Origin: Kineosporia corallincola
Lineage (GTDB): Bacteria > Actinomycetota > Actinomycetes > Actinomycetales > Kineosporiaceae
DNA length: 64,000 bases
Assembly: GCF_018499875.1 (NCBI RefSeq)
Contig: NZ_JAHBAY010000002.1
Coordinates: 124,001 to 188,000, forward strand
Reading direction: 5' to 3'
Shown: piece after piece, positions 1-64,000 of the stretch
How the letters are laid out: every line of letters starts with the position of its first letter
Numbering within the stretch: position 1 is the first letter of the stretch
Program-made: the position numbers and the translations under genes
The notes under the pieces: model-generated
The model's database searches: none
The model's input: only the letters and a program-made list of their open reading frames with translations
What the model was told of the DNA's origin: nothing

Positions 1-1121
1 GGTCGGTCCTGATCAGCTGGGTGCTGCTGATGCGGCCCGGCCTGGAGGCCGCCGGGGAGGCGGTCGAGGCCAAGGTGCTCGCCGCGGCGTACCCGCTCAG
101 CGACGTGCTGCTGCTGGCCCTGCTGGTGCGCCTGCTCACCACCAAGGGCGCGCGCAGCCCGGCGTTCCGCTGGCTGGTGGCGGGCAACTCGCTGCTGCTG
201 CTGGCCGACTGCGCCTACCAGTACACGTCGATGACCGAGACCTACACCGGCGGCGCGATCACGCTGCCCTGGCTGCTGAGCTACGTGTGTTTCGCGGCGG
301 CCGCGCTGCATCCGTCGATGCGTCATCTCACCGACGGCAACACCGGCGACGTCGGCACCCGCTTCACCCGTGGCCGGCTGATCGCGCTCACCCTGGCCAG
401 CCTGGTGGCCCCCGGCACCCTGCTGCTGCAACTGGCGCTGGGCGTGCCGCTCGCGGCCTGGGCGGTGGCGCTGTCGTCGGTGGTGCTGTTCCTGCTGGTG
501 GTCTGGCGGATGTCCGGGCTGCTGCGGCGCCTGGACGCGCAGGCGACCCGGCTGGCGGACCTGGCCCGCACCGATGCCCTGACCGGCCTGCCGAACCGGC
601 GCACCAGCGACGCGGAACTGGAACGGATGCAGACCCGGGCCCGCACCGAGGGCCTGCCGCTGTGCGTGGCGATCCTCGACCTGGACCACTTCAAGTCGTT
701 CAACGACACCTACGGCCACCAGGCCGGCGACAGCCTGCTGGTCGCGGCGGGCGCGGCGTGGCGGCAGTGCATGAAGGACGCCCACGCCGGGGTCGGGGTG
801 GGACGCTCGGCGATGCTGGGTCGCTGGGGTGGCGAGGAGTTCGTGCTGCTGCTGCTCGGGCACGACGTGCCCTCGGCCGTGGCCCTGGCCGACGCGATGC
901 GGGCCGTCACCCCCGCGGGGCAGAGTTTCTCCGCGGGCGTGGCCTGCTGGGACGGGCTGGAGTCGGCGTCGGCCGTGTTCGCCCGCGCCGACGAGGCGCT
1001 CTACGCGGCCAAGGCGGGCGGGCGCGACCAGGTCCGTACCGCCGCCCCGGCCGGTGAGACGCTGCCGGCGCCCGGGGACCGGCCCGGCACCGTGCTCAGC
1101 GCAGAAGACGTAGTTCGGTGA
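1..1121 (+). CDS. GGDEF-domain diguanylate cyclase, membrane-anchored (5' partial)
   Basis: Predicted to make cyclic di-GMP from two GTP at the membrane. The reading frame is open to the window edge (first full codon at 3), and the GTG at 21 lies inside a hydrophobic run, so the true start is probably upstream. Several hydrophobic segments (about 90-530) precede a GGDEF domain that opens with DALTGLPNRR. The signature is GGEEF at 828-842, an active form. The inhibitory I-site RxxD expected just before it is not visible: the segment reads RSAMLGRW. Product feedback inhibition may therefore be absent. It stands alone; the next gene begins about 150 bases downstream with its own ribosome binding site. 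The family call is firm, but the sensory role is unknown because the N-terminus is cut off. Confidence 0.85.
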   Translation, partial: SVLISWVLLMRPGLEAAGEAVEAKVLAAAYPLSDVLLLALLVRLLTTKGARSPAFRWLVAGNSLLLLADCAYQYTSMTETYTGGAITLPWLLSYVCFAAAALHPSMRHLTDGNTGDVGTRFTRGRLIALTLASLVAPGTLLLQLALGVPLAAWAVALSSVVLFLLVVWRMSGLLRRLDAQATRLADLARTDALTGLPNRRTSDAELERMQTRARTEGLPLCVAILDLDHFKSFNDTYGHQAGDSLLVAAGAAWRQCMKDAHAGVGVGRSAMLGRWGGEEFVLLLLGHDVPSAVALADAMRAVTPAGQSFSAGVACWDGLESASAVFARADEALYAAKAGGRDQVRTAAPAGETLPAPGDRPGTVLSAEDVVR

Positions 1122-1267
1122 TGCCGGGCGTGGACAGGCCGTCGACCGGCGAGAAACTACCTCTCTCTCCCCAGGTCTTTCGGGATCCCTGGGGCCGGTG
1201 TCAGACCGTCACGAACGGTGTGACCGCAGGCGGATAGCATGTGACCGCTTCGAGGAAAGGCGGCCCG

Positions 1268-2188
1268 ATGTCCACGCATTCAGCCGCGTCGCCGGAGCGG
1301 CCCGGTGCCGACCGGCCGGTGATCGCCGCCGGGAGACGTCATTCGGTGGCGGTGTGCCGTGACGGCTCGGTGGCGGCCGCGGGCACCGGGAGCCCGGCGG
1401 AGTGCCGGGTGGGGGACTGGCGCCGGATCGTGGCGGTGGCCGCCGGGAACGTGCACGCCGCCCGTAACACCGGCCGGTCGCACACCGTCGGTCTGCGGTG
1501 CGACGGAACGGTTCTCGCGACCGGCTGGAACGGTGACGGCCAGTGCGAGGTCGGCGCCTGGGAGCGGGTGGTCGCCCTGGCGGCGGGATGGCGGCGCACG
1601 CTGGGTGTGCTGGACGACGGGCGGGTGCTCGCCGCCGGCCGGCCCGACGAGGGAGCCTGCGAGGTCGGCTCCTGGCGCGAGATCGTCGCCGTCACCTGCG
1701 GCGACTGGCACTCGGCCGGGCTGCGGGCGGACGGGACCGCGGTGGCCACCGGTAACAACCGGCGGGGGCAGTGCGACGTCGGGCACTGGCGCGATCTGCG
1801 CATGGTCGCGGCCGGCTACCTGCATTCGGCCGGGCTCACGGTCGAGGGACGTGTGCTGGTCACGGGGAACCCGGCGTCGGCGATCGCCCAGATGGGCACC
1901 TGGCAGGACGTCGTCGCGATCGCCGCCGGCAGTCATCACACCGTCGCTCTCACCGCGCGGGGGCGGGTGCTGGCCGCCGGTGACAACAGCCGCGGGCAGT
2001 GCGACGTGCAGGCCTGGCGCGACGTCGTCGCGGTAGCCGCGGGAGCGGCCCACACGCTGGGGCTTCGCCGCGACGGCGGGGTTCTCGCCACCGGTGACAA
2101 CGACCACGGGCAGTGCGACGTCGCGGGCTGGGCGGCCGGGCCGGCCGGCGGGGACATGTCGATCCGGTATCGCGCGATGTCCGATTGA
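1268..2188 (+). CDS. RCC1-like seven-repeat beta-propeller protein
   Basis: About 306 residues made almost entirely of seven RCC1-type repeats of 37-47 residues. Each carries a variant of VVAVAAG, then H(S/T)xGL, DGxVLATG, N..GQC and a closing W. Seven copies predict one closed seven-bladed propeller. RCC1-like proteins are usually binding scaffolds; no enzymatic domain is visible. There is no clear signal peptide, so it is probably cytoplasmic. The ATG at 1268 is chosen over the GTG at 1241 because GAGGAAAGG (1252-1260) lies 7 bases before it. The repeats are well conserved except repeats 1, 3 and 5, which lose the GQCDV motif. The binding partner is unknown and the neighbours give no hint. 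Confidence 0.75.
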   Translation: MSTHSAASPERPGADRPVIAAGRRHSVAVCRDGSVAAAGTGSPAECRVGDWRRIVAVAAGNVHAARNTGRSHTVGLRCDGTVLATGWNGDGQCEVGAWERVVALAAGWRRTLGVLDDGRVLAAGRPDEGACEVGSWREIVAVTCGDWHSAGLRADGTAVATGNNRRGQCDVGHWRDLRMVAAGYLHSAGLTVEGRVLVTGNPASAIAQMGTWQDVVAIAAGSHHTVALTARGRVLAAGDNSRGQCDVQAWRDVVAVAAGAAHTLGLRRDGGVLATGDNDHGQCDVAGWAAGPAGGDMSIRYRAMSD

Positions 2189-2247
2189 TCTTGGACCGGT
2201 GTCGAGCCGGTGGCTTAGCGTCGGGGGAGACGATCGAAGGAGATCCC

Positions 2248-3447
2248 ATGACGCTCGAGACCAGTACCGTCGTCCCTGATCTTTCCGGTCTGCACCTGGG
2301 CGCGGGGGAGGCCGCCGGTGACCGGATCACCGGAGTGCGCACCTCGCTGGCGTTCCTGCCGCTGGGCAACCCGATCAGCGACGCCAAGGTCTTCACCGGA
2401 CGTCAGAAGCCGCTCACCGAGATCGCTTTCGTCTTCGCCGAGATCACCACCGAGTCCGGTCTGAGCGGCCTGGGATGGGCCTACTCCAAGCGGGCCGGCG
2501 GCCCGGGCATGTACGCCCACGCCCGTGAGGTGGCGGGCAACCTGCTGGGCGAGGACCCCAGCGACATCGCCCGGCTGTGGACGAAACTCGTCTGGGCCGG
2601 TGCCTCGGTGGGCCGCAGCGGCCTGTCCACACAGGCGATCGCCGCTTTCGACATCGCGCTGTGGGACCTGAAGGGCAAGCGGGCCGGGCTGCCGCTGGCG
2701 AAACTCATCGGCGCGCACCGTGACACGGTGGCCGCGTACAACACCTCCGGCGGGTTCCTGTCGATGCCGATCGAGGCGGTGGCCGAGAACGCCCGCCGCT
2801 CGGTGGACGGCGGGATCGGCGGGATCAAGCTGAAGGTCGGCCAGCCCGACCGCAAGGCCGACCTGGCCCGGGTGGCCGCGGTGCGGGAGGCCGTCGGCGA
2901 CGACGTGACGCTGATGGTGGACGCCAACCAGCAGTGGAACCGGCAGGACGGCCTGCGCATGGGCCGGGCCCTGGAGACGTTCGGGCTGGAGTGGATCGAG
3001 GAGCCCCTGGACGCCTACGACGCCGAGGGCCACGCCCAGCTCGCCGCCGCCCTGGACACCCCGATCGCGACGGGGGAGATGCTGACCAGCGTCGCCGAGC
3101 ACGCCGAGCTGCTGCGGCTGCGCTCGGTCGACTACCTCCAGCCGGACGCGCCCCGCATCGGCGGGATCACGCCGTTTTTGAAGCTGATGGCGCTGGCCGA
3201 GCACGCGGGGGTGAGCCTGGCGCCGCACTTCGCCATGGAGATCCACGTGCACCTGTCGGCGGCCTACCCGCACACCGCCTGGGTGGAGCACTTCGAGTGG
3301 CTGGAGCCGCTGTGGAACGAGCGGCTGGACCTGCGGCAGGGCCGGATGGTCGTGCCCGGGCGGCCCGGCCTGGGGCTCTCCCTGAGCGAGCAGGCCCGGG
3401 CGTGGACGACCGAGACGGGCACTGCGGGAGGCGGTTTCGCCGACTGA
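2248..3447 (+). CDS. L-talarate/galactarate dehydratase, enolase superfamily
   Basis: Predicted to remove water from galactarate or L-talarate, giving 5-keto-4-deoxyglucarate, in the cytoplasm. The 399-residue protein follows the characterised Salmonella talarate/galactarate dehydratase closely as I recall it, including PISDAKV.TGRQKPLTE, YSKRAGG and YNTSGGFL. Catalytic residues fall where expected: the KLK pair (K194, K196), Mg ligands D225, E251 and E277, and H327 in PHF. ATG 2248 follows AAGGAGATCCC; a longer open frame back to 2113 overlaps the RCC1 gene and lacks family similarity. No keto-deoxyglucarate aldolase, transporter or regulator is adjacent, so it appears to stand alone. A second acid-sugar dehydratase of the same superfamily lies at 37340. 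Confidence 0.9.
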   Translation: MTLETSTVVPDLSGLHLGAGEAAGDRITGVRTSLAFLPLGNPISDAKVFTGRQKPLTEIAFVFAEITTESGLSGLGWAYSKRAGGPGMYAHAREVAGNLLGEDPSDIARLWTKLVWAGASVGRSGLSTQAIAAFDIALWDLKGKRAGLPLAKLIGAHRDTVAAYNTSGGFLSMPIEAVAENARRSVDGGIGGIKLKVGQPDRKADLARVAAVREAVGDDVTLMVDANQQWNRQDGLRMGRALETFGLEWIEEPLDAYDAEGHAQLAAALDTPIATGEMLTSVAEHAELLRLRSVDYLQPDAPRIGGITPFLKLMALAEHAGVSLAPHFAMEIHVHLSAAYPHTAWVEHFEWLEPLWNERLDLRQGRMVVPGRPGLGLSLSEQARAWTTETGTAGGGFAD

Positions 3448-3602
3448 ATCCGGATGCCGACAAAACGCCCAAAAGCCTCGTATCATGGTCGGCCGACACG
3501 GTACGGGTTCCGACGGTGATGCCTGTCCGCCCCTGCGAGGATCCCGAGGTCGGTCATCATGATCTTCACCGAAACCCTCCGGCCGTTGTCCAGGCGCCGG
3601 TG

Positions 3603-4691
3603 ATGAGGCTTTTCGTCTCCCGCGGAAAGGTTTTCGCCCGGCTGCTGACGGTGCTCGTGGCCGGGGCCGCCGTCTGCTGCCTGCTGTGCGGGCCGGCCCC
3701 GACCGCCACCGCCGCCGCGGCGGGGCCGGAGCGGAGGTGCACCGATCAGGTCCTGCCGGTCCGGTTGTCCGACCCGGGCCCGGCAGCGTTCTCCGTCTGG
3801 GGCCGGCTGTGCTGGCGCGGGGCCAGGCCGCCGTCCGCCGTCCAGTTGCTCGTGGCAGGAGGTACGTACGACCACCAGTACTGGGACCTTCGCCAGGCGG
3901 GTCCCCACTACTCCTACGTCGACGCCGCGACGGCGGCCGGATTCGCCACGTTCGCCGTGGACCGCATCGGTTCGGGCCGCAGCAGTACGCCGCCGTCCGG
4001 CACCGTGACCGCTCACGCCGAAGCGGTCTCCCTGCACGACGTGGTGACCGCACTGCGCGCCGGCGCGGTCGGGGGCCACCGGTTCCGGAGCGTCGTCTGG
4101 GTGGGGCACTCCTACGGCTCGATCGTCGGGGCGTTCGAGATCAGCCGTTACCACGACGCCGACGGGTTCCTGGCGACCGGCATGCTCCACGCCATCAACA
4201 CCGAGCATTTCGAGGAGACCGCCGACACGGTCGAACTGGCCAACCAGGAACCGAAATTCGCCGGCCTGGGCCTCGACGACGGATACACCACCACGACCCC
4301 GGGAAGCCGCGCGATGTTCTACGCCCCGGCCACGGTGAGCCCGCGCGTCCTGGCCGCCGAGGAACGAGCGAAGTCGTTCCAGCCGGCCGTGAACTTCGAG
4401 GAGGTGGCCGGCCTGCTCACCCCCGCCTCGCCGGCGCTGTCGGCCACCCGGCAGATCGACGTGCCGGTCCTGGTGCTCAACGGGCAGAAAGACGAAACGT
4501 ATTGCGGCCAGGGCCATGCCGACTGCACCGACAGCGGCACGGTCCTCGCCGGGGAGGCTGCGTACTATCAGCCCGCGGCACGTCTGAAGGTCGTGGTGAT
4601 CCCCGCCACCGGCCACTCGGTCGGGCTGTCCACCACCCGCCGTCTCACCTACGCGGCCATGCTGGCCTGGTCGTCGTCCGTGGTCTCTTGA
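3603..4691 (+). CDS. secreted alpha/beta hydrolase
   Basis: A 362-residue exported hydrolase. An Arg/Lys N-terminus and a hydrophobic core (about residues 12-40, ending in an Ala-rich stretch) look like a Sec signal peptide. The nucleophile elbow is GHSYG. An acid in NGQKDETYC and a histidine in ATGHSVG complete a plausible Ser-Asp-His triad. Cysteines in the mature part (RRCTDQ, LCWRG, YCGQ, DCTD) could form disulfides, which suits an extracellular enzyme. The start at ATG 3603 is chosen because it gives a clean signal peptide; the ribosome binding site is weak, and the frame stays open far upstream through the dehydratase. An esterase or lipase is most likely, but the substrate cannot be read from the sequence. 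Confidence 0.75.
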   Translation: MRLFVSRGKVFARLLTVLVAGAAVCCLLCGPAPTATAAAAGPERRCTDQVLPVRLSDPGPAAFSVWGRLCWRGARPPSAVQLLVAGGTYDHQYWDLRQAGPHYSYVDAATAAGFATFAVDRIGSGRSSTPPSGTVTAHAEAVSLHDVVTALRAGAVGGHRFRSVVWVGHSYGSIVGAFEISRYHDADGFLATGMLHAINTEHFEETADTVELANQEPKFAGLGLDDGYTTTTPGSRAMFYAPATVSPRVLAAEERAKSFQPAVNFEEVAGLLTPASPALSATRQIDVPVLVLNGQKDETYCGQGHADCTDSGTVLAGEAAYYQPAARLKVVVIPATGHSVGLSTTRRLTYAAMLAWSSSVVS

Positions 4692-4696
4692 GGGGA

Positions 4697-4716
4697 CGCC
4701 GGACGAAAGTCCGGCG
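4697..4716 (+). terminator. hairpin terminator after the secreted hydrolase
   Basis: An 8-bp perfect GC-rich stem (CGCCGGAC / GTCCGGCG) closed by a GAAA tetraloop begins 5 bases after the hydrolase stop codon. There is no T-tail, which is common in high-GC actinobacteria. Confidence 0.6.
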
Positions 4717-4806
4717 GGGCCCGAGCCGTATGCCGACCCGACCGCGCGACTGATCCAGGCGTCCCAAAACGTTTTCGGGCCAGGGAAGAACGATCGGGGA
4801 ACCCGC

Positions 4807-5955
4807 TCACCAGGTCAGCCGGGCCAGGTCTCGCAGGTCGGTGATCAGGGTGTGTGGTGCCTCGAGGGCGGCGAAGTGGCCGCCGTGCTCGTGCCGGCGC
4901 CACAGCCGGATGTCGCGGTAGCGGGGCTCGGCCCAGCGCCTGGAGATCCGGGGCGTCTCGTGAGCGAAGACGGATGCGCCCACGGGGACGGTGACGACCG
5001 GACCGCCGCCGTGGGTGAACCACGAGCTCACGGTGTCGATGCTCTCCCAGTACAGGCGGGCCGCGGAGGCGCCGGTGCGGGTGAGCCAGTACAGCGTGAC
5101 CGCGTCGAGGACGTCGTCGTCGCTCAGGTCGTTGCCGGGATCGTCGTGGTCGCTCCACAGCCGGTACTTCTCACCCAGCCAGGCGCACAGCGCGGCCGGG
5201 GAGTCGGTCAGTGCGTAGCCGATCGTCTGAGGACGCGTGCGGTGCGTCTCGGAGTACGCGGAACCGTTCGCGGTGGCGGCTTTCAGGTCTTCCAGAGCGG
5301 CGTGCTCCCAATCGGTGACGTCGGTCTGCGGGCCGGGTGGCGCCAGCGGGGGGACCAGGTGGACGGCGCACACGTGCGCGGCGTCCTGGACGGCCAGGAG
5401 GCTGGTGATGCTCGTGCCCCAGTCGCTGCCGGCGGCCAGGTAGCGGCGGTGACCCAGGCGAGCCATGAGCGTGGCCCAGGCGGCGGCGATCCGCTCGATG
5501 CCCCATCCGCTGTCGGTGGGCCGGTCGCTGAATCCGTAACCGGGCAGCGACGGCGCGACGACGTGGAACGCGTCCGAGGGATCGGCCGGATCGGTCAGCG
5601 GCGTCATCAGTTTCGAGAACTCCAGGACCGATCCGGGCCAGCCGTGGGTGAGCAGCAGCGGACGCGCCTGCGGGTGCGGCGAGCGCGCGTGCAGGACGTG
5701 GATGGCCAGGCCGTCGATGACGGTGCGGTACTGCGGCCAGGCATTCAGCCGGGCCTCCGCGGCCCGCCAGTCGTAGCCGCCCGCCCACCGTTCGCACAGG
5801 CGCCGCAGGTGCTCCAGCGGCATGCCCTGCGACCAGCCGGCGACCGTCGCGGGCTCGGGCCAGCGCGTGCGGCGGATGCGTTCGGTGAGGTCGTCGAGTT
5901 CGGCCTGCGGGACATGAACGGTGAACGGGACCAGCGCGTCGTCGGTCATGGTCAT
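4807..5955 (-). CDS. epoxide hydrolase, EHN-type
   Basis: About 382 residues. The N-terminal region (VHVPQAELDDLTERIRRTRWP) is typical of the epoxide hydrolase N-terminal domain. A classic alpha/beta-hydrolase core follows: the oxyanion-hole motif HGWPGS, the nucleophile motif GSDWG with Asp in place of Ser, and a C-terminal HGGHFA supplying the catalytic His. The Asp nucleophile is what separates epoxide hydrolases from esterases. The expected reaction is hydrolysis of an epoxide to a vicinal diol. No signal peptide is seen. Start chosen at ATG 5955 (MTMTDD); a second ATG at 5949 is equally possible and neither has a strong ribosome binding site. The much longer open frame upstream (to 6849) is out of context with the family. 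Confidence 0.85.
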   Translation of the reverse strand: MTMTDDALVPFTVHVPQAELDDLTERIRRTRWPEPATVAGWSQGMPLEHLRRLCERWAGGYDWRAAEARLNAWPQYRTVIDGLAIHVLHARSPHPQARPLLLTHGWPGSVLEFSKLMTPLTDPADPSDAFHVVAPSLPGYGFSDRPTDSGWGIERIAAAWATLMARLGHRRYLAAGSDWGTSITSLLAVQDAAHVCAVHLVPPLAPPGPQTDVTDWEHAALEDLKAATANGSAYSETHRTRPQTIGYALTDSPAALCAWLGEKYRLWSDHDDPGNDLSDDDVLDAVTLYWLTRTGASAARLYWESIDTVSSWFTHGGGPVVTVPVGASVFAHETPRISRRWAEPRYRDIRLWRRHEHGGHFAALEAPHTLITDLRDLARLTW

Positions 5956-6072
5956 CGAAACTACGTGATGCGAGACGGTTTCGGACGTCGATGCGGTAGA
6001 CCGGCCTCCTTCGCCGTCCGGCCATGGGTGACACCGCTGCGCTCCGCCGCAGCATAGGGAAGGATCGGCACC

Positions 6073-6426
6073 GTGGTGGAGATGAGCAGGGAAGCATTCG
6101 AGGAACTGGTCGCGCAGGCCCTGGACGAGATCCCGCCGGAGCTGACACGCCGGCTGCGCAACGTCGTGGTGCTGGTGGAGGACGACGCCCCGCCGGAGGA
6201 ACCCGATCTGCTGGGCCTGTACGACGGCACGCCGCTGACCGAACGGGACGAGTGGTGGGCGGCCGGCAGCCTGCCCGACCGCATTCTGATCTTCCGCAAC
6301 CCGACGCTGGCCGTCTGCGAGGACGCGGAACAGGTGGCGCAGGAGGTACGGATCACCGTGCGGCACGAGGTGGCCCACCACTTCGGCATCGACGACGCGC
6401 GCCTGCACCAGCTGGGCTGGAGCTGA
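6073..6426 (+). CDS. metallopeptidase family protein (minimal zincin)
   Basis: A 117-residue protein of the small zincin-like family (DUF1025 type). The zinc motif HEVAHHFGIDD is an HExxH with a following acidic residue. An acidic, hydrophobic N-terminal half (NVVVLVEDDAPPEEP, LLGLYDG) is characteristic of this family. It has no signal peptide and is presumably cytoplasmic. The physiological substrate is unknown for the family. Start at GTG 6073, 8 bases after a GGGAAGGA element; an ATG three codons later at 6082 is an alternative. It is divergent from the epoxide hydrolase. Confidence 0.85.
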   Translation: MVEMSREAFEELVAQALDEIPPELTRRLRNVVVLVEDDAPPEEPDLLGLYDGTPLTERDEWWAAGSLPDRILIFRNPTLAVCEDAEQVAQEVRITVRHEVAHHFGIDDARLHQLGWS

Positions 6427-6586
6427 GCAGCGCGCTGTCGGCCGCGTTGTACGAGGGGACGTCCGGAGCCGGCGAAGCAGGTTCAGCAGGCGCCGCCGCA
6501 GCCGCCGTCGCGGGGGGAGGGGGGAGCCTGGGTGAGAACGCGGTCGGTGTGCAGGGAGGACCACCCGACTCGGTACCGTACTGCGT

Positions 6587-7024
6587 ATGCCCATCAAGCT
6601 GGAGAACGTCGGCATCGCGGTCGTGGACCTCGATGCGACGATCGCCTTCTTCACCGACCTCGGTCTGACCGTGCTCGGCCGGGACGCGGTCAGCGGGGAA
6701 TGGGCCGACACCGCCGTCGGCCTCGACGGCAACCACGCCAAGATCGCCATGCTCCAGACACCGGACGGCAACGGCCGTCTCGAGCTTTTCGAGTACATCC
6801 ACCCCGCCGCCATCGCGACGAATCCGACGCTGCCCAACGAGATCGGCATGCACCGGGTCGCCTTCTCCGTCGACGACCTCGATGAGGCCCTGGAGATCGC
6901 GGCGAGGCACGGCTGTTACCCGCTGCGCGGTGTGGCGACCTACGAAGACGTGTACAAGCTGACCTACGTCCGCGGCCCCAGCGGCATCATCGTGATGCTG
7001 GCCCAGGAGCTGAAGCAGAGCTGA
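6587..7024 (+). CDS. VOC (glyoxalase/bleomycin resistance) family protein
   Basis: A 145-residue protein with two beta-alpha-beta-beta-beta repeats of the vicinal oxygen chelate fold: LENVGIAVVDLDATIAFF starts the first and MHRVAFSVDDLDEALE the second. A His at the start of repeat two and a Glu in LELFEY match two of the four usual metal ligands. The first His is replaced (LENVGI) and the final Glu is not evident (IIVMLAQEL), so metal binding may be altered. Members act as lyases, dioxygenases or drug-binding proteins; this sequence does not say which. The ATG at 6587 has no strong ribosome binding site. Confidence 0.8.
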   Translation: MPIKLENVGIAVVDLDATIAFFTDLGLTVLGRDAVSGEWADTAVGLDGNHAKIAMLQTPDGNGRLELFEYIHPAAIATNPTLPNEIGMHRVAFSVDDLDEALEIAARHGCYPLRGVATYEDVYKLTYVRGPSGIIVMLAQELKQS

Positions 7025-7082
7025 CCGGTGGCTGGCGTAGTCGTCGTAGGGGAAACCGTAGTGCTCCCTGCCGCGGTTCAGG

Positions 7083-7829
7083 TCAGAGCTGGGTTCCCCC
7101 ACCGTCGACGACCAGTTCCGCGCCCGTGGTGAAGGTGGCCTCGAAGGCCAGGAAGGCAGCCGCCTTGGCCACCTCTTCCGGATGACCGAGGCGTTGCATC
7201 GGGATCTCCGCCGCCATCCGGACCTTGGTCTGCTCGACGATCACGTGCGGAATCCCGGCACGATCGAGGATGCCCGAGTCGATCGGCCCGGGACTGACCG
7301 CATTGACCCGGACTCCCCGGGGCAGCAGCTCCCGAGCCAGGCTGCGAGCGAGTGAGCGGACCGCGGCCTTGCTGGCCGCATAGGCGCTGACCATGGGATA
7401 TCCGAGCATGTTGACCGCCGAGGTGGTCAGCACCACGCCGGCGCCGTCCGCCAGCAGCGGCGCGAGGCGCTGCACCGTGAAGTAGAGCCCCTTGGCGTTG
7501 ACCGCGAAGAGCAGGTCGAAGCTCTCCTCACTCGTCGACTCGAACGGTTCGTGCACCGTGACCCCGGCATTGGCGATGAGCGCGTCGATCGTCCCGAATT
7601 CCTGCTGGACGCGATCAGCCAGCACCCCGATGTCGATCATGGAGGACACGTCGCCGCGCACGGCGATCGCCCCGTCGCCGAGGTGGTCGCAAGCGGCCTT
7701 GAGGGCCACCTCGTCCCGCCCGCTGATCAGTACCCGGGCGCCCTGGTTCACCAGCAGGCTGGCAGTGGCCAGGCCGATGCCGGTACTGCCGCCGGTGATC
7801 ACGACGTTCTTACCTTCGAATCTTCCCAT
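7083..7829 (-). CDS. SDR-family NAD(P)-dependent oxidoreductase
   Basis: A classical short-chain dehydrogenase of 248 residues. The nucleotide-binding motif TGGSTGIG, the structural ANAG, the catalytic Ser (TTSAVN) and YAASK are all present, and the C-terminal end reads GAELVVDGGG as in many family members. ATG 7829 is preferred because AGGAG lies 8 bases before it; the GTG at 7838 overlaps that ribosome binding site. It is divergent from the LysR regulator at 7970, separated by 140 bases, the common arrangement in which a LysR protein controls its neighbour. Substrate unknown. Confidence 0.88.
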   Translation of the reverse strand: MGRFEGKNVVITGGSTGIGLATASLLVNQGARVLISGRDEVALKAACDHLGDGAIAVRGDVSSMIDIGVLADRVQQEFGTIDALIANAGVTVHEPFESTSEESFDLLFAVNAKGLYFTVQRLAPLLADGAGVVLTTSAVNMLGYPMVSAYAASKAAVRSLARSLARELLPRGVRVNAVSPGPIDSGILDRAGIPHVIVEQTKVRMAAEIPMQRLGHPEEVAKAAAFLAFEATFTTGAELVVDGGGTQL

Positions 7830-7969
7830 GTCAAGCACTCCTGGGTTCGCGGGGGACGAGACCGGCTGTTCAGGCCTTGGATTCAGTCAACCGGGGCGAG
7901 CGCGACGGCGTCCAAGACCTGATTCGCACCCCCGCCATACGGCAGCGACATCGCGGTTAAGCTCGTGTC

Positions 7970-8917
7970 ATGGCCAATCCCGCCGGGCCAGGCCGCGGAT
8001 CCCAGCTGGACTTGCGCCTGGTCACGTACTTCGTCGCCGTCGCCGAACATCTCAGCTTCGGCCGGGCCGCGCAGGAACTGCGCATTGCCCAGCCCTCGCT
8101 GAGCCGCCAGATCCGGCGTCTGGAGCAGATCGTCGGAACCCGCCTGCTGGAGCGCCACGCACAGGGCAGCCGCCTCACCCTGGCCGGCGAAGTCTTCCTG
8201 CCTCGCGCGATCGGCCTGCTACGTCAGGCCGATCTTGCGGTCCAGGCCGCTCACCACGTGCTCCCCGGCCGCGCCCTCACCATCGGTTACGTCGAGGACC
8301 TGGTCGTCACCCCGGCCGTCCGGGATCTGCGCCGTCTCCATCCCGATGCCTACGTCCGTACCCGGCATCTGCACTGGGACGAGTTGCGTGCCCTGGACGA
8401 GGGCATCGTCGATGCTGTGCTCGTTCGTACTCCGGTCCCTGTCCCCGACGCCGACCTCGACCTGTTCACGGTCCTGGACGACGAGCCCCAGGTACTCGTG
8501 CTGCCCCTGTCTCATCCCCTTGCCGGCTATGACCGTCTCTCCCCGGAAGACCTGGCGGACGACTCGTGGGTCGCCTGCACCCGGACAGCACCGACCTGGT
8601 CAGGTTTCTGGGTGCTGGAGCCGAGCCCCGTCAACGACTCTCAGCCGTTGGCTCCGCTCAGCGCGGGCAGAATCGAGGACAAGCTGGAGATGATCGCCAA
8701 CGGGCAGGCTCTGGCCGTGCTGCCGGCCACCGACCGTCGCCTGAGTGGCCGGAAGGATCTGGCCGTCGTCGAAGCCACGGGTTTTTCGCCCGCCGGCATC
8801 GCTGTGGCCACTCGACCGGGCGAGACCAACTCCCTCGTCAAGGATTTCCAGCGCCTGGCGAAAGCCCGAGTGGGCTTCTACCGCAACACTTCTGAGCTCT
8901 CCTCGGAAGAACCGTAG
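7970..8917 (+). CDS. LysR-family transcriptional regulator
   Basis: A 315-residue LysR regulator. The N-terminal winged helix-turn-helix (FVAVAEHLSFGRAAQEL..AQPSLSRQIRRLE) is textbook. The rest is the two-lobed effector-binding domain; its last third (about residues 190-300) is less conserved. It is divergent from the SDR gene at 7829 and likely controls it from the 140-base gap between them. ATG 7970 lacks an obvious ribosome binding site, so a leaderless transcript is possible. Its 3' end overlaps the convergent unknown gene by about 80 bases. Confidence 0.9.
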   Translation: MANPAGPGRGSQLDLRLVTYFVAVAEHLSFGRAAQELRIAQPSLSRQIRRLEQIVGTRLLERHAQGSRLTLAGEVFLPRAIGLLRQADLAVQAAHHVLPGRALTIGYVEDLVVTPAVRDLRRLHPDAYVRTRHLHWDELRALDEGIVDAVLVRTPVPVPDADLDLFTVLDDEPQVLVLPLSHPLAGYDRLSPEDLADDSWVACTRTAPTWSGFWVLEPSPVNDSQPLAPLSAGRIEDKLEMIANGQALAVLPATDRRLSGRKDLAVVEATGFSPAGIAVATRPGETNSLVKDFQRLAKARVGFYRNTSELSSEEP

Positions 8918-9449
8918 ACACACCGGTGAGCGGATCGCCGGTGGTCCAGGCGGCGCTGTAGGGCCCCGGGCCGGTGTCGGCCGCGCCCGCGAACGCGACG
9001 ACTGCCCGTCTCGGCACGGGATCGGGCAGGTCGTCCAGGCCGGGCAGGTCGAGCAGTTCGCCGAGTGCCTCGGTGAGCTCCTCCTCGCACGAGAACCGCT
9101 GCCTCAGAACAGTCTCCAGCGCGGCGGCCCGATCCGGCACCCCGAACAACCCGGTCAGCAGGCCGGCAGCCTCGACCACCGAGCCGGACACCGGCCCGGC
9201 CCACGGCCACAGCACACGCGCCTCGCGCTCGCCGTCACTGACGTGCAGGTGCACCCCGTCCTCGGCCTCGGAGTCGTCGTGCACGTCCACGAACGCCACC
9301 CCGGGGCCCGTCACCTCGCGCGCCCGCACGGACGGGCCGACGTCGGGGCGGACCGGCGTCCATCCGTCCGGCGACGTCGGCCCGGCAAAAGCCCGAACCG
9401 GCCGGTGCCGCGCGAGAATCAGCAGATCAGGGCGGCCCATACGAACCAT
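8838..9449 (-). CDS. hypothetical protein, acidic
   Basis: An open frame of about 200 residues that I do not recognise. The middle (roughly residues 40-160) is acidic and has protein-like spacing of hydrophobics: VAFVDVHDDSEAEDG, then LLTGLFGVPDRAAALETVL, EELTEALGELLDL. There is no signal peptide or membrane segment. The frame stays open upstream to 9674, but that part is Arg/Ser/Thr-rich and looks non-coding, so I start at ATG 9449 (or ATG 9440). The last 25 or so residues run antisense to the end of the LysR gene, an unusually long convergent overlap (about 80 bases), so either the tail or the gene itself may be spurious. Confidence 0.45.
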   Translation of the reverse strand: MVRMGRPDLLILARHRPVRAFAGPTSPDGWTPVRPDVGPSVRAREVTGPGVAFVDVHDDSEAEDGVHLHVSDGEREARVLWPWAGPVSGSVVEAAGLLTGLFGVPDRAAALETVLRQRFSCEEELTEALGELLDLPGLDDLPDPVPRRAVVAFAGAADTGPGPYSAAWTTGDPLTGVSTVLPRRAQKCCGRSPLGLSPGAGNP

Positions 9450-9675
9450 GACAACCACTGCGCAAGTATGCCTGCTGCCAGAGTCCAGAACTGCCGCCGA
9501 TCTGAACCAGCCGGTCCGCACGGCCCGGCGCGTTCGGTCCAGCTCACTCCTGGGGCAGGCCGAAGTCCCGCACCCCGGTACGGGCCGTAGTCCGCGCCCG
9601 TCGCGGACCGAACCCAGCGGCGTCCCTCCCCGACGGACGACGGCGCCAGAGTCAGGGCATGTGGTCGTGCCCAAA

Positions 9676-9715
9676 CGCTGACGGGCACATCCTGCGGAGG
9701 ATGTGCCCGTCAGCG
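9676..9715 (-). terminator. 18-bp perfect hairpin terminator of the hibernation-factor gene
   Basis: A perfect 18-bp inverted repeat (arms 9676-9693 and 9698-9715) with a four-base loop, lying 24 bases past the stop of the ribosome hibernation gene. It has no T-tail, as is usual for actinobacterial terminators. The symmetry would also stop transcription from the other side. Confidence 0.8.
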
Positions 9716-9738
9716 CTGAATACTCGGCGGAACCCGGT

Positions 9739-10107
9739 TCAGGAAACGATCTCCTCCGGCAGCTCCTGCGACTCCGGCGCCGTGCGGATCGAGTCGCGTC
9801 CGCGGCGGGCCGAGAGCTTGGCCGTGCTGGTCTCCAGCGACTTGGTCAGCTTGTGCAGGGCGCCGTGGTACGCGTCGTGCACGTTGGCGGCCGAGTGGGT
9901 CACCACCACGGACTTCACGCCGGCGATCCGGGCGTCCAGGCCGCAGCGGATGTCGTCGGTCCCCGGTTTGTCACCGTTCTGGTCGCTCAGGTGCACGTCG
10001 ACACGCACCAGCTGCTCGGCGAACCGGGAGAGCGAGCTCTCGAGCTCCTCCTCGATCCAGTCCGTGGCCGTGCGGATGTTCTTGTCGGTCTGAACCTGAA
10101 TCTGCAC
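9739..10107 (-). CDS. hpf: ribosome hibernation-promoting factor, HPF/RaiA-like (short form)
   Basis: A 122-residue protein of the S30AE/sigma-54-modulation family. It starts MQIQVQTDKNI and contains VRVDVHLSDQNG and DIRCGLDARIAG, the beta-strands of the fold that plugs the decoding centre of idle 30S subunits. A Ser/Arg-rich C-terminus follows. It lacks the C-terminal dimerisation domain of long HPF, so it should act like RaiA/YfiA or short HPF rather than drive 100S dimers alone. GTG 10107 follows GGAGG at a good distance. It has its own terminator at 9676-9715. Confidence 0.8.
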   Translation of the reverse strand: MQIQVQTDKNIRTATDWIEEELESSLSRFAEQLVRVDVHLSDQNGDKPGTDDIRCGLDARIAGVKSVVVTHSAANVHDAYHGALHKLTKSLETSTAKLSARRGRDSIRTAPESQELPEEIVS

Positions 10108-10209
10108 GTCTACCTCCGTTGCGATCTTGACGCTGTACGTGAGCGTTCCACAGACCCGGCGATGTCGCGACGGGAGACGTCAGCACACCCCCTGACCTGC
10201 GTCGACGGA

Positions 10210-10857
10210 CTACAGGACGCGTGCGCCCCGCTCCAGGCGCACCACCACGCCGGCGCCGGCGATGGACTCCTCGTCGTGCGTCACGCACGCCACCGCGGCG
10301 CCGCGCGCGGCCTCGGCGGCCAGCATCTCGCGGGTGCGCTCGCGGCTGTCGGCGTCCAGCCCGGCGGCCGGTTCGTCGAGCAGGAAGATCCTCGCCTGCC
10401 GGGCGATTCCCTGCGCCAGTAGCGCCCTTTGGCGCTGGCCGCCGGACAGGGCCGAGAACGGCCGCGCCGCCAGGTCCGCCAGCTGCACGCGCTCCAGTGC
10501 GTCCTGAACCTGAAGACGCCGCTGAGCTCGCGTCGGGCGGGTGGCCCGGGGTGCGCGGGCGTTCCACGTGCCCATCGTCACCACGTCGCGCACGGTCAGC
10601 GGCAGGGCGTCGGGGGCGGCCGGACGCTGCACGACCAGGGCCACCTGCCCGGCCCGCTCCACCGAGCCGGCCCCGGGCGTGCGCACCCCGGCGAGGATCT
10701 CGACCAGCGTCGACTTGCCCGCCCCGTTGGGACCGGCGATCGCGGTCAGCGTGCCCCAGCCCAGGTCGATGTCGACGCCGTGCAGCACCGGCACGTCGTC
10801 GTAGGAGAAGTGCAGGTTGCGGGCACGGACGGCGGTCTCAGCGGGCTCAGCGTTCAC
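10210..10857 (-). CDS. aztA: zinc ABC transporter ATP-binding protein AztA
   Basis: A 215-residue ABC ATPase that would power zinc import through AztB. Walker A (GPNGAGKST), the signature LSGGQRQR, Walker B (IFLLDEP) and the switch His (CVTHDEE) are all present. It lies back-to-back with aztB, and the genes for the zinc-binding proteins follow aztB, as in Azt systems. GTG 10857 has no clear ribosome binding site; it lies just downstream (on its strand) of the Zur-like box at 10878-10892, so the transcript leader is very short or absent. Zinc specificity rests on the aztC and aztD neighbours. Confidence 0.85.
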   Translation of the reverse strand: MNAEPAETAVRARNLHFSYDDVPVLHGVDIDLGWGTLTAIAGPNGAGKSTLVEILAGVRTPGAGSVERAGQVALVVQRPAAPDALPLTVRDVVTMGTWNARAPRATRPTRAQRRLQVQDALERVQLADLAARPFSALSGGQRQRALLAQGIARQARIFLLDEPAAGLDADSRERTREMLAAEAARGAAVACVTHDEESIAGAGVVVRLERGARVL

Positions 10858-10877
10858 GGGCCCAGCTTAAACGAAAT

Positions 10878-10892
10878 TGAGAACGATTATCA
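10878..10892. promoter_or_regulatory. Zur-like operator between aztA and aztB
   Basis: TGAGAACGATTATCA is a 7-1-7 imperfect palindrome in the 56-base gap between two divergent zinc-uptake genes (half-sites TGATAAT and TGAGAAC, five of seven matching). It resembles the TGATAATNATTATCA-type boxes bound by the zinc repressor Zur, and its A+T content stands out. A single box could repress both directions when zinc is plentiful. No zur gene is in the window. Confidence 0.65.
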
Positions 10893-10913
10893 TTCATGTG
10901 TAAGGTGCGGATC

Positions 10914-11780
10914 GTGCAGTGGTTGACCGATCCGTTCAGCGTGAGCTTCGTCCTGCGTGCCCTCGTCGGAGGTGCGCTCGTCGCGGTGATCTGCGGCGTT
11001 GTCGGAACCTGGGTGGTGATCCGCGGAATGGCCTTCCTGGGCGAGGCGATCGGCCACGGCATGCTGCCCGGGGTCGCCCTGGCCACCGTGGCCGGCGCCC
11101 CCGTCATGCTCGGTGGCGCGATCAGCGCGATCACCATGAGCGCGCTCATCGGTGTGCTGCAACGCCGCGGCCGCCTGTCCTACGACACCAGCATCGGGCT
11201 GCTGTTCGTGGGCATGCTCTCGCTGGGCGTCATCATCGTGTCGCACTCGCGCAGCTTCGCCACCGACGCCACCGCCATGCTGTTCGGCGACATCCTCGCC
11301 ATCGACGGCCACGACCTCGTAACCCTCATCATCGTCACCGTTTTCGCCACCTCGGTCGCCGTGGTGATGCACCGCAACTTCGTCGCCCTGGCCTTCGACG
11401 CCCGCATCGCCCAGACCCTCGGGCTGCGCCCGCACCTCGCGCAGCTGGCGCTGGTCGGCCTCGTCACCCTGGCCGTGGTCTCCTCGTTCCAGGCCGTCGG
11501 CAGCCTGCTGGTGGTCGGGCTCCTGCTCGCCCCCGCCGTCGCCGCCGGCCCATGGACCACCACGATCCCCGCCCGCATGCTCCTGGCCATCGCCTTCGGC
11601 GTGCTGTCGGTGGCCACCGGGCTGCTGTGCTCCTGGTACGCCGAAACCGCCGCCGGCGCCTCGATCGCGGCCACCGCGATCGTCCTCGCCGCCGCGTCCG
11701 GAACCCTCGCCCCCCTGCGACGCGGAAACAAAGTCCCCGAGCGGCGTCCCCGCACCGAACCCGTCGCGCTCGACTCGTGA
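10914..11780 (+). CDS. aztB: zinc ABC transporter permease AztB
   Basis: An integral membrane permease of the ABC-3 (ZnuB/MntB) family, about 288 residues with roughly eight hydrophobic segments. Family features include GTWVVIRGMAFLGEAIGHGMLPGVA near the N-terminus and VGSLLVVGLLLAPAVAA in the C-terminal half. I prefer GTG 10914 (VQWLTDPF) because members of this family begin near that point and AAGG lies 8 bases upstream; ATG 10896 gives a protein six residues longer but almost touches the Zur-like box. The stop overlaps the aztD GTG by 4 bases, so the genes are probably translationally coupled. Confidence 0.87.
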   Translation: MQWLTDPFSVSFVLRALVGGALVAVICGVVGTWVVIRGMAFLGEAIGHGMLPGVALATVAGAPVMLGGAISAITMSALIGVLQRRGRLSYDTSIGLLFVGMLSLGVIIVSHSRSFATDATAMLFGDILAIDGHDLVTLIIVTVFATSVAVVMHRNFVALAFDARIAQTLGLRPHLAQLALVGLVTLAVVSSFQAVGSLLVVGLLLAPAVAAGPWTTTIPARMLLAIAFGVLSVATGLLCSWYAETAAGASIAATAIVLAAASGTLAPLRRGNKVPERRPRTEPVALDS

Positions 11781-13042
11781 ACCAGAAAGTGACGATGCAC
11801 CAGCGAATTCCACCGGCTCCGACCATCACGGCCCTGGCCACCGCCGCCCTGCTCGCCCTGGCCGGCTGCGCCACGGCGTCCACCCCCGAAACCCCGGCGT
11901 CACAAGCGTCCTCAACGCAGGCACACGGTGCGATCGAGGGAGCGAGTGAGGTCGCCGAGCCGCAACTGCACCTGGTCTCCCTCGACGCGAGCGGGCAGGT
12001 GTCCCTGCTCGACCTGCTGGAGGGAACCGAAACCGCGCTGGACGCCGTCGAACCCGCCGATCAGGTCACCACCGACGGCCGCTACGTGTTCGCCGCCGAC
12101 GCCTCCGGCGTGAGCATCCTCGACAGCGGCGTGTGGACCTGGGACCACGTCGACCACTTCCACTACTACCGTTCCGGGGCAACGACTCTCGGGCGCCTGG
12201 ACGGCGACGGCATTGCCAGTGTCGCCACCGGCATGCTGTCCACCGCCGGCACCACGGGCGTGTTCTTCCCCGGCTCCGGCGACGCCGTCCTGCTCGACAA
12301 CCAGGCCCTGTCGGACGGCGAGATCACCGAGACCCTGCGCGTGACCGGCACTCCGCACGACGGCCTGGCCGCGCCGCTGGGCGAGGGCGCGGTCGTCAGC
12401 CGTAGTGACGACGGAACCTCCGCCACGCGGCTCGACGCCGTCGGCGCCGACGGCTCGACGATCACCTCGATCGCCTGCCCGCACGCCTCCGGCACCATCA
12501 CCACCCGCCTCGCCCTGGTGATCGGCTGCTCGGACGGCGCGGTCCTGGCCACCTTCGAGGGCGAGAACCCGGTGCTGGAACGGGTTCCGTACCCCTCCGG
12601 AGACGACGCCCCGGCCACCGTCTTCGCCGCGCGCAAGGGACGCCCGACCGTCGCCGGCATCGGTGACGGCCAGGGCATCTGGCTGCTGGACACCCGCGAG
12701 CGCAGCTGGGACCGGCTGGAGACCACCACCGGCGTGGTCGCGGCCGCCGCCGTGGACGACGCCGGCGAGCACGTCGTCGCGATCGGGGAGGACGGCACCG
12801 TGCAGGTCTACGACGCCGGGACCGGCGAGCAGCTCGCCGTCACCGAACCGCTGCTGGCCACCAGCCTCGCCGACCCGGACCTGGCCGGCGGCGTGAGCGT
12901 CACGGTGGACGCCCAGCGCGCCTACGTGAACGCCGCCGCCGAGGGCGTGGTGTACGAGATCGACTACGCCGACCAGGCCCGCGTGGCACGCACGCTCACC
13001 ATGCCCACCGTTCCTGTTCATCTCGCGGAGACCGGACGATGA
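11777..13042 (+). CDS. aztD: zinc metallochaperone AztD, lipoprotein (copy 1)
   Basis: About 421 residues, a repeat-built beta-propeller exported as a lipoprotein (lipobox LAGC near residue 36). In characterised Azt systems AztD is a periplasmic chaperone that hands zinc to AztC. Possible metal-binding residues include a His-rich DHVDHFHYY, a TPHDG motif and CPH. GTG 11777 overlaps the aztB stop (GTGA); ATG 11795 is a reasonable alternative with a tidier signal peptide. The 3' end overlaps aztC by ATGA. A paralogue with the same TPH-G and C-P-H elements, but without HFHYY, follows aztC at 13983. Confidence 0.82.
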   Translation: MNQKVTMHQRIPPAPTITALATAALLALAGCATASTPETPASQASSTQAHGAIEGASEVAEPQLHLVSLDASGQVSLLDLLEGTETALDAVEPADQVTTDGRYVFAADASGVSILDSGVWTWDHVDHFHYYRSGATTLGRLDGDGIASVATGMLSTAGTTGVFFPGSGDAVLLDNQALSDGEITETLRVTGTPHDGLAAPLGEGAVVSRSDDGTSATRLDAVGADGSTITSIACPHASGTITTRLALVIGCSDGAVLATFEGENPVLERVPYPSGDDAPATVFAARKGRPTVAGIGDGQGIWLLDTRERSWDRLETTTGVVAAAAVDDAGEHVVAIGEDGTVQVYDAGTGEQLAVTEPLLATSLADPDLAGGVSVTVDAQRAYVNAAAEGVVYEIDYADQARVARTLTMPTVPVHLAETGR

Positions 13043-13950
13043 AACCCTTCCGGATCACGGTTCTCGTCGCGGCCGCCGCGCTCGGGCTGGCCGGGTGCAC
13101 CCAGACGACGGACAGCAAGGGCCCACGGGTCGTCGTCACCACGAACATCCTCGGCGATGTGGTGGAGGAGGTGCTGGGGGAGCAGGCCGAGGTGACCACG
13201 CTGATGCAGCCGGACGCCGACCCGCACTCCTTCGAGATCTCCGCCCGGCAGGCGGCGGCCATGGACGACGCGGACCTGGTCGTCTCCAACGGACTCGGCC
13301 TGGAGGAGGGCCTCCAGCAGCACCTGGACCGGGCCTCGGCCGCCGGTGCGCCCACGCTCGTGGCCGGTGACGTCATCGACGTCGTCCCCTATGCCTCCGG
13401 CGACGCCGAAGGCAGTCCCGACCCGCACTTCTGGACCGACCCGGCCGCCATGATCGACGTCGTCGACGCCCTGGAGGCCTCCGCGGCCGGCATCGACGGC
13501 ATCGACACCACCCTCCTGGCCGACAGCGCCGACACCTACCGCCAGCAGCTGGCCGACCTCGACACCGAGATGACCACCGCGTTCGCGGCGATCCCCGCCG
13601 ACCGCCGCGCGCTCGTCACCAATCATCACGTGTTCGGTTACCTCGCCGAACGTTTCGGATTCCAGATCGTCGGCGCCGTGATCCCCGGCGGCACCACCCT
13701 GGCCGCCCCCAGTGCGGCCGACCTGCGCGACCTCACCGCCGCCATCGAAAAGTCTGGCGTGCCGGCGATCTTCGCCGAGTCGTCCCAGCCCGACCGGCTC
13801 GTGCAGGTCCTCGCCGACGAGGCCGACGTCGACGTCGACGTGATCGAGCTGTTCACCGAGTCCCTCACCGCCGCCGACGGCGACGCCCCCACCTACCTCG
13901 ACCTGATGCGCGCGAACACCGAGCGTATCGCTCGCGGTCTGAGTCCCTGA
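13039..13950 (+). CDS. aztC: zinc ABC transporter substrate-binding lipoprotein AztC
   Basis: A 303-residue cluster A-I (ZnuA-like) metal-binding protein. The signal sequence ends in lipobox LAGC, so it should be lipid-anchored outside the membrane. Expected zinc ligands are visible: His in DPHSFE, His in DPHFW, His in NHHVFGYLAERFG and a late Asp. The long His/Asp-rich loop typical of ZnuA is missing, as in AztC, which instead relies on AztD to load zinc. It is coupled to the upstream aztD by ATGA, and a second aztD starts 32 bases after its stop. Confidence 0.88.
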   Translation: MKPFRITVLVAAAALGLAGCTQTTDSKGPRVVVTTNILGDVVEEVLGEQAEVTTLMQPDADPHSFEISARQAAAMDDADLVVSNGLGLEEGLQQHLDRASAAGAPTLVAGDVIDVVPYASGDAEGSPDPHFWTDPAAMIDVVDALEASAAGIDGIDTTLLADSADTYRQQLADLDTEMTTAFAAIPADRRALVTNHHVFGYLAERFGFQIVGAVIPGGTTLAAPSAADLRDLTAAIEKSGVPAIFAESSQPDRLVQVLADEADVDVDVIELFTESLTAADGDAPTYLDLMRANTERIARGLSP

Positions 13951-13982
13951 AAACCGTTCCGACAGAGAGAGAAACACCGCAC

Positions 13983-15188
13983 ATGAGATCCCCCCGCAAC
14001 ACCCGCCGTGCGGCCCTGGCGGCCCTGGTCGGCATCACCCTGATCACCACCGCCTGCGGATCCGACGCTCAGGATGCTGAACCGGCCTCCACCGCAAGTT
14101 CTTCCACCAATCCCGAGGGACGCGTGGCCGTCTCCTACGAGGGCGGCGTCGCCGTGCTCGACGCGGCCACCCTCGACGTGGTGCAGCAGTTCGGCACCGA
14201 GGAGTTCACCCGGCTGAACGCCGCCGGTGACGGCAGGCACGTGCTCGTCACCACCTCCGCCGGATTCCAGCTGCTCGACACCGTCGCCCCCGAGCTGACC
14301 GCCCTCACCTACCCCGCCACCACGGCCGGGCACGTGGTGCGGCACGCCGGCAAGACCGTCCTGTTCGACGACGGCACCGGCACCACCACCATCGTCGAGA
14401 CCTCCGAGCTGGCCACGGCCACCGGCACGCTGCCCGAGGCGACGACCTACACCTCGAAGACGCCGCACCACGGCGTGTCCATCCAGCTGGAAGACGGCAC
14501 GCTGCTGACCACCGTCGGCGACGAGACCACCCGCACCGGCGCCCTGGCCCTCGAACCCCAGGGCGAGGACTGGAAGCAGATCGCCTCCGACAGCTCGTGC
14601 CCCGGCATCCACGGTGAGGGCACCGCCGCCGGCGAGGCCGTGATCTTCGGCTGTGAGGACGGCGCCCTGCTGTTCCACGACGGCGAGTTCGAGAAGTTCA
14701 CCGCCCCCGACGAATACGGTCGCATGGGCAACGCCTTCGTCTCGGAGACCAGCCCGATCGTGGTCGGCGACTACAAGAACGACCCCGACGCCGAGGGCTA
14801 CCTGCTCGACGCCGTCACCCTGATCGACACCGAGCGGGGCGACTACCAGGTCGTGCAGCTGCCGGAGGATGTGCAGTACACGTTCCGGGACGTCGCCCGC
14901 GGCCCGGACGACCTGGCCTACATCCTGGCCACCGACGGCGCCATCCACGTGCTCGATCCCGAAAGTGGCGAGCTGGTCGAGGAATTCCCGGTCGTCGATG
15001 CCTGGGAAGGCCCGGCCGAGTGGCAGGACCCGCACCCGGCCATCGTCGCCGACGGCGACATCGCCTACGTCACCGAGCCCGCCGAGAAGGCCGTGCACGC
15101 GGTGGACCTGACCACCGGCGAGGTCACCGCCTCGGTCACCCTCGACCAGGTGCCCAACGAGATCGCGGCCACGCTCGGCGCGCACTGA
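13983..15188 (+). CDS. aztD: zinc metallochaperone AztD, lipoprotein (copy 2)
   Basis: A 401-residue propeller lipoprotein (signal sequence ending ITTAC). It shares with the first AztD the TPHHG motif and a CP..H stretch, plus the same sequence of repeated DG-containing strands. Where copy 1 reads DHFHYY this one reads GHVVRHAGKTVLF, so the metal site differs. A GA-rich ribosome binding region precedes ATG 13983. It ends the operon, which is closed by the strong hairpin at 15257-15288. Two AztD chaperones around one AztC is unusual; they may load at different zinc levels, or one may store zinc. Confidence 0.8.
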   Translation: MRSPRNTRRAALAALVGITLITTACGSDAQDAEPASTASSSTNPEGRVAVSYEGGVAVLDAATLDVVQQFGTEEFTRLNAAGDGRHVLVTTSAGFQLLDTVAPELTALTYPATTAGHVVRHAGKTVLFDDGTGTTTIVETSELATATGTLPEATTYTSKTPHHGVSIQLEDGTLLTTVGDETTRTGALALEPQGEDWKQIASDSSCPGIHGEGTAAGEAVIFGCEDGALLFHDGEFEKFTAPDEYGRMGNAFVSETSPIVVGDYKNDPDAEGYLLDAVTLIDTERGDYQVVQLPEDVQYTFRDVARGPDDLAYILATDGAIHVLDPESGELVEEFPVVDAWEGPAEWQDPHPAIVADGDIAYVTEPAEKAVHAVDLTTGEVTASVTLDQVPNEIAATLGAH

Positions 15189-15256
15189 GGTTCCGGACGC
15201 ACCGAGGTTCCGGGCGCACCGAGGTCCTCGGGCACCTGCTGAGTCCCTGAACCACG

Positions 15257-15288
15257 AGGGCCCGCAGCACCGTTGTGCTGCGGGCCCT
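15257..15288. terminator. bidirectional hairpin terminator between azt operon and ptrB
   Basis: A perfect 14-bp stem (arms 15257-15270 and 15275-15288) with a CGTT loop, followed on the plus strand by TT. It sits between two convergent genes, aztD (stop 15188) and oligopeptidase B (stop 15305), and can serve both. Just before it, 15187-15235, are imperfect direct repeats of GAGGTTCCGG(A/G)CGCACC. Confidence 0.8.
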
Positions 15289-15304
15289 TTCGGATGCGGT
15301 GAGG

Positions 15305-17383
15305 TTACGCCGAGGCCTTCAGTGCCCGCTCCAGAATCCAGGCGTAGACCATCGCCTCGTCCTTCCAGGAGTCGTAACGCCCCGACGGCCCACCGTGACC
15401 GGCGCCCATCTCGACCTTCATCACCACCTGGTTCGGCCCGGTGTTGTGCTCACGCAGCTTCTGCACCCACTTGGCCGGCTCCCAGTAACTCACCCGCGGG
15501 TCGTTCAGGCCCGCGGTGACCAGGATCGAGGGGTACGCGGCGTCCACCACGTTGTCGTAGGGGGAGTAGCTCTTCAGCACCGGATAGAACTTCTCCTCCT
15601 CCGGGTTGCCCCACTCCTCGTACTCGTGCACCGTCAGCGGCAGCGACGGGTCGAGCATGGTGGTGAGCACGTCGACGAACGGCACCTCCGCGATCACCCC
15701 GGCGAACAGGTCGGGCCGCAGGTTCGTCACCGCGCCCATCAGCAGCCCGCCCGCACTGCCGCCCCGGGCGATCAGGGACGACGGGGAGGTGTAGCCCTCG
15801 TTCACCAGATGCTCGGCCACGGCCACGAAATCGCTGAACGTGTTGGGCTTCTTCTCGAACTTGCCGTCTTCGTACCACAGCCGGCCCAGGTCACCGCCGC
15901 CGCGCACGTGCGCGATCGCGAACACGAAACCCCGGTCGAGCAGGCTCAGGCGGAACGACGAGAAGTACGGGTCGGTCGAGATCTCGTAGGCGCCGTAGCC
16001 GTACAGCAGCGCCGGCCCGCCGGCCTTGGCCCGGTCGGCCCGGTACACCAGCGACACCGGCACCTCGACCCCGTCGGCCGCCTTCGCCCACACCCGCTCC
16101 GTGGTGTATGCCGAGGGGTCGTAGTCGCCCAGCACCGGCTGCTGCTTCAGCAGCGTGCGCTCACCGGTGCGCAGGTCGTACTCGTACACCGAGCGCGGCG
16201 TGACCAGCGACGTGTACGCGTAACGCACCACGTGCGTGTCGAACTCGGCGTTGCCGCTGGCCCCGGCGGTGTACACGGTCTCGGGCTGCTCCATCACCGA
16301 GTGCGTGCCGGTGGCCAGCTCGTACAGCGCGATGCGCGCGGTGCCCTCGGCCCGCTCGGACAGGATCAGGTGCCCGGCCATCGTCTCGGCACCGTCGAGC
16401 TTCACGTCGGGCCGGTGCGCGATCACCTCGCTCCAGTGCTCGCGCCGGGTGCTGCCCACCGGCGTGACCATCAGCCGGAAGTTCGGCGCGTCCTCGTTGG
16501 TGAGCACGTAGAACTCGTCGCGCCCGGCGTCCTGGTAGTGCGACAGGTGGTACTCGACGCCCTGCACCCGCGGCTCGAACACGGTGAACTCGCCGTACGG
16601 GTCGTCGGCGCGCAGCACCCAGCTCTCCGAGGTCAGCGAGCTGCCCAGCGAGATGACCAGGTACTCCTCGCTCTTGGAGCCGCCGATGCCGACGAAGAAC
16701 CGCTCGTCGTCCTCCTGGAACACCTTGACGTCGGCGTCGGCGGGGGTGCCGAGCACGTGCCGCCACACCTGGTGGGGACGCTTGGCCTCGTCCTGGCGCG
16801 TGTAGAACAGCACGCTGCCGTCACGGCTCCAGGTGGCGCCGTAGTAGACGCCCTCGATCACGTCGTCGAGGTCGGTGCCGGTGGCGAGGTCACGCACCCG
16901 CAGGGTGAAGGTCTCGCTGCCGGTGAGGTCGGTGGAGTAGGCCAGCCGGTCGCCGGCCGCCGAGACGGAGAACGCGCCGAGGGAGAAGAACTCGGCGTCG
17001 CCGGCCACCTCGTTCTGGTCGAGCAGCACCACCTCGTCGGGGCCGGGCGCGCCGTCGACGTCGGCCTTGCGGCAGCTGATGCCGTACTGGCGGCCCTCCT
17101 CGGTGCGGCTGTAGTACCACCAGCCGTGCCGGCGCACCGGCACCGACAGGTCGGTCTCCTGGATGCGGGAGCGGAACTCCTCGAACAGCTCCTGCTGGAG
17201 GCCGTCGGTGCCCTCGAGGTACTGCCCGAGGTAGGCGTTCTCCGCCTCGAGCAGCGCGATGACCTCAGGGTCGGTCTTCTCCCGCAGCCAGTGCCAGTCG
17301 TCGGTGCGGTCGTCGCCGTGCTTGCTGAGAACGGTCGGGCGCTTGGGCGCCACCGGGGCGCTGCTCTTGTCGGTGGGAGTCAC
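15305..17383 (-). CDS. ptrB: oligopeptidase B (S9 prolyl oligopeptidase family)
   Basis: A cytoplasmic serine peptidase of about 692 residues that cleaves short peptides, usually after Arg or Lys. The N-terminal half is a seven-bladed propeller (for example YYGATWSRDGSVLFYT) and the C-terminal 260 residues are an alpha/beta-hydrolase. Triad: Ser in GGSAGG, Asp in GLNDPRVSYWEP, His in GAGHGG. The acidic stretches of oligopeptidase B favour it over prolyl endopeptidase. GTG 17383 is chosen by family alignment; the frame extends six codons to GTG 17401 and neither has a clear ribosome binding site. It has no operon partners. Confidence 0.9.
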   Translation of the reverse strand: MTPTDKSSAPVAPKRPTVLSKHGDDRTDDWHWLREKTDPEVIALLEAENAYLGQYLEGTDGLQQELFEEFRSRIQETDLSVPVRRHGWWYYSRTEEGRQYGISCRKADVDGAPGPDEVVLLDQNEVAGDAEFFSLGAFSVSAAGDRLAYSTDLTGSETFTLRVRDLATGTDLDDVIEGVYYGATWSRDGSVLFYTRQDEAKRPHQVWRHVLGTPADADVKVFQEDDERFFVGIGGSKSEEYLVISLGSSLTSESWVLRADDPYGEFTVFEPRVQGVEYHLSHYQDAGRDEFYVLTNEDAPNFRLMVTPVGSTRREHWSEVIAHRPDVKLDGAETMAGHLILSERAEGTARIALYELATGTHSVMEQPETVYTAGASGNAEFDTHVVRYAYTSLVTPRSVYEYDLRTGERTLLKQQPVLGDYDPSAYTTERVWAKAADGVEVPVSLVYRADRAKAGGPALLYGYGAYEISTDPYFSSFRLSLLDRGFVFAIAHVRGGGDLGRLWYEDGKFEKKPNTFSDFVAVAEHLVNEGYTSPSSLIARGGSAGGLLMGAVTNLRPDLFAGVIAEVPFVDVLTTMLDPSLPLTVHEYEEWGNPEEEKFYPVLKSYSPYDNVVDAAYPSILVTAGLNDPRVSYWEPAKWVQKLREHNTGPNQVVMKVEMGAGHGGPSGRYDSWKDEAMVYAWILERALKASA

Positions 17384-17448
17384 GGCATCAGCTTGCCGCA
17401 CGGGTCCGACATTCTTCGACGGACTCCGCTACCGGCTAAACGGGAGTG

Positions 17449-18270
17449 CTACTTGACGGCACCCCGGACCACCCCGGAGATCACCCAGCGCTGGCTGAAC
17501 ACGTAGACCACGAACAGCGGGGCCATGGCCATCAGGTAGCTGGCGAACGCCACCGGGTAGTTGGTCTGGAACTGCGACTGGAACACGTACTGCACCAGCG
17601 GCAGGGTGGCCGAGCCCGGGTCGGACAGGATGACCAGCGGCAGCAGGAAGTCGTTCCACGCCCACAGGCAGGTCAGGATGCCGACGGTGGCGTTCATCGG
17701 GGTCAGCAGCGGGAAGATGACCCGCCAGAAGGTGATCCAGGTGGAGGCGCCGTCGATCGCCGCGGCCTCCTCCAGCTCCCGGGGGATGGAGTTGATGTAG
17801 GCGGTGAAGACGAAGATGTTGAACGCCAGCCCGTACACCACGTACAGCACGATCAGCCCGGCCCGGTTGTCCAGGTGCAGGATCGCGGTCTGCTTGGCCA
17901 CCGGCAGCATGATGATCGGGAACGGCACGAACAGCGCCGACACGAAGTAGAGGTACAGGCCGCGGAAGAACCGGCGGTCCATGTTGCGGGCGATCGCGTA
18001 GGCCACCATCGAGTTGGTCAGCAGCGTCAGCACCACCGCTCCCACGGTGATCACCGCGCTGTTCAGCGCGGCCTTCGGGAAGCCGGTCAGCCTCCAGGCA
18101 TCGGCGAAGTTGGCCCAGTGCAGGCCGTCGGGCAGCGCGAACCCGGTGCCGCCCAGCTGATCGGGGGTCTTGAACGCGGTGACCACCGCGAAGTACAGCG
18201 GGATCAGGACGGTCAGCGAGAGCACCACCAGCAGGGCGGTCAGCCACCAGTTCACCCGTACGGTGCGCAT
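17449..18270 (-). CDS. carbohydrate ABC transporter permease, MalG-type
   Basis: A 273-residue inner-membrane permease with about six hydrophobic segments. The EAA loop, which docks onto the ATPase, reads EEAAAIDGAS. The family pattern FAVVTAFKTPDQL near the N-terminus and the ending WVISGVVRGAVK are typical of the second permease of CUT1 sugar importers. Its start overlaps the stop of the partner permease (TGATG at 18268-18272). It is the last gene of the three-gene operon, and no ATPase gene is present. Confidence 0.9.
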   Translation of the reverse strand: MRTVRVNWWLTALLVVLSLTVLIPLYFAVVTAFKTPDQLGGTGFALPDGLHWANFADAWRLTGFPKAALNSAVITVGAVVLTLLTNSMVAYAIARNMDRRFFRGLYLYFVSALFVPFPIIMLPVAKQTAILHLDNRAGLIVLYVVYGLAFNIFVFTAYINSIPRELEEAAAIDGASTWITFWRVIFPLLTPMNATVGILTCLWAWNDFLLPLVILSDPGSATLPLVQYVFQSQFQTNYPVAFASYLMAMAPLFVVYVFSQRWVISGVVRGAVK

Positions 18271-19130
18271 CAGACGCTCGTCTCCCGCTTCTGAAGGAAC
18301 CGCAGCTGCACGATCGAGAGAGTGACGATGACGACGAAGAAGACCACCGAGTTCGCGCTCTGGTAGCCGTATTCGCCGCCCTGGAAGCCGCCCTTGTAGA
18401 TCAGCAGGGCCACCGACTCGGTGTCGGTGCCGGGCCCGCCCCCGGTCAGCGCCACGATGTGGTCGAAGATCTGGAGGAAGCTCTTCAGCGACAGCACCAT
18501 GTTGATGGTGAAGAACCCGGCGATCATCGGGAACGTGATGCTGCGGAACTGCCGCCAGGGCGAGGCGCCGTCGATGGCCGAGGCCTCGTACAGGTCGACC
18601 GGAACGGTCTGGAGCCCGGCGATGTAGATGATGATGTTGAACGCCGCGGCCTGCCAGACCGCCAGGATCACGATGCCCAGCCAGGCGGTGGAGGAGTCGG
18701 TCAGCAGCGACGTGGACAGCCGTCCGATGCCGAGCCTCTCGCCCAGCGCCGGCAGGGAGTTGGAGAACAGGTAGTTGAAGATGTACCCGACGATGAGGAT
18801 CGCCAGGATGTTCGGCACGAAGTAGATCCCGCGCAGCGTGGTGCGCCAGGCGATCCGGGAGTTCAGCCAGACCGCGATCGTCAGCGAGACCACGTTGACG
18901 GCCACCGTCGACACCCCGGCGATCAGGAACGTGAACCAGTAGGCGTGCAGCACCCGCGGGTCGCCGAACAGCGCCACGTAGTTGCGCAGGCCCACCAGCT
19001 CGAAGGGGCCGTAGCCGGGGGAGTCGGTGAAGCTGTAGAAGACGCCCTGGAGCACCGGGACCGTGTGGAAGACGAAGAAGATCAGCACGGCCGGCACGAC
19101 CATCACGTAGTACGGGCCACGCCGGCTCAC
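18270..19130 (-). CDS. carbohydrate ABC transporter permease, MalF-type
   Basis: A 286-residue permease with about six membrane spans. The EAA loop reads YEASAIDGASPWRQF. The N-terminal segment YYVMVVPAVLIFFVFHTVPVLQG is the usual first span of MalF/LacF-like proteins. It forms the membrane channel with the product at 17449-18270. GTG 19130 overlaps the stop of the binding-protein gene by GTGA, so the three genes are coupled. Confidence 0.9.
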   Translation of the reverse strand: MSRRGPYYVMVVPAVLIFFVFHTVPVLQGVFYSFTDSPGYGPFELVGLRNYVALFGDPRVLHAYWFTFLIAGVSTVAVNVVSLTIAVWLNSRIAWRTTLRGIYFVPNILAILIVGYIFNYLFSNSLPALGERLGIGRLSTSLLTDSSTAWLGIVILAVWQAAAFNIIIYIAGLQTVPVDLYEASAIDGASPWRQFRSITFPMIAGFFTINMVLSLKSFLQIFDHIVALTGGGPGTDTESVALLIYKGGFQGGEYGYQSANSVVFFVVIVTLSIVQLRFLQKRETSV

Positions 19131-20395
19131 GCGATCACCGCGCCCAGGCCCCAGGTGCGCCGCGCCGCCACCTTGTCCCAGTCCTCGTCCAGGTCACGCA
19201 GGAACGCCCGCTCGTCCCCACTGATCAGGAAGCTCTGCAACAGCGGGCCCAGCGGGATCGCCGGGATGAACTGGTGATCGGTGAACCCGACGATGCGCCC
19301 GGACTCGATGTACTCACTCACCCCGGCCAGGGCCGGGTCGTCGTTGCTCAGCCCTTCCAGCGTCGGCACCGCGACCTGGGCCCGGCAGTACTCCTCCATC
19401 ACCGGCCTGCGCATCAGGAAACGCAGGAACCGGTCCACCTCCGCCGGGTGATCACCCTGGCGGGAGGCGGCCAGCACCACGTCCACCCCCGACACCAGCG
19501 TGGTGCGGGCCGGATCCTCGGTGGCCGGCAGGGCCATGCTGCCGATCGTGAAATCCGGCTTCCCGAACCGGATCTGCGGCACCGCATAGCTGCCCAGCAG
19601 CAGCATCGCCGACTCACCGCGGGCGAACGCGGCCGTGCCGTCCTCGTACCCCTTCGACAGCGGGTCCGGCTGCGTGTACTCGAACAACCGCGCCAGCTGT
19701 GCCGCCGTGCTCGCCCACCCCCGCGCGAACGTCGTGCCGTCGCGAAACCGCTGCTCGAAGAAGTCATCCGGCTGCAACTGCGCCGACAGCGGCGCCAGCG
19801 GCGACTGCGCCGTCCAGCTGTCCGCCAGCATCCCGTAGAACGGCGTCACCCCGGCGTCCCGGAACGTTCTCGCCGCCGCGATCAGCTCGCTGAACGTGCG
19901 CGGCACCGCCACCCCGTGCTCCTCGAACAGGTCCACGTTGTAGAGCAGCCCGCTGGCGTTCGCCGCGAACGGCACCCCGTTGACCTCACCCGGCCCACCC
20001 CGGCCGAGGGTGGCGATCACGTCGAGATAGGAACGGTTGACCCCCTCCAGCACCGGGTCACCGGTGAGGTCCCGGAAGATCCGCGCGCTGGCGAACTCCC
20101 CGAACGTGCCGTTGCCGTTGAGCGTCATCACGTCCGGCACGTCGTTCTTCACCAGCCGCGTGCGCAGCGCGGTCTCCGGGTCGGCCGGGTTGTCCACCAC
20201 CACCCGCACGTCCGGGTTCTGCGCCTCGAAGCGCGCCGCCAGCGTCCGGAAGTACTCCTGCGCCTCACCCTTGAACTGGAAGAACGTGATCGTGGTGCGC
20301 CCGTCACCGGCGCAGGCCGACAGGCCCGCGGCCAGCAGCAGCGCCACGGCCAGCAGGGTGATGACGCGCCGTGGCGGGTTCCGTCGTGGTAGCAA
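19127..20395 (-). CDS. extracellular sugar-binding lipoprotein of ABC importer
   Basis: A family 1 solute-binding protein of about 422 residues. The signal sequence ends in lipobox LSAC, so it should be anchored outside the membrane and deliver a sugar to the two downstream permeases. ITFFQFKGEAQEYFRTLAARFEAQNPDVRV is the standard first strand and helix. The only start that fits the signal peptide is TTG 20395, 5 bases after GGGGAG; the longer open frame to 20710 lacks such features. The operon has no ATPase, glycosidase or LacI regulator, so a shared MsiK-type ATPase is the likely motor and the sugar is unknown. Confidence 0.85.
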   Translation of the reverse strand: MLPRRNPPRRVITLLAVALLLAAGLSACAGDGRTTITFFQFKGEAQEYFRTLAARFEAQNPDVRVVVDNPADPETALRTRLVKNDVPDVMTLNGNGTFGEFASARIFRDLTGDPVLEGVNRSYLDVIATLGRGGPGEVNGVPFAANASGLLYNVDLFEEHGVAVPRTFSELIAAARTFRDAGVTPFYGMLADSWTAQSPLAPLSAQLQPDDFFEQRFRDGTTFARGWASTAAQLARLFEYTQPDPLSKGYEDGTAAFARGESAMLLLGSYAVPQIRFGKPDFTIGSMALPATEDPARTTLVSGVDVVLAASRQGDHPAEVDRFLRFLMRRPVMEEYCRAQVAVPTLEGLSNDDPALAGVSEYIESGRIVGFTDHQFIPAIPLGPLLQSFLISGDERAFLRDLDEDWDKVAARRTWGLGAVIA

Positions 20396-20579
20396 CGCTG
20401 CTCCCCGATCGCAGAAGAAGGTTCTCCCCGAACGGACACAATCACGGCATCCCGCCCGCCGACAAGACCGGAAACGACGGACGGTGATCGCCCTGGCACA
20501 CACAGGCAAGGCGCGGCGGCCTGTGAGAACCCTGGGCAGAAGTTGCCACAACCCGCCCACGTGACAGCGTCTAAGGGTC

Positions 20580-21602
20580 ATGAACGCGATGCATGGCGGC
20601 GGCCCGGGCGACGAGTACCCGGACTTCGACCTCGACCAGCCGGCCGGTGACGACGGCGACGCCCAGGTCAGAGCCCTGTTCCGGGACGGCCTGCGGCCCC
20701 GGCCGGGCACCGCGCCGGCCGTGCCCGACCTACGGGGGATCGAGCGCCGGGCGAAACAACGCCACCGGCGTCACCAGGCCATGGCCTCCGGCGCCGTGAC
20801 CGCGGCCGCCGCCCTCGCCGCCGTGCTCGTGGTGGTCTCCCCCTGGTCGGGCGGGGGCACCGGCCAGGGCGTACCCGCCTCGCCCTCACCGCACTACCTC
20901 CCCACCCCCTCGGCCACCACCGGCCTCGACACCAGCGTCCCCGACGTCACCCGGGCGTCCCTGATCCACGCCGCCGACCTCGGCGCCACCGACGGCGACC
21001 TCGGCATCCTGCCGGAGAACGCGACCTTCGCCGCCACCGGTGACCCCGAGAACCTCTCCGGCGAAAAGGTCGTCGAAGGGATCTGTGTCGACGACACGCT
21101 CACCGTGAACGCCCCCGAGCGGGCCTGGCAGCAGATGTGGGAGTCGCAGGACGACAGCGTCCCGCCCCGCTACGCGGTGACCGAGACCGTTCTGCAATGG
21201 CCCGGCGACCCCGACGAGGCCTCCTGGATGGCCGAGGAACTGCGCTCGCAGCTGGCCGACTGCGAGAAGGGCCCGGGCCTGGAGGGCCGCGGCGTCACCC
21301 ACGAGGTCGACCTGGGGGACGCGACCACGACCGCCCCGACGATGGTCACCACCGCCGCGGACGGGCAGGGCGGAGCGCTGGCCCAGGCCGTGACCGTGTG
21401 GGGCGACACCGTGATCGTCATCGACTTCCAGGGCGCCGGCGAGGCTCTGGGGGACAGTTCGGGCGACCCGGAGGCCCCGGCCGGCAACAGCACGCTGACC
21501 ATGGCCGCGATCGCCGTGACCCGGCTGGCCGGCCAGGACCCCGGCGGCCCGCCGTTCGCCTCGCCCCTGTGGGCGAACGCCGGCAGCGAGGTCGAGAAGT
21601 GA
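20580..21602 (+). CDS. predicted membrane anti-sigma factor partner of SigE-type sigma
   Basis: A 340-residue single-pass membrane protein. A cytoplasmic N-terminus of about 65 residues (RALFRDGLRPRPGTAPAVPDLRGIERRAKQRHRRHQ) precedes one hydrophobic segment (about residues 66-86). The extracellular part starts Gly/Ser/Pro-rich and has no recognised domain. This layout and the GTGA overlap with the sigma factor behind it suggest an anti-sigma or signal-transmitting protein; no zinc anti-sigma HxxxCxxC motif is present. AAGGG is only 2 bases before ATG 20580, so ATG 20589 or a leaderless start is possible. Function is inferred from position. Confidence 0.6.
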   Translation: MNAMHGGGPGDEYPDFDLDQPAGDDGDAQVRALFRDGLRPRPGTAPAVPDLRGIERRAKQRHRRHQAMASGAVTAAAALAAVLVVVSPWSGGGTGQGVPASPSPHYLPTPSATTGLDTSVPDVTRASLIHAADLGATDGDLGILPENATFAATGDPENLSGEKVVEGICVDDTLTVNAPERAWQQMWESQDDSVPPRYAVTETVLQWPGDPDEASWMAEELRSQLADCEKGPGLEGRGVTHEVDLGDATTTAPTMVTTAADGQGGALAQAVTVWGDTVIVIDFQGAGEALGDSSGDPEAPAGNSTLTMAAIAVTRLAGQDPGGPPFASPLWANAGSEVEK

Positions 21603-22126
21603 GGCGCCCCTGGCAGGAACCCGGTCTCGAGAAGGCGCCCGGCTTCGAGGCTTTCGTGCGTGAGCGCTCGCCCCGGCTGCTGTCCGTCGCCCGCGGCCTG
21701 ACGAAGTCCAGCGCGGACGCCGAGGACCTGGTGCAGGACGTGCTGGCCAGGGTATTGCTGAAGTGGGACACCGTCAGCCGCGCCGACGACATCAACGCCT
21801 ACGTCAACCGGATGCTGGTGAACGGGGCGACCTCGTTATGGCGGCGCGGTTTCCAGCGCGAGTCGCCGACCGACAGCACGCTTCTGGGCGAGAAACCGGT
21901 GGACGACGAGAGCACCGCCCTGGCCGAGCGCGACGTGCTGCTGCGGGCCCTGGCCACGCTCAAGCCCAAACACCGGGCCGTGCTGGTGCTGCGTTACTAC
22001 GAGGGCCTCAACGACCACGAGATCGCCGAGACCCTGGGCATGGCGCACGCCACCGTGCGTAGCAACGCCGCCCGCGGCCTGGCGGCACTGCGAAAGGCGG
22101 GGCTGCTGGACGGAACCCGTGTTTAG
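21599..22126 (+). CDS. SigE-family ECF RNA polymerase sigma factor
   Basis: A 175-residue ECF sigma factor. Region 2 reads FEAFVRERSPRLLSVARGLTKSSADAEDLVQDVLARVLLKW; region 4 has LKPKHRAVLVLRYYEGLNDHEIAETLGMAHATVRSNAARGLAALR, with the helix-turn-helix for the -35 element. This is the pattern of the actinobacterial SigE-like group. GTG 21599 overlaps the stop of the upstream gene (GTGA). The order membrane protein first, sigma second, is the reverse of the usual ECF arrangement. Confidence 0.9.
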   Translation: MRRPWQEPGLEKAPGFEAFVRERSPRLLSVARGLTKSSADAEDLVQDVLARVLLKWDTVSRADDINAYVNRMLVNGATSLWRRGFQRESPTDSTLLGEKPVDDESTALAERDVLLRALATLKPKHRAVLVLRYYEGLNDHEIAETLGMAHATVRSNAARGLAALRKAGLLDGTRV

Positions 22127-22245
22127 GTAACGCTTGTGCGCCTCGTCCAGACCACCGGCTGATCCGGGCTGCACCGGTGTGGCCGGCGCACGCCATGACG
22201 CCGGGACGATCCCGCCTGTCCAGCCTGCCGGGCTGATCCCAGTGC

Positions 22246-22508
22246 TTACTTCACCGCCTGGTGGGCCGGTGACGGGTGTCTCTCGTTGAACAGGAGGTCG
22301 TGGCCCTGCTGCACGCTGCCGTCGTCGTCGGTCCAGCAGTCGTAGCGGTCGTCGACGCCCCAGGTGGTGTAGGAAACGCAGGTGGGTGAGTCCAGGCAGG
22401 TGGCCAGCATGTCGGCGTACTGCTGCGCCTGGGGGGGGGTATGTTCCTTCGTCGTCGGTGACGTCGTCCTCGGAGATGCGCACGTGCAGACCGGTCTCGT
22501 CGACGTTG
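22246..22508 (-). pseudogene. truncated, frameshifted GH10 endo-xylanase C-terminus
   Basis: Reading the minus strand, one frame gives TGLHVRISEDDV and, after a run of nine C (plus-strand G9 at 22431-22439), another gives QAQQYADMLATC, VSYTTWGVDDRYD and SPAHQAVK then stop. These match the end of glycoside hydrolase family 10 xylanases: the ISELDV strand, the WGVDD motif and the final helix. Eight C instead of nine would join the frames. Nothing upstream of about 22508 (an in-frame TAG is there) continues the enzyme, so only about 85 residues remain. The catalytic Glu of ISE may be present, but the fragment cannot fold as a barrel. Confidence 0.7.
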
Positions 22509-22604
22509 CTGAAGTCGCGAAATAGCTAGGGTGATCCGTCCTACGGCAAGGTGTGATGCCGGGTCGGCAGCGGGGAAAGTCCGGTCACTGGAGGAAGCGT
22601 TCTT

Positions 22605-23075
22605 GTGGGTGATAAGCCAAACGGGTCCGGGCCCGACCCGATTCAGCAAAAGATCCACGATGGCGTGGCAGCCCGAGGGTGGAGCTGGATCTGGGTCTTT
22701 GACCCCGCTGAGGAGCGACCTGCCTTTGCCTACAGTATCGGGTTCGGTTCCAACTTTGATCATCCCGAAGTGATCGTTGCCGGGCTTCCGGAGGAGACTT
22801 CGCAAAACGTTCTGAGCTCGGTCAGGGACATGCTCGCCGAAGGCATAACCTATGGAGACGGTGACGTCTCGGGCGATATCCTTCAAGGATTGGATGTGCA
22901 GTTCAGGGCAATTCCACAAGACCTTTTGAGCTCTGTCCTGGCGCAGGCCTCCGAATTCTACGGTGGCAGGTCGTTCACGGCGCTTCAGCTCGTGTGGCCC
23001 GACCGGGACGGAAATTTTCCGGGGGAAGAACATGCGCCGGTCTGGCTTGGTGAACGACAGGCTCTCTCGCCGTAG
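22605..23075 (+). CDS. DUF4262 domain-containing protein
   Basis: A 156-residue protein with the DUF4262 core: FAYSIGFGSNFDHPEVIVAGLPEE and a central VQFRAIP strand. Function is unknown for the family. It has no signal peptide or membrane segment. GTG 22605 is supported by GGAGGAAG seven bases upstream. Codon usage is clearly less GC-rich than in the flanking genes (for example GAT, TTT, ATA and CAA codons), and it sits between two broken genes, so it was probably acquired by transfer. Confidence 0.8.
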   Translation: MGDKPNGSGPDPIQQKIHDGVAARGWSWIWVFDPAEERPAFAYSIGFGSNFDHPEVIVAGLPEETSQNVLSSVRDMLAEGITYGDGDVSGDILQGLDVQFRAIPQDLLSSVLAQASEFYGGRSFTALQLVWPDRDGNFPGEEHAPVWLGERQALSP

Positions 23076-23234
23076 CTCCGGGACATAGCAGGGTCATCGG
23101 GTGGATGACTCGGGCATTGGGCCGGGGATGCGACTTTCGACGAGGACCGCAGCCAGATCCGCACCGGCTCTCGGGCAATCCGAACTCCAGATCAAAGATC
23201 AAGCCCTGCGATATTCCTCTACTAAAACCGTATC

Positions 23235-23629
23235 TTAACGCCGCACCACATGGGCGATCACCACCTGAATCTTCGTGGCAAAGGCAAGGTCGTCAACGAG
23301 TACCGACGCGTTCACTGATTCTCGCGATGCGCGAATCCTCATTCTCACGTCATCATTCGGATCATGAATGACGATGCGCCCGGATTCGAATTTTAGTTCT
23401 TCAGAAAATAACGTCAATGGCAAGGGTGATGGCGGCAATTCTTGCCATACCTCGCATTCAATCCAGCCCTGCGAACCCGTCTGAACGCCGAAGATGACAG
23501 AGCTTCCGATCTTGAACCAGTTGGCCTGATCTGGATCCCATTCGGAACATCATCATCTGCCAGCGCATCGCTAAGCACGAGTCAGCCGTGTTCGACCCTC
23601 GCACGAAATCCGACTAACGAACTAGCCAT
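23235..23629 (-). pseudogene. decayed small gene with nonsense and frameshift lesions
   Basis: A ribosome binding site (AGGAG, 23636-23640) lies 6 bases before ATG 23629. The frame reads MASSLVGFRARVEHG, hits TGA at 23582-23584, then resumes in the same frame as LVLSDALADDDV. A one-base loss near 23540 moves it to a frame reading EWDPDQANWFKIGSSVIFG and on to IAHVVRR at stop 23235. Repairing TGA to CGA (Arg) and adding one base after GTTCC gives a smooth protein of about 131 residues. I do not recognise the family; it has no signal peptide. Its lower GC matches the neighbouring DUF4262 gene. Confidence 0.55.
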
Positions 23630-23777
23630 TGAAGGCTCCTTTCCGGGTCTTTTCGCGTACCCTGGCGCAACTTCACCTTAGGAACGAGTTTGAATGCGTG
23701 CTGATGGCCTGGCCTGTCACTCGCCGCGTCATCAGGGGCAGGTGGCCGCGCTCGCACCCGTCGTGCCTGCCCGTGTG

Positions 23778-24743
23778 TCAGCTTGCGCGCGTGCGGAAGG
23801 TGCGGCGGTAGGCCAGCGGCGAGACCCCGATCGCCGCGTGCAGGTGCTGGCGCAACGACGTGCCGGTGGCGAAGCCGACCTGCCCGGCGATCTCGTCGAC
23901 GGGCAGGTCGCTGGCCTCCAGCAGGTGCCGGGCGCGGGACAGGCGCTGCTGGATGATCCAGCGGCCGGGGCTCATGCCCACCTCGTCGCTGAACCGGCGG
24001 GCGAACGTGCGTGGGCTCATCCGGGCCCGCTGCGCCAGGTCCGCCACGGCCAGCGGCTCGTCCAGGTGGGCGAGCATCCACTGCCGGGTGGCCGACGTGC
24101 CGTCCTGCGGCCGCTCGGGCACCGGGTTCTCGATGTACTGGGCCTGCCCGCCCTCACGCCACGGCGGCACCACGCACCGCCGGGCCGCGGCGTTGGCGAC
24201 GGCGCTGCCGTGGTCACGGCGCAGCAGGTGCAGGAACAGGTCGACGCCGGCGGCGGCACCGGCCGAGGTGAGGATGTCGCCGTCGTCGACGAACAGCACG
24301 TCGGGGTTCAGGTCGACCTGGGGATACAGCGCCCGGAACCGCTCGGCCGCCTGCCAGTGCGTGGTGGCCCGGCGCCCGTCCAGCAGACCTGCCGAAGCCA
24401 GCACGAAGGCCCCGGTGCACACCGACACCAGCCGGGTGCCGGGCCGGATCCGCGCCAGCGCCGCCGGAAGCCCCGGCGGCATCCACTCGGCCGGGCTCCC
24501 GTCCATTTGCGGGCAAGGGCTGAACGGCGCGATCACCACGGTCCCGGCGTCTTCCAGCGCCTCCGGGCCGTGATCGACCGCGATCCGGAAATCGGCGTCC
24601 GAGCGCACCGGCCGGCCGTCGACCGTGCACGTGACCACCTCGTACAGACCATCGGTCGCGCCGAAGATCCGGCTCGGCATGCCCAGCTCGAACGGGTACA
24701 CACCATCCAGTGCGAGGACGACGACACGGTGCGGGCCGGGCAT
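23778..24743 (-). CDS. GlxA-family transcriptional regulator (DJ-1/PfpI + AraC HTH)
   Basis: A 321-residue regulator. Residues 1-190 form a DJ-1/PfpI-like domain with the cysteine elbow SVCTGAFVLASAGLLDGRRATTHW; the C-terminal 100 residues carry the double AraC helix-turn-helix (VADLAQRARMSPRTFARRFSDEVGMSPGRWI and VGFATGTSLRQHLHAAIGVSPLAYR). Family members sense small metabolites or stress. It is divergent from the oxidoreductase at 24900 and probably controls it from the 110-base gap, which contains the inverted repeat at 24804-24817. ATG 24743 lacks a strong ribosome binding site. Confidence 0.88.
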   Translation of the reverse strand: MPGPHRVVVLALDGVYPFELGMPSRIFGATDGLYEVVTCTVDGRPVRSDADFRIAVDHGPEALEDAGTVVIAPFSPCPQMDGSPAEWMPPGLPAALARIRPGTRLVSVCTGAFVLASAGLLDGRRATTHWQAAERFRALYPQVDLNPDVLFVDDGDILTSAGAAAGVDLFLHLLRRDHGSAVANAAARRCVVPPWREGGQAQYIENPVPERPQDGTSATRQWMLAHLDEPLAVADLAQRARMSPRTFARRFSDEVGMSPGRWIIQQRLSRARHLLEASDLPVDEIAGQVGFATGTSLRQHLHAAIGVSPLAYRRTFRTRAS

Positions 24744-24803
24744 GAGGACGCTCCAGGGGCTGACGGCAGGACGGGGCAGGATTGGCAGGATCTCATCGGT
24801 GGG

Positions 24804-24817
24804 TGGCCATCATGCCA
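24804..24817. promoter_or_regulatory. possible regulator site, TGGC-N6-GCCA
   Basis: TGGCCATCATGCCA, a short inverted repeat between the GlxA-type regulator and the oxidoreductase, is a plausible operator. It is short enough to occur by chance in GC-rich DNA. Confidence 0.3.
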
Positions 24818-24899
24818 TTGTCGCTACCTGCCCCGCCGTCCCAGACTTCAGGCATGAGCCAGAGCCCCACCATGCGAGCCGTCACCCAGGAAACCTTCG

Positions 24900-25805
24900 G
24901 TGCCCCGGACGTTCGTGCCCGCTGACCTGCCCCGCCCGGTGCCCGGCCTCAGCGAGATCCTGGTGCGCGTGCACGCCGCCGGCCTCAACGCCACCGACTG
25001 GAAGCACCGTGCCGGCGTACCCCGGATGACCACACCCGTGCCGGTACTCGGCTGGGACGTCTCCGGCACCGTCGAGGCCGTCGGTCCCGGCGTCACCCTG
25101 TTCACCCCGGGGGACGAGGTGTTCGGCATGCTGCCCTACCCGCACGGCGCCGGGGCCTATGCCCAGTACGCCAAGGCCACCGCCCGTTCCTTCACCCACA
25201 AGCCGGCCGGCCTCGACCACGTGCACGCCGCTGCCCTGCCGCTCGCCGCGCTGACCGCCCACCAGGCCCTCGTCGACACCGCCCACCTGCGCCCCGGCCA
25301 GCGGGTCCTGATCCACGCCGCGGCCGGCGGGGTCGGGCACCTGGCCGTGCAGATCGCCAAGGCCCACGGTGCCCACGTCATCGGCACCGCCGGCGCCGCC
25401 AAGCACGACCTGCTGCGCGAGCTCGGCGCCGACGAGCTGATCGACTACCGCACCACCGATTTCGCCGAGAAACTGCGGGACGTCGATGTCGTGCTCGACA
25501 CCCAGGGCGGCGACGTCCGCACCCGCTCGCTGAGCGTGCTGCGGGAGGGCGGCACCCTGATCTCCCTGGTGTTCGGCGCCGAGCGGGCCGCCGAGGCCGC
25601 GCGGGCCGCCACCCGGGGCCTGCGGCTGGAGGGCCTGGTCGTCGAGGCCGACCAGGCCGGCATGCGGGCGATCGCCGACCTCGCCGCGAGCGGGAAACTG
25701 CGCCCCCACATCGACGCGACCTACCCCCTCGAGCAGGCGTCCCGCGCTCACGCCCACGGCGAGACCGGCCACACCACCGGCAAAATCGTGCTCACCGTGC
25801 CCTGA
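24900..25805 (+). CDS. NADP-dependent quinone/zinc-type oxidoreductase with frameshifted N-terminus
   Basis: A medium-chain reductase of the quinone oxidoreductase group. ILVRVHAAGLNATDWKHRAG, the Rossmann motif HAAAGGVGHLAVQIAKAHGA and the ending GKIVLTVP are intact, and no zinc ligands are visible. As called, it starts at GTG 24900 and lacks the first strand. That strand is encoded just upstream in another frame: ATG 24854, or 24872, reads MRAVTQETFGAPDVR then stops at TGA near 24920. Adding two bases after GACGTTC would give DVLVPADLPRPVPG, the normal family sequence. The gene may be inactive or translated from GTG 24900 without its first strand. It faces a GlxA-type regulator. Confidence 0.7.
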   Translation: MPRTFVPADLPRPVPGLSEILVRVHAAGLNATDWKHRAGVPRMTTPVPVLGWDVSGTVEAVGPGVTLFTPGDEVFGMLPYPHGAGAYAQYAKATARSFTHKPAGLDHVHAAALPLAALTAHQALVDTAHLRPGQRVLIHAAAGGVGHLAVQIAKAHGAHVIGTAGAAKHDLLRELGADELIDYRTTDFAEKLRDVDVVLDTQGGDVRTRSLSVLREGGTLISLVFGAERAAEAARAATRGLRLEGLVVEADQAGMRAIADLAASGKLRPHIDATYPLEQASRAHAHGETGHTTGKIVLTVP

Positions 25806-25882
25806 CCGAGCGCTGCCCTGACCGAGCCGTGTCGCCGCACCGCGCCGTGTCCTGATCCCAGCGGCACGGCCGGTGCGGCCTG

Positions 25883-27541
25883 TCAGCCCGCCGCGCCCCG
25901 CCGCACCAGATCGGCCAGCACCGTCAGCGGCAGTGCCCCGTGCCCGAGCACGATGCCGTGGAAGGTGGTCAGGTCCAGGCCCGAGGACTCGCGCAGGCGC
26001 AGGATCTCCTGGCGTCCGGTGGCGTAGCCGAGGGCCTGGCCCGGCCAGCCGATGTACCGCACGATCTCCTGGCGGATCTCGCTCTCGGTGGCCGTGGTGT
26101 TCTCCCGCATGTACGCCTCGGCCCGCGAGCGGGACCAGCCGAAGGCGTGCATGCCGGTGTCGACCACCAGCCGGGCCGCGCGCAGCGCCGACAGCGACAG
26201 CATGCCCAGCAGCTGGAGGTCGTCGGAGTACAGGCCCAGGTCGTCGGCCAGCCGCTCCGCGTACAGGCCCCAGCCCTCGGTGAACGCGCCCAGCTCGGTG
26301 TCGATGTGCCGCCGCCAGCGCGGGATCTCGAGCTGCTGCATGGCCGCGATCTGGAGGTGGTGGCCGGGCACCGACTCGTGGAAGGTCAGGGCCTCGCAGT
26401 CGTAGCGCGGGGTCTGCGCGGCGCCGGCGGTGCTCAGGAAGAACGCACCCGGCCGGGAACCGTCGAGCGCGGCGGGCCGGTAGTAGGCGGTGGCCGCGCC
26501 CTCGGCGTCGGCGCCGCTGATCGACTCGATCGTGCACGGCGGGATCGGGCCGTGCCCGAACGCCCGGCCCGCGGCTGCCTCGGCAGTGGTCAGCGCGGTG
26601 CGGCAGCGGTCGATCATGTCCTGCGCCGAGGTGTAGCGCAGCGCCGGGTCCTCCCGCAGCCGCGCGGCGATGGCCGGCAGCTCGGTGAGCCCGAGCGCCC
26701 GTCCGCCGATCTCGGCCCAGCGCCCGCGCAGCTCGTCGATCAGCTCCAGGCCCAGCTGGTGCAGTTCACCGGCCGTGCGCGTGGTGGTGGTGTGCCGGCG
26801 CACGGCGTCGGCGTAGCCGGCCTCACCGTCGTCCACAAATTTTATGCCCACGTGCTCGTCGTCACGGGCGCCGGCCAGCAGCACCCGGTGCGTCAGCGCC
26901 AGCTCCTCCAGCGCCGGGCGGATCCGCTCGCGCAGCAGGTCGGCCGCCTGTTCCTGCAACCGGGCACCGGCCGGCGAACCGGTCGGGTCCAGCAGCGCGT
27001 CCACGTCGGCGTCCACCGACAGCGACGCCGTGATCTGCGCGATCGCCTGCTCCAGCCCGGCCCGCGTGGACGGCCGCCCGCGCGCCGCCTCATCCCGCCC
27101 CCGCGCGGCCAGCGCCCGCAGGACCGCGGGAATGCCCTCCAGCCGGGCCAGGTAGCGTTCCGCGCCCTCGTCGTCCGTGATCGTCATCGCCGGGACCGCC
27201 TGGAAGATCAGGCCCTGCCGGGACACGTAGCCGCCGCCCGAGACGCTGGCCGCCCACAGCGCGTGGGTGGCGTCGCCGTGCGCGCCGGAGACCAGCTCGG
27301 TCAGCACGGCGTGGTCGACCCGCTGCTCGTCGCTCAGCTGCGCCGTGTCGAGAACCGCCAGCTCGCCGAGGATTCCGGCGAAGGTGGCGGCCGCCGCGTC
27401 ACCGGCCGCGATGCTCGGGTCGCCGGCCAGGTGGTCGAACTCCGACAGCCCCAGCAGCGTGGAGTTGAACGGCTCCAGGGTGTGCTGGGTGCGGAAGTAG
27501 CGCTCGCCGAGGGCGTCCAGCTGCTGCGCCGCGGGAGTCAC
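25883..27541 (-). CDS. DUF885 family metallopeptidase-like protein
   Basis: A 552-residue DUF885 protein. The zinc-site signature HESVPGHHLQ (an HExxH variant spaced HESxxGHH) and the downstream TEGWGLYAE are characteristic; some members have carboxypeptidase-like activity. The N-terminus (residues 1-150) is the helical cap. No signal peptide, so cytoplasmic. GTG 27541 overlaps the stop of the proline iminopeptidase gene by GTGA, making a two-gene peptidase operon that could complete peptide breakdown. One unusual TTT ATG patch near 26840 stands out but does not break the frame. Confidence 0.82.
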   Translation of the reverse strand: MTPAAQQLDALGERYFRTQHTLEPFNSTLLGLSEFDHLAGDPSIAAGDAAAATFAGILGELAVLDTAQLSDEQRVDHAVLTELVSGAHGDATHALWAASVSGGGYVSRQGLIFQAVPAMTITDDEGAERYLARLEGIPAVLRALAARGRDEAARGRPSTRAGLEQAIAQITASLSVDADVDALLDPTGSPAGARLQEQAADLLRERIRPALEELALTHRVLLAGARDDEHVGIKFVDDGEAGYADAVRRHTTTTRTAGELHQLGLELIDELRGRWAEIGGRALGLTELPAIAARLREDPALRYTSAQDMIDRCRTALTTAEAAAGRAFGHGPIPPCTIESISGADAEGAATAYYRPAALDGSRPGAFFLSTAGAAQTPRYDCEALTFHESVPGHHLQIAAMQQLEIPRWRRHIDTELGAFTEGWGLYAERLADDLGLYSDDLQLLGMLSLSALRAARLVVDTGMHAFGWSRSRAEAYMRENTTATESEIRQEIVRYIGWPGQALGYATGRQEILRLRESSGLDLTTFHGIVLGHGALPLTVLADLVRRGAAG

Positions 27542-28506
27542 GAGCGCTCCGCGAAGGTGTCGGTGGCGGTGATCAGCGCGTCCAGGATGCTCGGCTCGTC
27601 GTAGGCGTGCCCGGCGTCTTCGAGCAGGACGAACTCGGCGTGCGGCAGCGCCTGGTGCAGGTCCCAGGCGGTGGTGGCGGGGGTGCAGATGTCGTAGCGG
27701 CCCTGCACGATCACCGTCGGGATGCCGGCCAGGCGGGGTGCGTCGGCGATCAGCTGGCCGGGCGTGAACCAGCCGTCGTGCCGGAAGTAGTGGTTCTCGA
27801 TGCGGGCGAAAGCCGTTGCCCCCAGCGGCTCCTGGGCCGCCTCGATGAGGTCGGGGCGGGGCTGCACGGTGAGGTTGGAGAACTCCCAGGTGGCCCAGGC
27901 CACCGCGGCGCGCTGGTGCACGGCCGGGTCCTCGTCGAACAGCAGCTTGGCGTAGTTGTCGATCAGATGCCCCGGCACACGGTCGTTCTCGGGCAGCGCC
28001 CCGATGAAACCGGCCCACGAGTCCGGCGCGATGTTGGCGGCCGGGCCCTCGTAGAACCACTCCAGCTCACTGCGGCGCAGCGTGAAGATGCCGCGCAGCA
28101 CCAGCTCGCTGACCCGGTCCGGATGCTTCTGCGCGTAGGCCAGCGCCAGCGCCGAGCCCCACGACCCGCCGAACACCTGCCAGGTGCCGATTCCCCGCTC
28201 CTGCCGCAGCAGTTCCAGGTCGGCGACCAGGTGCCAGGTGGTGTTCGCGGACATGTCCACGGCCGGGTCGCTCGCGTGCGGCAGGCTGCGCCCGCAGCCG
28301 CGCTGGTCGATCAGCAGGATGCGGTAGCGGGACGGGTCGAACAGCCGCCGGTGCCGGGCCGAGGCGCCGCCGCCCGGACCGCCGTGCAGGAACACCACCG
28401 GCTTGCCGTGCGGGTTGCCGCACTCCTCCCAGTAGACCGAGTGCCCGTCACCGGCCTCCAGCATGCCGCTGGCGTGGGGTTCGATCGGGGGGTACAGCTC
28501 GCGCAC
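27538..28506 (-). CDS. pip: proline iminopeptidase
   Basis: A 322-residue alpha/beta-hydrolase that removes N-terminal proline from peptides (family S33). HGGPGGGAS forms the oxyanion region, GGSWGS is the nucleophile elbow, Asp in GRYDICTP and His in DAGHAYDEP complete the triad. Family pattern DQRGCGRS..HAS and WEFSNLT confirm it. GTG 28506 has AGAGGA five bases upstream. It is transcribed ahead of the DUF885 peptidase with a 4-base overlap. Confidence 0.93.
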   Translation of the reverse strand: MRELYPPIEPHASGMLEAGDGHSVYWEECGNPHGKPVVFLHGGPGGGASARHRRLFDPSRYRILLIDQRGCGRSLPHASDPAVDMSANTTWHLVADLELLRQERGIGTWQVFGGSWGSALALAYAQKHPDRVSELVLRGIFTLRRSELEWFYEGPAANIAPDSWAGFIGALPENDRVPGHLIDNYAKLLFDEDPAVHQRAAVAWATWEFSNLTVQPRPDLIEAAQEPLGATAFARIENHYFRHDGWFTPGQLIADAPRLAGIPTVIVQGRYDICTPATTAWDLHQALPHAEFVLLEDAGHAYDEPSILDALITATDTFAERS

Positions 28507-28560
28507 GGTGGTCCTCTCGCAGGGTTCTGACGGGCCCGGTCAGGATAGGCCGCGCGTTTT

Positions 28561-29475
28561 TCACCGCAGCGGCAGCACCCAGAACAGCCCCTCGATCCGC
28601 GCCGCCACCGAGGCCTCGCGGCTGACCCGGTACACCCCGGCCTCCAGCACGGGAAGGTGCAGCTGCCAGGCCGCGCCGCCCGGGTCGGCGGTGACGTCGC
28701 TGTCGATCGTGAGCACGGTGTCGGAGGGCACCATCACCCACCGATCGCCCTCGTACCGTTCCACCCGGGCCCGGGTGGTGTACTCGCCGACGTCGCGGTC
28801 CGGGTCGAAGTCGCCCGAGCGCGGGTCGCGGCGTCGCGTGTCGAACGCCAGCCGCCCCTCCTGCCCGGCCGGCAGCACCCCGCCGCCGCCGAACACGATC
28901 CCGGTCGCGGGCCGGGGCAGGGTGCGGGCCGCCTCGCCGCCGACCTGCACGATGCCGCTCGCCCCACCCAGCACCACCCGGTACCAGCCGGCGTCCACCC
29001 CCTCCAGGCGCGTCCACACCGGCGCCGCGAAACCGCCCGGCGGCGCGGTGAACGCGACCATCGGCACGATCACGTCCTCGTCCAGGGGGAACAGCCGGCC
29101 GGCCGGGGCGTCCGGGCCGATGCCGGTGGTCAGCCGCCGGTGGTCCGACCAGTGCGAGCCGTCCCAGCGCTGGAGCGTGCCGGCCACCCCGGTGCTGCGG
29201 TCCTCACCGGTGGGATTGACCAGGATCAGCGCCACCTCGGCACCCACCGGCACCGACGACGGGCTGACCGCCACGTGCGCCCGGCCGGGTTCACCGGCCG
29301 GTGGCGGCGCCACGACCTCCGAGCTGCCCGTGCCCTCCGCGTCCGACATCGTGCTCCCTCCTCGCCACGGCCCGATCACCACGGTCACGATGGCCACGAT
29401 CGCGGTCACCGCCATCGCTGTCGACAGGAGCTGACGCCCCTGCCCGTCGTCCGGCTCGTACATCGGGTGTGCCAT
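28561..29475 (-). CDS. hypothetical single-pass membrane protein
   Basis: About 304 residues that I do not recognise. After a short Asp/Gly-rich N-terminus, one hydrophobic segment (about residues 18-40, AMAVTAIVAIVTVVIG) anchors it, and the remaining 260 residues should be outside. That part is rich in beta-like motifs (VAVSPSSVPVGAEVALILVNPTGE, GVYRVSREASV), reminiscent of immunoglobulin-like folds. ATG 29475 follows GAGGGGG at about nine bases; upstream sequence in the same frame to 29547 lacks coding character. It stands between the Pip gene and a strong palindrome. Confidence 0.6.
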   Translation of the reverse strand: MAHPMYEPDDGQGRQLLSTAMAVTAIVAIVTVVIGPWRGGSTMSDAEGTGSSEVVAPPPAGEPGRAHVAVSPSSVPVGAEVALILVNPTGEDRSTGVAGTLQRWDGSHWSDHRRLTTGIGPDAPAGRLFPLDEDVIVPMVAFTAPPGGFAAPVWTRLEGVDAGWYRVVLGGASGIVQVGGEAARTLPRPATGIVFGGGGVLPAGQEGRLAFDTRRRDPRSGDFDPDRDVGEYTTRARVERYEGDRWVMVPSDTVLTIDSDVTADPGGAAWQLHLPVLEAGVYRVSREASVAARIEGLFWVLPLR

Positions 29476-29548
29476 GTCCGCTCGCCCCCTCGCGCTCGCA
29501 CAGACTTCGACGTGCAGGGACGCCCGGACGTTCCGGTGAGCCCGCAAA

Positions 29549-29594
29549 GCGATCGCGGCCCGGGCCCCTGATCAGGGGCCCGGGCCGCGATCGC
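29549..29594 (-). terminator. 46-bp perfect palindrome, terminator of the PD-(D/E)XK-like gene
   Basis: A perfect 46-bp palindrome with 23-bp arms and no spacer, ending in GCGATCGC on both sides, centred on TGATCA. It lies 19 bases past the stop of the gene at 29613 and in front of the start of the gene at 29475. A hairpin this long should end transcription in either direction. Confidence 0.75.
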
Positions 29595-29612
29595 GCGGTG
29601 GGGTGCGGTGGA

Positions 29613-30776
29613 TCAGCCCACGGGCACCGGCTCGTCGGCGGAGTCGCGAGGAGCCGGGACGACGGAGGCGCCAGAGGCGGGCGGCGCCTGCATCGCCTCG
29701 GTCAGGTGCTGGAGGGTGGAGGCCACCAGCTGGGCCAGGGCGAACCGGTCCAGGTCGGCCACGGCCAGGTCGAACTGGGTGGACAGGCGCTGACCGCGCT
29801 CGTGGTAGAACACCGGGTGCCGGCGCGGGGACGACCCGCTCACCTTGCGGTCACGCCACTGGAGGGCGGCGGCCGCGTCGACCGGGCCCATGAAACCGGC
29901 CTTCTCGCCCGGGTCCTGGAGGTAGGGGGCCAGGTAGGGCAGCCCGCTCTGCTCCAGGTTGTCCACCAGCGCCTGGTACGACAGGGCCCCGGCGATCCGC
30001 AGCGCCACCTCGTGCGCCTCGGTGACGGCCTCACCGGCCGGCACGTCGGTGCCCGAGGCGTCGACGCACGCGCGCAGCACCCAGTGCGCCGGGTGGTCGG
30101 CCGTGGCCTGCTCCAGGCAGTGCACGTCCACCCCGGCCCACACGGGCCCGGAGTAGTCGTCCGGGCGCAGGCGCGCGACGAACGTGGGACGCCCTCCGGC
30201 GTGCGTCTCGGACCGCACCTCGAAGTCGCAGCCGGGAATGTCGAGCAGGAGCTGCTCGATGTTCTCGGTGACCCGGCGGGTCAGCACGTCCGGGGCGAAC
30301 CAGCCGGAGATCTGCGCCAGCGGCTCGTCGGCCTGCTCGTTCCAGGTGCGCAGCGTGCCGGTGATCTGGCGGGCCAGCCACCCGACGTCGGGCCGTTCCT
30401 CCCAGACCGCGAACACGTCGATGAGCGAGAGCATCCGCCACGGCGACGGGGCCCGGCGCTCGCGCCGGTCCAGGGCGACCAGGAACAGCGACGCCGAGGG
30501 AAAGGCCTGCTGGTAGCGGGCCAGTTGCTGGCGCTGGGGCCCGGCCGAGTCCTTCAGCTGGAGCACAGCCACGGGGGCGTCGTCGCCGTCGCGGATCAGC
30601 AGGTCGACCCGGCCGTCACCGGCCAGGTGCTCACGGTGGACGGTGTGCCCACCGGCCGGCAGTTCGAGCAGCTGCGTCAGCGGGTCCGGGTCGTGCGAGA
30701 ACAGGAAGGCCAGCAGATCGCTGATCGTGTTCTCGTCCCGCAGGATCCGCCCGGTCTGGACGTCGAACGCTTCCAC
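29613..30776 (-). CDS. PD-(D/E)XK nuclease-like hypothetical protein
   Basis: A 387-residue cytoplasmic protein. Its first 95 residues resemble the PD-(D/E)XK fold used by restriction-type nucleases: helix (TISDLLAFLFSHD), strand with D58 (GRVDLLI), strand ending Q73-L-K75 (VAVLQLKDSAG) and a following helix QRQQLARYQQAF. The second acidic residue is replaced by Gln, which some active nucleases tolerate, so activity is uncertain. The remaining 290 residues have no domain I can name. GTG 30776 follows GGGAG. It is alone, with a terminator behind it, and no methylase is nearby. Confidence 0.55.
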   Translation of the reverse strand: MEAFDVQTGRILRDENTISDLLAFLFSHDPDPLTQLLELPAGGHTVHREHLAGDGRVDLLIRDGDDAPVAVLQLKDSAGPQRQQLARYQQAFPSASLFLVALDRRERRAPSPWRMLSLIDVFAVWEERPDVGWLARQITGTLRTWNEQADEPLAQISGWFAPDVLTRRVTENIEQLLLDIPGCDFEVRSETHAGGRPTFVARLRPDDYSGPVWAGVDVHCLEQATADHPAHWVLRACVDASGTDVPAGEAVTEAHEVALRIAGALSYQALVDNLEQSGLPYLAPYLQDPGEKAGFMGPVDAAAALQWRDRKVSGSSPRRHPVFYHERGQRLSTQFDLAVADLDRFALAQLVASTLQHLTEAMQAPPASGASVVPAPRDSADEPVPVG

Positions 30777-30979
30777 GTGTCTCCCATTGGCTCGTCTGAC
30801 TGGCTTGCAGCCTGCGGTCGGTCACGGCGGCGCAGAGCTGAAGGTTTCCCGGGCAGTTCCCCCGCAGGAGCAGCGAGAGCGTGGGCCACCGGAGCGAACC
30901 CCACCCCTTCGGCGCACATCCGTGCGGGGGACGTCGACCGGGCGGTCAGCCGGTCGATCAGCCGAGACGGAGGACGTCG

Positions 30980-32437
30980 ATGCCCTCGCAGAACACCCCG
31001 CCGGGCCCGCATGCGCCCTGGGACCAGCTGGCCGCGGACCGGCACTGCCCCAACTGCGACCTCCAGGTGCACGACGACTGGGCGTTCTGCGAGTACTGCG
31101 GCGTCGACCTGGTGCAGCAACAGCCAATGGTGGACGACGAACACCCGCAACCCGCACCGTCGTCCGGCCGATCCGTCCGTGAGCAGGTCCTGGCCGTCTA
31201 CGGCGACAGCGTGCCCTCGGCCGCCGCCGTGCTCCAGACGGTGCCGGGGGAGCAGACGCCCGCGGGCCGGGTCCCGGCGGCGCCGCCCACGCCGGCCGCG
31301 CTGGGAGGTGGGACGCCGGCGCAGCCGCTCGCCGACGTCCTTCGTGGTGCTGTTCCGGCTCAGACGACCGTGGTGGGGACGCCCGTGGGCGCCTCCGAGG
31401 AGCCCGGCCTGGCCGGCGCGCCGGCTCCCGTGGGGCCGGACTCCCCGGACAACCAGGACGCCCCGGGCGGCCGGCGCCAGCCGCCCCCGTTGCGGGCCGT
31501 GCTGCTCTCCGCGTACGAGGGAGCGGCCGTCGGCGTGCTGGGCCACCACGTGCACCTCGCCACGCCGGCGCTGCCCGGCGCTGCCGTGTCCCCGGCGCCG
31601 CGCCCGGACAGCGACGGGCGGTCCGCGCTGCCGGCTGACGGGACCAGCGGGACCGGCGGGACCGGCGGGGTGGACCGGACCGGGGCGGCGCCGGGTGCCG
31701 GTGCTCCGGTCGCCGTGCCTGGTGCTCCGGTCGCCATGCCCGGTGCCCCGGTCGCCGGGCCCGGTGGTGCCGGGGGCGTGCCCGGTCCTGGTGCGGCGCC
31801 GGGAGCGGGCGGCACGTCGGCGGGAGAGCCGGCTGCGGGGCAGGGCACGGGTGACGCGGGTCCTGCGGTGGGGCCGGTGGGTGCGCCGGTTGTTCCCGGA
31901 AACCTCTCGGGCCCAGCCGCTCCGGCCGACCCGGGCGCTCCTGCGGGACCCGGTGGCCCGTCGGGGACGGGGGGAGCAACAGCCGTGGGTGGTGGCCTCT
32001 CCGGGCCGGGAAGTGTTCCAGGAGTGGCGAATCCGGGTGCTCTGCCGGGGCCGCAGCGCGATCCGGGAGTGGGAGGTCTGCCCGGGCCCGGCGCCGCGCT
32101 CGCTCCAGCGACCCTCACCGCCGGGGCGCCCTCCGCGCCGGCCGCCGGGGCCGTTCCCGGCGCGGGCGTCGGTGGCCTGTCCGGCCTCACCGTCGTCCAT
32201 CCAACCGCGGCCGGCGGCGAGACGCTGCCCCGCGTGAGCGGGAACCCGCCCCCGATGACACGACCCGCGTCCCTGCTCACCGGGCCGCAGGCCGCCGGGA
32301 AGCCGGCCGCGCCCGAAACGCCTCCCGCACCCAGCAGCACGCAGAAACCGCCGGAGCCGCCGCAGCGCCCGGCGACGGTCTACCAGGCGCCGGCCCCGAG
32401 GTACCCGAACCCGTTGTCCGGGCCCGGCGGAATGTGA
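30980..32437 (+). CDS. zinc-ribbon protein with long collagen-like Gly/Pro/Ala-rich region
   Basis: 485 residues. The N-terminus holds a zinc ribbon (CPNC at 23-26 and CEYC at 37-40) followed by SVREQVLAVYGDSVPSAAAVLQ. From about residue 100 it becomes a low-complexity tail of Gly, Pro and Ala with GAPVA(V/M/G)P repeats and collagen-like GxP triplets. No membrane anchor or signal peptide is seen. ATG 30980 follows GGAGGA at five bases; the frame is open earlier but uncharacteristic. Actinobacteria often use such zinc-ribbon proteins as intracellular scaffolds. The tail is repetitive and probably variable. Confidence 0.65.
   Translation: MPSQNTPPGPHAPWDQLAADRHCPNCDLQVHDDWAFCEYCGVDLVQQQPMVDDEHPQPAPSSGRSVREQVLAVYGDSVPSAAAVLQTVPGEQTPAGRVPAAPPTPAALGGGTPAQPLADVLRGAVPAQTTVVGTPVGASEEPGLAGAPAPVGPDSPDNQDAPGGRRQPPPLRAVLLSAYEGAAVGVLGHHVHLATPALPGAAVSPAPRPDSDGRSALPADGTSGTGGTGGVDRTGAAPGAGAPVAVPGAPVAMPGAPVAGPGGAGGVPGPGAAPGAGGTSAGEPAAGQGTGDAGPAVGPVGAPVVPGNLSGPAAPADPGAPAGPGGPSGTGGATAVGGGLSGPGSVPGVANPGALPGPQRDPGVGGLPGPGAALAPATLTAGAPSAPAAGAVPGAGVGGLSGLTVVHPTAAGGETLPRVSGNPPPMTRPASLLTGPQAAGKPAAPETPPAPSSTQKPPEPPQRPATVYQAPAPRYPNPLSGPGGM
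31700..31762 (+). repeat. three tandem 21-bp repeats in the Gly/Pro-rich gene
   Basis: Three near-identical in-frame 21-bp units (31700-31720, 31721-31741, 31742-31762) encode GAPVAVP, GAPVAMP and GAPVAGP. Copy number in a Gly/Pro tail such as this can change by slippage. Confidence 0.8.
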
Positions 32438-32569
32438 TGCGGGTGCACCGCGCCGGGCGCGGAACGGTGCCCCGGGCAGACCCGACGCCAGGGCGTGCGG
32501 ACCGGCGGTGGGAGGATTCCGGACGCCCGGTCAGCACGGCACCCGGTGCCGGGCAGGAAGGAGCCCGCA

Positions 32570-33556
32570 GTGGCCGCGGGATCGCAGCCGACGGCGCGGC
32601 GGGATCACCTGTCCCGGCTGATCGACCTCATCGAAGTACGCGGTGTGCTCTCCGGCGGATTCGCCGTCGGCGGTCGCTGGCACACGCAGTTCCAGCCGCA
32701 GTCCCCACTGAAGCTCATCGCGGTGGCCGGCGGCACCGCGGTGGTGAGTGCCGACGGCGTCGCCCCGCTCACCCTGCGCGGTGGGGATGTCGCCATTCTC
32801 ACCGGGCGCTCCAGCGTCGTGCTCGAAGACGCCCAGCAGACGGACGGCCTCCAGCGCCGGTTCACCACCCGGGCCGGTGAGGGCTTCGTCCGCGTCGGAA
32901 CCAGTGACCAGGTCACCGTTCTGGGCGGCCACCTGAGCGTGAACCCGGTCGGCGCGCAGATCCTGATGCGGTCCCTGCCCGAGGCGCTGGTGGTCAGGCA
33001 GTCACCCGGCCGGAGCGCTGACATCCGGTGGCTTCTCGACCGGCTGACCACCGAGATGATCGCCGGATGTCCCGGGAGCAGCGTGGCCGTCGAACTGTCC
33101 TCGCAACTCCTGCTGCTGGAAATCCTGCGGATCGCCGCCGCCGACGCCGCGCTGGTGCGGACCGGCGTCCTGCGGGCCCTGGGCGATGACCTCCTGCGCC
33201 CCGCACTGGAAGGCATCCACGACGAACCAGGTCGTGCGTGGAAGCTCGACGAACTCGCCCGGCGCTCGGCGATGTCGCGCAGTTCCTTCGCGGAGCGATT
33301 CACCTCCGTCCTCGGCGAATCGCCACTGGCCTACCTCACCCGGGTCCGGATGCTGACCGCCCAGAGACTCCTGCTGCACACCGGGCGCAGCGTCAGCGAT
33401 GTCGCCGCGGAGGTCGGATACGGCTCGGACAGCGCCTTCAGCACGGCATTCCGCCGCGTGGTCGGGGTCTCACCGAGAAACTTCCGCGACGAACACCGGA
33501 CGATCACGAAAGTTGTCCGGCAGATCGCTCATCAGCGGCCCGGTGAACGTTCCTAA
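32570..33556 (+). CDS. AraC-family transcriptional regulator with cupin domain
   Basis: About 328 residues. The N-terminal half is a cupin-like sensing domain (FAVGGRWHTQF, VVSADGVAPLTLRGGDVAIL). The C-terminal 100 residues have two helix-turn-helix units (LDELARRSAMSRSSFAERFTSVLGESPLAYLTRVRM and VSDVAAEVGYGSDSAFSTAFRRVVGVSPRNFR). GTG 32570 follows AAGGAG at six bases. It sits 57 bases before an SDR gene on the same strand and may regulate it. A hairpin of 7 bp lies in the gap at 33569-33588. Confidence 0.88.
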   Translation: MAAGSQPTARRDHLSRLIDLIEVRGVLSGGFAVGGRWHTQFQPQSPLKLIAVAGGTAVVSADGVAPLTLRGGDVAILTGRSSVVLEDAQQTDGLQRRFTTRAGEGFVRVGTSDQVTVLGGHLSVNPVGAQILMRSLPEALVVRQSPGRSADIRWLLDRLTTEMIAGCPGSSVAVELSSQLLLLEILRIAAADAALVRTGVLRALGDDLLRPALEGIHDEPGRAWKLDELARRSAMSRSSFAERFTSVLGESPLAYLTRVRMLTAQRLLLHTGRSVSDVAAEVGYGSDSAFSTAFRRVVGVSPRNFRDEHRTITKVVRQIAHQRPGERS

Positions 33557-33613
33557 CCTGATGGCTACCGGCAGGCGACGACCTGCCGAAAACCCATCAG
33601 AAAGCAGGAATTC

Positions 33614-34480
33614 ATGGTCAACGTCCTGGTCACCGGCACCGGGTCCGGCTTCGGCCGGCTCATCACCACGACGCTGATCGGCGCCGGCCATCAGGTGGCG
33701 GCCACCGTGCGCGATCCCGCGGGCCGGGACGCCGAACGGGCCACGGCGCTGCGGGAGGAGGGTGCTCTGGTGATCGGCATGGACGTCACGGACGACGTGA
33801 GCGTCCGCACCGGCGTGGATGCCGCGATCGCTGGGTTCGGCACACTCGATGCCGTGGTCAACAATGCCGGCCTGGGGGCCCTCGGCCTGGCCGAGACGTA
33901 CTCACCGCGGGACTGGCAGAACATTTTCGACGTCAACGTCTTCGGCGTTCAGCGTGTCACCCGTGCCGTGGCTCCCCACTTCCGCCGGCGACGGAAAGGG
34001 TTGTTCCTGCTCATCTCCAGCATGACCGCGAAGCTGCCGATCCCGTTCCAGGGCCCCTACGGTGCGTCCAAGGCGGCGGCCGAGTCGCTGGCCGAGTCGT
34101 ACCGGCTGGAGTTGGCCCCCTCCGGCATCGAGTCGGCGATCATCGAGCCCAACGGGTTCCCCACCGAGTTCCTCGGCAAGACCCTCCTGGCAGATCCCGA
34201 CGAATGGCGTTCCGCCTACGGGGAACTCGCTGATCTCCCGCTGGCAGCCCTCCAGGCCTACCGGCAGCGTTTCGCCCAGGTGCCCGAGCACAGCCCGCAG
34301 CTGGTCGCCGACGCGACCCTGCGCCTGCTCGAACTGCCCCACGGCACCCGCCCGTTCCGCACCACCGTGGACCGGCTGGGTCTGGCCACCGCCCTCGAGC
34401 GCGTCAACGCCGTCAACGAGTCCGTCCGGGAGGAACTCTGGAAGCAGATGGGCGTTGCCGACCTGCTGATCGTCCGCTGA
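33614..34480 (+). CDS. SDR-family oxidoreductase
   Basis: A 288-residue short-chain dehydrogenase. TGTGSGFG is the nucleotide-binding motif, NNAGLG the structural motif, Ser in ISSM and YGASK the catalytic centre. The extended C-terminus (about 60 residues, LPLAALQAYRQRFAQVPEHSPQLVADATLRLLEL) is typical of actinobacterial SDRs of the retinol-dehydrogenase-like group. ATG 33614 follows AGGA. Possibly controlled by the upstream AraC regulator. Substrate unknown. Confidence 0.87.
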   Translation: MVNVLVTGTGSGFGRLITTTLIGAGHQVAATVRDPAGRDAERATALREEGALVIGMDVTDDVSVRTGVDAAIAGFGTLDAVVNNAGLGALGLAETYSPRDWQNIFDVNVFGVQRVTRAVAPHFRRRRKGLFLLISSMTAKLPIPFQGPYGASKAAAESLAESYRLELAPSGIESAIIEPNGFPTEFLGKTLLADPDEWRSAYGELADLPLAALQAYRQRFAQVPEHSPQLVADATLRLLELPHGTRPFRTTVDRLGLATALERVNAVNESVREELWKQMGVADLLIVR

Positions 34481-34514
34481 CCGAACCCCCTGAAGGCGCC
34501 GGAGTTCCTCGACC

Positions 34515-35372
34515 CTACGGGCCCGTCAGCTTGTAGTGCAGCCGCACCACCGTGGCCGACCACAGGCGCAGGCTGTGGTCGGTGCGCAGCACGCCCTCGT
34601 CGTCCACGAAGATCGTGAACGTCTCGTGCAGCGGCACCCGGGCCGCGTGGGCGCGCCCGTGCTCGCTGACCGTCACGTACGCGCCGTCGGCCCCGAAAGG
34701 CCCGGCGGGGGAAGACAGTTCGAGCGCCCCACCGGCGAGGACGCGCGGGCGCAGGAACACCTGCACGTTTCCCGCCTCCAGCGGGAAAGTGACGTGCACG
34801 CTGGGGCGCCCGGCGCCGGGCAGGGTGCGCACCGTGTAGCAGCCGCTGAACACCCACTCCCCGGTCGCCCGCAACGTCCGCAGCCAGGCCGCGCCCTGCT
34901 GCGCACCGGCGCCGTCGAGCAGCGCGACGACGCGGCTGTCCATGCCGCGGGAGACGTCCAGCGGGCGGGTGGGCAGGGCGAGCTGGCGCAGCCGGCGGCC
35001 GAAGAACCGCGAGATCAGCTCCCCACCGGGCTGGAACAGCAGGTTCCACTGGGTCCAGGCGTCCATGCCCCAGCCGGCGGTGTGCTCGTAGAAGTCCCGC
35101 ACCAGCGGGTGCAGGTCGGCGGCCCGGAAACCCGGGCCGTCCAGCACCGACAGGTCGGCGTACAGCCCGGCGCCGGGCAGGTCGTGCACCGGCCGGCCGC
35201 CCAGGGCCCGCGCCGCCTGCTCCACCCAGGCGTCCCCGACGTCCGGGCCGGCATTACGCGGGGCGTCCAGCCAGGTGTGCTCACCGCCCAGGTCGACGGG
35301 ACGGCCGGTGAGCCGCCAGAACCGCCGGGTCGCGGCGTCGAGCGGGGAGAGATCGGGCACGGACGGCAGCAT
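34515..35372 (-). CDS. hypothetical protein, possible aromatic prenyltransferase-like fold
   Basis: 285 residues without a domain I recognise. It is rich in Trp, Phe and Arg, with WTQWNLLFQPGGELISRFFGRRLRQLALP, and its last 130 residues read as alternating beta strands (VHVTFPLEAGNVQVFLRPRVL, ETFTIFVDDEGVLRTDHSLRLW). No signal peptide or membrane span. ATG 35372 is taken as the start; the open frame continues upstream to 35567 but overlaps the lipoprotein gene antisense-like. The strand pattern loosely recalls alpha/beta-barrel or lipocalin-type proteins, but no family can be named with confidence. Confidence 0.5.
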   Translation of the reverse strand: MLPSVPDLSPLDAATRRFWRLTGRPVDLGGEHTWLDAPRNAGPDVGDAWVEQAARALGGRPVHDLPGAGLYADLSVLDGPGFRAADLHPLVRDFYEHTAGWGMDAWTQWNLLFQPGGELISRFFGRRLRQLALPTRPLDVSRGMDSRVVALLDGAGAQQGAAWLRTLRATGEWVFSGCYTVRTLPGAGRPSVHVTFPLEAGNVQVFLRPRVLAGGALELSSPAGPFGADGAYVTVSEHGRAHAARVPLHETFTIFVDDEGVLRTDHSLRLWSATVVRLHYKLTGP

Positions 35373-35416
35373 GCCATCCCCAGCTCTGTTGCCGCCGCCT
35401 TGCTGCCGACGGTGTC

Positions 35417-35965
35417 CTACTCCTCGAGCCAGGTCCAGTCGGCCGGGTTCGCGGAGTACCGGGCCTGACCCCACAACGCGGTGTCGTACGACACCGGCAC
35501 CTCGGTGGACACGCTCCACAGCACGCCGTTGCGGGTGCGGCTGACGCCGATGTTCGTGTCCGGGCACACGCCGGAGGCGACCGGCACCGACTCCACGCAG
35601 ATGGTCAGCGTCTCCTGCCCCAGGTCGAACCAGGCCTTGCGGGCCACGACCCGCTCACCGGAGGCGGTCTCGCGGACGTCCGGCGGCAGGAACCCGACGA
35701 ACGAGTACCCCTCCGGCAGCGTGACCGGAAGGCTCAGACGCAGCGCTCCGCCGTCCTTCTCGTACATGTCCAGCACGTCCTGGCGGGTGTAGGTGCCACC
35801 CAGGACAGGGTTCGCGGCCTTGGTCGTGGTGACCGGGGACGGCGAGGCGGTCTGCGGGCCCTGGTCCCGGGCCGGACCGGAGCAGGCGGCGAGGGCCAGG
35901 GCCACTGTCAGGCCGGCCAGCACCGGTCCCTTCCCGGGAACGGCCCCACCTCTGGTCGTGCGCAT
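35417..35965 (-). CDS. hypothetical lipoprotein
   Basis: A 182-residue exported protein. The signal sequence ends in lipobox LAAC, and a Ser/Pro/Thr linker (about residues 35-55) leads to a compact domain beginning VLGGTYTRQDVLDMY. There are two Cys residues (ICVES, VCPDT), likely a disulfide. ATG 35965 follows GGGAGAAGG. It is 44 bases upstream of the hypothetical gene at 34515 on the same strand and may form an operon with it. Confidence 0.7.
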   Translation of the reverse strand: MRTTRGGAVPGKGPVLAGLTVALALAACSGPARDQGPQTASPSPVTTTKAANPVLGGTYTRQDVLDMYEKDGGALRLSLPVTLPEGYSFVGFLPPDVRETASGERVVARKAWFDLGQETLTICVESVPVASGVCPDTNIGVSRTRNGVLWSVSTEVPVSYDTALWGQARYSANPADWTWLEE

Positions 35966-36159
35966 ACTGCCTTCTCCCTGGCCACATCCGGACGTCCGTG
36001 CACTTCCCGTGCGCACTGTGCAAGGTCGCACACCGGGGCAGCCGCCAGACGCGCGATCACGGCGGGCGCGGCAGTGCTCACCGAATGTTCAGACGCAGGT
36101 CGCCGAGATTTCCCGGCCTGCTCGGCAGATCCTCGTGGCGGCGCCGGCCGGGAACACTC

Positions 36160-36390
36160 TCAGGACAGCGCGGTGACCAGGAAGTCCAGGACGATCAGGG
36201 CGGCGACCAGCCCGGCGACCGCCATCACCAGCCACCGCACCAGGCGGACCAGCCGGGCCGGGATCGAGGTGGGTGGTTCCGGGGCGGGCCGGGCGCCGGG
36301 CACGGCGCTCATGCCCCGCACCACCAGGATGATCACCACGACCGCGACCACGGCGCCCATGATCAGGACGGCTGCTACGTCGGGTTTCAC
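36160..36390 (-). CDS. small two-span membrane protein
   Basis: About 76 residues with two hydrophobic segments (VAAVLIMGAVVAVVVIILVVRG and LVRWLVMAVAGLVAALIVLDFLV) joined by a Pro-rich loop. GTG 36390 gives the neatest protein and follows a G-rich stretch; the frame remains open to 36510 but that extension lacks coding character. Function unknown; a membrane stabiliser or small regulator is possible. Confidence 0.5.
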   Translation of the reverse strand: MKPDVAAVLIMGAVVAVVVIILVVRGMSAVPGARPAPEPPTSIPARLVRLVRWLVMAVAGLVAALIVLDFLVTALS

Positions 36391-36473
36391 GGCCGACCCC
36401 CAGAATGCTCGCGCCAGCGGCAGGTCTCCAGTGTGCAGAACCGGTCCGCACCGGGACAAGAGGAACGAAGCGC

Positions 36474-36502
36474 CCTGCCCCTTGTGACATCGTCGGGGCA
36501 GG
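36474..36502 (-). terminator. possible terminator of the GntR gene
   Basis: An 8-bp stem (CCTGCCCC / GGGGCAGG) with a 13-base loop begins 19 bases past the GntR stop at 36521. The loop is long, so the hairpin is only moderately convincing. Confidence 0.35.
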
Positions 36503-36520
36503 ACCGGCAAGGGGCCGGGA

Positions 36521-37246
36521 TCAGTTCCCCCAGACCGCCACGCTGCGCCGCACCGGTACGGCGTCGGGGTCGGTGGCGAACAGCTCGGGGGAGCGGCGGC
36601 GCACCCGCTCGACGTCTTCGAACACCGCCCGCAGGTGCCCGCGCAGGGTGGTGCGGGCGGCCTCGGTGTCGCCGGACAGCACCGCGGTCAGCACGTCGGC
36701 GTGCTGCTCGACGAACGGGCGGGGGGACGCCGCGTCGTACAGTCCCAGCCGCCGGGCCCGGTCGAGGTGCCCCTTGGCCGAGGCGACGGTGGACCACGAG
36801 TTGCCGTGGCCACTCAGGCGCAGCAGGGCGTGGTGGAACTCCTCGTCGAGCCGGAAGAACTCCTCCCGGTCGGTGCCCGCCACCTGCTGGCGCTCCAGGT
36901 TCTCGCGCAGCGCCGCGACCAGGTCGGGGTCGGGGGTGGCCGGGATGTCTTCCAGCGCAGCCAGTTCCACCGCCTCGCGGAGGAACTGCGCATCGGCCAC
37001 GCGGGTGGCGTCGACCCGGGAGACGAACGTGCCGACCTTCGGGAAGACCTGCACCAGGCCCTCTTCGGACAGCAGGATCATGCTCTCGCGCACCGGGGTG
37101 CGGGAGACCCCCATCTCGGCGGCCAGGTCGTTCTCCGACAGCGCCGCGCCCGGTGCCAGCTCCAGCCCCAGAATGCGCCGGCGCAGGGACTCGTAGACGG
37201 CCAGCCGACTGCTGCCACCGGCTTTACGGGGGGACATGCCCGTCAT
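36521..37246 (-). CDS. GntR-family (FadR/FCD) regulator of the hexonate operon
   Basis: About 241 residues. Residues 10-75 are the winged helix-turn-helix (LRRRILGLELAPGAALSENDLAAEMGVSRTPVRESMILLSEEGLV), and the rest is the all-helical FCD effector domain with the usual metal-ligand pattern (LDEEFHHALLRLSGH, EQHADVLTAV). It is divergent from manD and is the likely repressor of that operon, relieved by a sugar-acid intermediate. Start chosen at ATG 37246 with GGGAGGGAG about nine bases upstream; ATG 37237 is possible. Confidence 0.9.
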   Translation of the reverse strand: MTGMSPRKAGGSSRLAVYESLRRRILGLELAPGAALSENDLAAEMGVSRTPVRESMILLSEEGLVQVFPKVGTFVSRVDATRVADAQFLREAVELAALEDIPATPDPDLVAALRENLERQQVAGTDREEFFRLDEEFHHALLRLSGHGNSWSTVASAKGHLDRARRLGLYDAASPRPFVEQHADVLTAVLSGDTEAARTTLRGHLRAVFEDVERVRRRSPELFATDPDAVPVRRSVAVWGN

Positions 37247-37289
37247 CGTAATGGACTCCCTCCCGACCACGGCTTCTGAAGAACAAGTG

Positions 37290-37301
37290 CTTGTATACTA
37301 G
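37290..37301. promoter_or_regulatory. candidate GntR operator overlapping the manD -10 box
   Basis: CTTGTATACTAG is one mismatch from the palindrome CTTGTATACAAG, which resembles FadR-subfamily operators (TTGTATACAA core). It contains a good -10 hexamer, TATACT (37294-37299), so bound repressor would block RNA polymerase. A similar block, GCTTGTATA...TCTGC, recurs upstream of the transporter gene at 40175-40192. Confidence 0.6.
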
Positions 37302-37339
37302 CTCTGCACTCAAGCGCTGCCGCCGAAGGAGATGGGCCA

Positions 37340-38548
37340 GTGAGCACGATCGAGCGGGCGGAGGTCTTCGTGGCCTCCCCGGGACGTAACTTCGTCACCC
37401 TCCGGATCACCACGAGCGACGGGGTGAGCGGCCTGGGCGACGCCACCCTCAACGGCCGCGAGCTGGCGGTCGCCAGCTACCTGCGCGACCACCTCGTGCC
37501 GCTGCTGATCGGCCGCGACCCGGCCCGCATCGAGGACATCTGGCAGTACCTCTACAAGGGCGCCTACTGGCGGCGCGGCCCGGTCACCATGACCGCGATC
37601 GCCGCCGTCGACATGGCCCTGTGGGACATCAAGGGCAAGGTCGCGAACCTGCCCGTGTACCAGCTGCTCGGCGGGCGCTCGCGGGACGGCGTGCTGGTCT
37701 ACTCGCACGCCTCCGGCACCGACGTGCCCTCGCTGCTCGACGACGTGGCCCGCTTCCGCGACCTGGGCTACCAGGCGATCCGTGCCCAGACCGCGGTGCC
37801 CGGCATCGGCGGCAGCTACGGCGTGCGCAAGGGCGTGGTGTACGAGCCGGCCAGCACCAGCCTGCCCGACGAGCAGCCCTGGTCCACCGAGGCCTACCTG
37901 GACTTCGCGCCCACCTACCTGGCCGCGGTGCGGGAGAAGTTCGGCTTCGGGTTCCACCTGCTGCACGACGTCCACCACCGCCTCACCCCGATCGAGGCGG
38001 GACGCTTCGGCAGGGCGGTCGAGGACCTGCGGCTGTTCTGGATGGAGGACCCGACGCCGGCCGAGAACCAGGAGGCGTTCCGGCTGATCCGGCAGCACAC
38101 CACCACCCCGATCGCGACCGGCGAGGTGCTGAACTCGATCTGGGACGTCAAGGACCTGATCACCGGGCAGCTCATCGACTACGTCCGCACCACCGTCACG
38201 CACGCTGGCGGAATCACGCACCTGCGAAGGATTTTCGACCTGGCTGCGCTCTACCAGGTGCGCACCGGGTCGCACGGCGCCACCGACCTGTCGCCGGTCA
38301 GCCTGGCCGCGGCCGTGCACCTGGACCTGACCGTGCCGAACTTCGGCATCCAGGAGTACATGCCGCACGTCGCCGAGACGATGGAGGTGTTCCGCACCGG
38401 CGTCACCCTCTCGAACGGCATGCTGGACGTGGACGAAACCCCCGGCCTGGGCGTGGAGTACGACGAGAAGGCCGCCGAGAGCTATCCCTACGACCCGAAG
38501 TACCTGCCGGTCGCCCGCCGTCTCGACGGGTCGGTGCACGACTGGTGA
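37340..38548 (+). CDS. manD: D-mannonate dehydratase-type enolase superfamily enzyme (ManD)
   Basis: A 402-residue enzyme predicted to dehydrate D-mannonate (or D-gluconate) to 2-keto-3-deoxygluconate. It matches ManD/RspA proteins along its length as I recall them: CPGRNFVTL-like [78 protein letters not shown] and FGIQEYMPH. Mg ligands Asp (LLHDVHH), Glu (MEDP) and Glu (TGEV) are in place. High- and low-efficiency ManDs differ in ways I cannot score by eye. GTG 37340 follows AAGGAG; the stop overlaps the next gene (GTGA). Confidence 0.9.
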
Positions 38549-40140
38549 GCAACAGAACTGAGGACGACGAAACCCCCGCCGGCGGCCTGGCGCAGGACCA
38601 GAACCTGACGCTGGAGAGCCTGCACACGCTGGCGGCGGACCGCCGCCCGGCCGTCGACCCGCGCGACCTGGCGCCCCGGATGGTGCATTTCGGGTTCGGC
38701 GCGTTCCACCGGGCGCACCAGGCGGTGTACACCGAGGCGGCCGCCGCGGCCACCGGCGAGAAGTCCGGCATCGTGGTGGTCGCCCCGCGCGACGCCGCGG
38801 TGGTCGGGCGGGCGCGGCGCCAGGACTACCTGTTCTCGGTGACCACCCGGTCCCCGGCCGGCAGCGCGCCGAAGGTGGTGGGCTCGCTGGTCGGCGCGCT
38901 GCACATGCCCACCGACGGTGCCGCGCTGCACGAGCTCATCGCCTCGCCGGGCGTCACCACCGTCACCCTGACTGTGACCGAGAAGGGTTACCACCGCAGC
39001 CCTTCCACCGGCCGGCTGAACCTCGGCGACCCGCTGATCGCCGCCGACCTGGACCTGTGCCGGGCCGGTGCGGCAGGTACGTCAGGTACGGGTTCCGGCG
39101 ACGTGCCCCCGCTGCGGACGGTCGTGGGCACGCTCGCGGTCGCGCTGGCCCGGCGCTTGCGCACCGGCGGCGCCCCGATCGACCTGGTCTCGTGCGACAA
39201 CCTCGACGCCAACGGCCCGGCCCTGGCCGGCGTGGTGCGCGACTTCGTCACCGCCGCGCACTGGCCCGACGGCGACCGGCTGCTGGACTGGATCGACACC
39301 GGCGTCGGTTTCCCCTCCACCGTGGTGGACCGGATCGTGCCCGCCACCACCGGGGCCGACCTGGACCAGGCCGCCGCCCGGCTGGGGGTGCACGACGCCC
39401 TGGCCGTCACCGGTGAGCCGTACCGTCAGTGGGTGCTGGAGGACGCCTTCCGCGCGGCCCGACCGGCCTGGCAGCACGGCGGGGCCCAATGGGTGGACGA
39501 CGTGGGCCCGTTCCAGCTCACCAAGCTCCGGCTGCTCAACGGAAGTCATTCCGGGCTGGCCTATCTCGGCCTGGCGGCGGGCTGCCGCACCGTCGCGGAC
39601 GTGCTCGCCACCGGCTGGGGCGAGAACTTCGTGCGGGGCTTCGCCGCCGAGGCCGCCGGCTCGCTGCCGCACGTGCGCAACGGCACGCCGCAGGCCGGGC
39701 CGGATCCGGCCCGCTACGCCGACGACCTGGTGTCCCGGTTCGCGAACACCGCCATCCACCACGAGCTGCGCCAGATCGGCTCGGACGGGTCGCTGAAACT
39801 GCCCCAGCGCTGGATCCAGGTGCTGCGGGAGCAGGGAGCGGGCTCCTCGTCGTCCATGGTTGGACAGCAGGTGGGACAGCGAATGGGGTACCACCAGACG
39901 CTGGCGCTGGCGGCCTGGGCCAACGCGACCCGGCCCGACCCGGCCACCGGCGGGCAGCTGTTCGCCACCACCGACCCGGCCGCCGCCGCCCTGGCCGCCT
40001 GCTGGCAGGGCCCGCCCGCGGGGGTGATCGGCCGGTTGCTGGCCGTTCTCGGCGCGCCGGACCTGGCCGAGGACACGTCCCTGACCCAGGCTGTGGAGTC
40101 GTTGCTGCCCGCGTTCGCCGCGGGCAGCGTCCCGCTGTGA
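38545..40140 (+). CDS. uxuB: mannitol dehydrogenase family: D-mannonate oxidoreductase (UxuB-like)
   Basis: About 531 residues of the long-chain polyol dehydrogenase family. N-terminal [18 protein letters not shown] is the Rossmann start; [15 protein letters not shown] and [12 protein letters not shown] follow; the catalytic Lys lies in [17 protein letters not shown]. In this operon it most likely interconverts D-fructuronate and D-mannonate with NAD(H), feeding ManD. Mannitol and altronate oxidoreductases share the fold, so specificity is inferred from the neighbours. GTG 38545 overlaps the manD stop by four bases. Confidence 0.85.
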
Positions 40141-40157
40141 ACGGGGCCCCACCCCTC

Positions 40158-40187
40158 TTGTCCTGACGAACAGAGCTTGTATATTTC
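40158..40187 (+). promoter_or_regulatory. promoter and candidate operator before the hexonate transporter
   Basis: TTGTCC (-35, 40158-40163) and TATATT (-10, 40180-40185) are spaced by 16 bases. The -10 lies within CTTGTATATTTC (40176-40187), which matches the CTTGTATACTAG element at the manD promoter over the first eight bases, and both are followed by TCTGC. This suggests a second, co-regulated promoter inside the operon. Confidence 0.55.
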
Positions 40188-40245
40188 ATCTGCCACACAA
40201 GGGTGTCGTGTTGGGGCGCCCGGTCGATGAGCAAGGGAGCAATCG

Positions 40246-41631
40246 ATGAGCACTGAAGCGTCGGCCGTGAACGGCACGGCCCCGCCGGCGCGGTCCACCC
40301 GGGACCTGTCCCGGGCCGCGATGTCCGGATGGCTCGGCACCGCCATGGAATTCATGGACTTCCAGCTGTACTCGCTGGCCGCCGGCCTGGTCTTCAACAC
40401 CATCTTCTTCCCCGACGTCAGCCCCGCGATCGGCCTGATCGCGGCGATGGCCACCTACGGCGTCGGCTACTTCGCCCGGATCGCCGGCGCGTTCTACTTC
40501 GGGCGGATGGGCGACACCATCGGCCGCAAGAAGGTCCTGTTCATCACCATCGCGATGATGGGCGGCTCGACCACCCTGATCGGCGCGCTGCCCACCTACC
40601 AGGCCATCGGCATCCTGGCCCCGATCCTGCTGGTGCTGCTGCGCCTGGTGCAGGGCTTCGGCGCGGGCGCCGAGATCGCCGGTGCCACGGTCATGCTCGT
40701 GGAGTACGCGCCGAAACGCCGCCGCGGCCTGATCTCCTCGCTGGTCGCCCTCGGCACCAACACCGGAACCCTGGTGGCCACCGGCATCTGGGCGGTCCTG
40801 CTGGCCGTGCTGAGCGACGAGCAACTCCAGAGCTGGGGCTGGCGGATCCCGTTCCTGGCCAGCTTCGTGCTGCTGGTCTTCGCGCTGTGGGTGCGCCGTA
40901 ACGTCAAGGAGAGCCCGGCGTTCGAGGGCCGCGACGACGTGGTCGACGGCGTCGCCCTGGACCGGGCGGAGCTGAAGAAGGCCGAAACGGCACACGGGCA
41001 GAGCAAGCTCGAGGCCGGGCTGAAGCAGCGCAAGGGCCGGGCGTTCGTGCTGGCCCTGCTGCTGCGCCTGGGCCAGGCCGGCAACTCCGGCCTGATCCAG
41101 ACCTTCCTGGTCGGCTACATCAGCAGCACTCTGGCCATGGACAAGGCCGTCGCCACCGACGCCCTGCTGATCGGTGCCGCCACCGGGTTCGTCACCGTGC
41201 CGGTCATCGGCATGCTCAGCGACCGCTTCGGCCGCCGCCCGGTCTACATGCTGATGAGCGGCCTGTCGGTGCCGCTGGCCTTCCCGGCCCTGCTGATGAT
41301 CACCAGCGGCAGCAACTCCACCCTGATGCTCGGCATGATCCTCGGCTACAACGTCTCGGTGCTCGGCCTGTTCGCCGTCGAGAACGTCACCATGTCCGAG
41401 ATGTTCGGCGGCCGTAACCGGTTCACCCAGGTCGGCGTGGCCAAGGAACTGGGCGGCATCCTCGGTGTCGGCATCGGCCCGACCATCGCCGCCGCCCTCA
41501 CCGCCGCCACCGGCAGCTGGTGGCCCGTCGCCGTCATGCTCATCGTCTACTCGCTGATCACCTTCGTCACCGCCTACCTCGCCCCCGAGGTGCGCGACCG
41601 TGACTTGTCCGCCCTGGAGGACGCCGCATGA
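40246..41631 (+). CDS. MFS transporter, metabolite:H+ symporter (MHS) family
   Basis: A 461-residue permease with about 12 spans. MEFMDFQLYSLAAGLVFNTIFFP, RIAGAFYFGRMGDTIGRKKVL, RLVQGFGAGAEIAGATVMLVEYAP and RGLISSL are MHS-family signatures (ShiA/ProP/citrate carriers). Between the operon's enzymes, it most likely brings in the starting sugar acid with protons. ATG 40246 follows AAGGGAG; the nine bases CGATGAGCA around the start also occur 18 bases upstream. Its stop overlaps the dehydrogenase start (ATGA). Confidence 0.9.
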   Translation: MSTEASAVNGTAPPARSTRDLSRAAMSGWLGTAMEFMDFQLYSLAAGLVFNTIFFPDVSPAIGLIAAMATYGVGYFARIAGAFYFGRMGDTIGRKKVLFITIAMMGGSTTLIGALPTYQAIGILAPILLVLLRLVQGFGAGAEIAGATVMLVEYAPKRRRGLISSLVALGTNTGTLVATGIWAVLLAVLSDEQLQSWGWRIPFLASFVLLVFALWVRRNVKESPAFEGRDDVVDGVALDRAELKKAETAHGQSKLEAGLKQRKGRAFVLALLLRLGQAGNSGLIQTFLVGYISSTLAMDKAVATDALLIGAATGFVTVPVIGMLSDRFGRRPVYMLMSGLSVPLAFPALLMITSGSNSTLMLGMILGYNVSVLGLFAVENVTMSEMFGGRNRFTQVGVAKELGGILGVGIGPTIAAALTAATGSWWPVAVMLIVYSLITFVTAYLAPEVRDRDLSALEDAA

Positions 41632-42650
41632 GGGCCGCCGTGGTGCACGGTGCGCGCGACCTGCGCATCGACGAACTGCCCGATCCCGAGCCCGGCGAGG
41701 GCGAGGTGCTGATCGCCGTCGAGTGGGGCGGGATCTGCGGGTCGGACACCGCCTACTACCGCCATGCCGCCTCCGGCACCGCGAAACTGAAGCATCCGCT
41801 GGTGCTCGGGCACGAGATCGCCGGGCGCATCGCGAGACTCGGCGACGGTGTGACCGGGCTGCACGAGGGCCAGGCGGTCACCGTGCACCCGGCCACGCTG
41901 GTCGGCGACGGGCTGATGCCCGAGCGGCTGGCCGGGCGCACCAACCTGTACGCGCCCTGCCGCTACTTCGGCTCGGCCGCGTTCGACCCGCACACCGACG
42001 GCGGCTTCAGTCAGTACCGCACCGCCCGCGCCGACCAGATCCGGGTGCTGCCCGAGCAGGTCGGCACCCGGCAGGGCGCCCTGGCCGAACCACTCGCGGT
42101 GGCCCTGCACGCCGCCGGGCGGGCCGGGAACCTGCGCGGCAGGACGGTTCTGGTGAACGGGGCCGGCCCGATCGGCTCGCTGGTGGTGGCCGCCGTGAAG
42201 TTCCTCGGCGCCGGCACCGTGATCGCCTCCGACGTCAGCGACCAGGCCCTGGCGATCGCCGCGAGGATGGGCGCGGACGCCATCGTGAACGTGGCCTCGC
42301 AGCCGCTGCCGGACGACGTCGAGACCGTGTTCGAGGCCTCCGGCTCACCTCGCGCCCTGGGCGCGGTGCTGCGGGCCACGGCCCGGGGCGGCACCCTGGT
42401 GCAGGTCGGCAACCTGCCCGGCGCCGAGATCCAGGCCGTGCTGGGCGATCTGGTCACCCGCGAGATCACCTGGACCGGCTCGTACCGGTTCGTCGACGAG
42501 ATCACCGACGCGGTCGTGGCCCTGGGTGCCGGCCTCGACGTCACCCCGCTGATCACGCATAGCTTCGACCTGGAACAGGCGGTAGAGGCGATGGACGTGG
42601 CACTGGATCCGGCCAGTGGCAGCAGTAAGGTCATGCTCCGGATCGGATGA
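41628..42650 (+). CDS. idnD: L-idonate/L-gulonate 5-dehydrogenase-like (IdnD/RspB), zinc-dependent
   Basis: A 340-residue medium-chain dehydrogenase. The catalytic zinc site is GGICGSD, GHE and the later AEPLAVALHA. The NAD site reads VNGAGPIGSLVVAAVKFLGA. RYFGSAAFDPHTDGGFSQY is nearly diagnostic of L-idonate 5-dehydrogenase. The four-cysteine structural zinc loop is not evident (only one Cys in LYAPCRYF). In RspB systems the same type of enzyme oxidises L-gulonate to D-fructuronate. Starts within the transporter stop (ATGA). Confidence 0.85.
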   Translation: MRAAVVHGARDLRIDELPDPEPGEGEVLIAVEWGGICGSDTAYYRHAASGTAKLKHPLVLGHEIAGRIARLGDGVTGLHEGQAVTVHPATLVGDGLMPERLAGRTNLYAPCRYFGSAAFDPHTDGGFSQYRTARADQIRVLPEQVGTRQGALAEPLAVALHAAGRAGNLRGRTVLVNGAGPIGSLVVAAVKFLGAGTVIASDVSDQALAIAARMGADAIVNVASQPLPDDVETVFEASGSPRALGAVLRATARGGTLVQVGNLPGAEIQAVLGDLVTREITWTGSYRFVDEITDAVVALGAGLDVTPLITHSFDLEQAVEAMDVALDPASGSSKVMLRIG

Positions 42651-42684
42651 TGTGAGGCATGATCCGCATCGAGGGAACGGAAGT

Positions 42685-43686
42685 GTGAACGTGGTTGTGA
42701 CGGGTGGCCGGGGTACCGGCGTGGTCACTCTCGGCGAGACGATGGCACTGCTGACGCCGCCGCCGGCCCCCCGCCTGCGCGACGGCGCCGCGATGACCCT
42801 GGGCATCGGGGGAGCAGAGTCGAACGTCGCGATCGCCCTGGCCCGGCTGGGATTCGGCAGCACCTGGATCAGCCGGGTCGGCGACGACGACTTCGGCACC
42901 CTGATCACCCGTGAGCTGCGGGCCGAGGGCGTCACCGTGCTGGCCGAGCGCGACCCGGCGGCCTTCACCGGGATGATGGTGAAGGAGGCCCGGGGCGGGC
43001 GCACCCTGCGGGTGCGCTACTACCGCAAGGGCAGCGCCGTGTCCCGGCTGTCGGTCTCCGACGTGGAGCGTTATGCCGGGGTGATCGCCGCCGCCGACGT
43101 CCTGCACGTCACCGGCATCACCCCGGCCCTCGGGCCGGCACCCGCGCAGTCCGTGCTCGCTGCCGTCGACATCGCCCGCGAGCACGGCACTTTCGTGTCC
43201 TTCGACGTCAACTTCCGCTCCGCCCTGTGGGCCCGCGAACAGGCCCAGCCGGTGCTGGCCGACCTGGCGCGCCGCGCGGACCTGACCTTCGCCGGGCCGG
43301 AGGAGGCCGCGCTGCTGCTCGGCGCCGACCCGTTCGCCGTCCATACGTTTGAGGACGGCGAGAAGCTGGCCCGCGAACTCGCCGCCGCCTTCGGTGCCGG
43401 GATCGTGCTGAAACTCGGTGCCCTGGGCGCGATCACGCTCCAGGACGAGGACGCGCACCACGGCCCGACCACGCCGATCGTGGTCACCGACCCGGTCGGC
43501 GCCGGCGACGCGTTCGTCGGCGGCTACCTCGCGGCCCTGCTGGAACAGCGCCCGCCGCTGGAGTGCCTGTCGCTGGCCAACCGCATCGGCGGTGCGGTCT
43601 GCCAGGCCCCCGGCGACTGGGAGGGCCTGCCCACCCGCGCCGAACTGCCCGCCCTCGGCGTGACCGGTGCCGAGGTCGAACGCTGA
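42685..43686 (+). CDS. kdgK: 2-keto-3-deoxygluconate kinase, PfkB family
   Basis: A 333-residue ribokinase-like sugar kinase. GIGGAESNVAIALARLG is the substrate-binding signature, and DPVGAGDAFVGGYLAALL the C-terminal PfkB motif with the catalytic Asp. In this operon it should phosphorylate 2-keto-3-deoxygluconate (made by ManD) to KDPG. GTG 42685 follows GAGGGAA about seven bases upstream. It is 34 bases after the dehydrogenase. Confidence 0.88.
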   Translation: MNVVVTGGRGTGVVTLGETMALLTPPPAPRLRDGAAMTLGIGGAESNVAIALARLGFGSTWISRVGDDDFGTLITRELRAEGVTVLAERDPAAFTGMMVKEARGGRTLRVRYYRKGSAVSRLSVSDVERYAGVIAAADVLHVTGITPALGPAPAQSVLAAVDIAREHGTFVSFDVNFRSALWAREQAQPVLADLARRADLTFAGPEEAALLLGADPFAVHTFEDGEKLARELAAAFGAGIVLKLGALGAITLQDEDAHHGPTTPIVVTDPVGAGDAFVGGYLAALLEQRPPLECLSLANRIGGAVCQAPGDWEGLPTRAELPALGVTGAEVER

Positions 43687-43757
43687 GGGGCTCTCGTCGT
43701 CCCCACGCACTTTGCCGGTAACCCCCCCGTACCAGCTGACGTCTCAGGAGATCCTTC

Positions 43758-44390
43758 GTGTCCGCACCGCTGCTCGCCGCCCATCCCGTCGTCCCCGTCG
43801 TCGTGATCGACCACCCCGACCAGGCCGTACCTCTCGGGAAGGCCCTGCTGGCCGGGGGGATCGCGGTGATGGAGGTGACGCTGCGCACCGACGCCGGCCT
43901 GGAGGGCATCCGCCGTCTCGGCGCGCTGGAGGGCATGACCGTCGGCGCCGGGTCGGTGCTCACCCCCGGCCAGGTGGATGAGGTGGTTCAGGCCGGTGCG
44001 ACGTTCGTGGTCAGCCCCGGCCTGAACGCCGAGGTGGTGCGCCGCGCGCAGGAACTCGGCGTGCCCGCCCTGCCCGGTATCGGCAACGCCAGCGACCTGA
44101 TGACGGCGGTGTCGCTCGGGCTGCGCGAGGTCAAGTTCTTCCCGGCCGGTCTGCTCGGCGGCCCGGCCATGATCAAGGCCCTGTCCGCGCCGTTCGCCGG
44201 GATGACGTTCATGCCCTCCGGCGGGGTCAGTCTGGCCAACCTCGGCGACTACCTGGCCCTGCCCTGCGTGCCGGCGATCAGCGGCAGCTGGATGGTGGAG
44301 CGGGCCCTGATCAACGCGGGGGAGTGGGATGCGATCACGAAGCTGGCGGCGGAGGCGGTGGACGCGGCGCGGGCGGCCCTGGGCCGGTAG
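43758..44390 (+). CDS. eda: KDPG aldolase (2-dehydro-3-deoxy-phosphogluconate aldolase)
   Basis: A 210-residue class I aldolase splitting KDPG into pyruvate and glyceraldehyde 3-phosphate. The acid/base Glu is in VMEVTLRT, the Schiff-base Lys in REVKFFPA, and the phosphate-binding loop in MPSGGVSLAN. GTG 43758 follows AGGAG at seven bases. It closes the operon. Some members also act on 4-hydroxy-2-oxoglutarate. Confidence 0.93.
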   Translation: MSAPLLAAHPVVPVVVIDHPDQAVPLGKALLAGGIAVMEVTLRTDAGLEGIRRLGALEGMTVGAGSVLTPGQVDEVVQAGATFVVSPGLNAEVVRRAQELGVPALPGIGNASDLMTAVSLGLREVKFFPAGLLGGPAMIKALSAPFAGMTFMPSGGVSLANLGDYLALPCVPAISGSWMVERALINAGEWDAITKLAAEAVDAARAALGR

Positions 44391-44450
44391 CGACCGCGCA
44401 ATCGCGGCATGAGGGACTCCCTGGGCGGACGTTGTGGGTAGCCTGGCGCG

Positions 44451-47400
44451 GTGGCCGTGCGCTCGGTGTATGTCTCCTCCACCTTCCGTGACCTGAAAGA
44501 CCTCAGGTCCAGCCTGAACGACACCATCCGGCGGATGAACCTGCTCGACGTCGCGATGGAGCACTACAACGCGGAACCCGGCCCGGCACTCGACGTCTGC
44601 GTGCAGGACGTCGGTGCCTGCGACGTCTACGTGGGCGTCTTCGCCTGGCGCTACGGGGATGTGCCCGAGGGGCAGACCCGGTCGGTCACCGAGGCCGAGT
44701 ACCGGGCGGCGAAGGCGGCCGGCAAGCCCTGCCTGATCTTCCTGCTGCACGAGGACGCACCCTGGCCGCGGTCCCAGCAGGACCGCGACCCCACCCGGAT
44801 CGAAGCCCTGCGCGAGGAACTCACGCGCGACCACACGGTCAAGTACTTCGGCCTCGGGCAGCAACTGCCGGAACTGGTGGCCACGGCGCTGCACCAGTGG
44901 ATCCTGGAGAACGCCGGCGACGAGACCTCCAGCCTGGGGCTGCTCGATCCGGCTCTGCTGACCGGGTACTACAAGCGCCTCGACCAGGAGTACGGCGGGC
45001 TCGACCTGGCCGCCCTGACCCCGCCGGAGCACGACGACGGCCTGCCGGTGCGGTTGCAGACGGTCTTCGTGCAGCCCGACGTGCGCGTCGACCCGCCGCC
45101 GGTCGAGGTGCCCCGCGAACTGCTCCAGCGCTTGCAGATCGCCGGTGAGCTCGACGAGATGTCGCTTCCCGACGGAGTGAGCATGGACGATCTGCGCGCG
45201 GCCCAGCAGGCCTACCGGGACAAGCCGCGCCGGCCGGTGCTGCCGGTGGTGATGGCCGAACGCTGCCTGGTGGTGCTCGGCGACCCGGGGGCCGGCAAGT
45301 CGACCCTGGCCCGGATGCTCGTCCTCGACCTGATCACCCCCGGCTCGCCGTGGATCCCGTCGCTGGCCGGGCATCTGCCGGTGCTGGTGGAGCTGCGTGA
45401 GTACGCCGCCGCCCGGGCCCGTGGGCAGCGCAGCGTGCTCGACTTCATCGAGGAGAAGGCGGATTCCGGGCTCGGCCTGACCCGGTCCGTGCTCGAGGGA
45501 TACCTGAGGGCGGAAGGGCCCGCACTGGTGGTGTTCGACGGTCTGGACGAGGTGTTCGAGCCTGCCGAGCGGGCCGAGATCACCCGGCAGATCGCCGGGT
45601 TCGCCGAGCGGCATCCGTCCGCTCGGGTGCTGGTGACCAGCCGCACCTGGGGATACGAGCGTCGCCGCCTGGCCGCCGCGGGTTTCGCGCACCACACTCT
45701 GCAAGACCTGGAGCGGGGGCAGATCGAGCAGTTCCTCACCGGCTGGTACCAGAGAGTCCTGGGCGAGCGCCCGCAGGAGGCCGCGCACCGGCGCGACCAC
45801 CTGATCCAGGTGATCGACTCGTCCCGGCCGATCCTCGAACTGGCCGGGAACCCGCTGCTGCTCACGGTTCTGGCGATCATCGGCAAGGGGCAGCAACTGC
45901 CCCGCGAACGGTGGAAGGCCTACGAGCAGGCCACCCGGGTGCTGGTGGAGAACTGGGACGTCAGCCGGCACCTGCGCGACCGGCAGGTGGAGACCAACTT
46001 CATCACGGAGGACGACAAGCGGGAGCTGCTGCGGCGTCTGGCCTGGAACATGCAGACCGGGGCGTTCGGCAAGGCCGGCAACTTCGTGCACCGCGACGAA
46101 TTGCAGAAGCTGTTCGAGGACTACCTGGTCAACCGCTATCGGCAGTCGCCGGCCCAGGCCAAGGCGGTCGCGGTGGCGATGATCGACCAGTTCCGCCATC
46201 GCGACTTCGTGCTCAGCCGGTGGGGCCCGGACCTGTACGCCTTCGTGCACCGCGCCTTTCTGGAGTTCTTCTGCGCCGACGCCGTGCTCCAGCAGTTCCA
46301 GCACGCGCAGACCATGACGCTCGACGAGCTCGGCGATCTCTACGTCGCCCGGCGGGACGACCCGACCTGGCGGGAGATCCTGCGGCTGCTGGTGTCCCAG
46401 CTGGCCGAGACACATGTGGCGAAGCTGCTGAGGCGCCTGCTGGATGCGGACCGGCCGTGGGAGGACACGCCGCACCACTTCTGGTCTCCCGAAGGGCTCC
46501 GCCTGGCCGTGGAGTGCCTCCCCGAGGTGCGCAACCTCCAGGGGGCCCCGGAGATGGCGGACGTGGCCGGGGCGGTCCTGGCCGAGATCATCCTGCTGCT
46601 GGAATGCTATGGCGACGGGCAGAACAGCCGGGTGGTGTCGTTGCTGCACACGGCATCATCCGTCGCCACGGACCTCGGCCCTGGCTGGCCGGGCCGGGAG
46701 ATCTACGCCGACTGGTTCTCCCGACGCGGAGGCCAGCTCCTGGGGAGCGCACTGCTGGTCCAGACCTGTGAGCTCCTGGACTCCCTGTACGAGGACCGCC
46801 CCCCGGTGGTTCTGGCCATGGCGTCGGTGGCGGCGAGCCGGGATCGCCGTGCCGTCGCAACGATCAGGCGCCTGACCGAGGACTCGGGCAGCACGGTCTC
46901 CACCGTCTCCGCCGGACAGGAGCTGGATCCGGCTCAGCGCTCCGCCCTCCTCGCGCAGGCCCGGCACGATGATCACTGGCCCGTGCGGATGTTCGCGCTG
47001 GTCATGCTGGATCACACCGACCCGGAGGGGAGCGAGACCGATGCCCTCCTGCGTGAGCGGTTGGAGAATGACTCCAGCGGTGAGGTTTTCGGGTTCACCG
47101 TCCGGGCTCTCCTGCGGCGCCATCCGGGCCAGGACGACGTGGTGCAGGCGGCAGTCGGCCGGGCCGTCGCGGAGAGCCGATCCCGGCCGGTGACGGTGTA
47201 CACCCCCGCCGAGCAGGGCGAGACGTTCATCGAGGTGGTGGCCGACGCTCTCGAACCCGAATGCCCCGGCCATCCGGTGGTGATCGCACTCCGCGTGGTC
47301 GACGGAGTTCTCCTGACCGATCCCGATCAGATCCTGGCTCTTCTGGAACCGGTGCGAGAGGGGGGAGATTTGCTGACCGCCACTCTGCGCTTCCTGGCGG

Positions 47401-48995
47401 ATTCATCGTTCTACTACGAGACCCGGCACAACGCCCTCGCGCTGCTCGACGCGCTCTTCCCGCAGGATCCGGACACCGAGGCGATGCTGTATGAGCGGAT
47501 GACGAACGACCCCGATGACGATGTGTTCGCCCTCACCGTCAAAGCCGTCCTGCGGCGGGGCATGCGGGAACGGCCGGCCGTCCTGCGCTTCGTCGTCGAC
47601 CGCGTGGTCGGTATGGCCGACGACACGAATCTGCGGGATCGTTTCGTCAAGCGAGCCTCCGAACTGGTTCTGAGCGCCGGGGACATGGGACTGCCTCTGT
47701 TGCTCAGCTTCCCGGAACGAGGCCCCTACTTCCTGGACATCGTTGACGACGACCTCCAGAGCCGTCTGGAACCGGTTCGCCGCCTCGGCGATCCCGAGCA
47801 GGTCGTGGCCGGCCTGCACCACCTCGCGGGTACCTCGGCCGTGAACTATCTCCGGCACAACGCCCTGCTCCTGCTGGACACGCTGTTGCCACAGGACGCC
47901 GGAGTCGAGGCCACGCTGCGCGACCGGGTGCTGAACGACCCGGACCGGCTGGTCTTCGGGGTCGCGGTCGACGCCCTGCACCGGCGGTCCCGGGACCCCC
48001 GACAGGTGAGTGCGCTCGTCATGGAGCGTGCCGCCGGGCTCGGTCTCGGCACTGGTTTCGCCGCGCGGGCGGCAGACACGCTGGAGCCCGATGATCCAGG
48101 ACACCCGCTGGTTCTGGTTCATGCCGACGGAATCCTCCTGGAGGACGAGGCCGATCTCGGGGCGCGCGTCCAGCACCTCCGGCAGGCTCCGGACCCGGAT
48201 GCTGCGCAGGCCGCGTTGCTCGTGCTCGCGGGGCGGGCCGAGGATGGCTGGGCGCGGCACAACGCGTTGCTTCTGCTGGACCGGCTGGAATCTGAAACCC
48301 CCGGCTTGAAAACGCTTCTGCGCGATCGTCTGGCCGAGGACGACAGCGGGACGGTGGTCGCGCTCGCGGCGAGCATGCTGCTGCGTCGTTGCCCCGACGA
48401 GCGCGCCGAACTCCTCACCGTTCTGTCCGGGCGGATCGGTCCCGATCGCTCGTGGGAGGCAGCGGCACAGGTCCTGGCCGCGTACGAGCCGGATCACCCG
48501 ATGCTGTTCGCCTACGCGGAAGGGCACCTGATCGACGACGGGATCGACAGCAGTCTCGGCCGCCTTCGCGAAGCGGCGGGCCGGGGCCCGGTCGTCGCCG
48601 GGCTGAGAACCCTGGCACTCGGCGCCGATGCCGCCGAGCATCGGCACAACGCGCTGATGCTGCTGGACCAGCTGTCACCCGCCGACCCCGAGGTGGAGGC
48701 TCTGCTGCGTGATCGCCTGCACGGCGATCCGGACGCCACAGTGCTCGAGCTCGTGGCCGGGGCTCTCCTGCGGCGTCATCCCGATCAGCACCGGGAACTG
48801 CTGGAAACGGTCCGGAACCGGGCGCTCGCGGTCGGCATCGACGACCCCCTCCGGTCGGCTGCCGCGAGGTTCCTGGCCGCCCACGACCCCCACGTCACCA
48901 GACGCGTCACCCGGCAGGATCTCGGTGCCGTGGACCGGCCGCTCATCAGCGACCTGCCGACGCTCACCTTCCAGGTGGCCGGGTCCACGTTCTGA
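44451..48995 (+). CDS. NLR-like DUF4062-NACHT protein with C-terminal HEAT-like repeats
   Basis: A 1514-residue cytoplasmic protein. Residues 4-90 are DUF4062 (VYVSSTFRDLKDLR..LN, DVYVGVFAWRYG), a TIR-related Rossmann-like effector or sensor domain. Then comes a NACHT P-loop NTPase: Walker A GDPGAGKS (277-284) and Walker B VVFDGLDE (360-367). After a helical NACHT-associated region (LAWNMQ..FVHRAFLEFFCA, near residues 525-605), residues 845 onward carry five long repeats starting R(H/M)NAL-LLD. Bacterial NACHT NLR-like proteins are known antiphage proteins, so a defence or signalling role fits. GTG 44451 begins within the family motif; the ribosome binding site is weak. The start of a membrane-protein gene lies 100 bases after the stop. 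Confidence 0.85.
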   Translation: MAVRSVYVSSTFRDLKDLRSSLNDTIRRMNLLDVAMEHYNAEPGPALDVCVQDVGACDVYVGVFAWRYGDVPEGQTRSVTEAEYRAAKAAGKPCLIFLLHEDAPWPRSQQDRDPTRIEALREELTRDHTVKYFGLGQQLPELVATALHQWILENAGDETSSLGLLDPALLTGYYKRLDQEYGGLDLAALTPPEHDDGLPVRLQTVFVQPDVRVDPPPVEVPRELLQRLQIAGELDEMSLPDGVSMDDLRAAQQAYRDKPRRPVLPVVMAERCLVVLGDPGAGKSTLARMLVLDLITPGSPWIPSLAGHLPVLVELREYAAARARGQRSVLDFIEEKADSGLGLTRSVLEGYLRAEGPALVVFDGLDEVFEPAERAEITRQIAGFAERHPSARVLVTSRTWGYERRRLAAAGFAHHTLQDLERGQIEQFLTGWYQRVLGERPQEAAHRRDHLIQVIDSSRPILELAGNPLLLTVLAIIGKGQQLPRERWKAYEQATRVLVENWDVSRHLRDRQVETNFITEDDKRELLRRLAWNMQTGAFGKAGNFVHRDELQKLFEDYLVNRYRQSPAQAKAVAVAMIDQFRHRDFVLSRWGPDLYAFVHRAFLEFFCADAVLQQFQHAQTMTLDELGDLYVARRDDPTWREILRLLVSQLAETHVAKLLRRLLDADRPWEDTPHHFWSPEGLRLAVECLPEVRNLQGAPEMADVAGAVLAEIILLLECYGDGQNSRVVSLLHTASSVATDLGPGWPGREIYADWFSRRGGQLLGSALLVQTCELLDSLYEDRPPVVLAMASVAASRDRRAVATIRRLTEDSGSTVSTVSAGQELDPAQRSALLAQARHDDHWPVRMFALVMLDHTDPEGSETDALLRERLENDSSGEVFGFTVRALLRRHPGQDDVVQAAVGRAVAESRSRPVTVYTPAEQGETFIEVVADALEPECPGHPVVIALRVVDGVLLTDPDQILALLEPVREGGDLLTATLRFLADSSFYYETRHNALALLDALFPQDPDTEAMLYERMTNDPDDDVFALTVKAVLRRGMRERPAVLRFVVDRVVGMADDTNLRDRFVKRASELVLSAGDMGLPLLLSFPERGPYFLDIVDDDLQSRLEPVRRLGDPEQVVAGLHHLAGTSAVNYLRHNALLLLDTLLPQDAGVEATLRDRVLNDPDRLVFGVAVDALHRRSRDPRQVSALVMERAAGLGLGTGFAARAADTLEPDDPGHPLVLVHADGILLEDEADLGARVQHLRQAPDPDAAQAALLVLAGRAEDGWARHNALLLLDRLESETPGLKTLLRDRLAEDDSGTVVALAASMLLRRCPDERAELLTVLSGRIGPDRSWEAAAQVLAAYEPDHPMLFAYAEGHLIDDGIDSSLGRLREAAGRGPVVAGLRTLALGADAAEHRHNALMLLDQLSPADPEVEALLRDRLHGDPDATVLELVAGALLRRHPDQHRELLETVRNRALAVGIDDPLRSAAARFLAAHDPHVTRRVTRQDLGAVDRPLISDLPTLTFQVAGSTF
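46986..48890 (+). repeat. five imperfect protein-coding repeats in the NACHT gene
   Basis: A block beginning R(H/M)(N/F)AL-x-(L/M)LD starts at 46986, 47424, 47853, 48255 and 48642. Each is followed by L.P.DP..E..LR(D/E)R(L/M)..D, then A-L-(L/H)RR. The periods are 146, 143, 134 and 129 codons. The units are too diverged at the DNA level to be recent duplications and look like HEAT-type helical solenoid turns. Confidence 0.75.
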
Positions 48996-48997
48996 TC

Positions 48998-49016
48998 CAC
49001 CGGCATCGCGCCGGTG
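48998..49016 (+). terminator. short hairpin after the NACHT gene
   Basis: A 7-bp perfect stem (CACCGGC / GCCGGTG) with a five-base loop directly follows the stop codon. It may end or attenuate the NACHT transcript before the membrane-protein gene at 49096. Confidence 0.45.
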
Positions 49017-49095
49017 AGCGTGGCCGGGCCGGACGATGACCTGCGCCACATCCGCTGAAGCCGGTCATCGGCCCGCCGACCGGGGGCCGGTGATC

Positions 49096-50391
49096 ATGAC
49101 CGCGCCCACCCTGACGTCGTCGACCCGGCGGGCGGCCTGGCAGGACCTCGTGGGCCTGGGGCTGTACCGGGAGGCGGCCGAGCTGCTGTCGGCGGACGAG
49201 CCCGCCGAACGGGTGGACGGGGTGCGCACCGCGCTGCTGGCCGGTGAGCTCCCGATGGCCCAGCGGTTCCTGCGCGCACTCGGCGGCAACGCCGGGCGGC
49301 CCGGGCTGTACGAGCTGCTGGAAGGATGCGTCGCCCTGGCCGCCGGGGACGCGGGACAGCTGGACGCCACCGAACGGATCCTCGCCCAGACGGAGGCCGG
49401 CCCCGAGGACTTCGGGGTGTTCGCCGTGGTCGCCGCACCGTACGACCTGTACCGGGCCGGCGTGGCGGCACAGGCCGCGATCGACACCGGCCCGGCCGTG
49501 ATCGCGGTCGTGGCCGCCGCGGAGGCGGCCGAGGGCGACCCGGTGCAGGCCTTCGTCCGGCTGGAGTCCGTCGGGCCGACACCGGGGGACGACCCGGTGC
49601 GGCGCACGCTGCACCTGCTGAACCGCCATGGTCGGCACGACGCCGCGCAGGGACTGGTGGCGCTGGCGGTCCAGGTGCCTGGTCTCACCCGCGAGCGGCG
49701 GGCGTACTGGGCGAACCTGGCCGAGCAGGTGATCCCCGTCCGCCGGTGGGACAGGACGCTGCGCGTGCTGCGCTGGATGGTCGGCCCGGTCCTGATTCTC
49801 CTGTTCCGGTTGTTCGGCGTGATCATCTGGCTCGGCCTGACGTACGCCTGGACCCGCTGGGTGCCGCTGCCCGGCCTGGATCGCGAGACTTCGCTGCTGG
49901 TAAGAGGTTACCGATCACGGCAGTGGCGCAGTGTGGAGCTGAACGCCCGCGACATGATCGTGTTCCTGGGTGGTGGGCTGGCCGGTATGGTCGCGTCGGC
50001 GGGGTTGGGCCGCAACGCCTCGGATACCGTGCTGGCGTTCCTTCTGCTGGGCGGCCTGATCGTCGGCTCGCTGTCGGCCGTGACCGTGCGCCGGGTCGTC
50101 CTGCCCCGGCGCAGGGAGCGCCGTGCCCTCGCGCGGCACCAGGAGTCACTGCGCGATCTTCGCTGCCGCTGCCTGCCCGTGGCCTGGTTCCTCGGACCGG
50201 ACACGCGCTATTACGTGGATCATCATCTGGCCCCGGTCGGCCAGGTCGCGCCGGGTGGCTCATGGCGGGTGCTGGGATGCTCGCAGACCGGTGCCGTCTT
50301 CCTCGACTGGCCGGCTGCCGCCACGACCGTTCGCGCCCAGCACCTGCTGGCGCCGCTGGAGTCGGAACCGACTGTCAATCCTTATCTTTGA
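49096..50391 (+). CDS. hypothetical membrane protein with N-terminal helical repeats
   Basis: About 431 residues. Residues 1-230 form a helical Ala-rich region (LVGLGLYREAAELLSADEPAERV, LLAGELPMAQRFLRALGG, EGDPVQAFVRLES), reminiscent of TPR-type repeats. Then two closely spaced spans (MVGPVLILLFRLFGVIIWLGLTYAW) and two further spans (MIVFLGGGLAGMVAS, AFLLLGGLIVGSLSAVTV), ending in a cytoplasmic C-terminal domain with YYVDHH and a WRVLGCSQTGAVFLDW strand. ATG 49096 is chosen, nine bases after GGGGG; GTG 49090 is an alternative. It follows the NACHT gene by 100 bases on the same strand and may be its partner; function unknown. Confidence 0.6.
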   Translation: MTAPTLTSSTRRAAWQDLVGLGLYREAAELLSADEPAERVDGVRTALLAGELPMAQRFLRALGGNAGRPGLYELLEGCVALAAGDAGQLDATERILAQTEAGPEDFGVFAVVAAPYDLYRAGVAAQAAIDTGPAVIAVVAAAEAAEGDPVQAFVRLESVGPTPGDDPVRRTLHLLNRHGRHDAAQGLVALAVQVPGLTRERRAYWANLAEQVIPVRRWDRTLRVLRWMVGPVLILLFRLFGVIIWLGLTYAWTRWVPLPGLDRETSLLVRGYRSRQWRSVELNARDMIVFLGGGLAGMVASAGLGRNASDTVLAFLLLGGLIVGSLSAVTVRRVVLPRRRERRALARHQESLRDLRCRCLPVAWFLGPDTRYYVDHHLAPVGQVAPGGSWRVLGCSQTGAVFLDWPAAATTVRAQHLLAPLESEPTVNPYL

Positions 50392-50503
50392 GGCTCCGGT
50401 GAAGCAGGGGACGCGGCGATGAACGCGCTGGGGTTGCGGTAACCAACAGTCCGGTAGCCGCGGTGAACGGCAAATTACCTGGCGGCGGGATTGAAGGCTT
50501 CAG

Positions 50504-50671
50504 ATGGCTAAAGATCGAGCACTCATTAATAATTGGCGAATTGCTGCAAAGGTTGTGCATTTTGTCCCTTCATTCAGCTGGGGCACCTACGGAGTCGGCC
50601 CTGATTCGGCCGTTCTGAAGTGCTTGGTTGATTACAACATCAAGTTCGTCATCCACATCCCAGTACCGTAA
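50504..50671 (+). CDS. small hypothetical protein, 55 residues
   Basis: An open frame of 55 codons, ATG 50504 to TAA 50671, preceded by GAAGG six bases upstream. It reads MAKDRALINNWRIAAKVV, then FVPSFSWGTYGVGPDSAVLK and ends NIKFVIHIPVP. The composition is protein-like and AT-richer than the neighbours. It ends 19 bases before the next gene. No family is recognised; it could be a real small protein, or a remnant of one. Confidence 0.35.
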   Translation: MAKDRALINNWRIAAKVVHFVPSFSWGTYGVGPDSAVLKCLVDYNIKFVIHIPVP

Positions 50672-50690
50672 GCGAGGCATACAGTTGGAC

Positions 50691-51749
50691 ATGAGCACAC
50701 CACGCGCTCCTATGACACCCGAGGACTACGGGGGCGACCCGTCGGAAGACGCTACGCGTCTTCAGGATTGGTGCGCCTTTGTCCCTGTGGGGATCGACTG
50801 GTTACGTGAGCAGTCGGGTGTGCAACTTGATGGCAGTGTCGAGAGTCTGGGTCCGTTGTGGGGCTGGGTGATCAAGCGGCTGGCGCAGGATGATGTCTGG
50901 GCTTCTGTCGGTGAGCTTCCGGCATGGGCGTTGCGGCGGCCCTATCGGTATCGGGTCGGGGAGCTGCGACCTGAGGTGGTGTGGTTGTGGGGTGCTCTGG
51001 CGGCGTACTTCGGTGAGGTCTTCATCGCCCGGGCTGCGGCGCCGGAGGTGGAGTGGAGGATTCTGCGGCATCCGCTTGAGAGTGTCCAGGAGCAGGGAGA
51101 TTTTGTGTTGCTGCGCCCTGCACATATCAAGCGCCGGAAGCCGCGTCATTGGACGAGTGCGCACCTGGTCATCGGCAACCTGATCGCTGGACAGGTGAAG
51201 AGGCCAGGCCCGCGCGATCGACCCCAGGAGGGTCGCAATGATTCTGACCTGCTGAAAAGGGTTTTCTTCCAGGCTCTGGAGTGGTTCGGTGAGGTGGTTC
51301 CGGAGCTGGAACCGTCGGATCCTGTGCCCGGTCTTGAGCCTGCTGACACCTTGCTCGGGAGGCTTGATGCTCCGGAGGTCGCCGCCGCCCGGGCGGTGTG
51401 CCCGTCCCGATGGGTCAGTATTCCCGAAGGTCTGGACGATGACGACTTCACGTTCACCACTGAAGAGGTCTGTCAAGAGGTGGGTTTCGGATCGGGTGAT
51501 GAGGGTGCGTGGTCTTTGTTTCTGCATGACAGCATCAGGCCGGTCGTCGACGTGGATGTCGATGATGCTCAGGATCCTCTGCTGAGGACGCTTCGTGCGC
51601 ACCCGTTGGTGGTCGAGGCCGAGCATTCCGATCGTGAGCTCTACGAATGGCGCACCAGGGGTGAACCTTCCGAGGGGGAGATGGCCGCGCTGGCCCTGAC
51701 CGGGCTGGCGGCGGCTCAGGAGCGGGCTCTGCATCTGGCCCGTGGCTGA
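50691..51749 (+). CDS. hypothetical protein, acidic, lower-GC
   Basis: 352 residues, no domain I can name. It has a compact N-terminal part (WLREQSGVQLDGSVESLGPLWGWVIKRLAQ, then LWGALAAYFGEVFIARAAAPEVEWRILRHP) and an acidic C-terminal half (LDDDDFTFTTEEVCQEVGFGSGDEG). No signal peptide or spans. ATG 50691 has only GAGG upstream; TTG 50685 is an alternative start. Base composition is lower in G+C than neighbours, with T-ending codons, as in the DUF4262 gene. Standing next to the NACHT region, it may be transferred cargo. Confidence 0.6.
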   Translation: MSTPRAPMTPEDYGGDPSEDATRLQDWCAFVPVGIDWLREQSGVQLDGSVESLGPLWGWVIKRLAQDDVWASVGELPAWALRRPYRYRVGELRPEVVWLWGALAAYFGEVFIARAAAPEVEWRILRHPLESVQEQGDFVLLRPAHIKRRKPRHWTSAHLVIGNLIAGQVKRPGPRDRPQEGRNDSDLLKRVFFQALEWFGEVVPELEPSDPVPGLEPADTLLGRLDAPEVAAARAVCPSRWVSIPEGLDDDDFTFTTEEVCQEVGFGSGDEGAWSLFLHDSIRPVVDVDVDDAQDPLLRTLRAHPLVVEAEHSDRELYEWRTRGEPSEGEMAALALTGLAAAQERALHLARG

Positions 51750-51784
51750 ACGTCCTGGTGCGATGAGGAATCTGCCCGTGCCGA

Positions 51785-51815
51785 GGCCCCCGGTCGTGGT
51801 GAACGACCGGGGGCC
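51785..51815. terminator. bidirectional hairpin terminator
   Basis: A perfect 13-bp stem (arms 51785-51797 and 51803-51815) with a five-base loop, followed by AGGGTTTT on the plus strand. It lies between convergent genes ending at 51749 and 51839, serving both. Confidence 0.85.
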
Positions 51816-51838
51816 AGGGTTTTCGCCGGGATCTGGGA

Positions 51839-52339
51839 TCAGGCGAACTTCCAGTTGTGGTAGATGGCGCCGCTGCACTCGACCGTGTAGACGTCACCGG
51901 CGAAGTTGCTGCTCAGGCACCAGCCGGTACCGACGTTGATGATCTGGGTTCCGCCGCTGACGGTTCCGGTCACACGCCGCCAGTTCTGGTACACCGAGCC
52001 ACTGCACGGCACGGTATACACGTCGCCCGAGGACCCGTTGCCGAAGTTGCTGCTCAGGCACTTCGAGGTGCCGCTGTTGATGAACTCGTTGTTCCCGTCG
52101 ACGATGTACCAGTCGTGGTAGATCGAGCTGCTGGCCGCCACCGTGAACACGTCACCGGTGGTGCCGTCGCCGAAGTTGGAGCTGAGCTGGAGCCCGATGC
52201 CGATGTTGGTGACGTTGCGCACCACGTCGGCCCTGGCCGGCAGCGGGTTGACCAGGGTGACCAGGGTGGCCGCGAGCGTGAAAAGAAGTGCCAGGAAACC
52301 CATCCGGCGCATACGGGCACTGTCGATCGTCTTCAGCAT
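51839..52339 (-). CDS. secreted ricin B-type lectin-like protein
   Basis: A 166-residue exported protein. The signal peptide covers about residues 10-37, with a cleavage-like LPARA-D. The mature part is three repeats of about 40 residues, each with LSSNF(G/A), GDV(F/Y)TV and Y(H/Q)(D/N)W, which suits a beta-trefoil of the ricin B type where QxW is usual. It has no catalytic domain, so it is likely a stand-alone carbohydrate-binding or adhesion protein. ATG 52339 follows GGAGGGG. Shares the terminator at 51785-51815. Confidence 0.75.
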   Translation of the reverse strand: MLKTIDSARMRRMGFLALLFTLAATLVTLVNPLPARADVVRNVTNIGIGLQLSSNFGDGTTGDVFTVAASSSIYHDWYIVDGNNEFINSGTSKCLSSNFGNGSSGDVYTVPCSGSVYQNWRRVTGTVSGGTQIINVGTGWCLSSNFAGDVYTVECSGAIYHNWKFA

Positions 52340-52518
52340 TTTGTCCCCTCCAGGAAGAATGTCGCTGCGTGATCATGTCCAGCGACGGCGAACCGGGGGT
52401 GAACACGAGATGCCGTTGACGCGGCCGGGTGGCGTCATGATGACGAGTGGCGATCGCCTGGTCCCGGCACGTGATCGGTTGTGTGAGTGGGTGTGTGGCC
52501 CTCCACGGTCAGACGGTC

Positions 52519-53586
52519 TCAGGGGGCGGCGGACAGCGCCTCGCCGATGAAGTCGCCCGGCACCAGGTCGTCGAACGCCGGGGGCTGCTCGATCAGCCCG
52601 CTGTCCTGGTGGAAGGTCGCGGAGGTGCCGTAGCCCTCGGCGTCGGGGGTGGGGTCGTCCGGCACCTCGGCCTGAAGGATCGGCAGGATGTCGGCCACCG
52701 CCTTCGGGTCCATCGTCTCCTGGTACTCCTGGAACAGCTCGGTGGTCTTCGCCGTGTCCTCGTTGATCAGGGTCTCGGCCCTCTTCAGGGCGCGCAGGAA
52801 CGCCTGCACGGCCGGGCCCTTTCGGTTGATGACCGACCGGGTGGTGAAGGCGACGCCGTGCGTCTGGCCCTTCATCTCCGGCACGTCACCCCGGGCGGGA
52901 GAGATGAAAAGCCTTCCCACACCCGTCACCTCGGCCTGCTGGCCGATCGGCTGGAAGAACGACAGGGCGTCCACCCGCCCGGCCTTGAGCGCACCGATCG
53001 AGGCGGAGGGGTCGGAGCCCAGGTTGACCATGGTGATGTCGGTCTCGGCGTCCATGCCCTGTTGTCTGAGCAGGTACGTCAGCAGGGCCTCGGTCCCGCT
53101 GCCCGGCCCGGTGATCCCGATGTTCTTGCCCTGGAGGGCCTTCACCCGCTCGGCCAGCGGCTTGTCGTCCTCACTGGTGGGAATGCCGTCACCGGCGACG
53201 ATGTCGACGTAGAACTCGTCGGTCAGGGTCCCGATCAGCTGGGCGTCGTCGTTCACGCCGTAGAGGTTGTACACGTCGGTCATGACGCCACCGGCCACGT
53301 CGATGCTGCCGGACTGGAGGGCCGCCGCCGACTTGGCGCCGGTCCCCAGACGCGGGCGCTCACCCAGGGTGAGTCCCTCGTCCTCGAAATAGCCTTCCTG
53401 CTCGGCCACGAAGAACGGGAAGAAGGCGACCGAGTCGCTGGTCTGGCCCAGGTTCAGGCGCATGGCGTCGGCGCCGGTGGCCGGCTCGTCCGACCCCCGG
53501 TCGGCGCAGCCGGCCGCCAGCAGAGCCAAGGCGGCCACGAAAGCCACTGCACGAAAACGGGTTATGGACGTTCTGGCGGTTCTCAT
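52519..53586 (-). CDS. ABC transporter substrate-binding lipoprotein, NMT1/SsuA/TauA-like
   Basis: A 355-residue solute-binding protein with lipobox LAAGC. The mature part begins LNLGQTSDSVAFFPFFVAEQEGYFEDEGLTL, the NMT1/THI5-like pattern, and continues GITGPGSGTEALLTYLLRQQG. Such proteins bind sulfonates, pyrimidines, taurine or aromatic acids. ATG 53586 follows AAGGAG at nine bases. It is the last gene of a seven-gene minus-strand operon with acid-degrading enzymes, so the ligand is probably an aromatic or multi-carboxylated acid rather than a sulfonate. Confidence 0.88.
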   Translation of the reverse strand: MRTARTSITRFRAVAFVAALALLAAGCADRGSDEPATGADAMRLNLGQTSDSVAFFPFFVAEQEGYFEDEGLTLGERPRLGTGAKSAAALQSGSIDVAGGVMTDVYNLYGVNDDAQLIGTLTDEFYVDIVAGDGIPTSEDDKPLAERVKALQGKNIGITGPGSGTEALLTYLLRQQGMDAETDITMVNLGSDPSASIGALKAGRVDALSFFQPIGQQAEVTGVGRLFISPARGDVPEMKGQTHGVAFTTRSVINRKGPAVQAFLRALKRAETLINEDTAKTTELFQEYQETMDPKAVADILPILQAEVPDDPTPDAEGYGTSATFHQDSGLIEQPPAFDDLVPGDFIGEALSAAP

Positions 53587-53642
53587 CGCTGCGGTCTCCT
53601 TCGACCGGTCGGGCACAGGCACAGGCAGAGAGACTGAGGAGT

Positions 53643-54473
53643 TCAGGAGTCCAGCGGCTTCCACCGGCCGGCACGCCGGCCCAGCAGATTGACCAGGCCG
53701 TTCAGGGCGGCGGCGATCACGCTGAGCACCACCAGGGTGGCGAACACGCCGTCGGTGTCGAACTTCGACGAGGAGTCGCTGATCAGGTAGCCCAGGCCGC
53801 GGTTGGAGGCGACGAGCTCACCGATGACGGCACCGATGAGCGCGTAGGGGATCGACACCCGCAGGCCCGTCAGCAGGCCGGTGAGGGACGCCGGGAGGGT
53901 CACCTTCAGGGCGATGTCGCGTCGTCCCCCACCCATCAGCCGCACCGCGTCCACCAGACCGCGGTCGACCTCGTGCACCCCGACCGCGGTGTTCAGGAAC
54001 ACCAGGAAGAACACCGTGACGGCCGCCAGGAGCACCTTCATGTCGGTGCCGATCCCGAACCAGACGATGAACAGCGGCGCGAGAGCCACTTTCGGGATGG
54101 AGTACAGTGCCATCACGAACGGGTCCAGGACGTCCCAGAGAATCCGCAGCGGGGCCAGGAGGTAGGCCAGCAGTGCGGCGGACCCGGCGCCCAGGAGGAA
54201 ACCCAGCACGATCTCCTTGAGCGTGATCCAGCTGTTCGACCACAACGTGCCGTCGTCCACCCAGTCACCCAGCCGGGACACGATGCCGCCGGGCGAGCTG
54301 ACGAACTGCGGATCCAGCACGGGACCCGAAAGCACCTGCCAGGCAACGACGAACACCACGGTCAGCGCGGCCCGCCAGCCCCAGACCAGGGTGCTGCGCC
54401 CGTGCCGCTGCCACCAGGTGCGCCGGGCGGGCACCCGCACCGGCCCGGACCGGGCGGAGGTGGCGGCGCTCAT
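53643..54473 (-). CDS. ABC transporter permease, SsuC/TauC-type
   Basis: A 276-residue permease with about six spans and an EAA loop region reading VDAVRLMGGGRRDIALKVTLPASLTGLLTGLR. WQVLSGPVLDPQFVSSPGGIV and SIPKVALAPLFIVWFGIGTDMKVLL are hallmarks of the nitrate/sulfonate/taurine permeases. ATG 54473 overlaps the ATPase stop by ATGA. Confidence 0.92.
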   Translation of the reverse strand: MSAATSARSGPVRVPARRTWWQRHGRSTLVWGWRAALTVVFVVAWQVLSGPVLDPQFVSSPGGIVSRLGDWVDDGTLWSNSWITLKEIVLGFLLGAGSAALLAYLLAPLRILWDVLDPFVMALYSIPKVALAPLFIVWFGIGTDMKVLLAAVTVFFLVFLNTAVGVHEVDRGLVDAVRLMGGGRRDIALKVTLPASLTGLLTGLRVSIPYALIGAVIGELVASNRGLGYLISDSSSKFDTDGVFATLVVLSVIAAALNGLVNLLGRRAGRWKPLDS

Positions 54474-55279
54474 CGGGCCCCCTCCTTCAGCGCGGACGAG
54501 AGCTGCCGGTGCAACTGGACGAACCGGGGGTCCACCCGGACGTCGTCGGGGTCACGCGGGCGCGGCAGGCCGACGCGCTGGTCGAGCAGCACCGCCCCGA
54601 CCCGGCCCAGCACCACCACCCGGTCGGCCAGGACCAGCGCCTCCTCGATGTCGTGCGTCACGAACACCACCGTGCGCCCGCTGCCCTGCCACAGACGCAG
54701 CAGCTCACCCTGCAACTCCATCCGCAACTGGGCGTCCAGGGCGCCGAAAGGCTCGTCCATCAGCAGCGTCTCGGGTTCGCCGCAGAGCATCCGGGCCAGG
54801 CTGACCCGCCGCCGCATCCCGCCCGACAGCTCCCGCGGGTAGTGCTTCTCGAACCCGCGCAGCCCCACCAGCTCGACCAGGTCCAGCGCCGCGCGCCGGC
54901 GCGAGCGCCGGTCGTCGCCCCGCAGCTCACGGGGCATCTCGATGTTGCGGGTGACGTCGCGCCAGGGCATCAGCGTGTCGTGCTGGGTGAGGTAACCGAT
55001 CCGGGTGTCCGGCCCGGTCAGCGGCGCGCCGTGGTATCGGATCGTGCCGGTCGAGGGCCGGGTCAGCCCGGCCAGCAGGTTCAGCAGGGTCGACTTGCCG
55101 CAGCCGCTGCGCCCGAGCAGCACCAGGAACTGGCCGGGCTCGACCCGCAGGTCGTACTCGCGCAGCGCGACGATGTCCTCGTTGCCCTTGGGAAAGAACT
55201 TGCCCAGTCCCTGGACCTCGAAAACCGGCCCGGACGTCGTCGTCCCGGCCCGTTCCGCCATCGGGTGAGGTGCGCTCAC
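54470..55279 (-). CDS. ABC transporter ATP-binding protein, SsuB/TauB-type
   Basis: A 269-residue ATPase. Walker A GRSGCGKST, Q-loop YLTQHDTLMPWRDV, signature LSGGMRRRVSLARML, Walker B TLLMDEPFGALDA and switch VTHDIEEAL are all intact. ATG 55279 overlaps the aldolase stop (ATGA). Powers uptake by the permease at 53643 and the binding protein at 52519. Confidence 0.93.
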   Translation of the reverse strand: MSAPHPMAERAGTTTSGPVFEVQGLGKFFPKGNEDIVALREYDLRVEPGQFLVLLGRSGCGKSTLLNLLAGLTRPSTGTIRYHGAPLTGPDTRIGYLTQHDTLMPWRDVTRNIEMPRELRGDDRRSRRRAALDLVELVGLRGFEKHYPRELSGGMRRRVSLARMLCGEPETLLMDEPFGALDAQLRMELQGELLRLWQGSGRTVVFVTHDIEEALVLADRVVVLGRVGAVLLDQRVGLPRPRDPDDVRVDPRFVQLHRQLSSALKEGAR

Positions 55280-55905
55280 AGCCGGTCCTCCCTCTCCCGC
55301 AACCCGTTCACGTCGTAACTGAACTCCCCGTCCGCGTACCGTGCGCGCGCCGCGGCCTCCCGCGCCTGCCGCGCCAGCGCCGCCTCCAGCACCTGCGCGA
55401 CCCGCGCCGCCGGCACCACACAGGCGCCGTCGGCGTCCATCAGCACCACGTCACCGGGCTCGATCCGCTGGCCGCCGACCGTCACCGGCACGTCGATCTC
55501 GCCGGGCGTGTCCTTGACCGCCCCCCGCACGCGCCGCCACCGCGTCCACACCGGCAGCCCCAGATCCCGCACGTCCGCGACGTCCCGCGTCGAGGCGTCC
55601 ACCAGAACCCCCGCCGCCCCGGCGACCCGGGCCTGGGTGAGCAGGAGATCACCCACCAGCGCCACCGGCCGGGGCTCGGGCATGGTCAGCACCAGCACCT
55701 CCCCGGGCCGCACCGCGGGCATCACCTTGTGCACGGCCCAGTTGTCGTCCTGGGCGCAGGCCGCGATCCGGGCCGGGCCGGCCACCGACGTCCCCGGCAG
55801 CAGCTGCTCCAGGTCCACGTCGATCAGCCCCCGCCGCCCGGCCGCCTCGTACACCGTGGCCACCCCCAGCGCCGCCAGCTGCTCGTAGACGCCGGGCCCG
55901 CTCAC
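55276..55905 (-). CDS. RraA-family aldolase: 4-carboxy-4-hydroxy-2-oxoadipate/HMG aldolase-like (LigK/GalC)
   Basis: A 209-residue RraA-like protein. VATVYEAAGRRGLID near the N-terminus, the active-site loop VGDLLLTQARVAGAAGVLVDASTRDVAD with Arg and Asp, and DVVLMDADGACVVP at the end are typical of the class II pyruvate aldolases LigK and GalC, which split 4-carboxy-4-hydroxy-2-oxoadipate into pyruvate and oxaloacetate. RNase-E inhibitors share the fold, but the neighbour GalB makes the aldolase reading likelier. GTG 55905 overlaps the stop of the hydratase (GTGA). Confidence 0.82.
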   Translation of the reverse strand: MSGPGVYEQLAALGVATVYEAAGRRGLIDVDLEQLLPGTSVAGPARIAACAQDDNWAVHKVMPAVRPGEVLVLTMPEPRPVALVGDLLLTQARVAGAAGVLVDASTRDVADVRDLGLPVWTRWRRVRGAVKDTPGEIDVPVTVGGQRIEPGDVVLMDADGACVVPAARVAQVLEAALARQAREAAARARYADGEFSYDVNGLREREDRL

Positions 55906-56618
55906 AGCTGCCCCACCACGTTCGGGACCAGACGCTGGAACGCCTCGGCCTGCCGGATCCCCTGGTTGCCGGTCACCTTCCGGGCGTGATTGCCGCGGTG
56001 CTCGGCCCGCTCGGCGTAGTACTGCTGGAGATACCGCTGCGCGGCCATGGCTTTCATCGCCTCCTTCTTGCGGTCGAAGACGTCGGTGATGTCGAGGAAC
56101 ACGCTGGGCACGAAGCCGCACAGCTCGGGCTGGTGCGGCTCGAACACCAAAAACTCGGTGGGCGGGGCGGTGCGGAACCCGCTGTCCACCCCCGCCCCCG
56201 ACGTCAGCAGCCGGGCCTGCGCCACCGCCTGGTGCGCCATCGGGTGATCGGGGTTGAACGGATCCCGGTCCGGATGCGTGAGCACCACGTGCGGCGCCAG
56301 ATCCCGGATCAGCTCGGCCAGCCGGTCCACCGCCTCCGGCGTGATCCGCAGCGGGTAGTCGCCCAGGTCGAAGGCGACCAGCGAGGCCCCCACCGCGGCC
56401 GCGGCCGTCTCCGCCTCCTGGTGCCGGATCCGCTTGACCTTCTCCTCGGTCTGCCCCTCCTGCTTCCACAGCTCACCGGACTCGCCGCGCTCGCCGTACG
56501 ACAGGGCCACGACGACCGACTCACCGCCGGCGGCGCTGTTGCGGGCGATCGCCCCGGCGGCCCGCCAGACGAAGTCGGCGCTGTGGGCGCCGACGACCAG
56601 GAGCCTGCGCGCGCTCAT
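55902..56618 (-). CDS. PIG-L/LmbE-type 4-oxalomesaconate hydratase-like (GalB-like)
   Basis: A 238-residue zinc-dependent LmbE-fold protein. VVGAHSADFVWRAAGAIA at the N-terminus, LSYGERGESGELW, FDLGDYPLRI, DPFNPDHPMAHQ and FEPHQPELCGF follow the Pseudomonas GalB pattern as I remember it, not that of sugar deacetylases. GalB hydrates 4-oxalomesaconate to 4-carboxy-4-hydroxy-2-oxoadipate, the substrate of LigK/GalC. The two adjacent genes therefore make a consecutive pathway pair. ATG 56618 overlaps the DUF6282 stop (ATGA). Confidence 0.8.
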   Translation of the reverse strand: MSARRLLVVGAHSADFVWRAAGAIARNSAAGGESVVVALSYGERGESGELWKQEGQTEEKVKRIRHQEAETAAAAVGASLVAFDLGDYPLRITPEAVDRLAELIRDLAPHVVLTHPDRDPFNPDHPMAHQAVAQARLLTSGAGVDSGFRTAPPTEFLVFEPHQPELCGFVPSVFLDITDVFDRKKEAMKAMAAQRYLQQYYAERAEHRGNHARKVTGNQGIRQAEAFQRLVPNVVGQL

Positions 56619-57604
56619 GCCGCGCTCCCGAGCGACGTGGCCGACGGTGCGGCGATCCGGCGGGTGTTCTCCACGGCCATCAGCCGCACCTCCTCCTCGG
56701 AGAAGCCGTTGGCCAGCAGCCGGTCGGCCATCAGGGCCAGGCCGTCCTCCACCGGCGGGTTGAACGGCTGCCCGAGATCGCTGGACAGGAGCGAGTTCTC
56801 GGGCCCCACCTCACGGATGTGCCGGTACAGCAGGTCCCAGCTGATCTTGCCGCTGTGCGGGGTGGTGAAGCAGCGCTCCATCAGCGCGCCGTACCCGGCC
56901 AGCTCGCGCTGGGCCGGCACCGGTACCTGCTGGGAGGTGAACTCCGGGTGGGTCACCACGATCCGGCGCACCCCGGCGTCGTGGGCCGCGCGGACGGTGG
57001 CCAGGATCTCGGCGCCGGACAGGTGCCCGGTGGCCAGCACCATGTCGTACTTCGCGACGACCTGGAGCACCTGGCGCACGGCCGGCAGCACCTCGCCGTC
57101 GTCGTCCACCACGTCGATGGCCGGGGCCATGATGCCCTCGCGCGCCAGCTCGGTCTGGAGCTGCGCCCACATCGGCGGGGTCGCCCCCTCCGGGGCCTGG
57201 GCGTGGCTGTCGCGCTGGTTGCGGCAGTCGACGGTCGGCATCCACACCACGCGGGCGCCGCTGCGCCCGGCCAGCTCGACGGCCACCGGGTTCAGGCCGC
57301 CGACCGACGCGTTCAGGGTGACGGCACCCAGGGCGTCGACACCGGGGACGACGGTGCGCACCACCTGCGCCCGCTCGGCGGTGGGCAGGTAGTGCGACTT
57401 CAGCACGAAGCCGGCCAGACCGACGTCCTGGAAGCGGCGGGCCAGCGTCACGTCGTCGATGCGGCGGCGCATGACGTCGGGGGCGACGTGGATGTGGGTG
57501 TCGTAGGCGCCGGCGACCAGTTCACGGGCCCGGACGCTCGGGGCGGGGTGCCCGTCGTCCCCCGTCGGGTCGTGGTCGGGCTGGGTGTGCTCGGGATCGC
57601 TCAC
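56615..57604 (-). CDS. DUF6282 amidohydrolase-like protein
   Basis: A 329-residue protein of the metal-dependent hydrolase type. A His motif (YDTHIHVAPD, HxH) near residue 38, then HYLPTAERAQVV, GHLSGAEIL, VTHPEFTSQ and SSDLGQP give the strands and likely metal ligands of a TIM barrel. The Asp/His/Pro-rich first 20 residues may be disordered. GTG 57604 follows AAAGG at seven bases. In the aromatic meta-cleavage pathway, the amidohydrolase step is the opening of 2-pyrone-4,6-dicarboxylate to 4-oxalomesaconate (LigI), exactly the step before GalB. That role is my inference and is not established for DUF6282. Confidence 0.75.
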   Translation of the reverse strand: MSDPEHTQPDHDPTGDDGHPAPSVRARELVAGAYDTHIHVAPDVMRRRIDDVTLARRFQDVGLAGFVLKSHYLPTAERAQVVRTVVPGVDALGAVTLNASVGGLNPVAVELAGRSGARVVWMPTVDCRNQRDSHAQAPEGATPPMWAQLQTELAREGIMAPAIDVVDDDGEVLPAVRQVLQVVAKYDMVLATGHLSGAEILATVRAAHDAGVRRIVVTHPEFTSQQVPVPAQRELAGYGALMERCFTTPHSGKISWDLLYRHIREVGPENSLLSSDLGQPFNPPVEDGLALMADRLLANGFSEEEVRLMAVENTRRIAAPSATSLGSAA

Positions 57605-57622
57605 GGGAGAACCTTTCGGAGG

Positions 57623-58408
57623 TTACGGATGGTCGGGCGGTTCGTGCCCGGCCAGGCCGGCCAGCAGATCGCGGCTGGCCGGGGCGATCCGGGCGGGGAC
57701 CCCCAGATCGCGCAGAAGAGCTGTCGCGGCGTCCATCTCGTGGGAACGGCGCAGGGCGTGCTGCCGCGACCCGGCGACCAGACGCCCGAGGGTGGACGCG
57801 TCGGCGGCCTCCAGTTCCTGGGTCAGGTGCCGCTCCAGCCAGTCGCGCAGGCCGGCCTTCTCCGCCGCGGTCAGGGCCTCGACCGCGGCGGCGGCCATGC
57901 CCTTGTAGAAGACGCTGCGCAACAGTTTTCGGGTGGCCGCGTCGCCGGCGGGCCCGTCCAGCACCGTGACCTGGGCCCCCAGGGGAGTCAGGAGCTGCGC
58001 GTACCGCGCCGCGCCGTCGCCCGCGGCGAGCATCGGGGTGCGCAGCCCGCGGCCGGGCACGGGGCTCATCAGGGCGACGTCGGCGAAGCGCCCCGGGGGC
58101 AGTACCCCGGCGATCTCCTGCTTGGCCCGGGCCGAGGTGGTGTTCAGGTCGGCGAACACGGCCTGCTCACCCAGGCCGGGAGCGGCGGCCGCCGCCGCGT
58201 CGCGGGCGTCGTGGGCGCTGTTGGCGCTCAGCACCAGGTGGGCGCCGGTGACCGCGCTGCTCTCGCCGGCCAGCAGCCGCACGCCGGCCGGGCCCGCGGA
58301 GCGGACCCTCGGGTCGTACCCGCGCACCGTGGCGCCCGCTGCCACCAGGTCGGTGGCGATGGCGGACCCGGCCTCACCGAGGCCGAGCAACGCGACGACG
58401 ACGTGCAT
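57623..58408 (-). CDS. NAD(P)-dependent oxidoreductase, 6PGDH/DUF1932 type
   Basis: A 261-residue beta-hydroxyacid-dehydrogenase-like protein. VALLGLGEAGSAIATDLVAAG is the NAD(P) motif; ADVALMSPVPGRGLRTPML is the usual substrate region; LRSVFYKGMAAAAVEALTAAEKAG contains the likely catalytic Lys, and the C-terminus is DUF1932. First gene of the seven-gene operon. ATG 58408 has GGAGG six bases upstream. It may oxidise or reduce an acid intermediate; the substrate is unknown. Confidence 0.83.
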   Translation of the reverse strand: MHVVVALLGLGEAGSAIATDLVAAGATVRGYDPRVRSAGPAGVRLLAGESSAVTGAHLVLSANSAHDARDAAAAAAPGLGEQAVFADLNTTSARAKQEIAGVLPPGRFADVALMSPVPGRGLRTPMLAAGDGAARYAQLLTPLGAQVTVLDGPAGDAATRKLLRSVFYKGMAAAAVEALTAAEKAGLRDWLERHLTQELEAADASTLGRLVAGSRQHALRRSHEMDAATALLRDLGVPARIAPASRDLLAGLAGHEPPDHP

Positions 58409-58433
58409 TTCGCGCCTCCGAATCGTCAACAAC

Positions 58434-58445
58434 ATTGTCAACAAT
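58434..58445. promoter_or_regulatory. candidate operator upstream of the acid-degradation operon
   Basis: ATTGTCAACAAT (5-bp arms, 2-bp centre) sits 26 bases ahead of the dehydrogenase start. The octamer GTCAACAA occurs twice at a 12-base spacing (58425 and 58437). Short palindromes of this TTGT..ACAA kind are bound by GntR-family regulators. No regulator gene lies next to it. The A+T-rich patch stands out from its surroundings. Confidence 0.45.
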
Positions 58446-58681
58446 TTTGAGCATCGCGCAGAGGCGGGACGAATGCAAGAGGGTCCGGCGGGCGGGATGC
58501 GGCACGGGTGCCGTCCGGGCGTGGGCCCGAGCCCGGTCCGGAGCCGGCGGCCCAGGGCGGGCGGCCGGGATCGGCGCCCGGGACCGTTCCCGAGCCTGGT
58601 GTCTCGCGTCTGGCACCGCCGCTCGGCGCCGGGCCCGCGGCCTGCCCTGGCGCCCACGGCCACCCCGCCTACTCTGGCCGG

Positions 58682-59827
58682 ATGAGGCGCAGCGTCTACG
58701 ACGACGACCACGAGGCGTTCCGGGGATCGGTGCGGGAGTTCCTGCGGCGTGAGGTGCTTCCGCACACCGAGGAGCACGCGCGGGCCCACGGGTTCGGCCG
58801 GGACCTGTGGCGGGCCGCCGGCAAGCAGGGTCTGCTCGGGCTGGAGGTGCCGGAGGAGCACGGCGGTGCGGCGGCGGGGGACTACCGGTTCAACGCGGTG
58901 CTGGTGGAGGAGCTGGCCGCGGTGAACCTGGCCCTGGCCTCCAGCCTGAGCATCCACTTCGACGTGGTGGCAGGCTATCTCGCCGGCCTGACCACCCCGG
59001 AGCAGCAGGCCCGCTGGCTACCGGGCATCGCCTCCGGCGAGAGCGTGGCGGCGATCGCGATGACCGAGCCGTCGGGTGGCTCCGACCTGGCGGCACTGCG
59101 CACCAGCGCGGTGCGCGAGGGCGACGGCTGGCGGATCAACGGCTCGAAAACCTTCATCACGAACGGATACTCGGCCGACCTGATCCTGGTCGCCGCCCGC
59201 ACCACGCCGGATGCCGGGGCCCGGGGCATCTCGCTGTTCGTCGTCGAGGCCACCCGCGAGGGCTTCTCCCGCGGCCGTCGCCTGGACAAGGTGGGCATGC
59301 CCGAGGCCGACACCGCCGAGCTGGTGTTCGACGACGTGCTGGTGCCGGCACAGAACCTGGTCGGCACCCTGGACCAGGGCTTCCGGCAGATGATGGTGAA
59401 CCTGCCCCGCGAGCGGATCGGTGCGGCCGTGGCGAACCTGGCCCACGCCCGCGCGATCCTCGACGAGACGCTGGTCTACGTGAAGGACCGGGAGGCGTTC
59501 GGGCAGCCGATCGGCTCGTTCCAGCACAGCAAGTTCCTGCTCGCCGACCTGGTCACCCGCGCCGAGGTGACCCAGGCCTACGTCGACCGGTGCGTGATCG
59601 CCCATGCCGAAGGGGATCTCACCGCCGTCGACGCGGCCAAGGCCAAATGGTGGACGGCGGACGTGCAGGGCCAGATCCTCGACGCCTGTCTCCAGTTGCA
59701 CGGCGGCTACGGCTACATGAACGAGTACCGCGTGGCGCGGGCGTGGAAAGACGCCCGGGTGACCCGGATCTGGGCCGGGTCGAACGAGATCATGAAGGAG
59801 ATCATCGGCCGCGACCTGGGTCTGTGA
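58682..59827 (+). CDS. acyl-CoA dehydrogenase
   Basis: A 381-residue flavoenzyme oxidising acyl-CoA at C2-C3. FAD/acyl motifs AIAMTEPSGGSDLAAL, INGSKTFITNGYSADL and the C-terminal RIWAGSNEIMKEIIGRDLGL, with the catalytic-region Glu, are all typical. The final helix shows LQLHGGYGYMNEY. Start at ATG 58682 (MRRSVYDDDH), with no strong ribosome binding site; the frame stays open to 58508 but that extension is low-complexity. It is divergent from the acid-degradation operon across 273 bases. Confidence 0.9.
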   Translation: MRRSVYDDDHEAFRGSVREFLRREVLPHTEEHARAHGFGRDLWRAAGKQGLLGLEVPEEHGGAAAGDYRFNAVLVEELAAVNLALASSLSIHFDVVAGYLAGLTTPEQQARWLPGIASGESVAAIAMTEPSGGSDLAALRTSAVREGDGWRINGSKTFITNGYSADLILVAARTTPDAGARGISLFVVEATREGFSRGRRLDKVGMPEADTAELVFDDVLVPAQNLVGTLDQGFRQMMVNLPRERIGAAVANLAHARAILDETLVYVKDREAFGQPIGSFQHSKFLLADLVTRAEVTQAYVDRCVIAHAEGDLTAVDAAKAKWWTADVQGQILDACLQLHGGYGYMNEYRVARAWKDARVTRIWAGSNEIMKEIIGRDLGL

Positions 59828-59848
59828 CGGACCGCTGGAGGACTCGGG

Positions 59849-60826
59849 TCACGGTTCATAGCCGTAGGTTTCGAGCACCAGGGCGTACCGCTCGGCGAAG
59901 GCCGCCCGCATCCGGGGGCTGAACCGCTCCCGCCAGCCGCCCTGGCCTCCCGAGTAGAAGCTCCAGGACGCCTCCGAGTACAGCTTGCGGGCCACCTCCA
60001 GGGGGTCGCGCCCCGACCCGAGGTGGTCGAGAACCCGCTGCACCGCGGCGGTCTGGGCCTGCTCGCTGCCCCCGCCCCGGGGCCCCACCAGCTCCTCGTA
60101 GCGCACCCGGACCACGTCCGGGTGACGCCACAGCCAGATCGCGTCGGCGAACTCGGTGACGGCCGGGAAGTGCGGGTCGGTCAGGGCGGTCTCGATCTTC
60201 TCGTCCCAGGTGCCGCAGCGGCCGAGGATGCGGTGGTAGATCTGGCGTTCGGCGAAGTTGCCGAAACCGTTGGCCGTGCGGCCCTCCAGGAAGTTGATGA
60301 GCGAGATCAGGCAGTCGCGGGGGTCACGCACGTTCAGCACCACCGGCGGGCCCTGGCCGGCGAACCACTCGTTCGTGAACTGCCCGTCGAAGTGGCCGGG
60401 TACGAGCTGGTGCCAGTACCAGGCGATGCCGGCCGGGGTGGCCGAGAACGGCGAGGTCCAGAAGTCCCCGGCGGACACGATCGCGGCCGGGTCCTGGAGC
60501 AGCCCGGCACCGTAACGGCTCAGCACCGGCTGGCCGAAGCGCTGGTACCAGGCGAAGAGCATGCCGTGCCAGGCGCGGTCGGTCAGCCGGGCGAACTCCT
60601 GCGGGCCGGCCTGCCGGCACCGCTCGTACGTGGCGTCGTCGTAGACGGTGCGGGCCACGGCGAGCCGGGTGCCGTGGTCGAGAGCGGGCGTGTTGCGCTC
60701 GTTCTGCTTGATGGCGCCCACCGAGGTGTAGCCGAGCTCGATGAGCAGCTCCTGCACCAGATGGGTTCCGGACTTCTGCGGTGAGACCACCACCGCGCGG
60801 GAGGCGTCGGGCACGGGACGGATCAC
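59849..60826 (-). CDS. sulfotransferase domain protein
   Basis: About 325 residues. VVSPQKSGTHLVQELL carries the 5'-phosphosulfate-binding loop PQKSGTH, and LNVRDPRDCLISLINF the 3'-phosphate-binding motif, so PAPS-dependent transfer of sulfate to a small-molecule hydroxyl or amine is likely. The last 60 residues (SEASWSFYSGGQGGWRERF) match the typical end of P-loop sulfotransferases. GTG 60826 overlaps the diiron-oxygenase stop (GTGA); GTG 60814 is an alternative with better spacing from AGGAG. Third gene of a three-gene operon. Confidence 0.8.
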   Translation of the reverse strand: MIRPVPDASRAVVVSPQKSGTHLVQELLIELGYTSVGAIKQNERNTPALDHGTRLAVARTVYDDATYERCRQAGPQEFARLTDRAWHGMLFAWYQRFGQPVLSRYGAGLLQDPAAIVSAGDFWTSPFSATPAGIAWYWHQLVPGHFDGQFTNEWFAGQGPPVVLNVRDPRDCLISLINFLEGRTANGFGNFAERQIYHRILGRCGTWDEKIETALTDPHFPAVTEFADAIWLWRHPDVVRVRYEELVGPRGGGSEQAQTAAVQRVLDHLGSGRDPLEVARKLYSEASWSFYSGGQGGWRERFSPRMRAAFAERYALVLETYGYEP

Positions 60827-61761
60827 TGCTCCTCGGGGGCCAGGCCGGCCCGGGCGAACGCATCGTGGGTCTGCGCGTCGTCGAGTATCCCCATCGAGGC
60901 GAACAGCCGCACCGTGTTGACGGACGAGCGCCGGATCCCGCCGACCACGGCCGCGGGCGAGAACGAGTCGCCGATGATCTCGCGGATCTCCGCCTCCGGC
61001 GTGCCGACCGCCCGCAGCGCGTTGGCCGTGGGGGTGGTGGCCGGCTTGAGCGAGCGCAGGATCAGGTCGGGCAGCCACCGCGCCACCATCTGCCGCTCCG
61101 ATACCGACAGCGTGCCCCACAGACGCTTGAAGAACGCCGAGAAGTACGCGTGGTGGGTGCCCTCGTCGACGGCGTGGTCCTGGACGATCTCGCGGACCTC
61201 GGGGATCAGCGTCGGGTCCTTGGGGACGTCCAGGAGGATGCCGGTCACCAGGGTCTCGAAGGTGACCACCTGCAACAGCTGGACGAGCCGGCCGTGCCCG
61301 GGGTAGTCGTGCCCCACGGCGTCCAGGCCGTCGAGGTACTCGTCGAAGTCGTAGGGCACGGCGTCGATGCCCGAGCGGGCCTCCAGCTGCCTGACCATGT
61401 CGAGGCTGTACAGCGAGTGGTAGCCCTCGTCGACGTAGATCTGGAACGCGCCCTGCTGCACGTCCGGCGGGCACTCGATGCCGGCCCGGCCGGTGGAGAT
61501 CAGGTGCGTGGCCCGGTTGACCACGCCGACCTCGAAGTGCGCGGTGAAGTTGAGCCACTGGAACAGGTACTGGGCCTCCAGGTAGCGGGCCAGCTCGGGG
61601 TCCTTGAGCACCCGGGGGTGTTCCATGTGGGGGATCAGGTGCCGGGGGAAGAACGAGTACCGGTCCAGGTCCTCGCCGGGCCGCAGCAGCCGGCGGGGGG
61701 TGCGCCGGACGCCGGCCTTCTCGTACCACCGCTGGAAGGCCAGGACCTCGTCACTGGGCAC
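60823..61761 (-). CDS. AurF-type diiron oxygenase
   Basis: A 312-residue ferritin-like diiron protein. Ligands follow the AurF arrangement: E77 (TAHFEVG), E112 and H115 (DEGYH), E169 (TFETLV), H196, E200 and H203 (HAVDEGTH). AurF-like enzymes oxidise amines to hydroxylamines or nitro groups. No membrane segment. GTG 61761 overlaps the carbamoyltransferase end by 11 bases and the sulfotransferase start by 4. It may oxidise an amine, or hydroxylate a carbon, in a molecule the flanking enzymes decorate. Confidence 0.83.
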   Translation of the reverse strand: MPSDEVLAFQRWYEKAGVRRTPRRLLRPGEDLDRYSFFPRHLIPHMEHPRVLKDPELARYLEAQYLFQWLNFTAHFEVGVVNRATHLISTGRAGIECPPDVQQGAFQIYVDEGYHSLYSLDMVRQLEARSGIDAVPYDFDEYLDGLDAVGHDYPGHGRLVQLLQVVTFETLVTGILLDVPKDPTLIPEVREIVQDHAVDEGTHHAYFSAFFKRLWGTLSVSERQMVARWLPDLILRSLKPATTPTANALRAVGTPEAEIREIIGDSFSPAAVVGGIRRSSVNTVRLFASMGILDDAQTHDAFARAGLAPEEQ

Positions 61762-63484
61762 CGGCGGCCTGCTTCGTGTCGTCCCTCGTCCACAGCTGCC
61801 CGTCCGACCACACCGCCGGGATCCGGCCCCAGTCCAGGGCCGAGGCCACGTCGGGGAAGAAGCCGCTGCCGTTGAGGTTCGCGCTGGTGTTGCACAGCAC
61901 CGGGACGCCGCTGATCGCGTGGTAGGCCTCCAGCAGCGAGCGCAGCACCGGATCGGCGTCGGCGGGCACGGTCTGGAGCCGGGCGGTGCCGTCGAGGTGC
62001 ACGACCGCCGGGATGCGGCCGAGCCACTCGGCGCGCACGTCGTGGTCGAAGAGCATGTACGGGTCGGGGGTGCCGGGGCTGAAGATGTCGGGGGCGTACT
62101 CCTCCAGGCAGATCGGGGCCACGGGCCGGTAGGGCTCGCGTTTCTTCACCTGGTTCAGGGTGTCCTTCATCGCCGGGTCGGTGGCCGTGGCCACGATGCT
62201 GCGCCCGCCCAGGGCCCGCGGGCCGAGCTCGGCGCGCCCGCTCAGGAGCACCACCGGCTCACCGCTCTCGTGCAGCTGCTGGGCGAGTTCCTTGATGGTG
62301 CAAGGGGTTACGGTCCAGCCTGCGGCGGTGTACTGCTGCCGGACGCTCTCCGGCATCGCCGTCAGGGCGGGGCCCAGGCGCACGTTCCAGTCCAGTCTGC
62401 GGGTGCCGTCCGTCAGGTACGCGGCGATGGCGGCGTTGCCCAGGGCCGAGCCGGCGTCGTTGGGGAAGGGCGGCACCCACAGCGAGGCCACGCCGGGCTC
62501 GGCGCGCAGGCGGCTGTTCCACTTGATGTTCAGCGCGCAGCCACCGACGAAGGCCAGGTGCCAGGGGCCGGGTCCGAGGTGGCGGCGCAGGGCGGCGGAG
62601 GTCCGGGTCACCAGATAGTCCTCGAGGAACTCGTGCACGGTGGCCAGCACGTCCTCGTCGCGGGCGGTGCCGCGGGCCTCCACCCGGGCGCGCAGTTCGG
62701 CGAAGTAGTCGTGGAAGAAGCGGTGGGACGGCTCGGCCGTGCTGCCGATGCCCCTGATCTGCCGGCGGTAGGCCACGGCCCGTTCGCCGTCGCCGTCGAA
62801 GTGCTCCAGGGTGAGCTCGGCGAGGTCCTGGTACACGCCCTCGTCGCGGCGGCCCAGCGCGATGTAGGCCATCAGCTTGCCGGCCACGGACAGGTCGTCG
62901 TTGCTGGTGGACTGCTCGGCGCGGCGGTAGGGGCCGAAGTGGTGGGCGGCCATCGCGTAGCAGTGCCCGATCAGGTGGCCCACCGGGCCGAGCGGGCGCA
63001 CCCGGCCCTGCGCGTCGGCCGCGTACAGGCGGGGGAACAGGCCACCGTCCCAGACCAGCACGGCGCTCGCCTGGTCGGCGGGCAACGGTGAGGTGGCCAG
63101 CGCCGAGTACACGTGCCCGGCGATGTGCGGGTGGCTGGTGACCTCGAACGTGCGGCCCGCCAGGGTGAGCGGGTCACGCCGGGCGCCGGCCAGCAGATCG
63201 TCCTGGCCGTCCGGCTCGGCGTAGCCGTTGAGGGGCACGGTGGCGCCGTCCAGCTGCGCGGACGACGACTCCAGGCCGTCCCATCCGTCGACGACGACGG
63301 ATTCCACGTCGTGAATGGTGAATCCGTGATCGGCGAGCATCCGGATGATCAGTTCGCTGCTCGGCAGCGCGCTGTAGCGGGGGCGGTTGCCGAGTTTCTC
63401 CACCTCGGTGGAGAACAGCAGCTCCCCGTCCTGGACGGCGGCCACGCCACCGTCGTGGGTCAACTTCAGGCCGATCCTCAGCAT
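61751..63484 (-). CDS. carbamoyltransferase, NodU/CmcH family
   Basis: A 577-residue carbamoyltransferase. The N-terminal HDGGVAAVQDGELLFSTEVEKLG begins the ASKHA-like fold that forms carbamoyl-adenylate, with CALNIKWNSRL and a Ser/Thr loop later. The C-terminal YrdC-like part has SGRAELGPRALGGRSI, YRPVAPICLEEYAPDIF and VPVLCNTSANLNG. It would transfer a carbamoyl group to a hydroxyl of a small molecule. Start taken at ATG 63484; ATG 63499 adds five residues. First gene of an overlapping trio with the diiron oxygenase and sulfotransferase. Confidence 0.9.
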   Translation of the reverse strand: MLRIGLKLTHDGGVAAVQDGELLFSTEVEKLGNRPRYSALPSSELIIRMLADHGFTIHDVESVVVDGWDGLESSSAQLDGATVPLNGYAEPDGQDDLLAGARRDPLTLAGRTFEVTSHPHIAGHVYSALATSPLPADQASAVLVWDGGLFPRLYAADAQGRVRPLGPVGHLIGHCYAMAAHHFGPYRRAEQSTSNDDLSVAGKLMAYIALGRRDEGVYQDLAELTLEHFDGDGERAVAYRRQIRGIGSTAEPSHRFFHDYFAELRARVEARGTARDEDVLATVHEFLEDYLVTRTSAALRRHLGPGPWHLAFVGGCALNIKWNSRLRAEPGVASLWVPPFPNDAGSALGNAAIAAYLTDGTRRLDWNVRLGPALTAMPESVRQQYTAAGWTVTPCTIKELAQQLHESGEPVVLLSGRAELGPRALGGRSIVATATDPAMKDTLNQVKKREPYRPVAPICLEEYAPDIFSPGTPDPYMLFDHDVRAEWLGRIPAVVHLDGTARLQTVPADADPVLRSLLEAYHAISGVPVLCNTSANLNGSGFFPDVASALDWGRIPAVWSDGQLWTRDDTKQAAGAQ

Positions 63485-63499
63485 GACCGTTGTCTCCAT

Positions 63500-63949
63500 C
63501 GGTGATTGAGGCAGCTCAGACTCCTGCTGACGCGGGAAACGCTGCCCGAACGGGAAAACCCGGATGTCCGAAGCCGTACCCTTCTCGTTCTCCGGCCGCG
63601 ACGAGATCCGCACGCCAGACGAAGATCGTTGACGTGCGGCAGCTTTGACGCAGCCGGAAAGGAGAGGTGGGGGCCGGGCAGGGCCACCCGCCGATGACTG
63701 AACGGCGTCGCCCAGTGACACTAAGCTGTGAATGGACGTTGTGGCAACCGTTACGGACAATCGGGCAGTTTCGACGGTAACCCGACGGGAATTCGTCGGG
63801 AAAAAGATGCGGCCCGGTTCCGCCGCACCAGTACGGTGATGGTGTGACCCGGAACGCGATCCGTCGTGCCACCGGTGGTTTCGTTGGTCCCGCAACGAAA
63901 TTCGGATTACCGTCAAGTCTGTGCAGGACTGCGCTAGGAGGCACATCCG
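63500..63949. other. non-coding intergenic region with promoter-like AT patches
   Basis: No convincing gene on either strand. It must hold the divergent promoters of the carbamoyltransferase trio and of the gene at 63950. Visible elements: a 7-bp inverted repeat CCCGACG/CGTCGGG (63781-63800) followed by AAAAA, and GTTGTGGCAAC near 63739. I cannot assign a function. Confidence 0.5.
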
Positions 63950-64000
63950 ATGCGGCGAAGGGCCGTCGTCTTCCTCACCGGCTTCGGTGTACTGGGACGC
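63950..64000 (+). CDS. start of an unidentified gene (3' partial)
   Basis: ATG 63950 lies eight bases after AGGAGG (63936-63941), a near-perfect ribosome binding site. The visible 17 codons read MRRRAVVFLTGFGVLGR: Arg-rich then hydrophobic, so it could be a signal peptide or the first strand of a nucleotide-binding fold. The gene leaves the window. Confidence 0.6.
   Translation, partial: MRRRAVVFLTGFGVLGR

What the first reader, a model, noticed from the sequence alone, without database searches (positions are those of the whole stretch)
44451..48995. DUF4062-NACHT-repeat protein: an NLR-like candidate defence gene
Seen: one 1514-residue protein joins a DUF4062 domain, a NACHT NTPase with intact Walker A and B motifs, and a long C-terminal repeat array, the same effector-switch-sensor order as animal NLRs. 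Known: bacterial NACHT NLR-like proteins block phage. Inferred: the DUF4062 domain is the effector and the repeats sense a phage product. The gene has no transposon or prophage context, so it could be a resident defence gene.
Basis: partly seen in the sequence, partly recalled or inferred. Interest (0 to 1): 0.75.

Follow-up and report, generated by a model that had tools for sequence, protein, structure and literature searches.

The report
Bacterial NLR-like receptor with NADase domain
An actinobacterium carries a large gene built like an animal immune receptor, with a predicted NAD-destroying front end, a molecular switch and a helical repeat sensor; it most likely kills or stalls the infected cell to stop a virus, but nobody has tested it.

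Summary
The gene is real: one 1514-residue frame (44451-48995, GTG start) with DUF4062 (residues 6-87), NACHT (272-432, Walker A and B intact) and five units of 129-146 residues (845-1514) that form a HEAT-like helical array. DUF4062 is no longer of unknown function. A 2026 preprint shows it to be a TIR-like NADase in an antiphage system (Swarozyc) and in human TEP1. A profile of 11 such domains finds both solved structures (8e-38, 5e-8), and the catalytic Glu is kept as E81. In relatives the same NACHT core carries a TIR domain instead of DUF4062, which independently supports the effector reading. The 'resident gene' idea is not upheld: none of five same-genus genomes has the gene, and it sits in a lineage-specific hot spot. 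About 31 kb away lies a second DUF4062-NACHT protein, with WD40 repeats and a TEP1-like front end, beside a SLATT protein. Some relatives show near-identical repeat arrays, as in fungal NLRs; this copy does not. Best reading: a stand-alone NLR-like abortive-infection receptor that depletes NAD+. NADase activity and phage defence are inferred, not shown. Novelty: a new variant of a known kind.

The parts
44451..48995 (+). DUF4062-NACHT-HEAT-like repeat gene, 1514 aa
44439..44444 (+). TAGCCT, a TAnnnT -10-like box ending 6 nt before the GTG start (leaderless promoter, predicted)
   Evidence: Seen; same box and spacing in Frankia. Of 102 called genes of this region 13 have such a box 6-8 nt upstream, about 0.9 expected from control offsets
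44466..44711 (+). DUF4062 / TIR-like domain, residues 6-87 by Pfam (to about residue 151 by homology to KpSwz)
44691..44693 (+). E81, aligned to the Glu at KpSwz chain position 82, taken as catalytic E97 by an offset of 15 (inferred)
   Evidence: invariant in 11 of 11 aligned DUF4062 domains
45264..45746 (+). NACHT NTPase domain, residues 272-432; Walker A 277-285 (45279-45305), Walker B 360-367 (45528-45551)
46416..46982 (+). helical stretch between NACHT core and repeats, residues 656-844; fastest diverging part (dN/dS about 0.65 over 656-840)
46983..48992 (+). five repeat units of 129-146 residues (start residues 845, 991, 1134, 1268, 1397), alpha-solenoid, HEAT-like; predicted sensor
43758..44390 (+). 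KDPG/KHG aldolase (eda), last gene of the conserved sugar-acid cluster; left edge of the hot spot
58682..59827 (+). acyl-CoA dehydrogenase that directly follows eda in two of five same-genus genomes; right edge of the first extra block
49090..50391 (+). 433-aa orphan with predicted membrane segments; partial paralogues elsewhere in the genome; not thought to be a partner

Best explanation
A stand-alone, horizontally acquired bacterial NLR-like (STAND/bNACHT-type) immune receptor. At rest the HEAT-like C-terminal array holds the NACHT switch closed. An invader cue, most likely a phage protein, binds the array. The NACHT domain then exchanges nucleotide and oligomerises, bringing the N-terminal TIR-like DUF4062 domains together. 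These hydrolyse NAD+ with catalytic E81, and the cell stops growing or dies before phage is released. Shown here by sequence: domain order, intact motifs, TIR exchange on the same core, accessory location, repeat turnover in relatives. Shown elsewhere for relatives: DUF4062 NADase activity and antiphage defence. Inferred: ligand, oligomerisation, activity and phenotype of this protein.
For: Profile of 11 DUF4062 domains finds KpSwz (8e-38) and the TEP1 TIR-like domain (5.3e-8) in the PDB; R67-Y68-G69, S78, E81 and E83 invariant in 11 of 11. DUF4062 hydrolyses NAD+ and stops phage in KpSwz (PMC13174449, text parts 1-3 of 6 read). NACHT cores 48-50% identical to residues 165-655 carry DUF4062 in L067-L069 and TIR_2 in L072 and L073; L073 also has a separate TIR gene just upstream. 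No full-length match in 5 of 5 same-genus genomes; extra block after eda. Only two DUF4062 matches in this 8.2-Mb genome, about 31 kb apart, the second beside a SLATT protein. Near-identical repeat arrays in two homologues: 2.5 x 432 nt at 95% in F. tisae, 10.7 x 102 nt at 98% in L067.
Against: No assay of this protein or of a full-length relative was found. Human NWD1, NWD2 and NPHP3, also DUF4062-NACHT, showed no NADase activity (PMC13174449). PADLOC gives only two weak matches over the P-loop (E 0.004 and 0.006). Neighbours of homologues look metabolic or developmental: dihydroxyacetone kinase, TauE, MMPL, SsgA. This copy's own repeats are diverged, not near-identical. The structure model of the N-terminal part is poor (pLDDT 44.6), so E81 in a pocket is not shown structurally.
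Confidence: 0.68

Rival explanations
1. A STAND switch that regulates the cell's own physiology (development, stress or programmed death in a filamentous bacterium) rather than phage defence, with DUF4062 still an NADase.
For: Homologues are scattered in large-genome actinobacteria with metabolic and developmental neighbours such as SsgA; no defence island around them was resolved.
Against: Patchy: no full-length match in all five same-genus genomes, in a hot spot of lineage-specific genes, with repeat turnover in some relatives; a developmental switch should be conserved within a genus.
Confidence: 0.17
2. DUF4062 here is a catalytically silent adaptor, as apparently in human NWD1, NWD2 and NPHP3, and works through protein contacts.
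For: Three of four purified human DUF4062-NACHT proteins showed no NADase activity (PMC13174449).
Against: E81 and the RYG...S..E core are invariant in 11 of 11 bacterial domains; dN/dS about 0.38 in the domain; an enzyme-class domain (TIR) takes the same place in two relatives, though I did not test that those TIRs keep their catalytic residue.
Confidence: 0.1
3. A chance or decaying fusion without function.
For: Codon-model score per codon is lower than for a neighbouring metabolic gene (463.3/1514 = 0.31 against 260.6/461 = 0.57 for 40246-41631), as for a recent arrival.
Against: No stop in 1514 codons; the same architecture at 56% identity in Frankia tisae under purifying selection.
Confidence: 0.03

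Closest known systems
Swarozyc (KpSwz; PDB 10wc, 11cq, 11cv), DUF4062 TIR-like NADase antiphage protein
   Same: DUF4062 domain with the catalytic Glu in register
   Different: KpSwz has a short HTH/winged auxiliary domain that binds phage portal; here NACHT plus a HEAT-like array take its place; sequence matches are confined to the DUF4062 part
Human TEP1 / NWD1 / NWD2 / NPHP3 (DUF4062-NACHT proteins)
   Same: DUF4062 next to NACHT, then (in most) repeats
   Different: HEAT-like array instead of WD40; bacterial; the neighbour 31 kb away (L039:7578-11852) is the closer TEP1 look-alike: front end phmmer 4.3e-8 to TEP1, then NACHT and WD40
Bacterial NLR-related proteins (bNACHT25 and relatives)
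   Same: Effector - NACHT - sensor plan (passages of PMC12169576)
   Different: Those described in the passages carry DNase or undefined N-termini; no DUF4062 is named there
Actinobacterial TIR-NACHT-repeat proteins (L072, L073)
   Same: NACHT core about 49% identical; 34-residue repeats
   Different: TIR_2 domain in place of DUF4062
Fungal NLRs with high internal repeat conservation (Podospora; PMC4986451, passages)
   Same: Repeat-number change and near-identical repeats in F. tisae and L067
   Different: HEAT-like, bacterial; the window copy itself is diverged (40% over its best 100 residues)

Membership tests
Swarozyc | DUF4062 TIR-like domain with catalytic Glu | tested here: met
Swarozyc | C-terminal portal-binding auxiliary domain | tested here: not met
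   the significant matches stop at KpSwz chain residue 155-157 of 326; NACHT and repeats follow instead
Swarozyc | Antiphage NADase activity | not testable with these tools
   needs bench work
Bacterial NLR-related (bNACHT) proteins | NACHT domain with intact Walker A and B | tested here: met
Bacterial NLR-related (bNACHT) proteins | N-terminal effector and C-terminal sensor in one protein | tested here: met
   architecture; effector and sensor roles inferred
Bacterial NLR-related (bNACHT) proteins | Phage defence | not testable with these tools
   -
Animal NLR proper | Leucine-rich repeats | tested here: not met
   no Pfam family at E <= 1 in the C-terminal 855 residues; helical model
TEP1/NWD-type DUF4062-NACHT proteins | DUF4062 before NACHT | tested here: met
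TEP1/NWD-type DUF4062-NACHT proteins | C-terminal WD40 propellers (TEP1, NWD1) | tested here: not met
   no WD40; met by the neighbour L039:7578-11852
EruA (NCBIfam NF058535 antiphage NACHT) | Score at the curated cut-off (1000 bits) | tested here: not met
   30 bits over residues 357-509
HEAT-repeat proteins | Tandem helix pairs forming a solenoid | tested here: inconclusive

The most novel reading that the evidence does not exclude
Filamentous actinobacteria keep a rapidly evolving class of NLR-like receptors in which a TIR-like NADase of the TEP1/Swarozyc type, a NACHT switch and a HEAT array are mixed freely (DUF4062 or TIR in front; HEAT or WD40 behind). Their arrays are rewritten by repeat turnover as in fungal NLRs. 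The locus here, with a DUF4062-NACHT-HEAT and a TEP1-like DUF4062-NACHT-WD40 protein in one hot spot, would be a bacterial setting in which the missing TEP1 question (what makes the NACHT switch on the NADase) can be tested with phage.
Probability: 0.33. Interest if true: 0.75.

Novelty: new variant of a known kind. Interest (0 to 1): 0.5.

Why it matters
DUF4062 was reported to be an NADase in a 2026 preprint, in bacterial proteins with a small auxiliary domain and in human TEP1. The signal that would make the NACHT domain of TEP1 switch on the NADase is called unknown there. A bacterial DUF4062-NACHT receptor, with relatives in which a TIR domain replaces DUF4062 on the same core, gives a system in which the trigger could be found by escaper genetics. 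If the repeat turnover in relatives reflects sensing, these proteins would be bacterial counterparts of the fast-evolving fungal NLRs.

Tried and rejected
Partner gene: the 433-aa orphan directly downstream (49090-50391) was tested as a partner. It has partial paralogues on two other contigs of the same genome (C1 and, weakly, C4); no NACHT match lies on C1 and the one on C4 is about 294 kb away. Their neighbours were listed but not family-scanned. No plasmid match. Rejected as a partner. The 373-aa frame 50628-51749 has no family and was not called as a gene by my codon model.

Defence islands around homologues: 48 of 87 neighbour proteins of at least 90 aa (8 homologue loci in all; the 48 come from L067-L070 and L011, with 3 of L011's left out) were scanned with PADLOC as one set. 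40 families matched, each by one member (PD-T4-6, mad6, WYL, HEAT-ARM_XIII and MkoA among the 25 shown). I did not resolve which protein each match came from; I think several are generic kinase or regulator models (recalled), so I claim no island and exclude none. Of the other 39 neighbours only the small TIR gene of L073 was scanned (it matches TIR models).

Phage and prophage carriage: in phage records one weak match to residues 273-630; in viral contigs 98 pattern matches, none confirmed; on plasmids 87 records match, none covers 80% of the query.

Tree of the NACHT core (12 rows, 9 inner branches, 3 well supported, 4 open): the three N-terminal labels together are clustered (as low in 1 of 200 shuffles), but DUF4062 alone is not (76 of 500), so neither a single origin nor the direction of the exchange is claimed.

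Diversifying selection: in a 12-unit array of L072 the nine most replaced positions have pN 0.42 against pS 0.28 (overall pN/pS 0.85). The nine were chosen after seeing the data, so this is a hint only.

High internal conservation as defined for fungal NLRs (85% over 100 residues): met by 2 of 14 proteins tested (L011, L067); L072 reaches 84; the window protein reaches 40 and fails.

N-terminal fold: the model has mean pLDDT 44.6; I did not search with it. Its strand-helix order over residues 5-155 (five strands alternating with helices) agrees with a TIR-like fold, but that is weak. A Foldseek PDB search of the C-terminal model was not run; only the VIA-align second look was. Papers: EruA as an antiphage protein was not found (one search listed 8 of 19 papers with the word). 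The preprint's supplement could not be read, so its list of bacterial DUF4062 architectures is unknown to me.

Full report

What DUF4062 is. phmmer against the PDB finds one molecule with a good E-value, KpSwz (2.7e-6 with the whole protein, 1.7e-7 with residues 1-210). A profile of 11 DUF4062 domains finds KpSwz at 8e-38 and the TIR-like domain of human TEP1 at 5.3e-8. A preprint (PMC13174449; text parts 1-3 of 6 and figure legends read) reports that DUF4062 is a TIR-like NADase, that KpSwz stops phage by NAD+ depletion and needs E97, that the phage portal is its trigger, and that TEP1 is active whereas purified NWD1, NWD2 and NPHP3 were not. In the alignment, E81 of the window protein meets the Glu at chain position 82 of KpSwz; with the construct starting near residue 15 this is E97 (my inference from numbering). 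E81, E83, S78 and R67-Y68-G69 are invariant in 11 of 11 domains.

Relatives. The only confirmed hit of the pattern scan of the genome collection is Frankia tisae (L011; best segment 56% identity, residues 1-1514 matched). A search of 394 genomes of the class with the Frankia protein matched 18 at E <= 1e-20, own genome and F. tisae included; a search of 396 genomes of the phylum with the window protein matched 4, own included. In both only two candidates per genome were scored, so these are lower bounds. DUF4062 itself is patchy: 6 of 38 relatives, own included, and 3 of 14 control genomes. Six proteins combine DUF4062 and this NACHT: the window's, L011, L067, L068, L069 and the more distant L070, whose NACHT score (26.1 bits) is just under the cut-off of 26.7. 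In L072 and L073 the same core (48.9% and 49.1% identity to residues 165-655) follows a TIR_2 domain: 30.3 bits in L072; in L073 26.4 bits with 700 residues given and 29.8 with the first 159 alone, cut-off 28. L073 also has a separate TIR gene that overlaps its start. L071, L074, L075 and L076 have N-termini without a convincing family. So the NACHT core accepts DUF4062 or TIR at the same place, which is what one expects if DUF4062 is a TIR-like effector. The tree does not tell which came first.

Location. DNA matching window 40000-44385 is found in four of the five other genomes of the genus, nearly whole, and its last part (from 42546) in the fifth; in all five the match stops within about 13 nt of the end of eda. 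By gene order, eda is followed by the acyl-CoA dehydrogenase, the alcohol dehydrogenase and the sensor kinase in two genomes, by the last two in one, and by the kinase alone in two. Compared with the fullest of these, the window's genome has three extra blocks between these genes: 44451-58408 (this gene, the orphan, a ricin-lectin protein, an ABC/RraA/PIG-L/DUF6282 operon), 59849-67774 (sulfotransferase, AurF, carbamoyltransferase, transporter) and 68919-76626. The third block, outside the window, holds a SLATT-domain protein and, tail to tail with it, a 1425-aa protein with DUF4062, NACHT and WD40 repeats (L039:7578-11852). The DUF4062 of that protein is divergent (25.5 bits, 20 bits, cut-off 24.7), but its front end matches TEP1 at 4.3e-8. 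These are the only two DUF4062 matches in the genome, about 31 kb apart, and two of its five NACHT matches over the cut-off. None of the five same-genus genomes has a full-length relative; G002 has two partial matches to residues 351-417 and 483-758 elsewhere, and G004 has one other DUF4062 protein elsewhere. No transposase, integrase or phage family appeared among the hot-spot genes scanned; one called gene (63950-65284) was not scanned.

Expression. TAGCCT ends exactly 6 nt before the GTG in the window and in Frankia, where the upstream gene is a different one. A TAnnnT box 6-8 nt before the start is also seen in L067, L068, L069 and L077, not in L070 nor before the starts used for L071-L076 (those starts are uncertain). 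In this region 13 of 102 called genes have such a box, against about 0.9 expected from other offsets. I read this as a leaderless transcript from the gene's own promoter; not tested.

Sensor turnover. The Frankia array has three units, two of them 92% identical; TRF reports 2.5 copies of 432 nt at 95%. L067 has 10.7 copies of 102 nt at 98% and L072 has 11.8 copies at 84%. Of 14 coding sequences run, 5 had a TRF array of period 60 nt or more; the window gene did not. Fungal NLRs are known for this (PMC4986451, passages). Between the window and Frankia copies dN/dS is about 0.15 in the NACHT core, 0.38 in DUF4062, 0.65 in the helical stretch before the repeats and 0.33 in the alignable repeats (dS is 0.9-1.5, so the figures are rough). 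The core is conserved and the C-terminal half diverges, as expected of switch and sensor.

Mechanism and limits. The best-supported account is an NLR-like abortive-infection receptor: array senses, NACHT switches, DUF4062 depletes NAD+. Steps shown only in relatives: NADase activity and phage defence of DUF4062. Steps inferred: ligand, oligomerisation, phenotype. Results against: metabolic neighbours of homologues, no resolved defence island, a poor N-terminal model, and inactive human DUF4062-NACHT proteins.

Novelty. The library search for DUF4062 with NACHT lists 7 papers and for DUF4062 alone 9. By title and start of abstract none describes a bacterial DUF4062-NACHT receptor; of these only PMC13174449 was opened, without its supplement. 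The parts are known and this combination in bacteria appears undescribed in what I could search, hence 'new variant of a known kind'.

Noticed in passing
L039:7578-11852 (-), equal to window coordinates 71575-75852, beyond the window end: 1425-aa DUF4062-NACHT-WD40 protein, a bacterial TEP1/NWD1 look-alike (front end phmmer to TEP1 4.3e-8), tail to tail with a SLATT protein at L039:6597-7565 (+).
   Followed up: partly
L067:9679-10770: Near-perfect array: 10.7 copies of a 102-nt (34-residue) repeat at 98% inside a DUF4062-NACHT gene of 2233 or more residues.
   Followed up: partly
L077:6931-10695 (-): DUF4062 (by alignment) joined to at least 14 WD40 repeats in a genome with the same genus label as the F. 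tisae match.
   Followed up: no
L073:7031-7426 and 7423-11193: A small TIR gene overlaps the start of a TIR-NACHT-repeat gene: two TIR domains in one apparent operon.
   Followed up: no
L068:5749-6618 (-): NYN nuclease plus OST-HTH/LOTUS protein just downstream of a DUF4062-NACHT gene.
   Followed up: no
L033 and L004: DUF4062 joined to NB-ARC/AAA-type STAND ATPases in other actinobacteria, with Leu in place of Thr before the catalytic Glu.
   Followed up: no
window 59849-63484 and onward: Lineage-specific block with AurF-like N-oxygenase, carbamoyltransferase and sulfotransferase, possibly a small natural-product cluster.
   Followed up: no
G000, region of 102 called genes: TAnnnT boxes peak at exactly 6 nt before called starts (11 genes), a clear leaderless-transcript signal.
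   Followed up: partly
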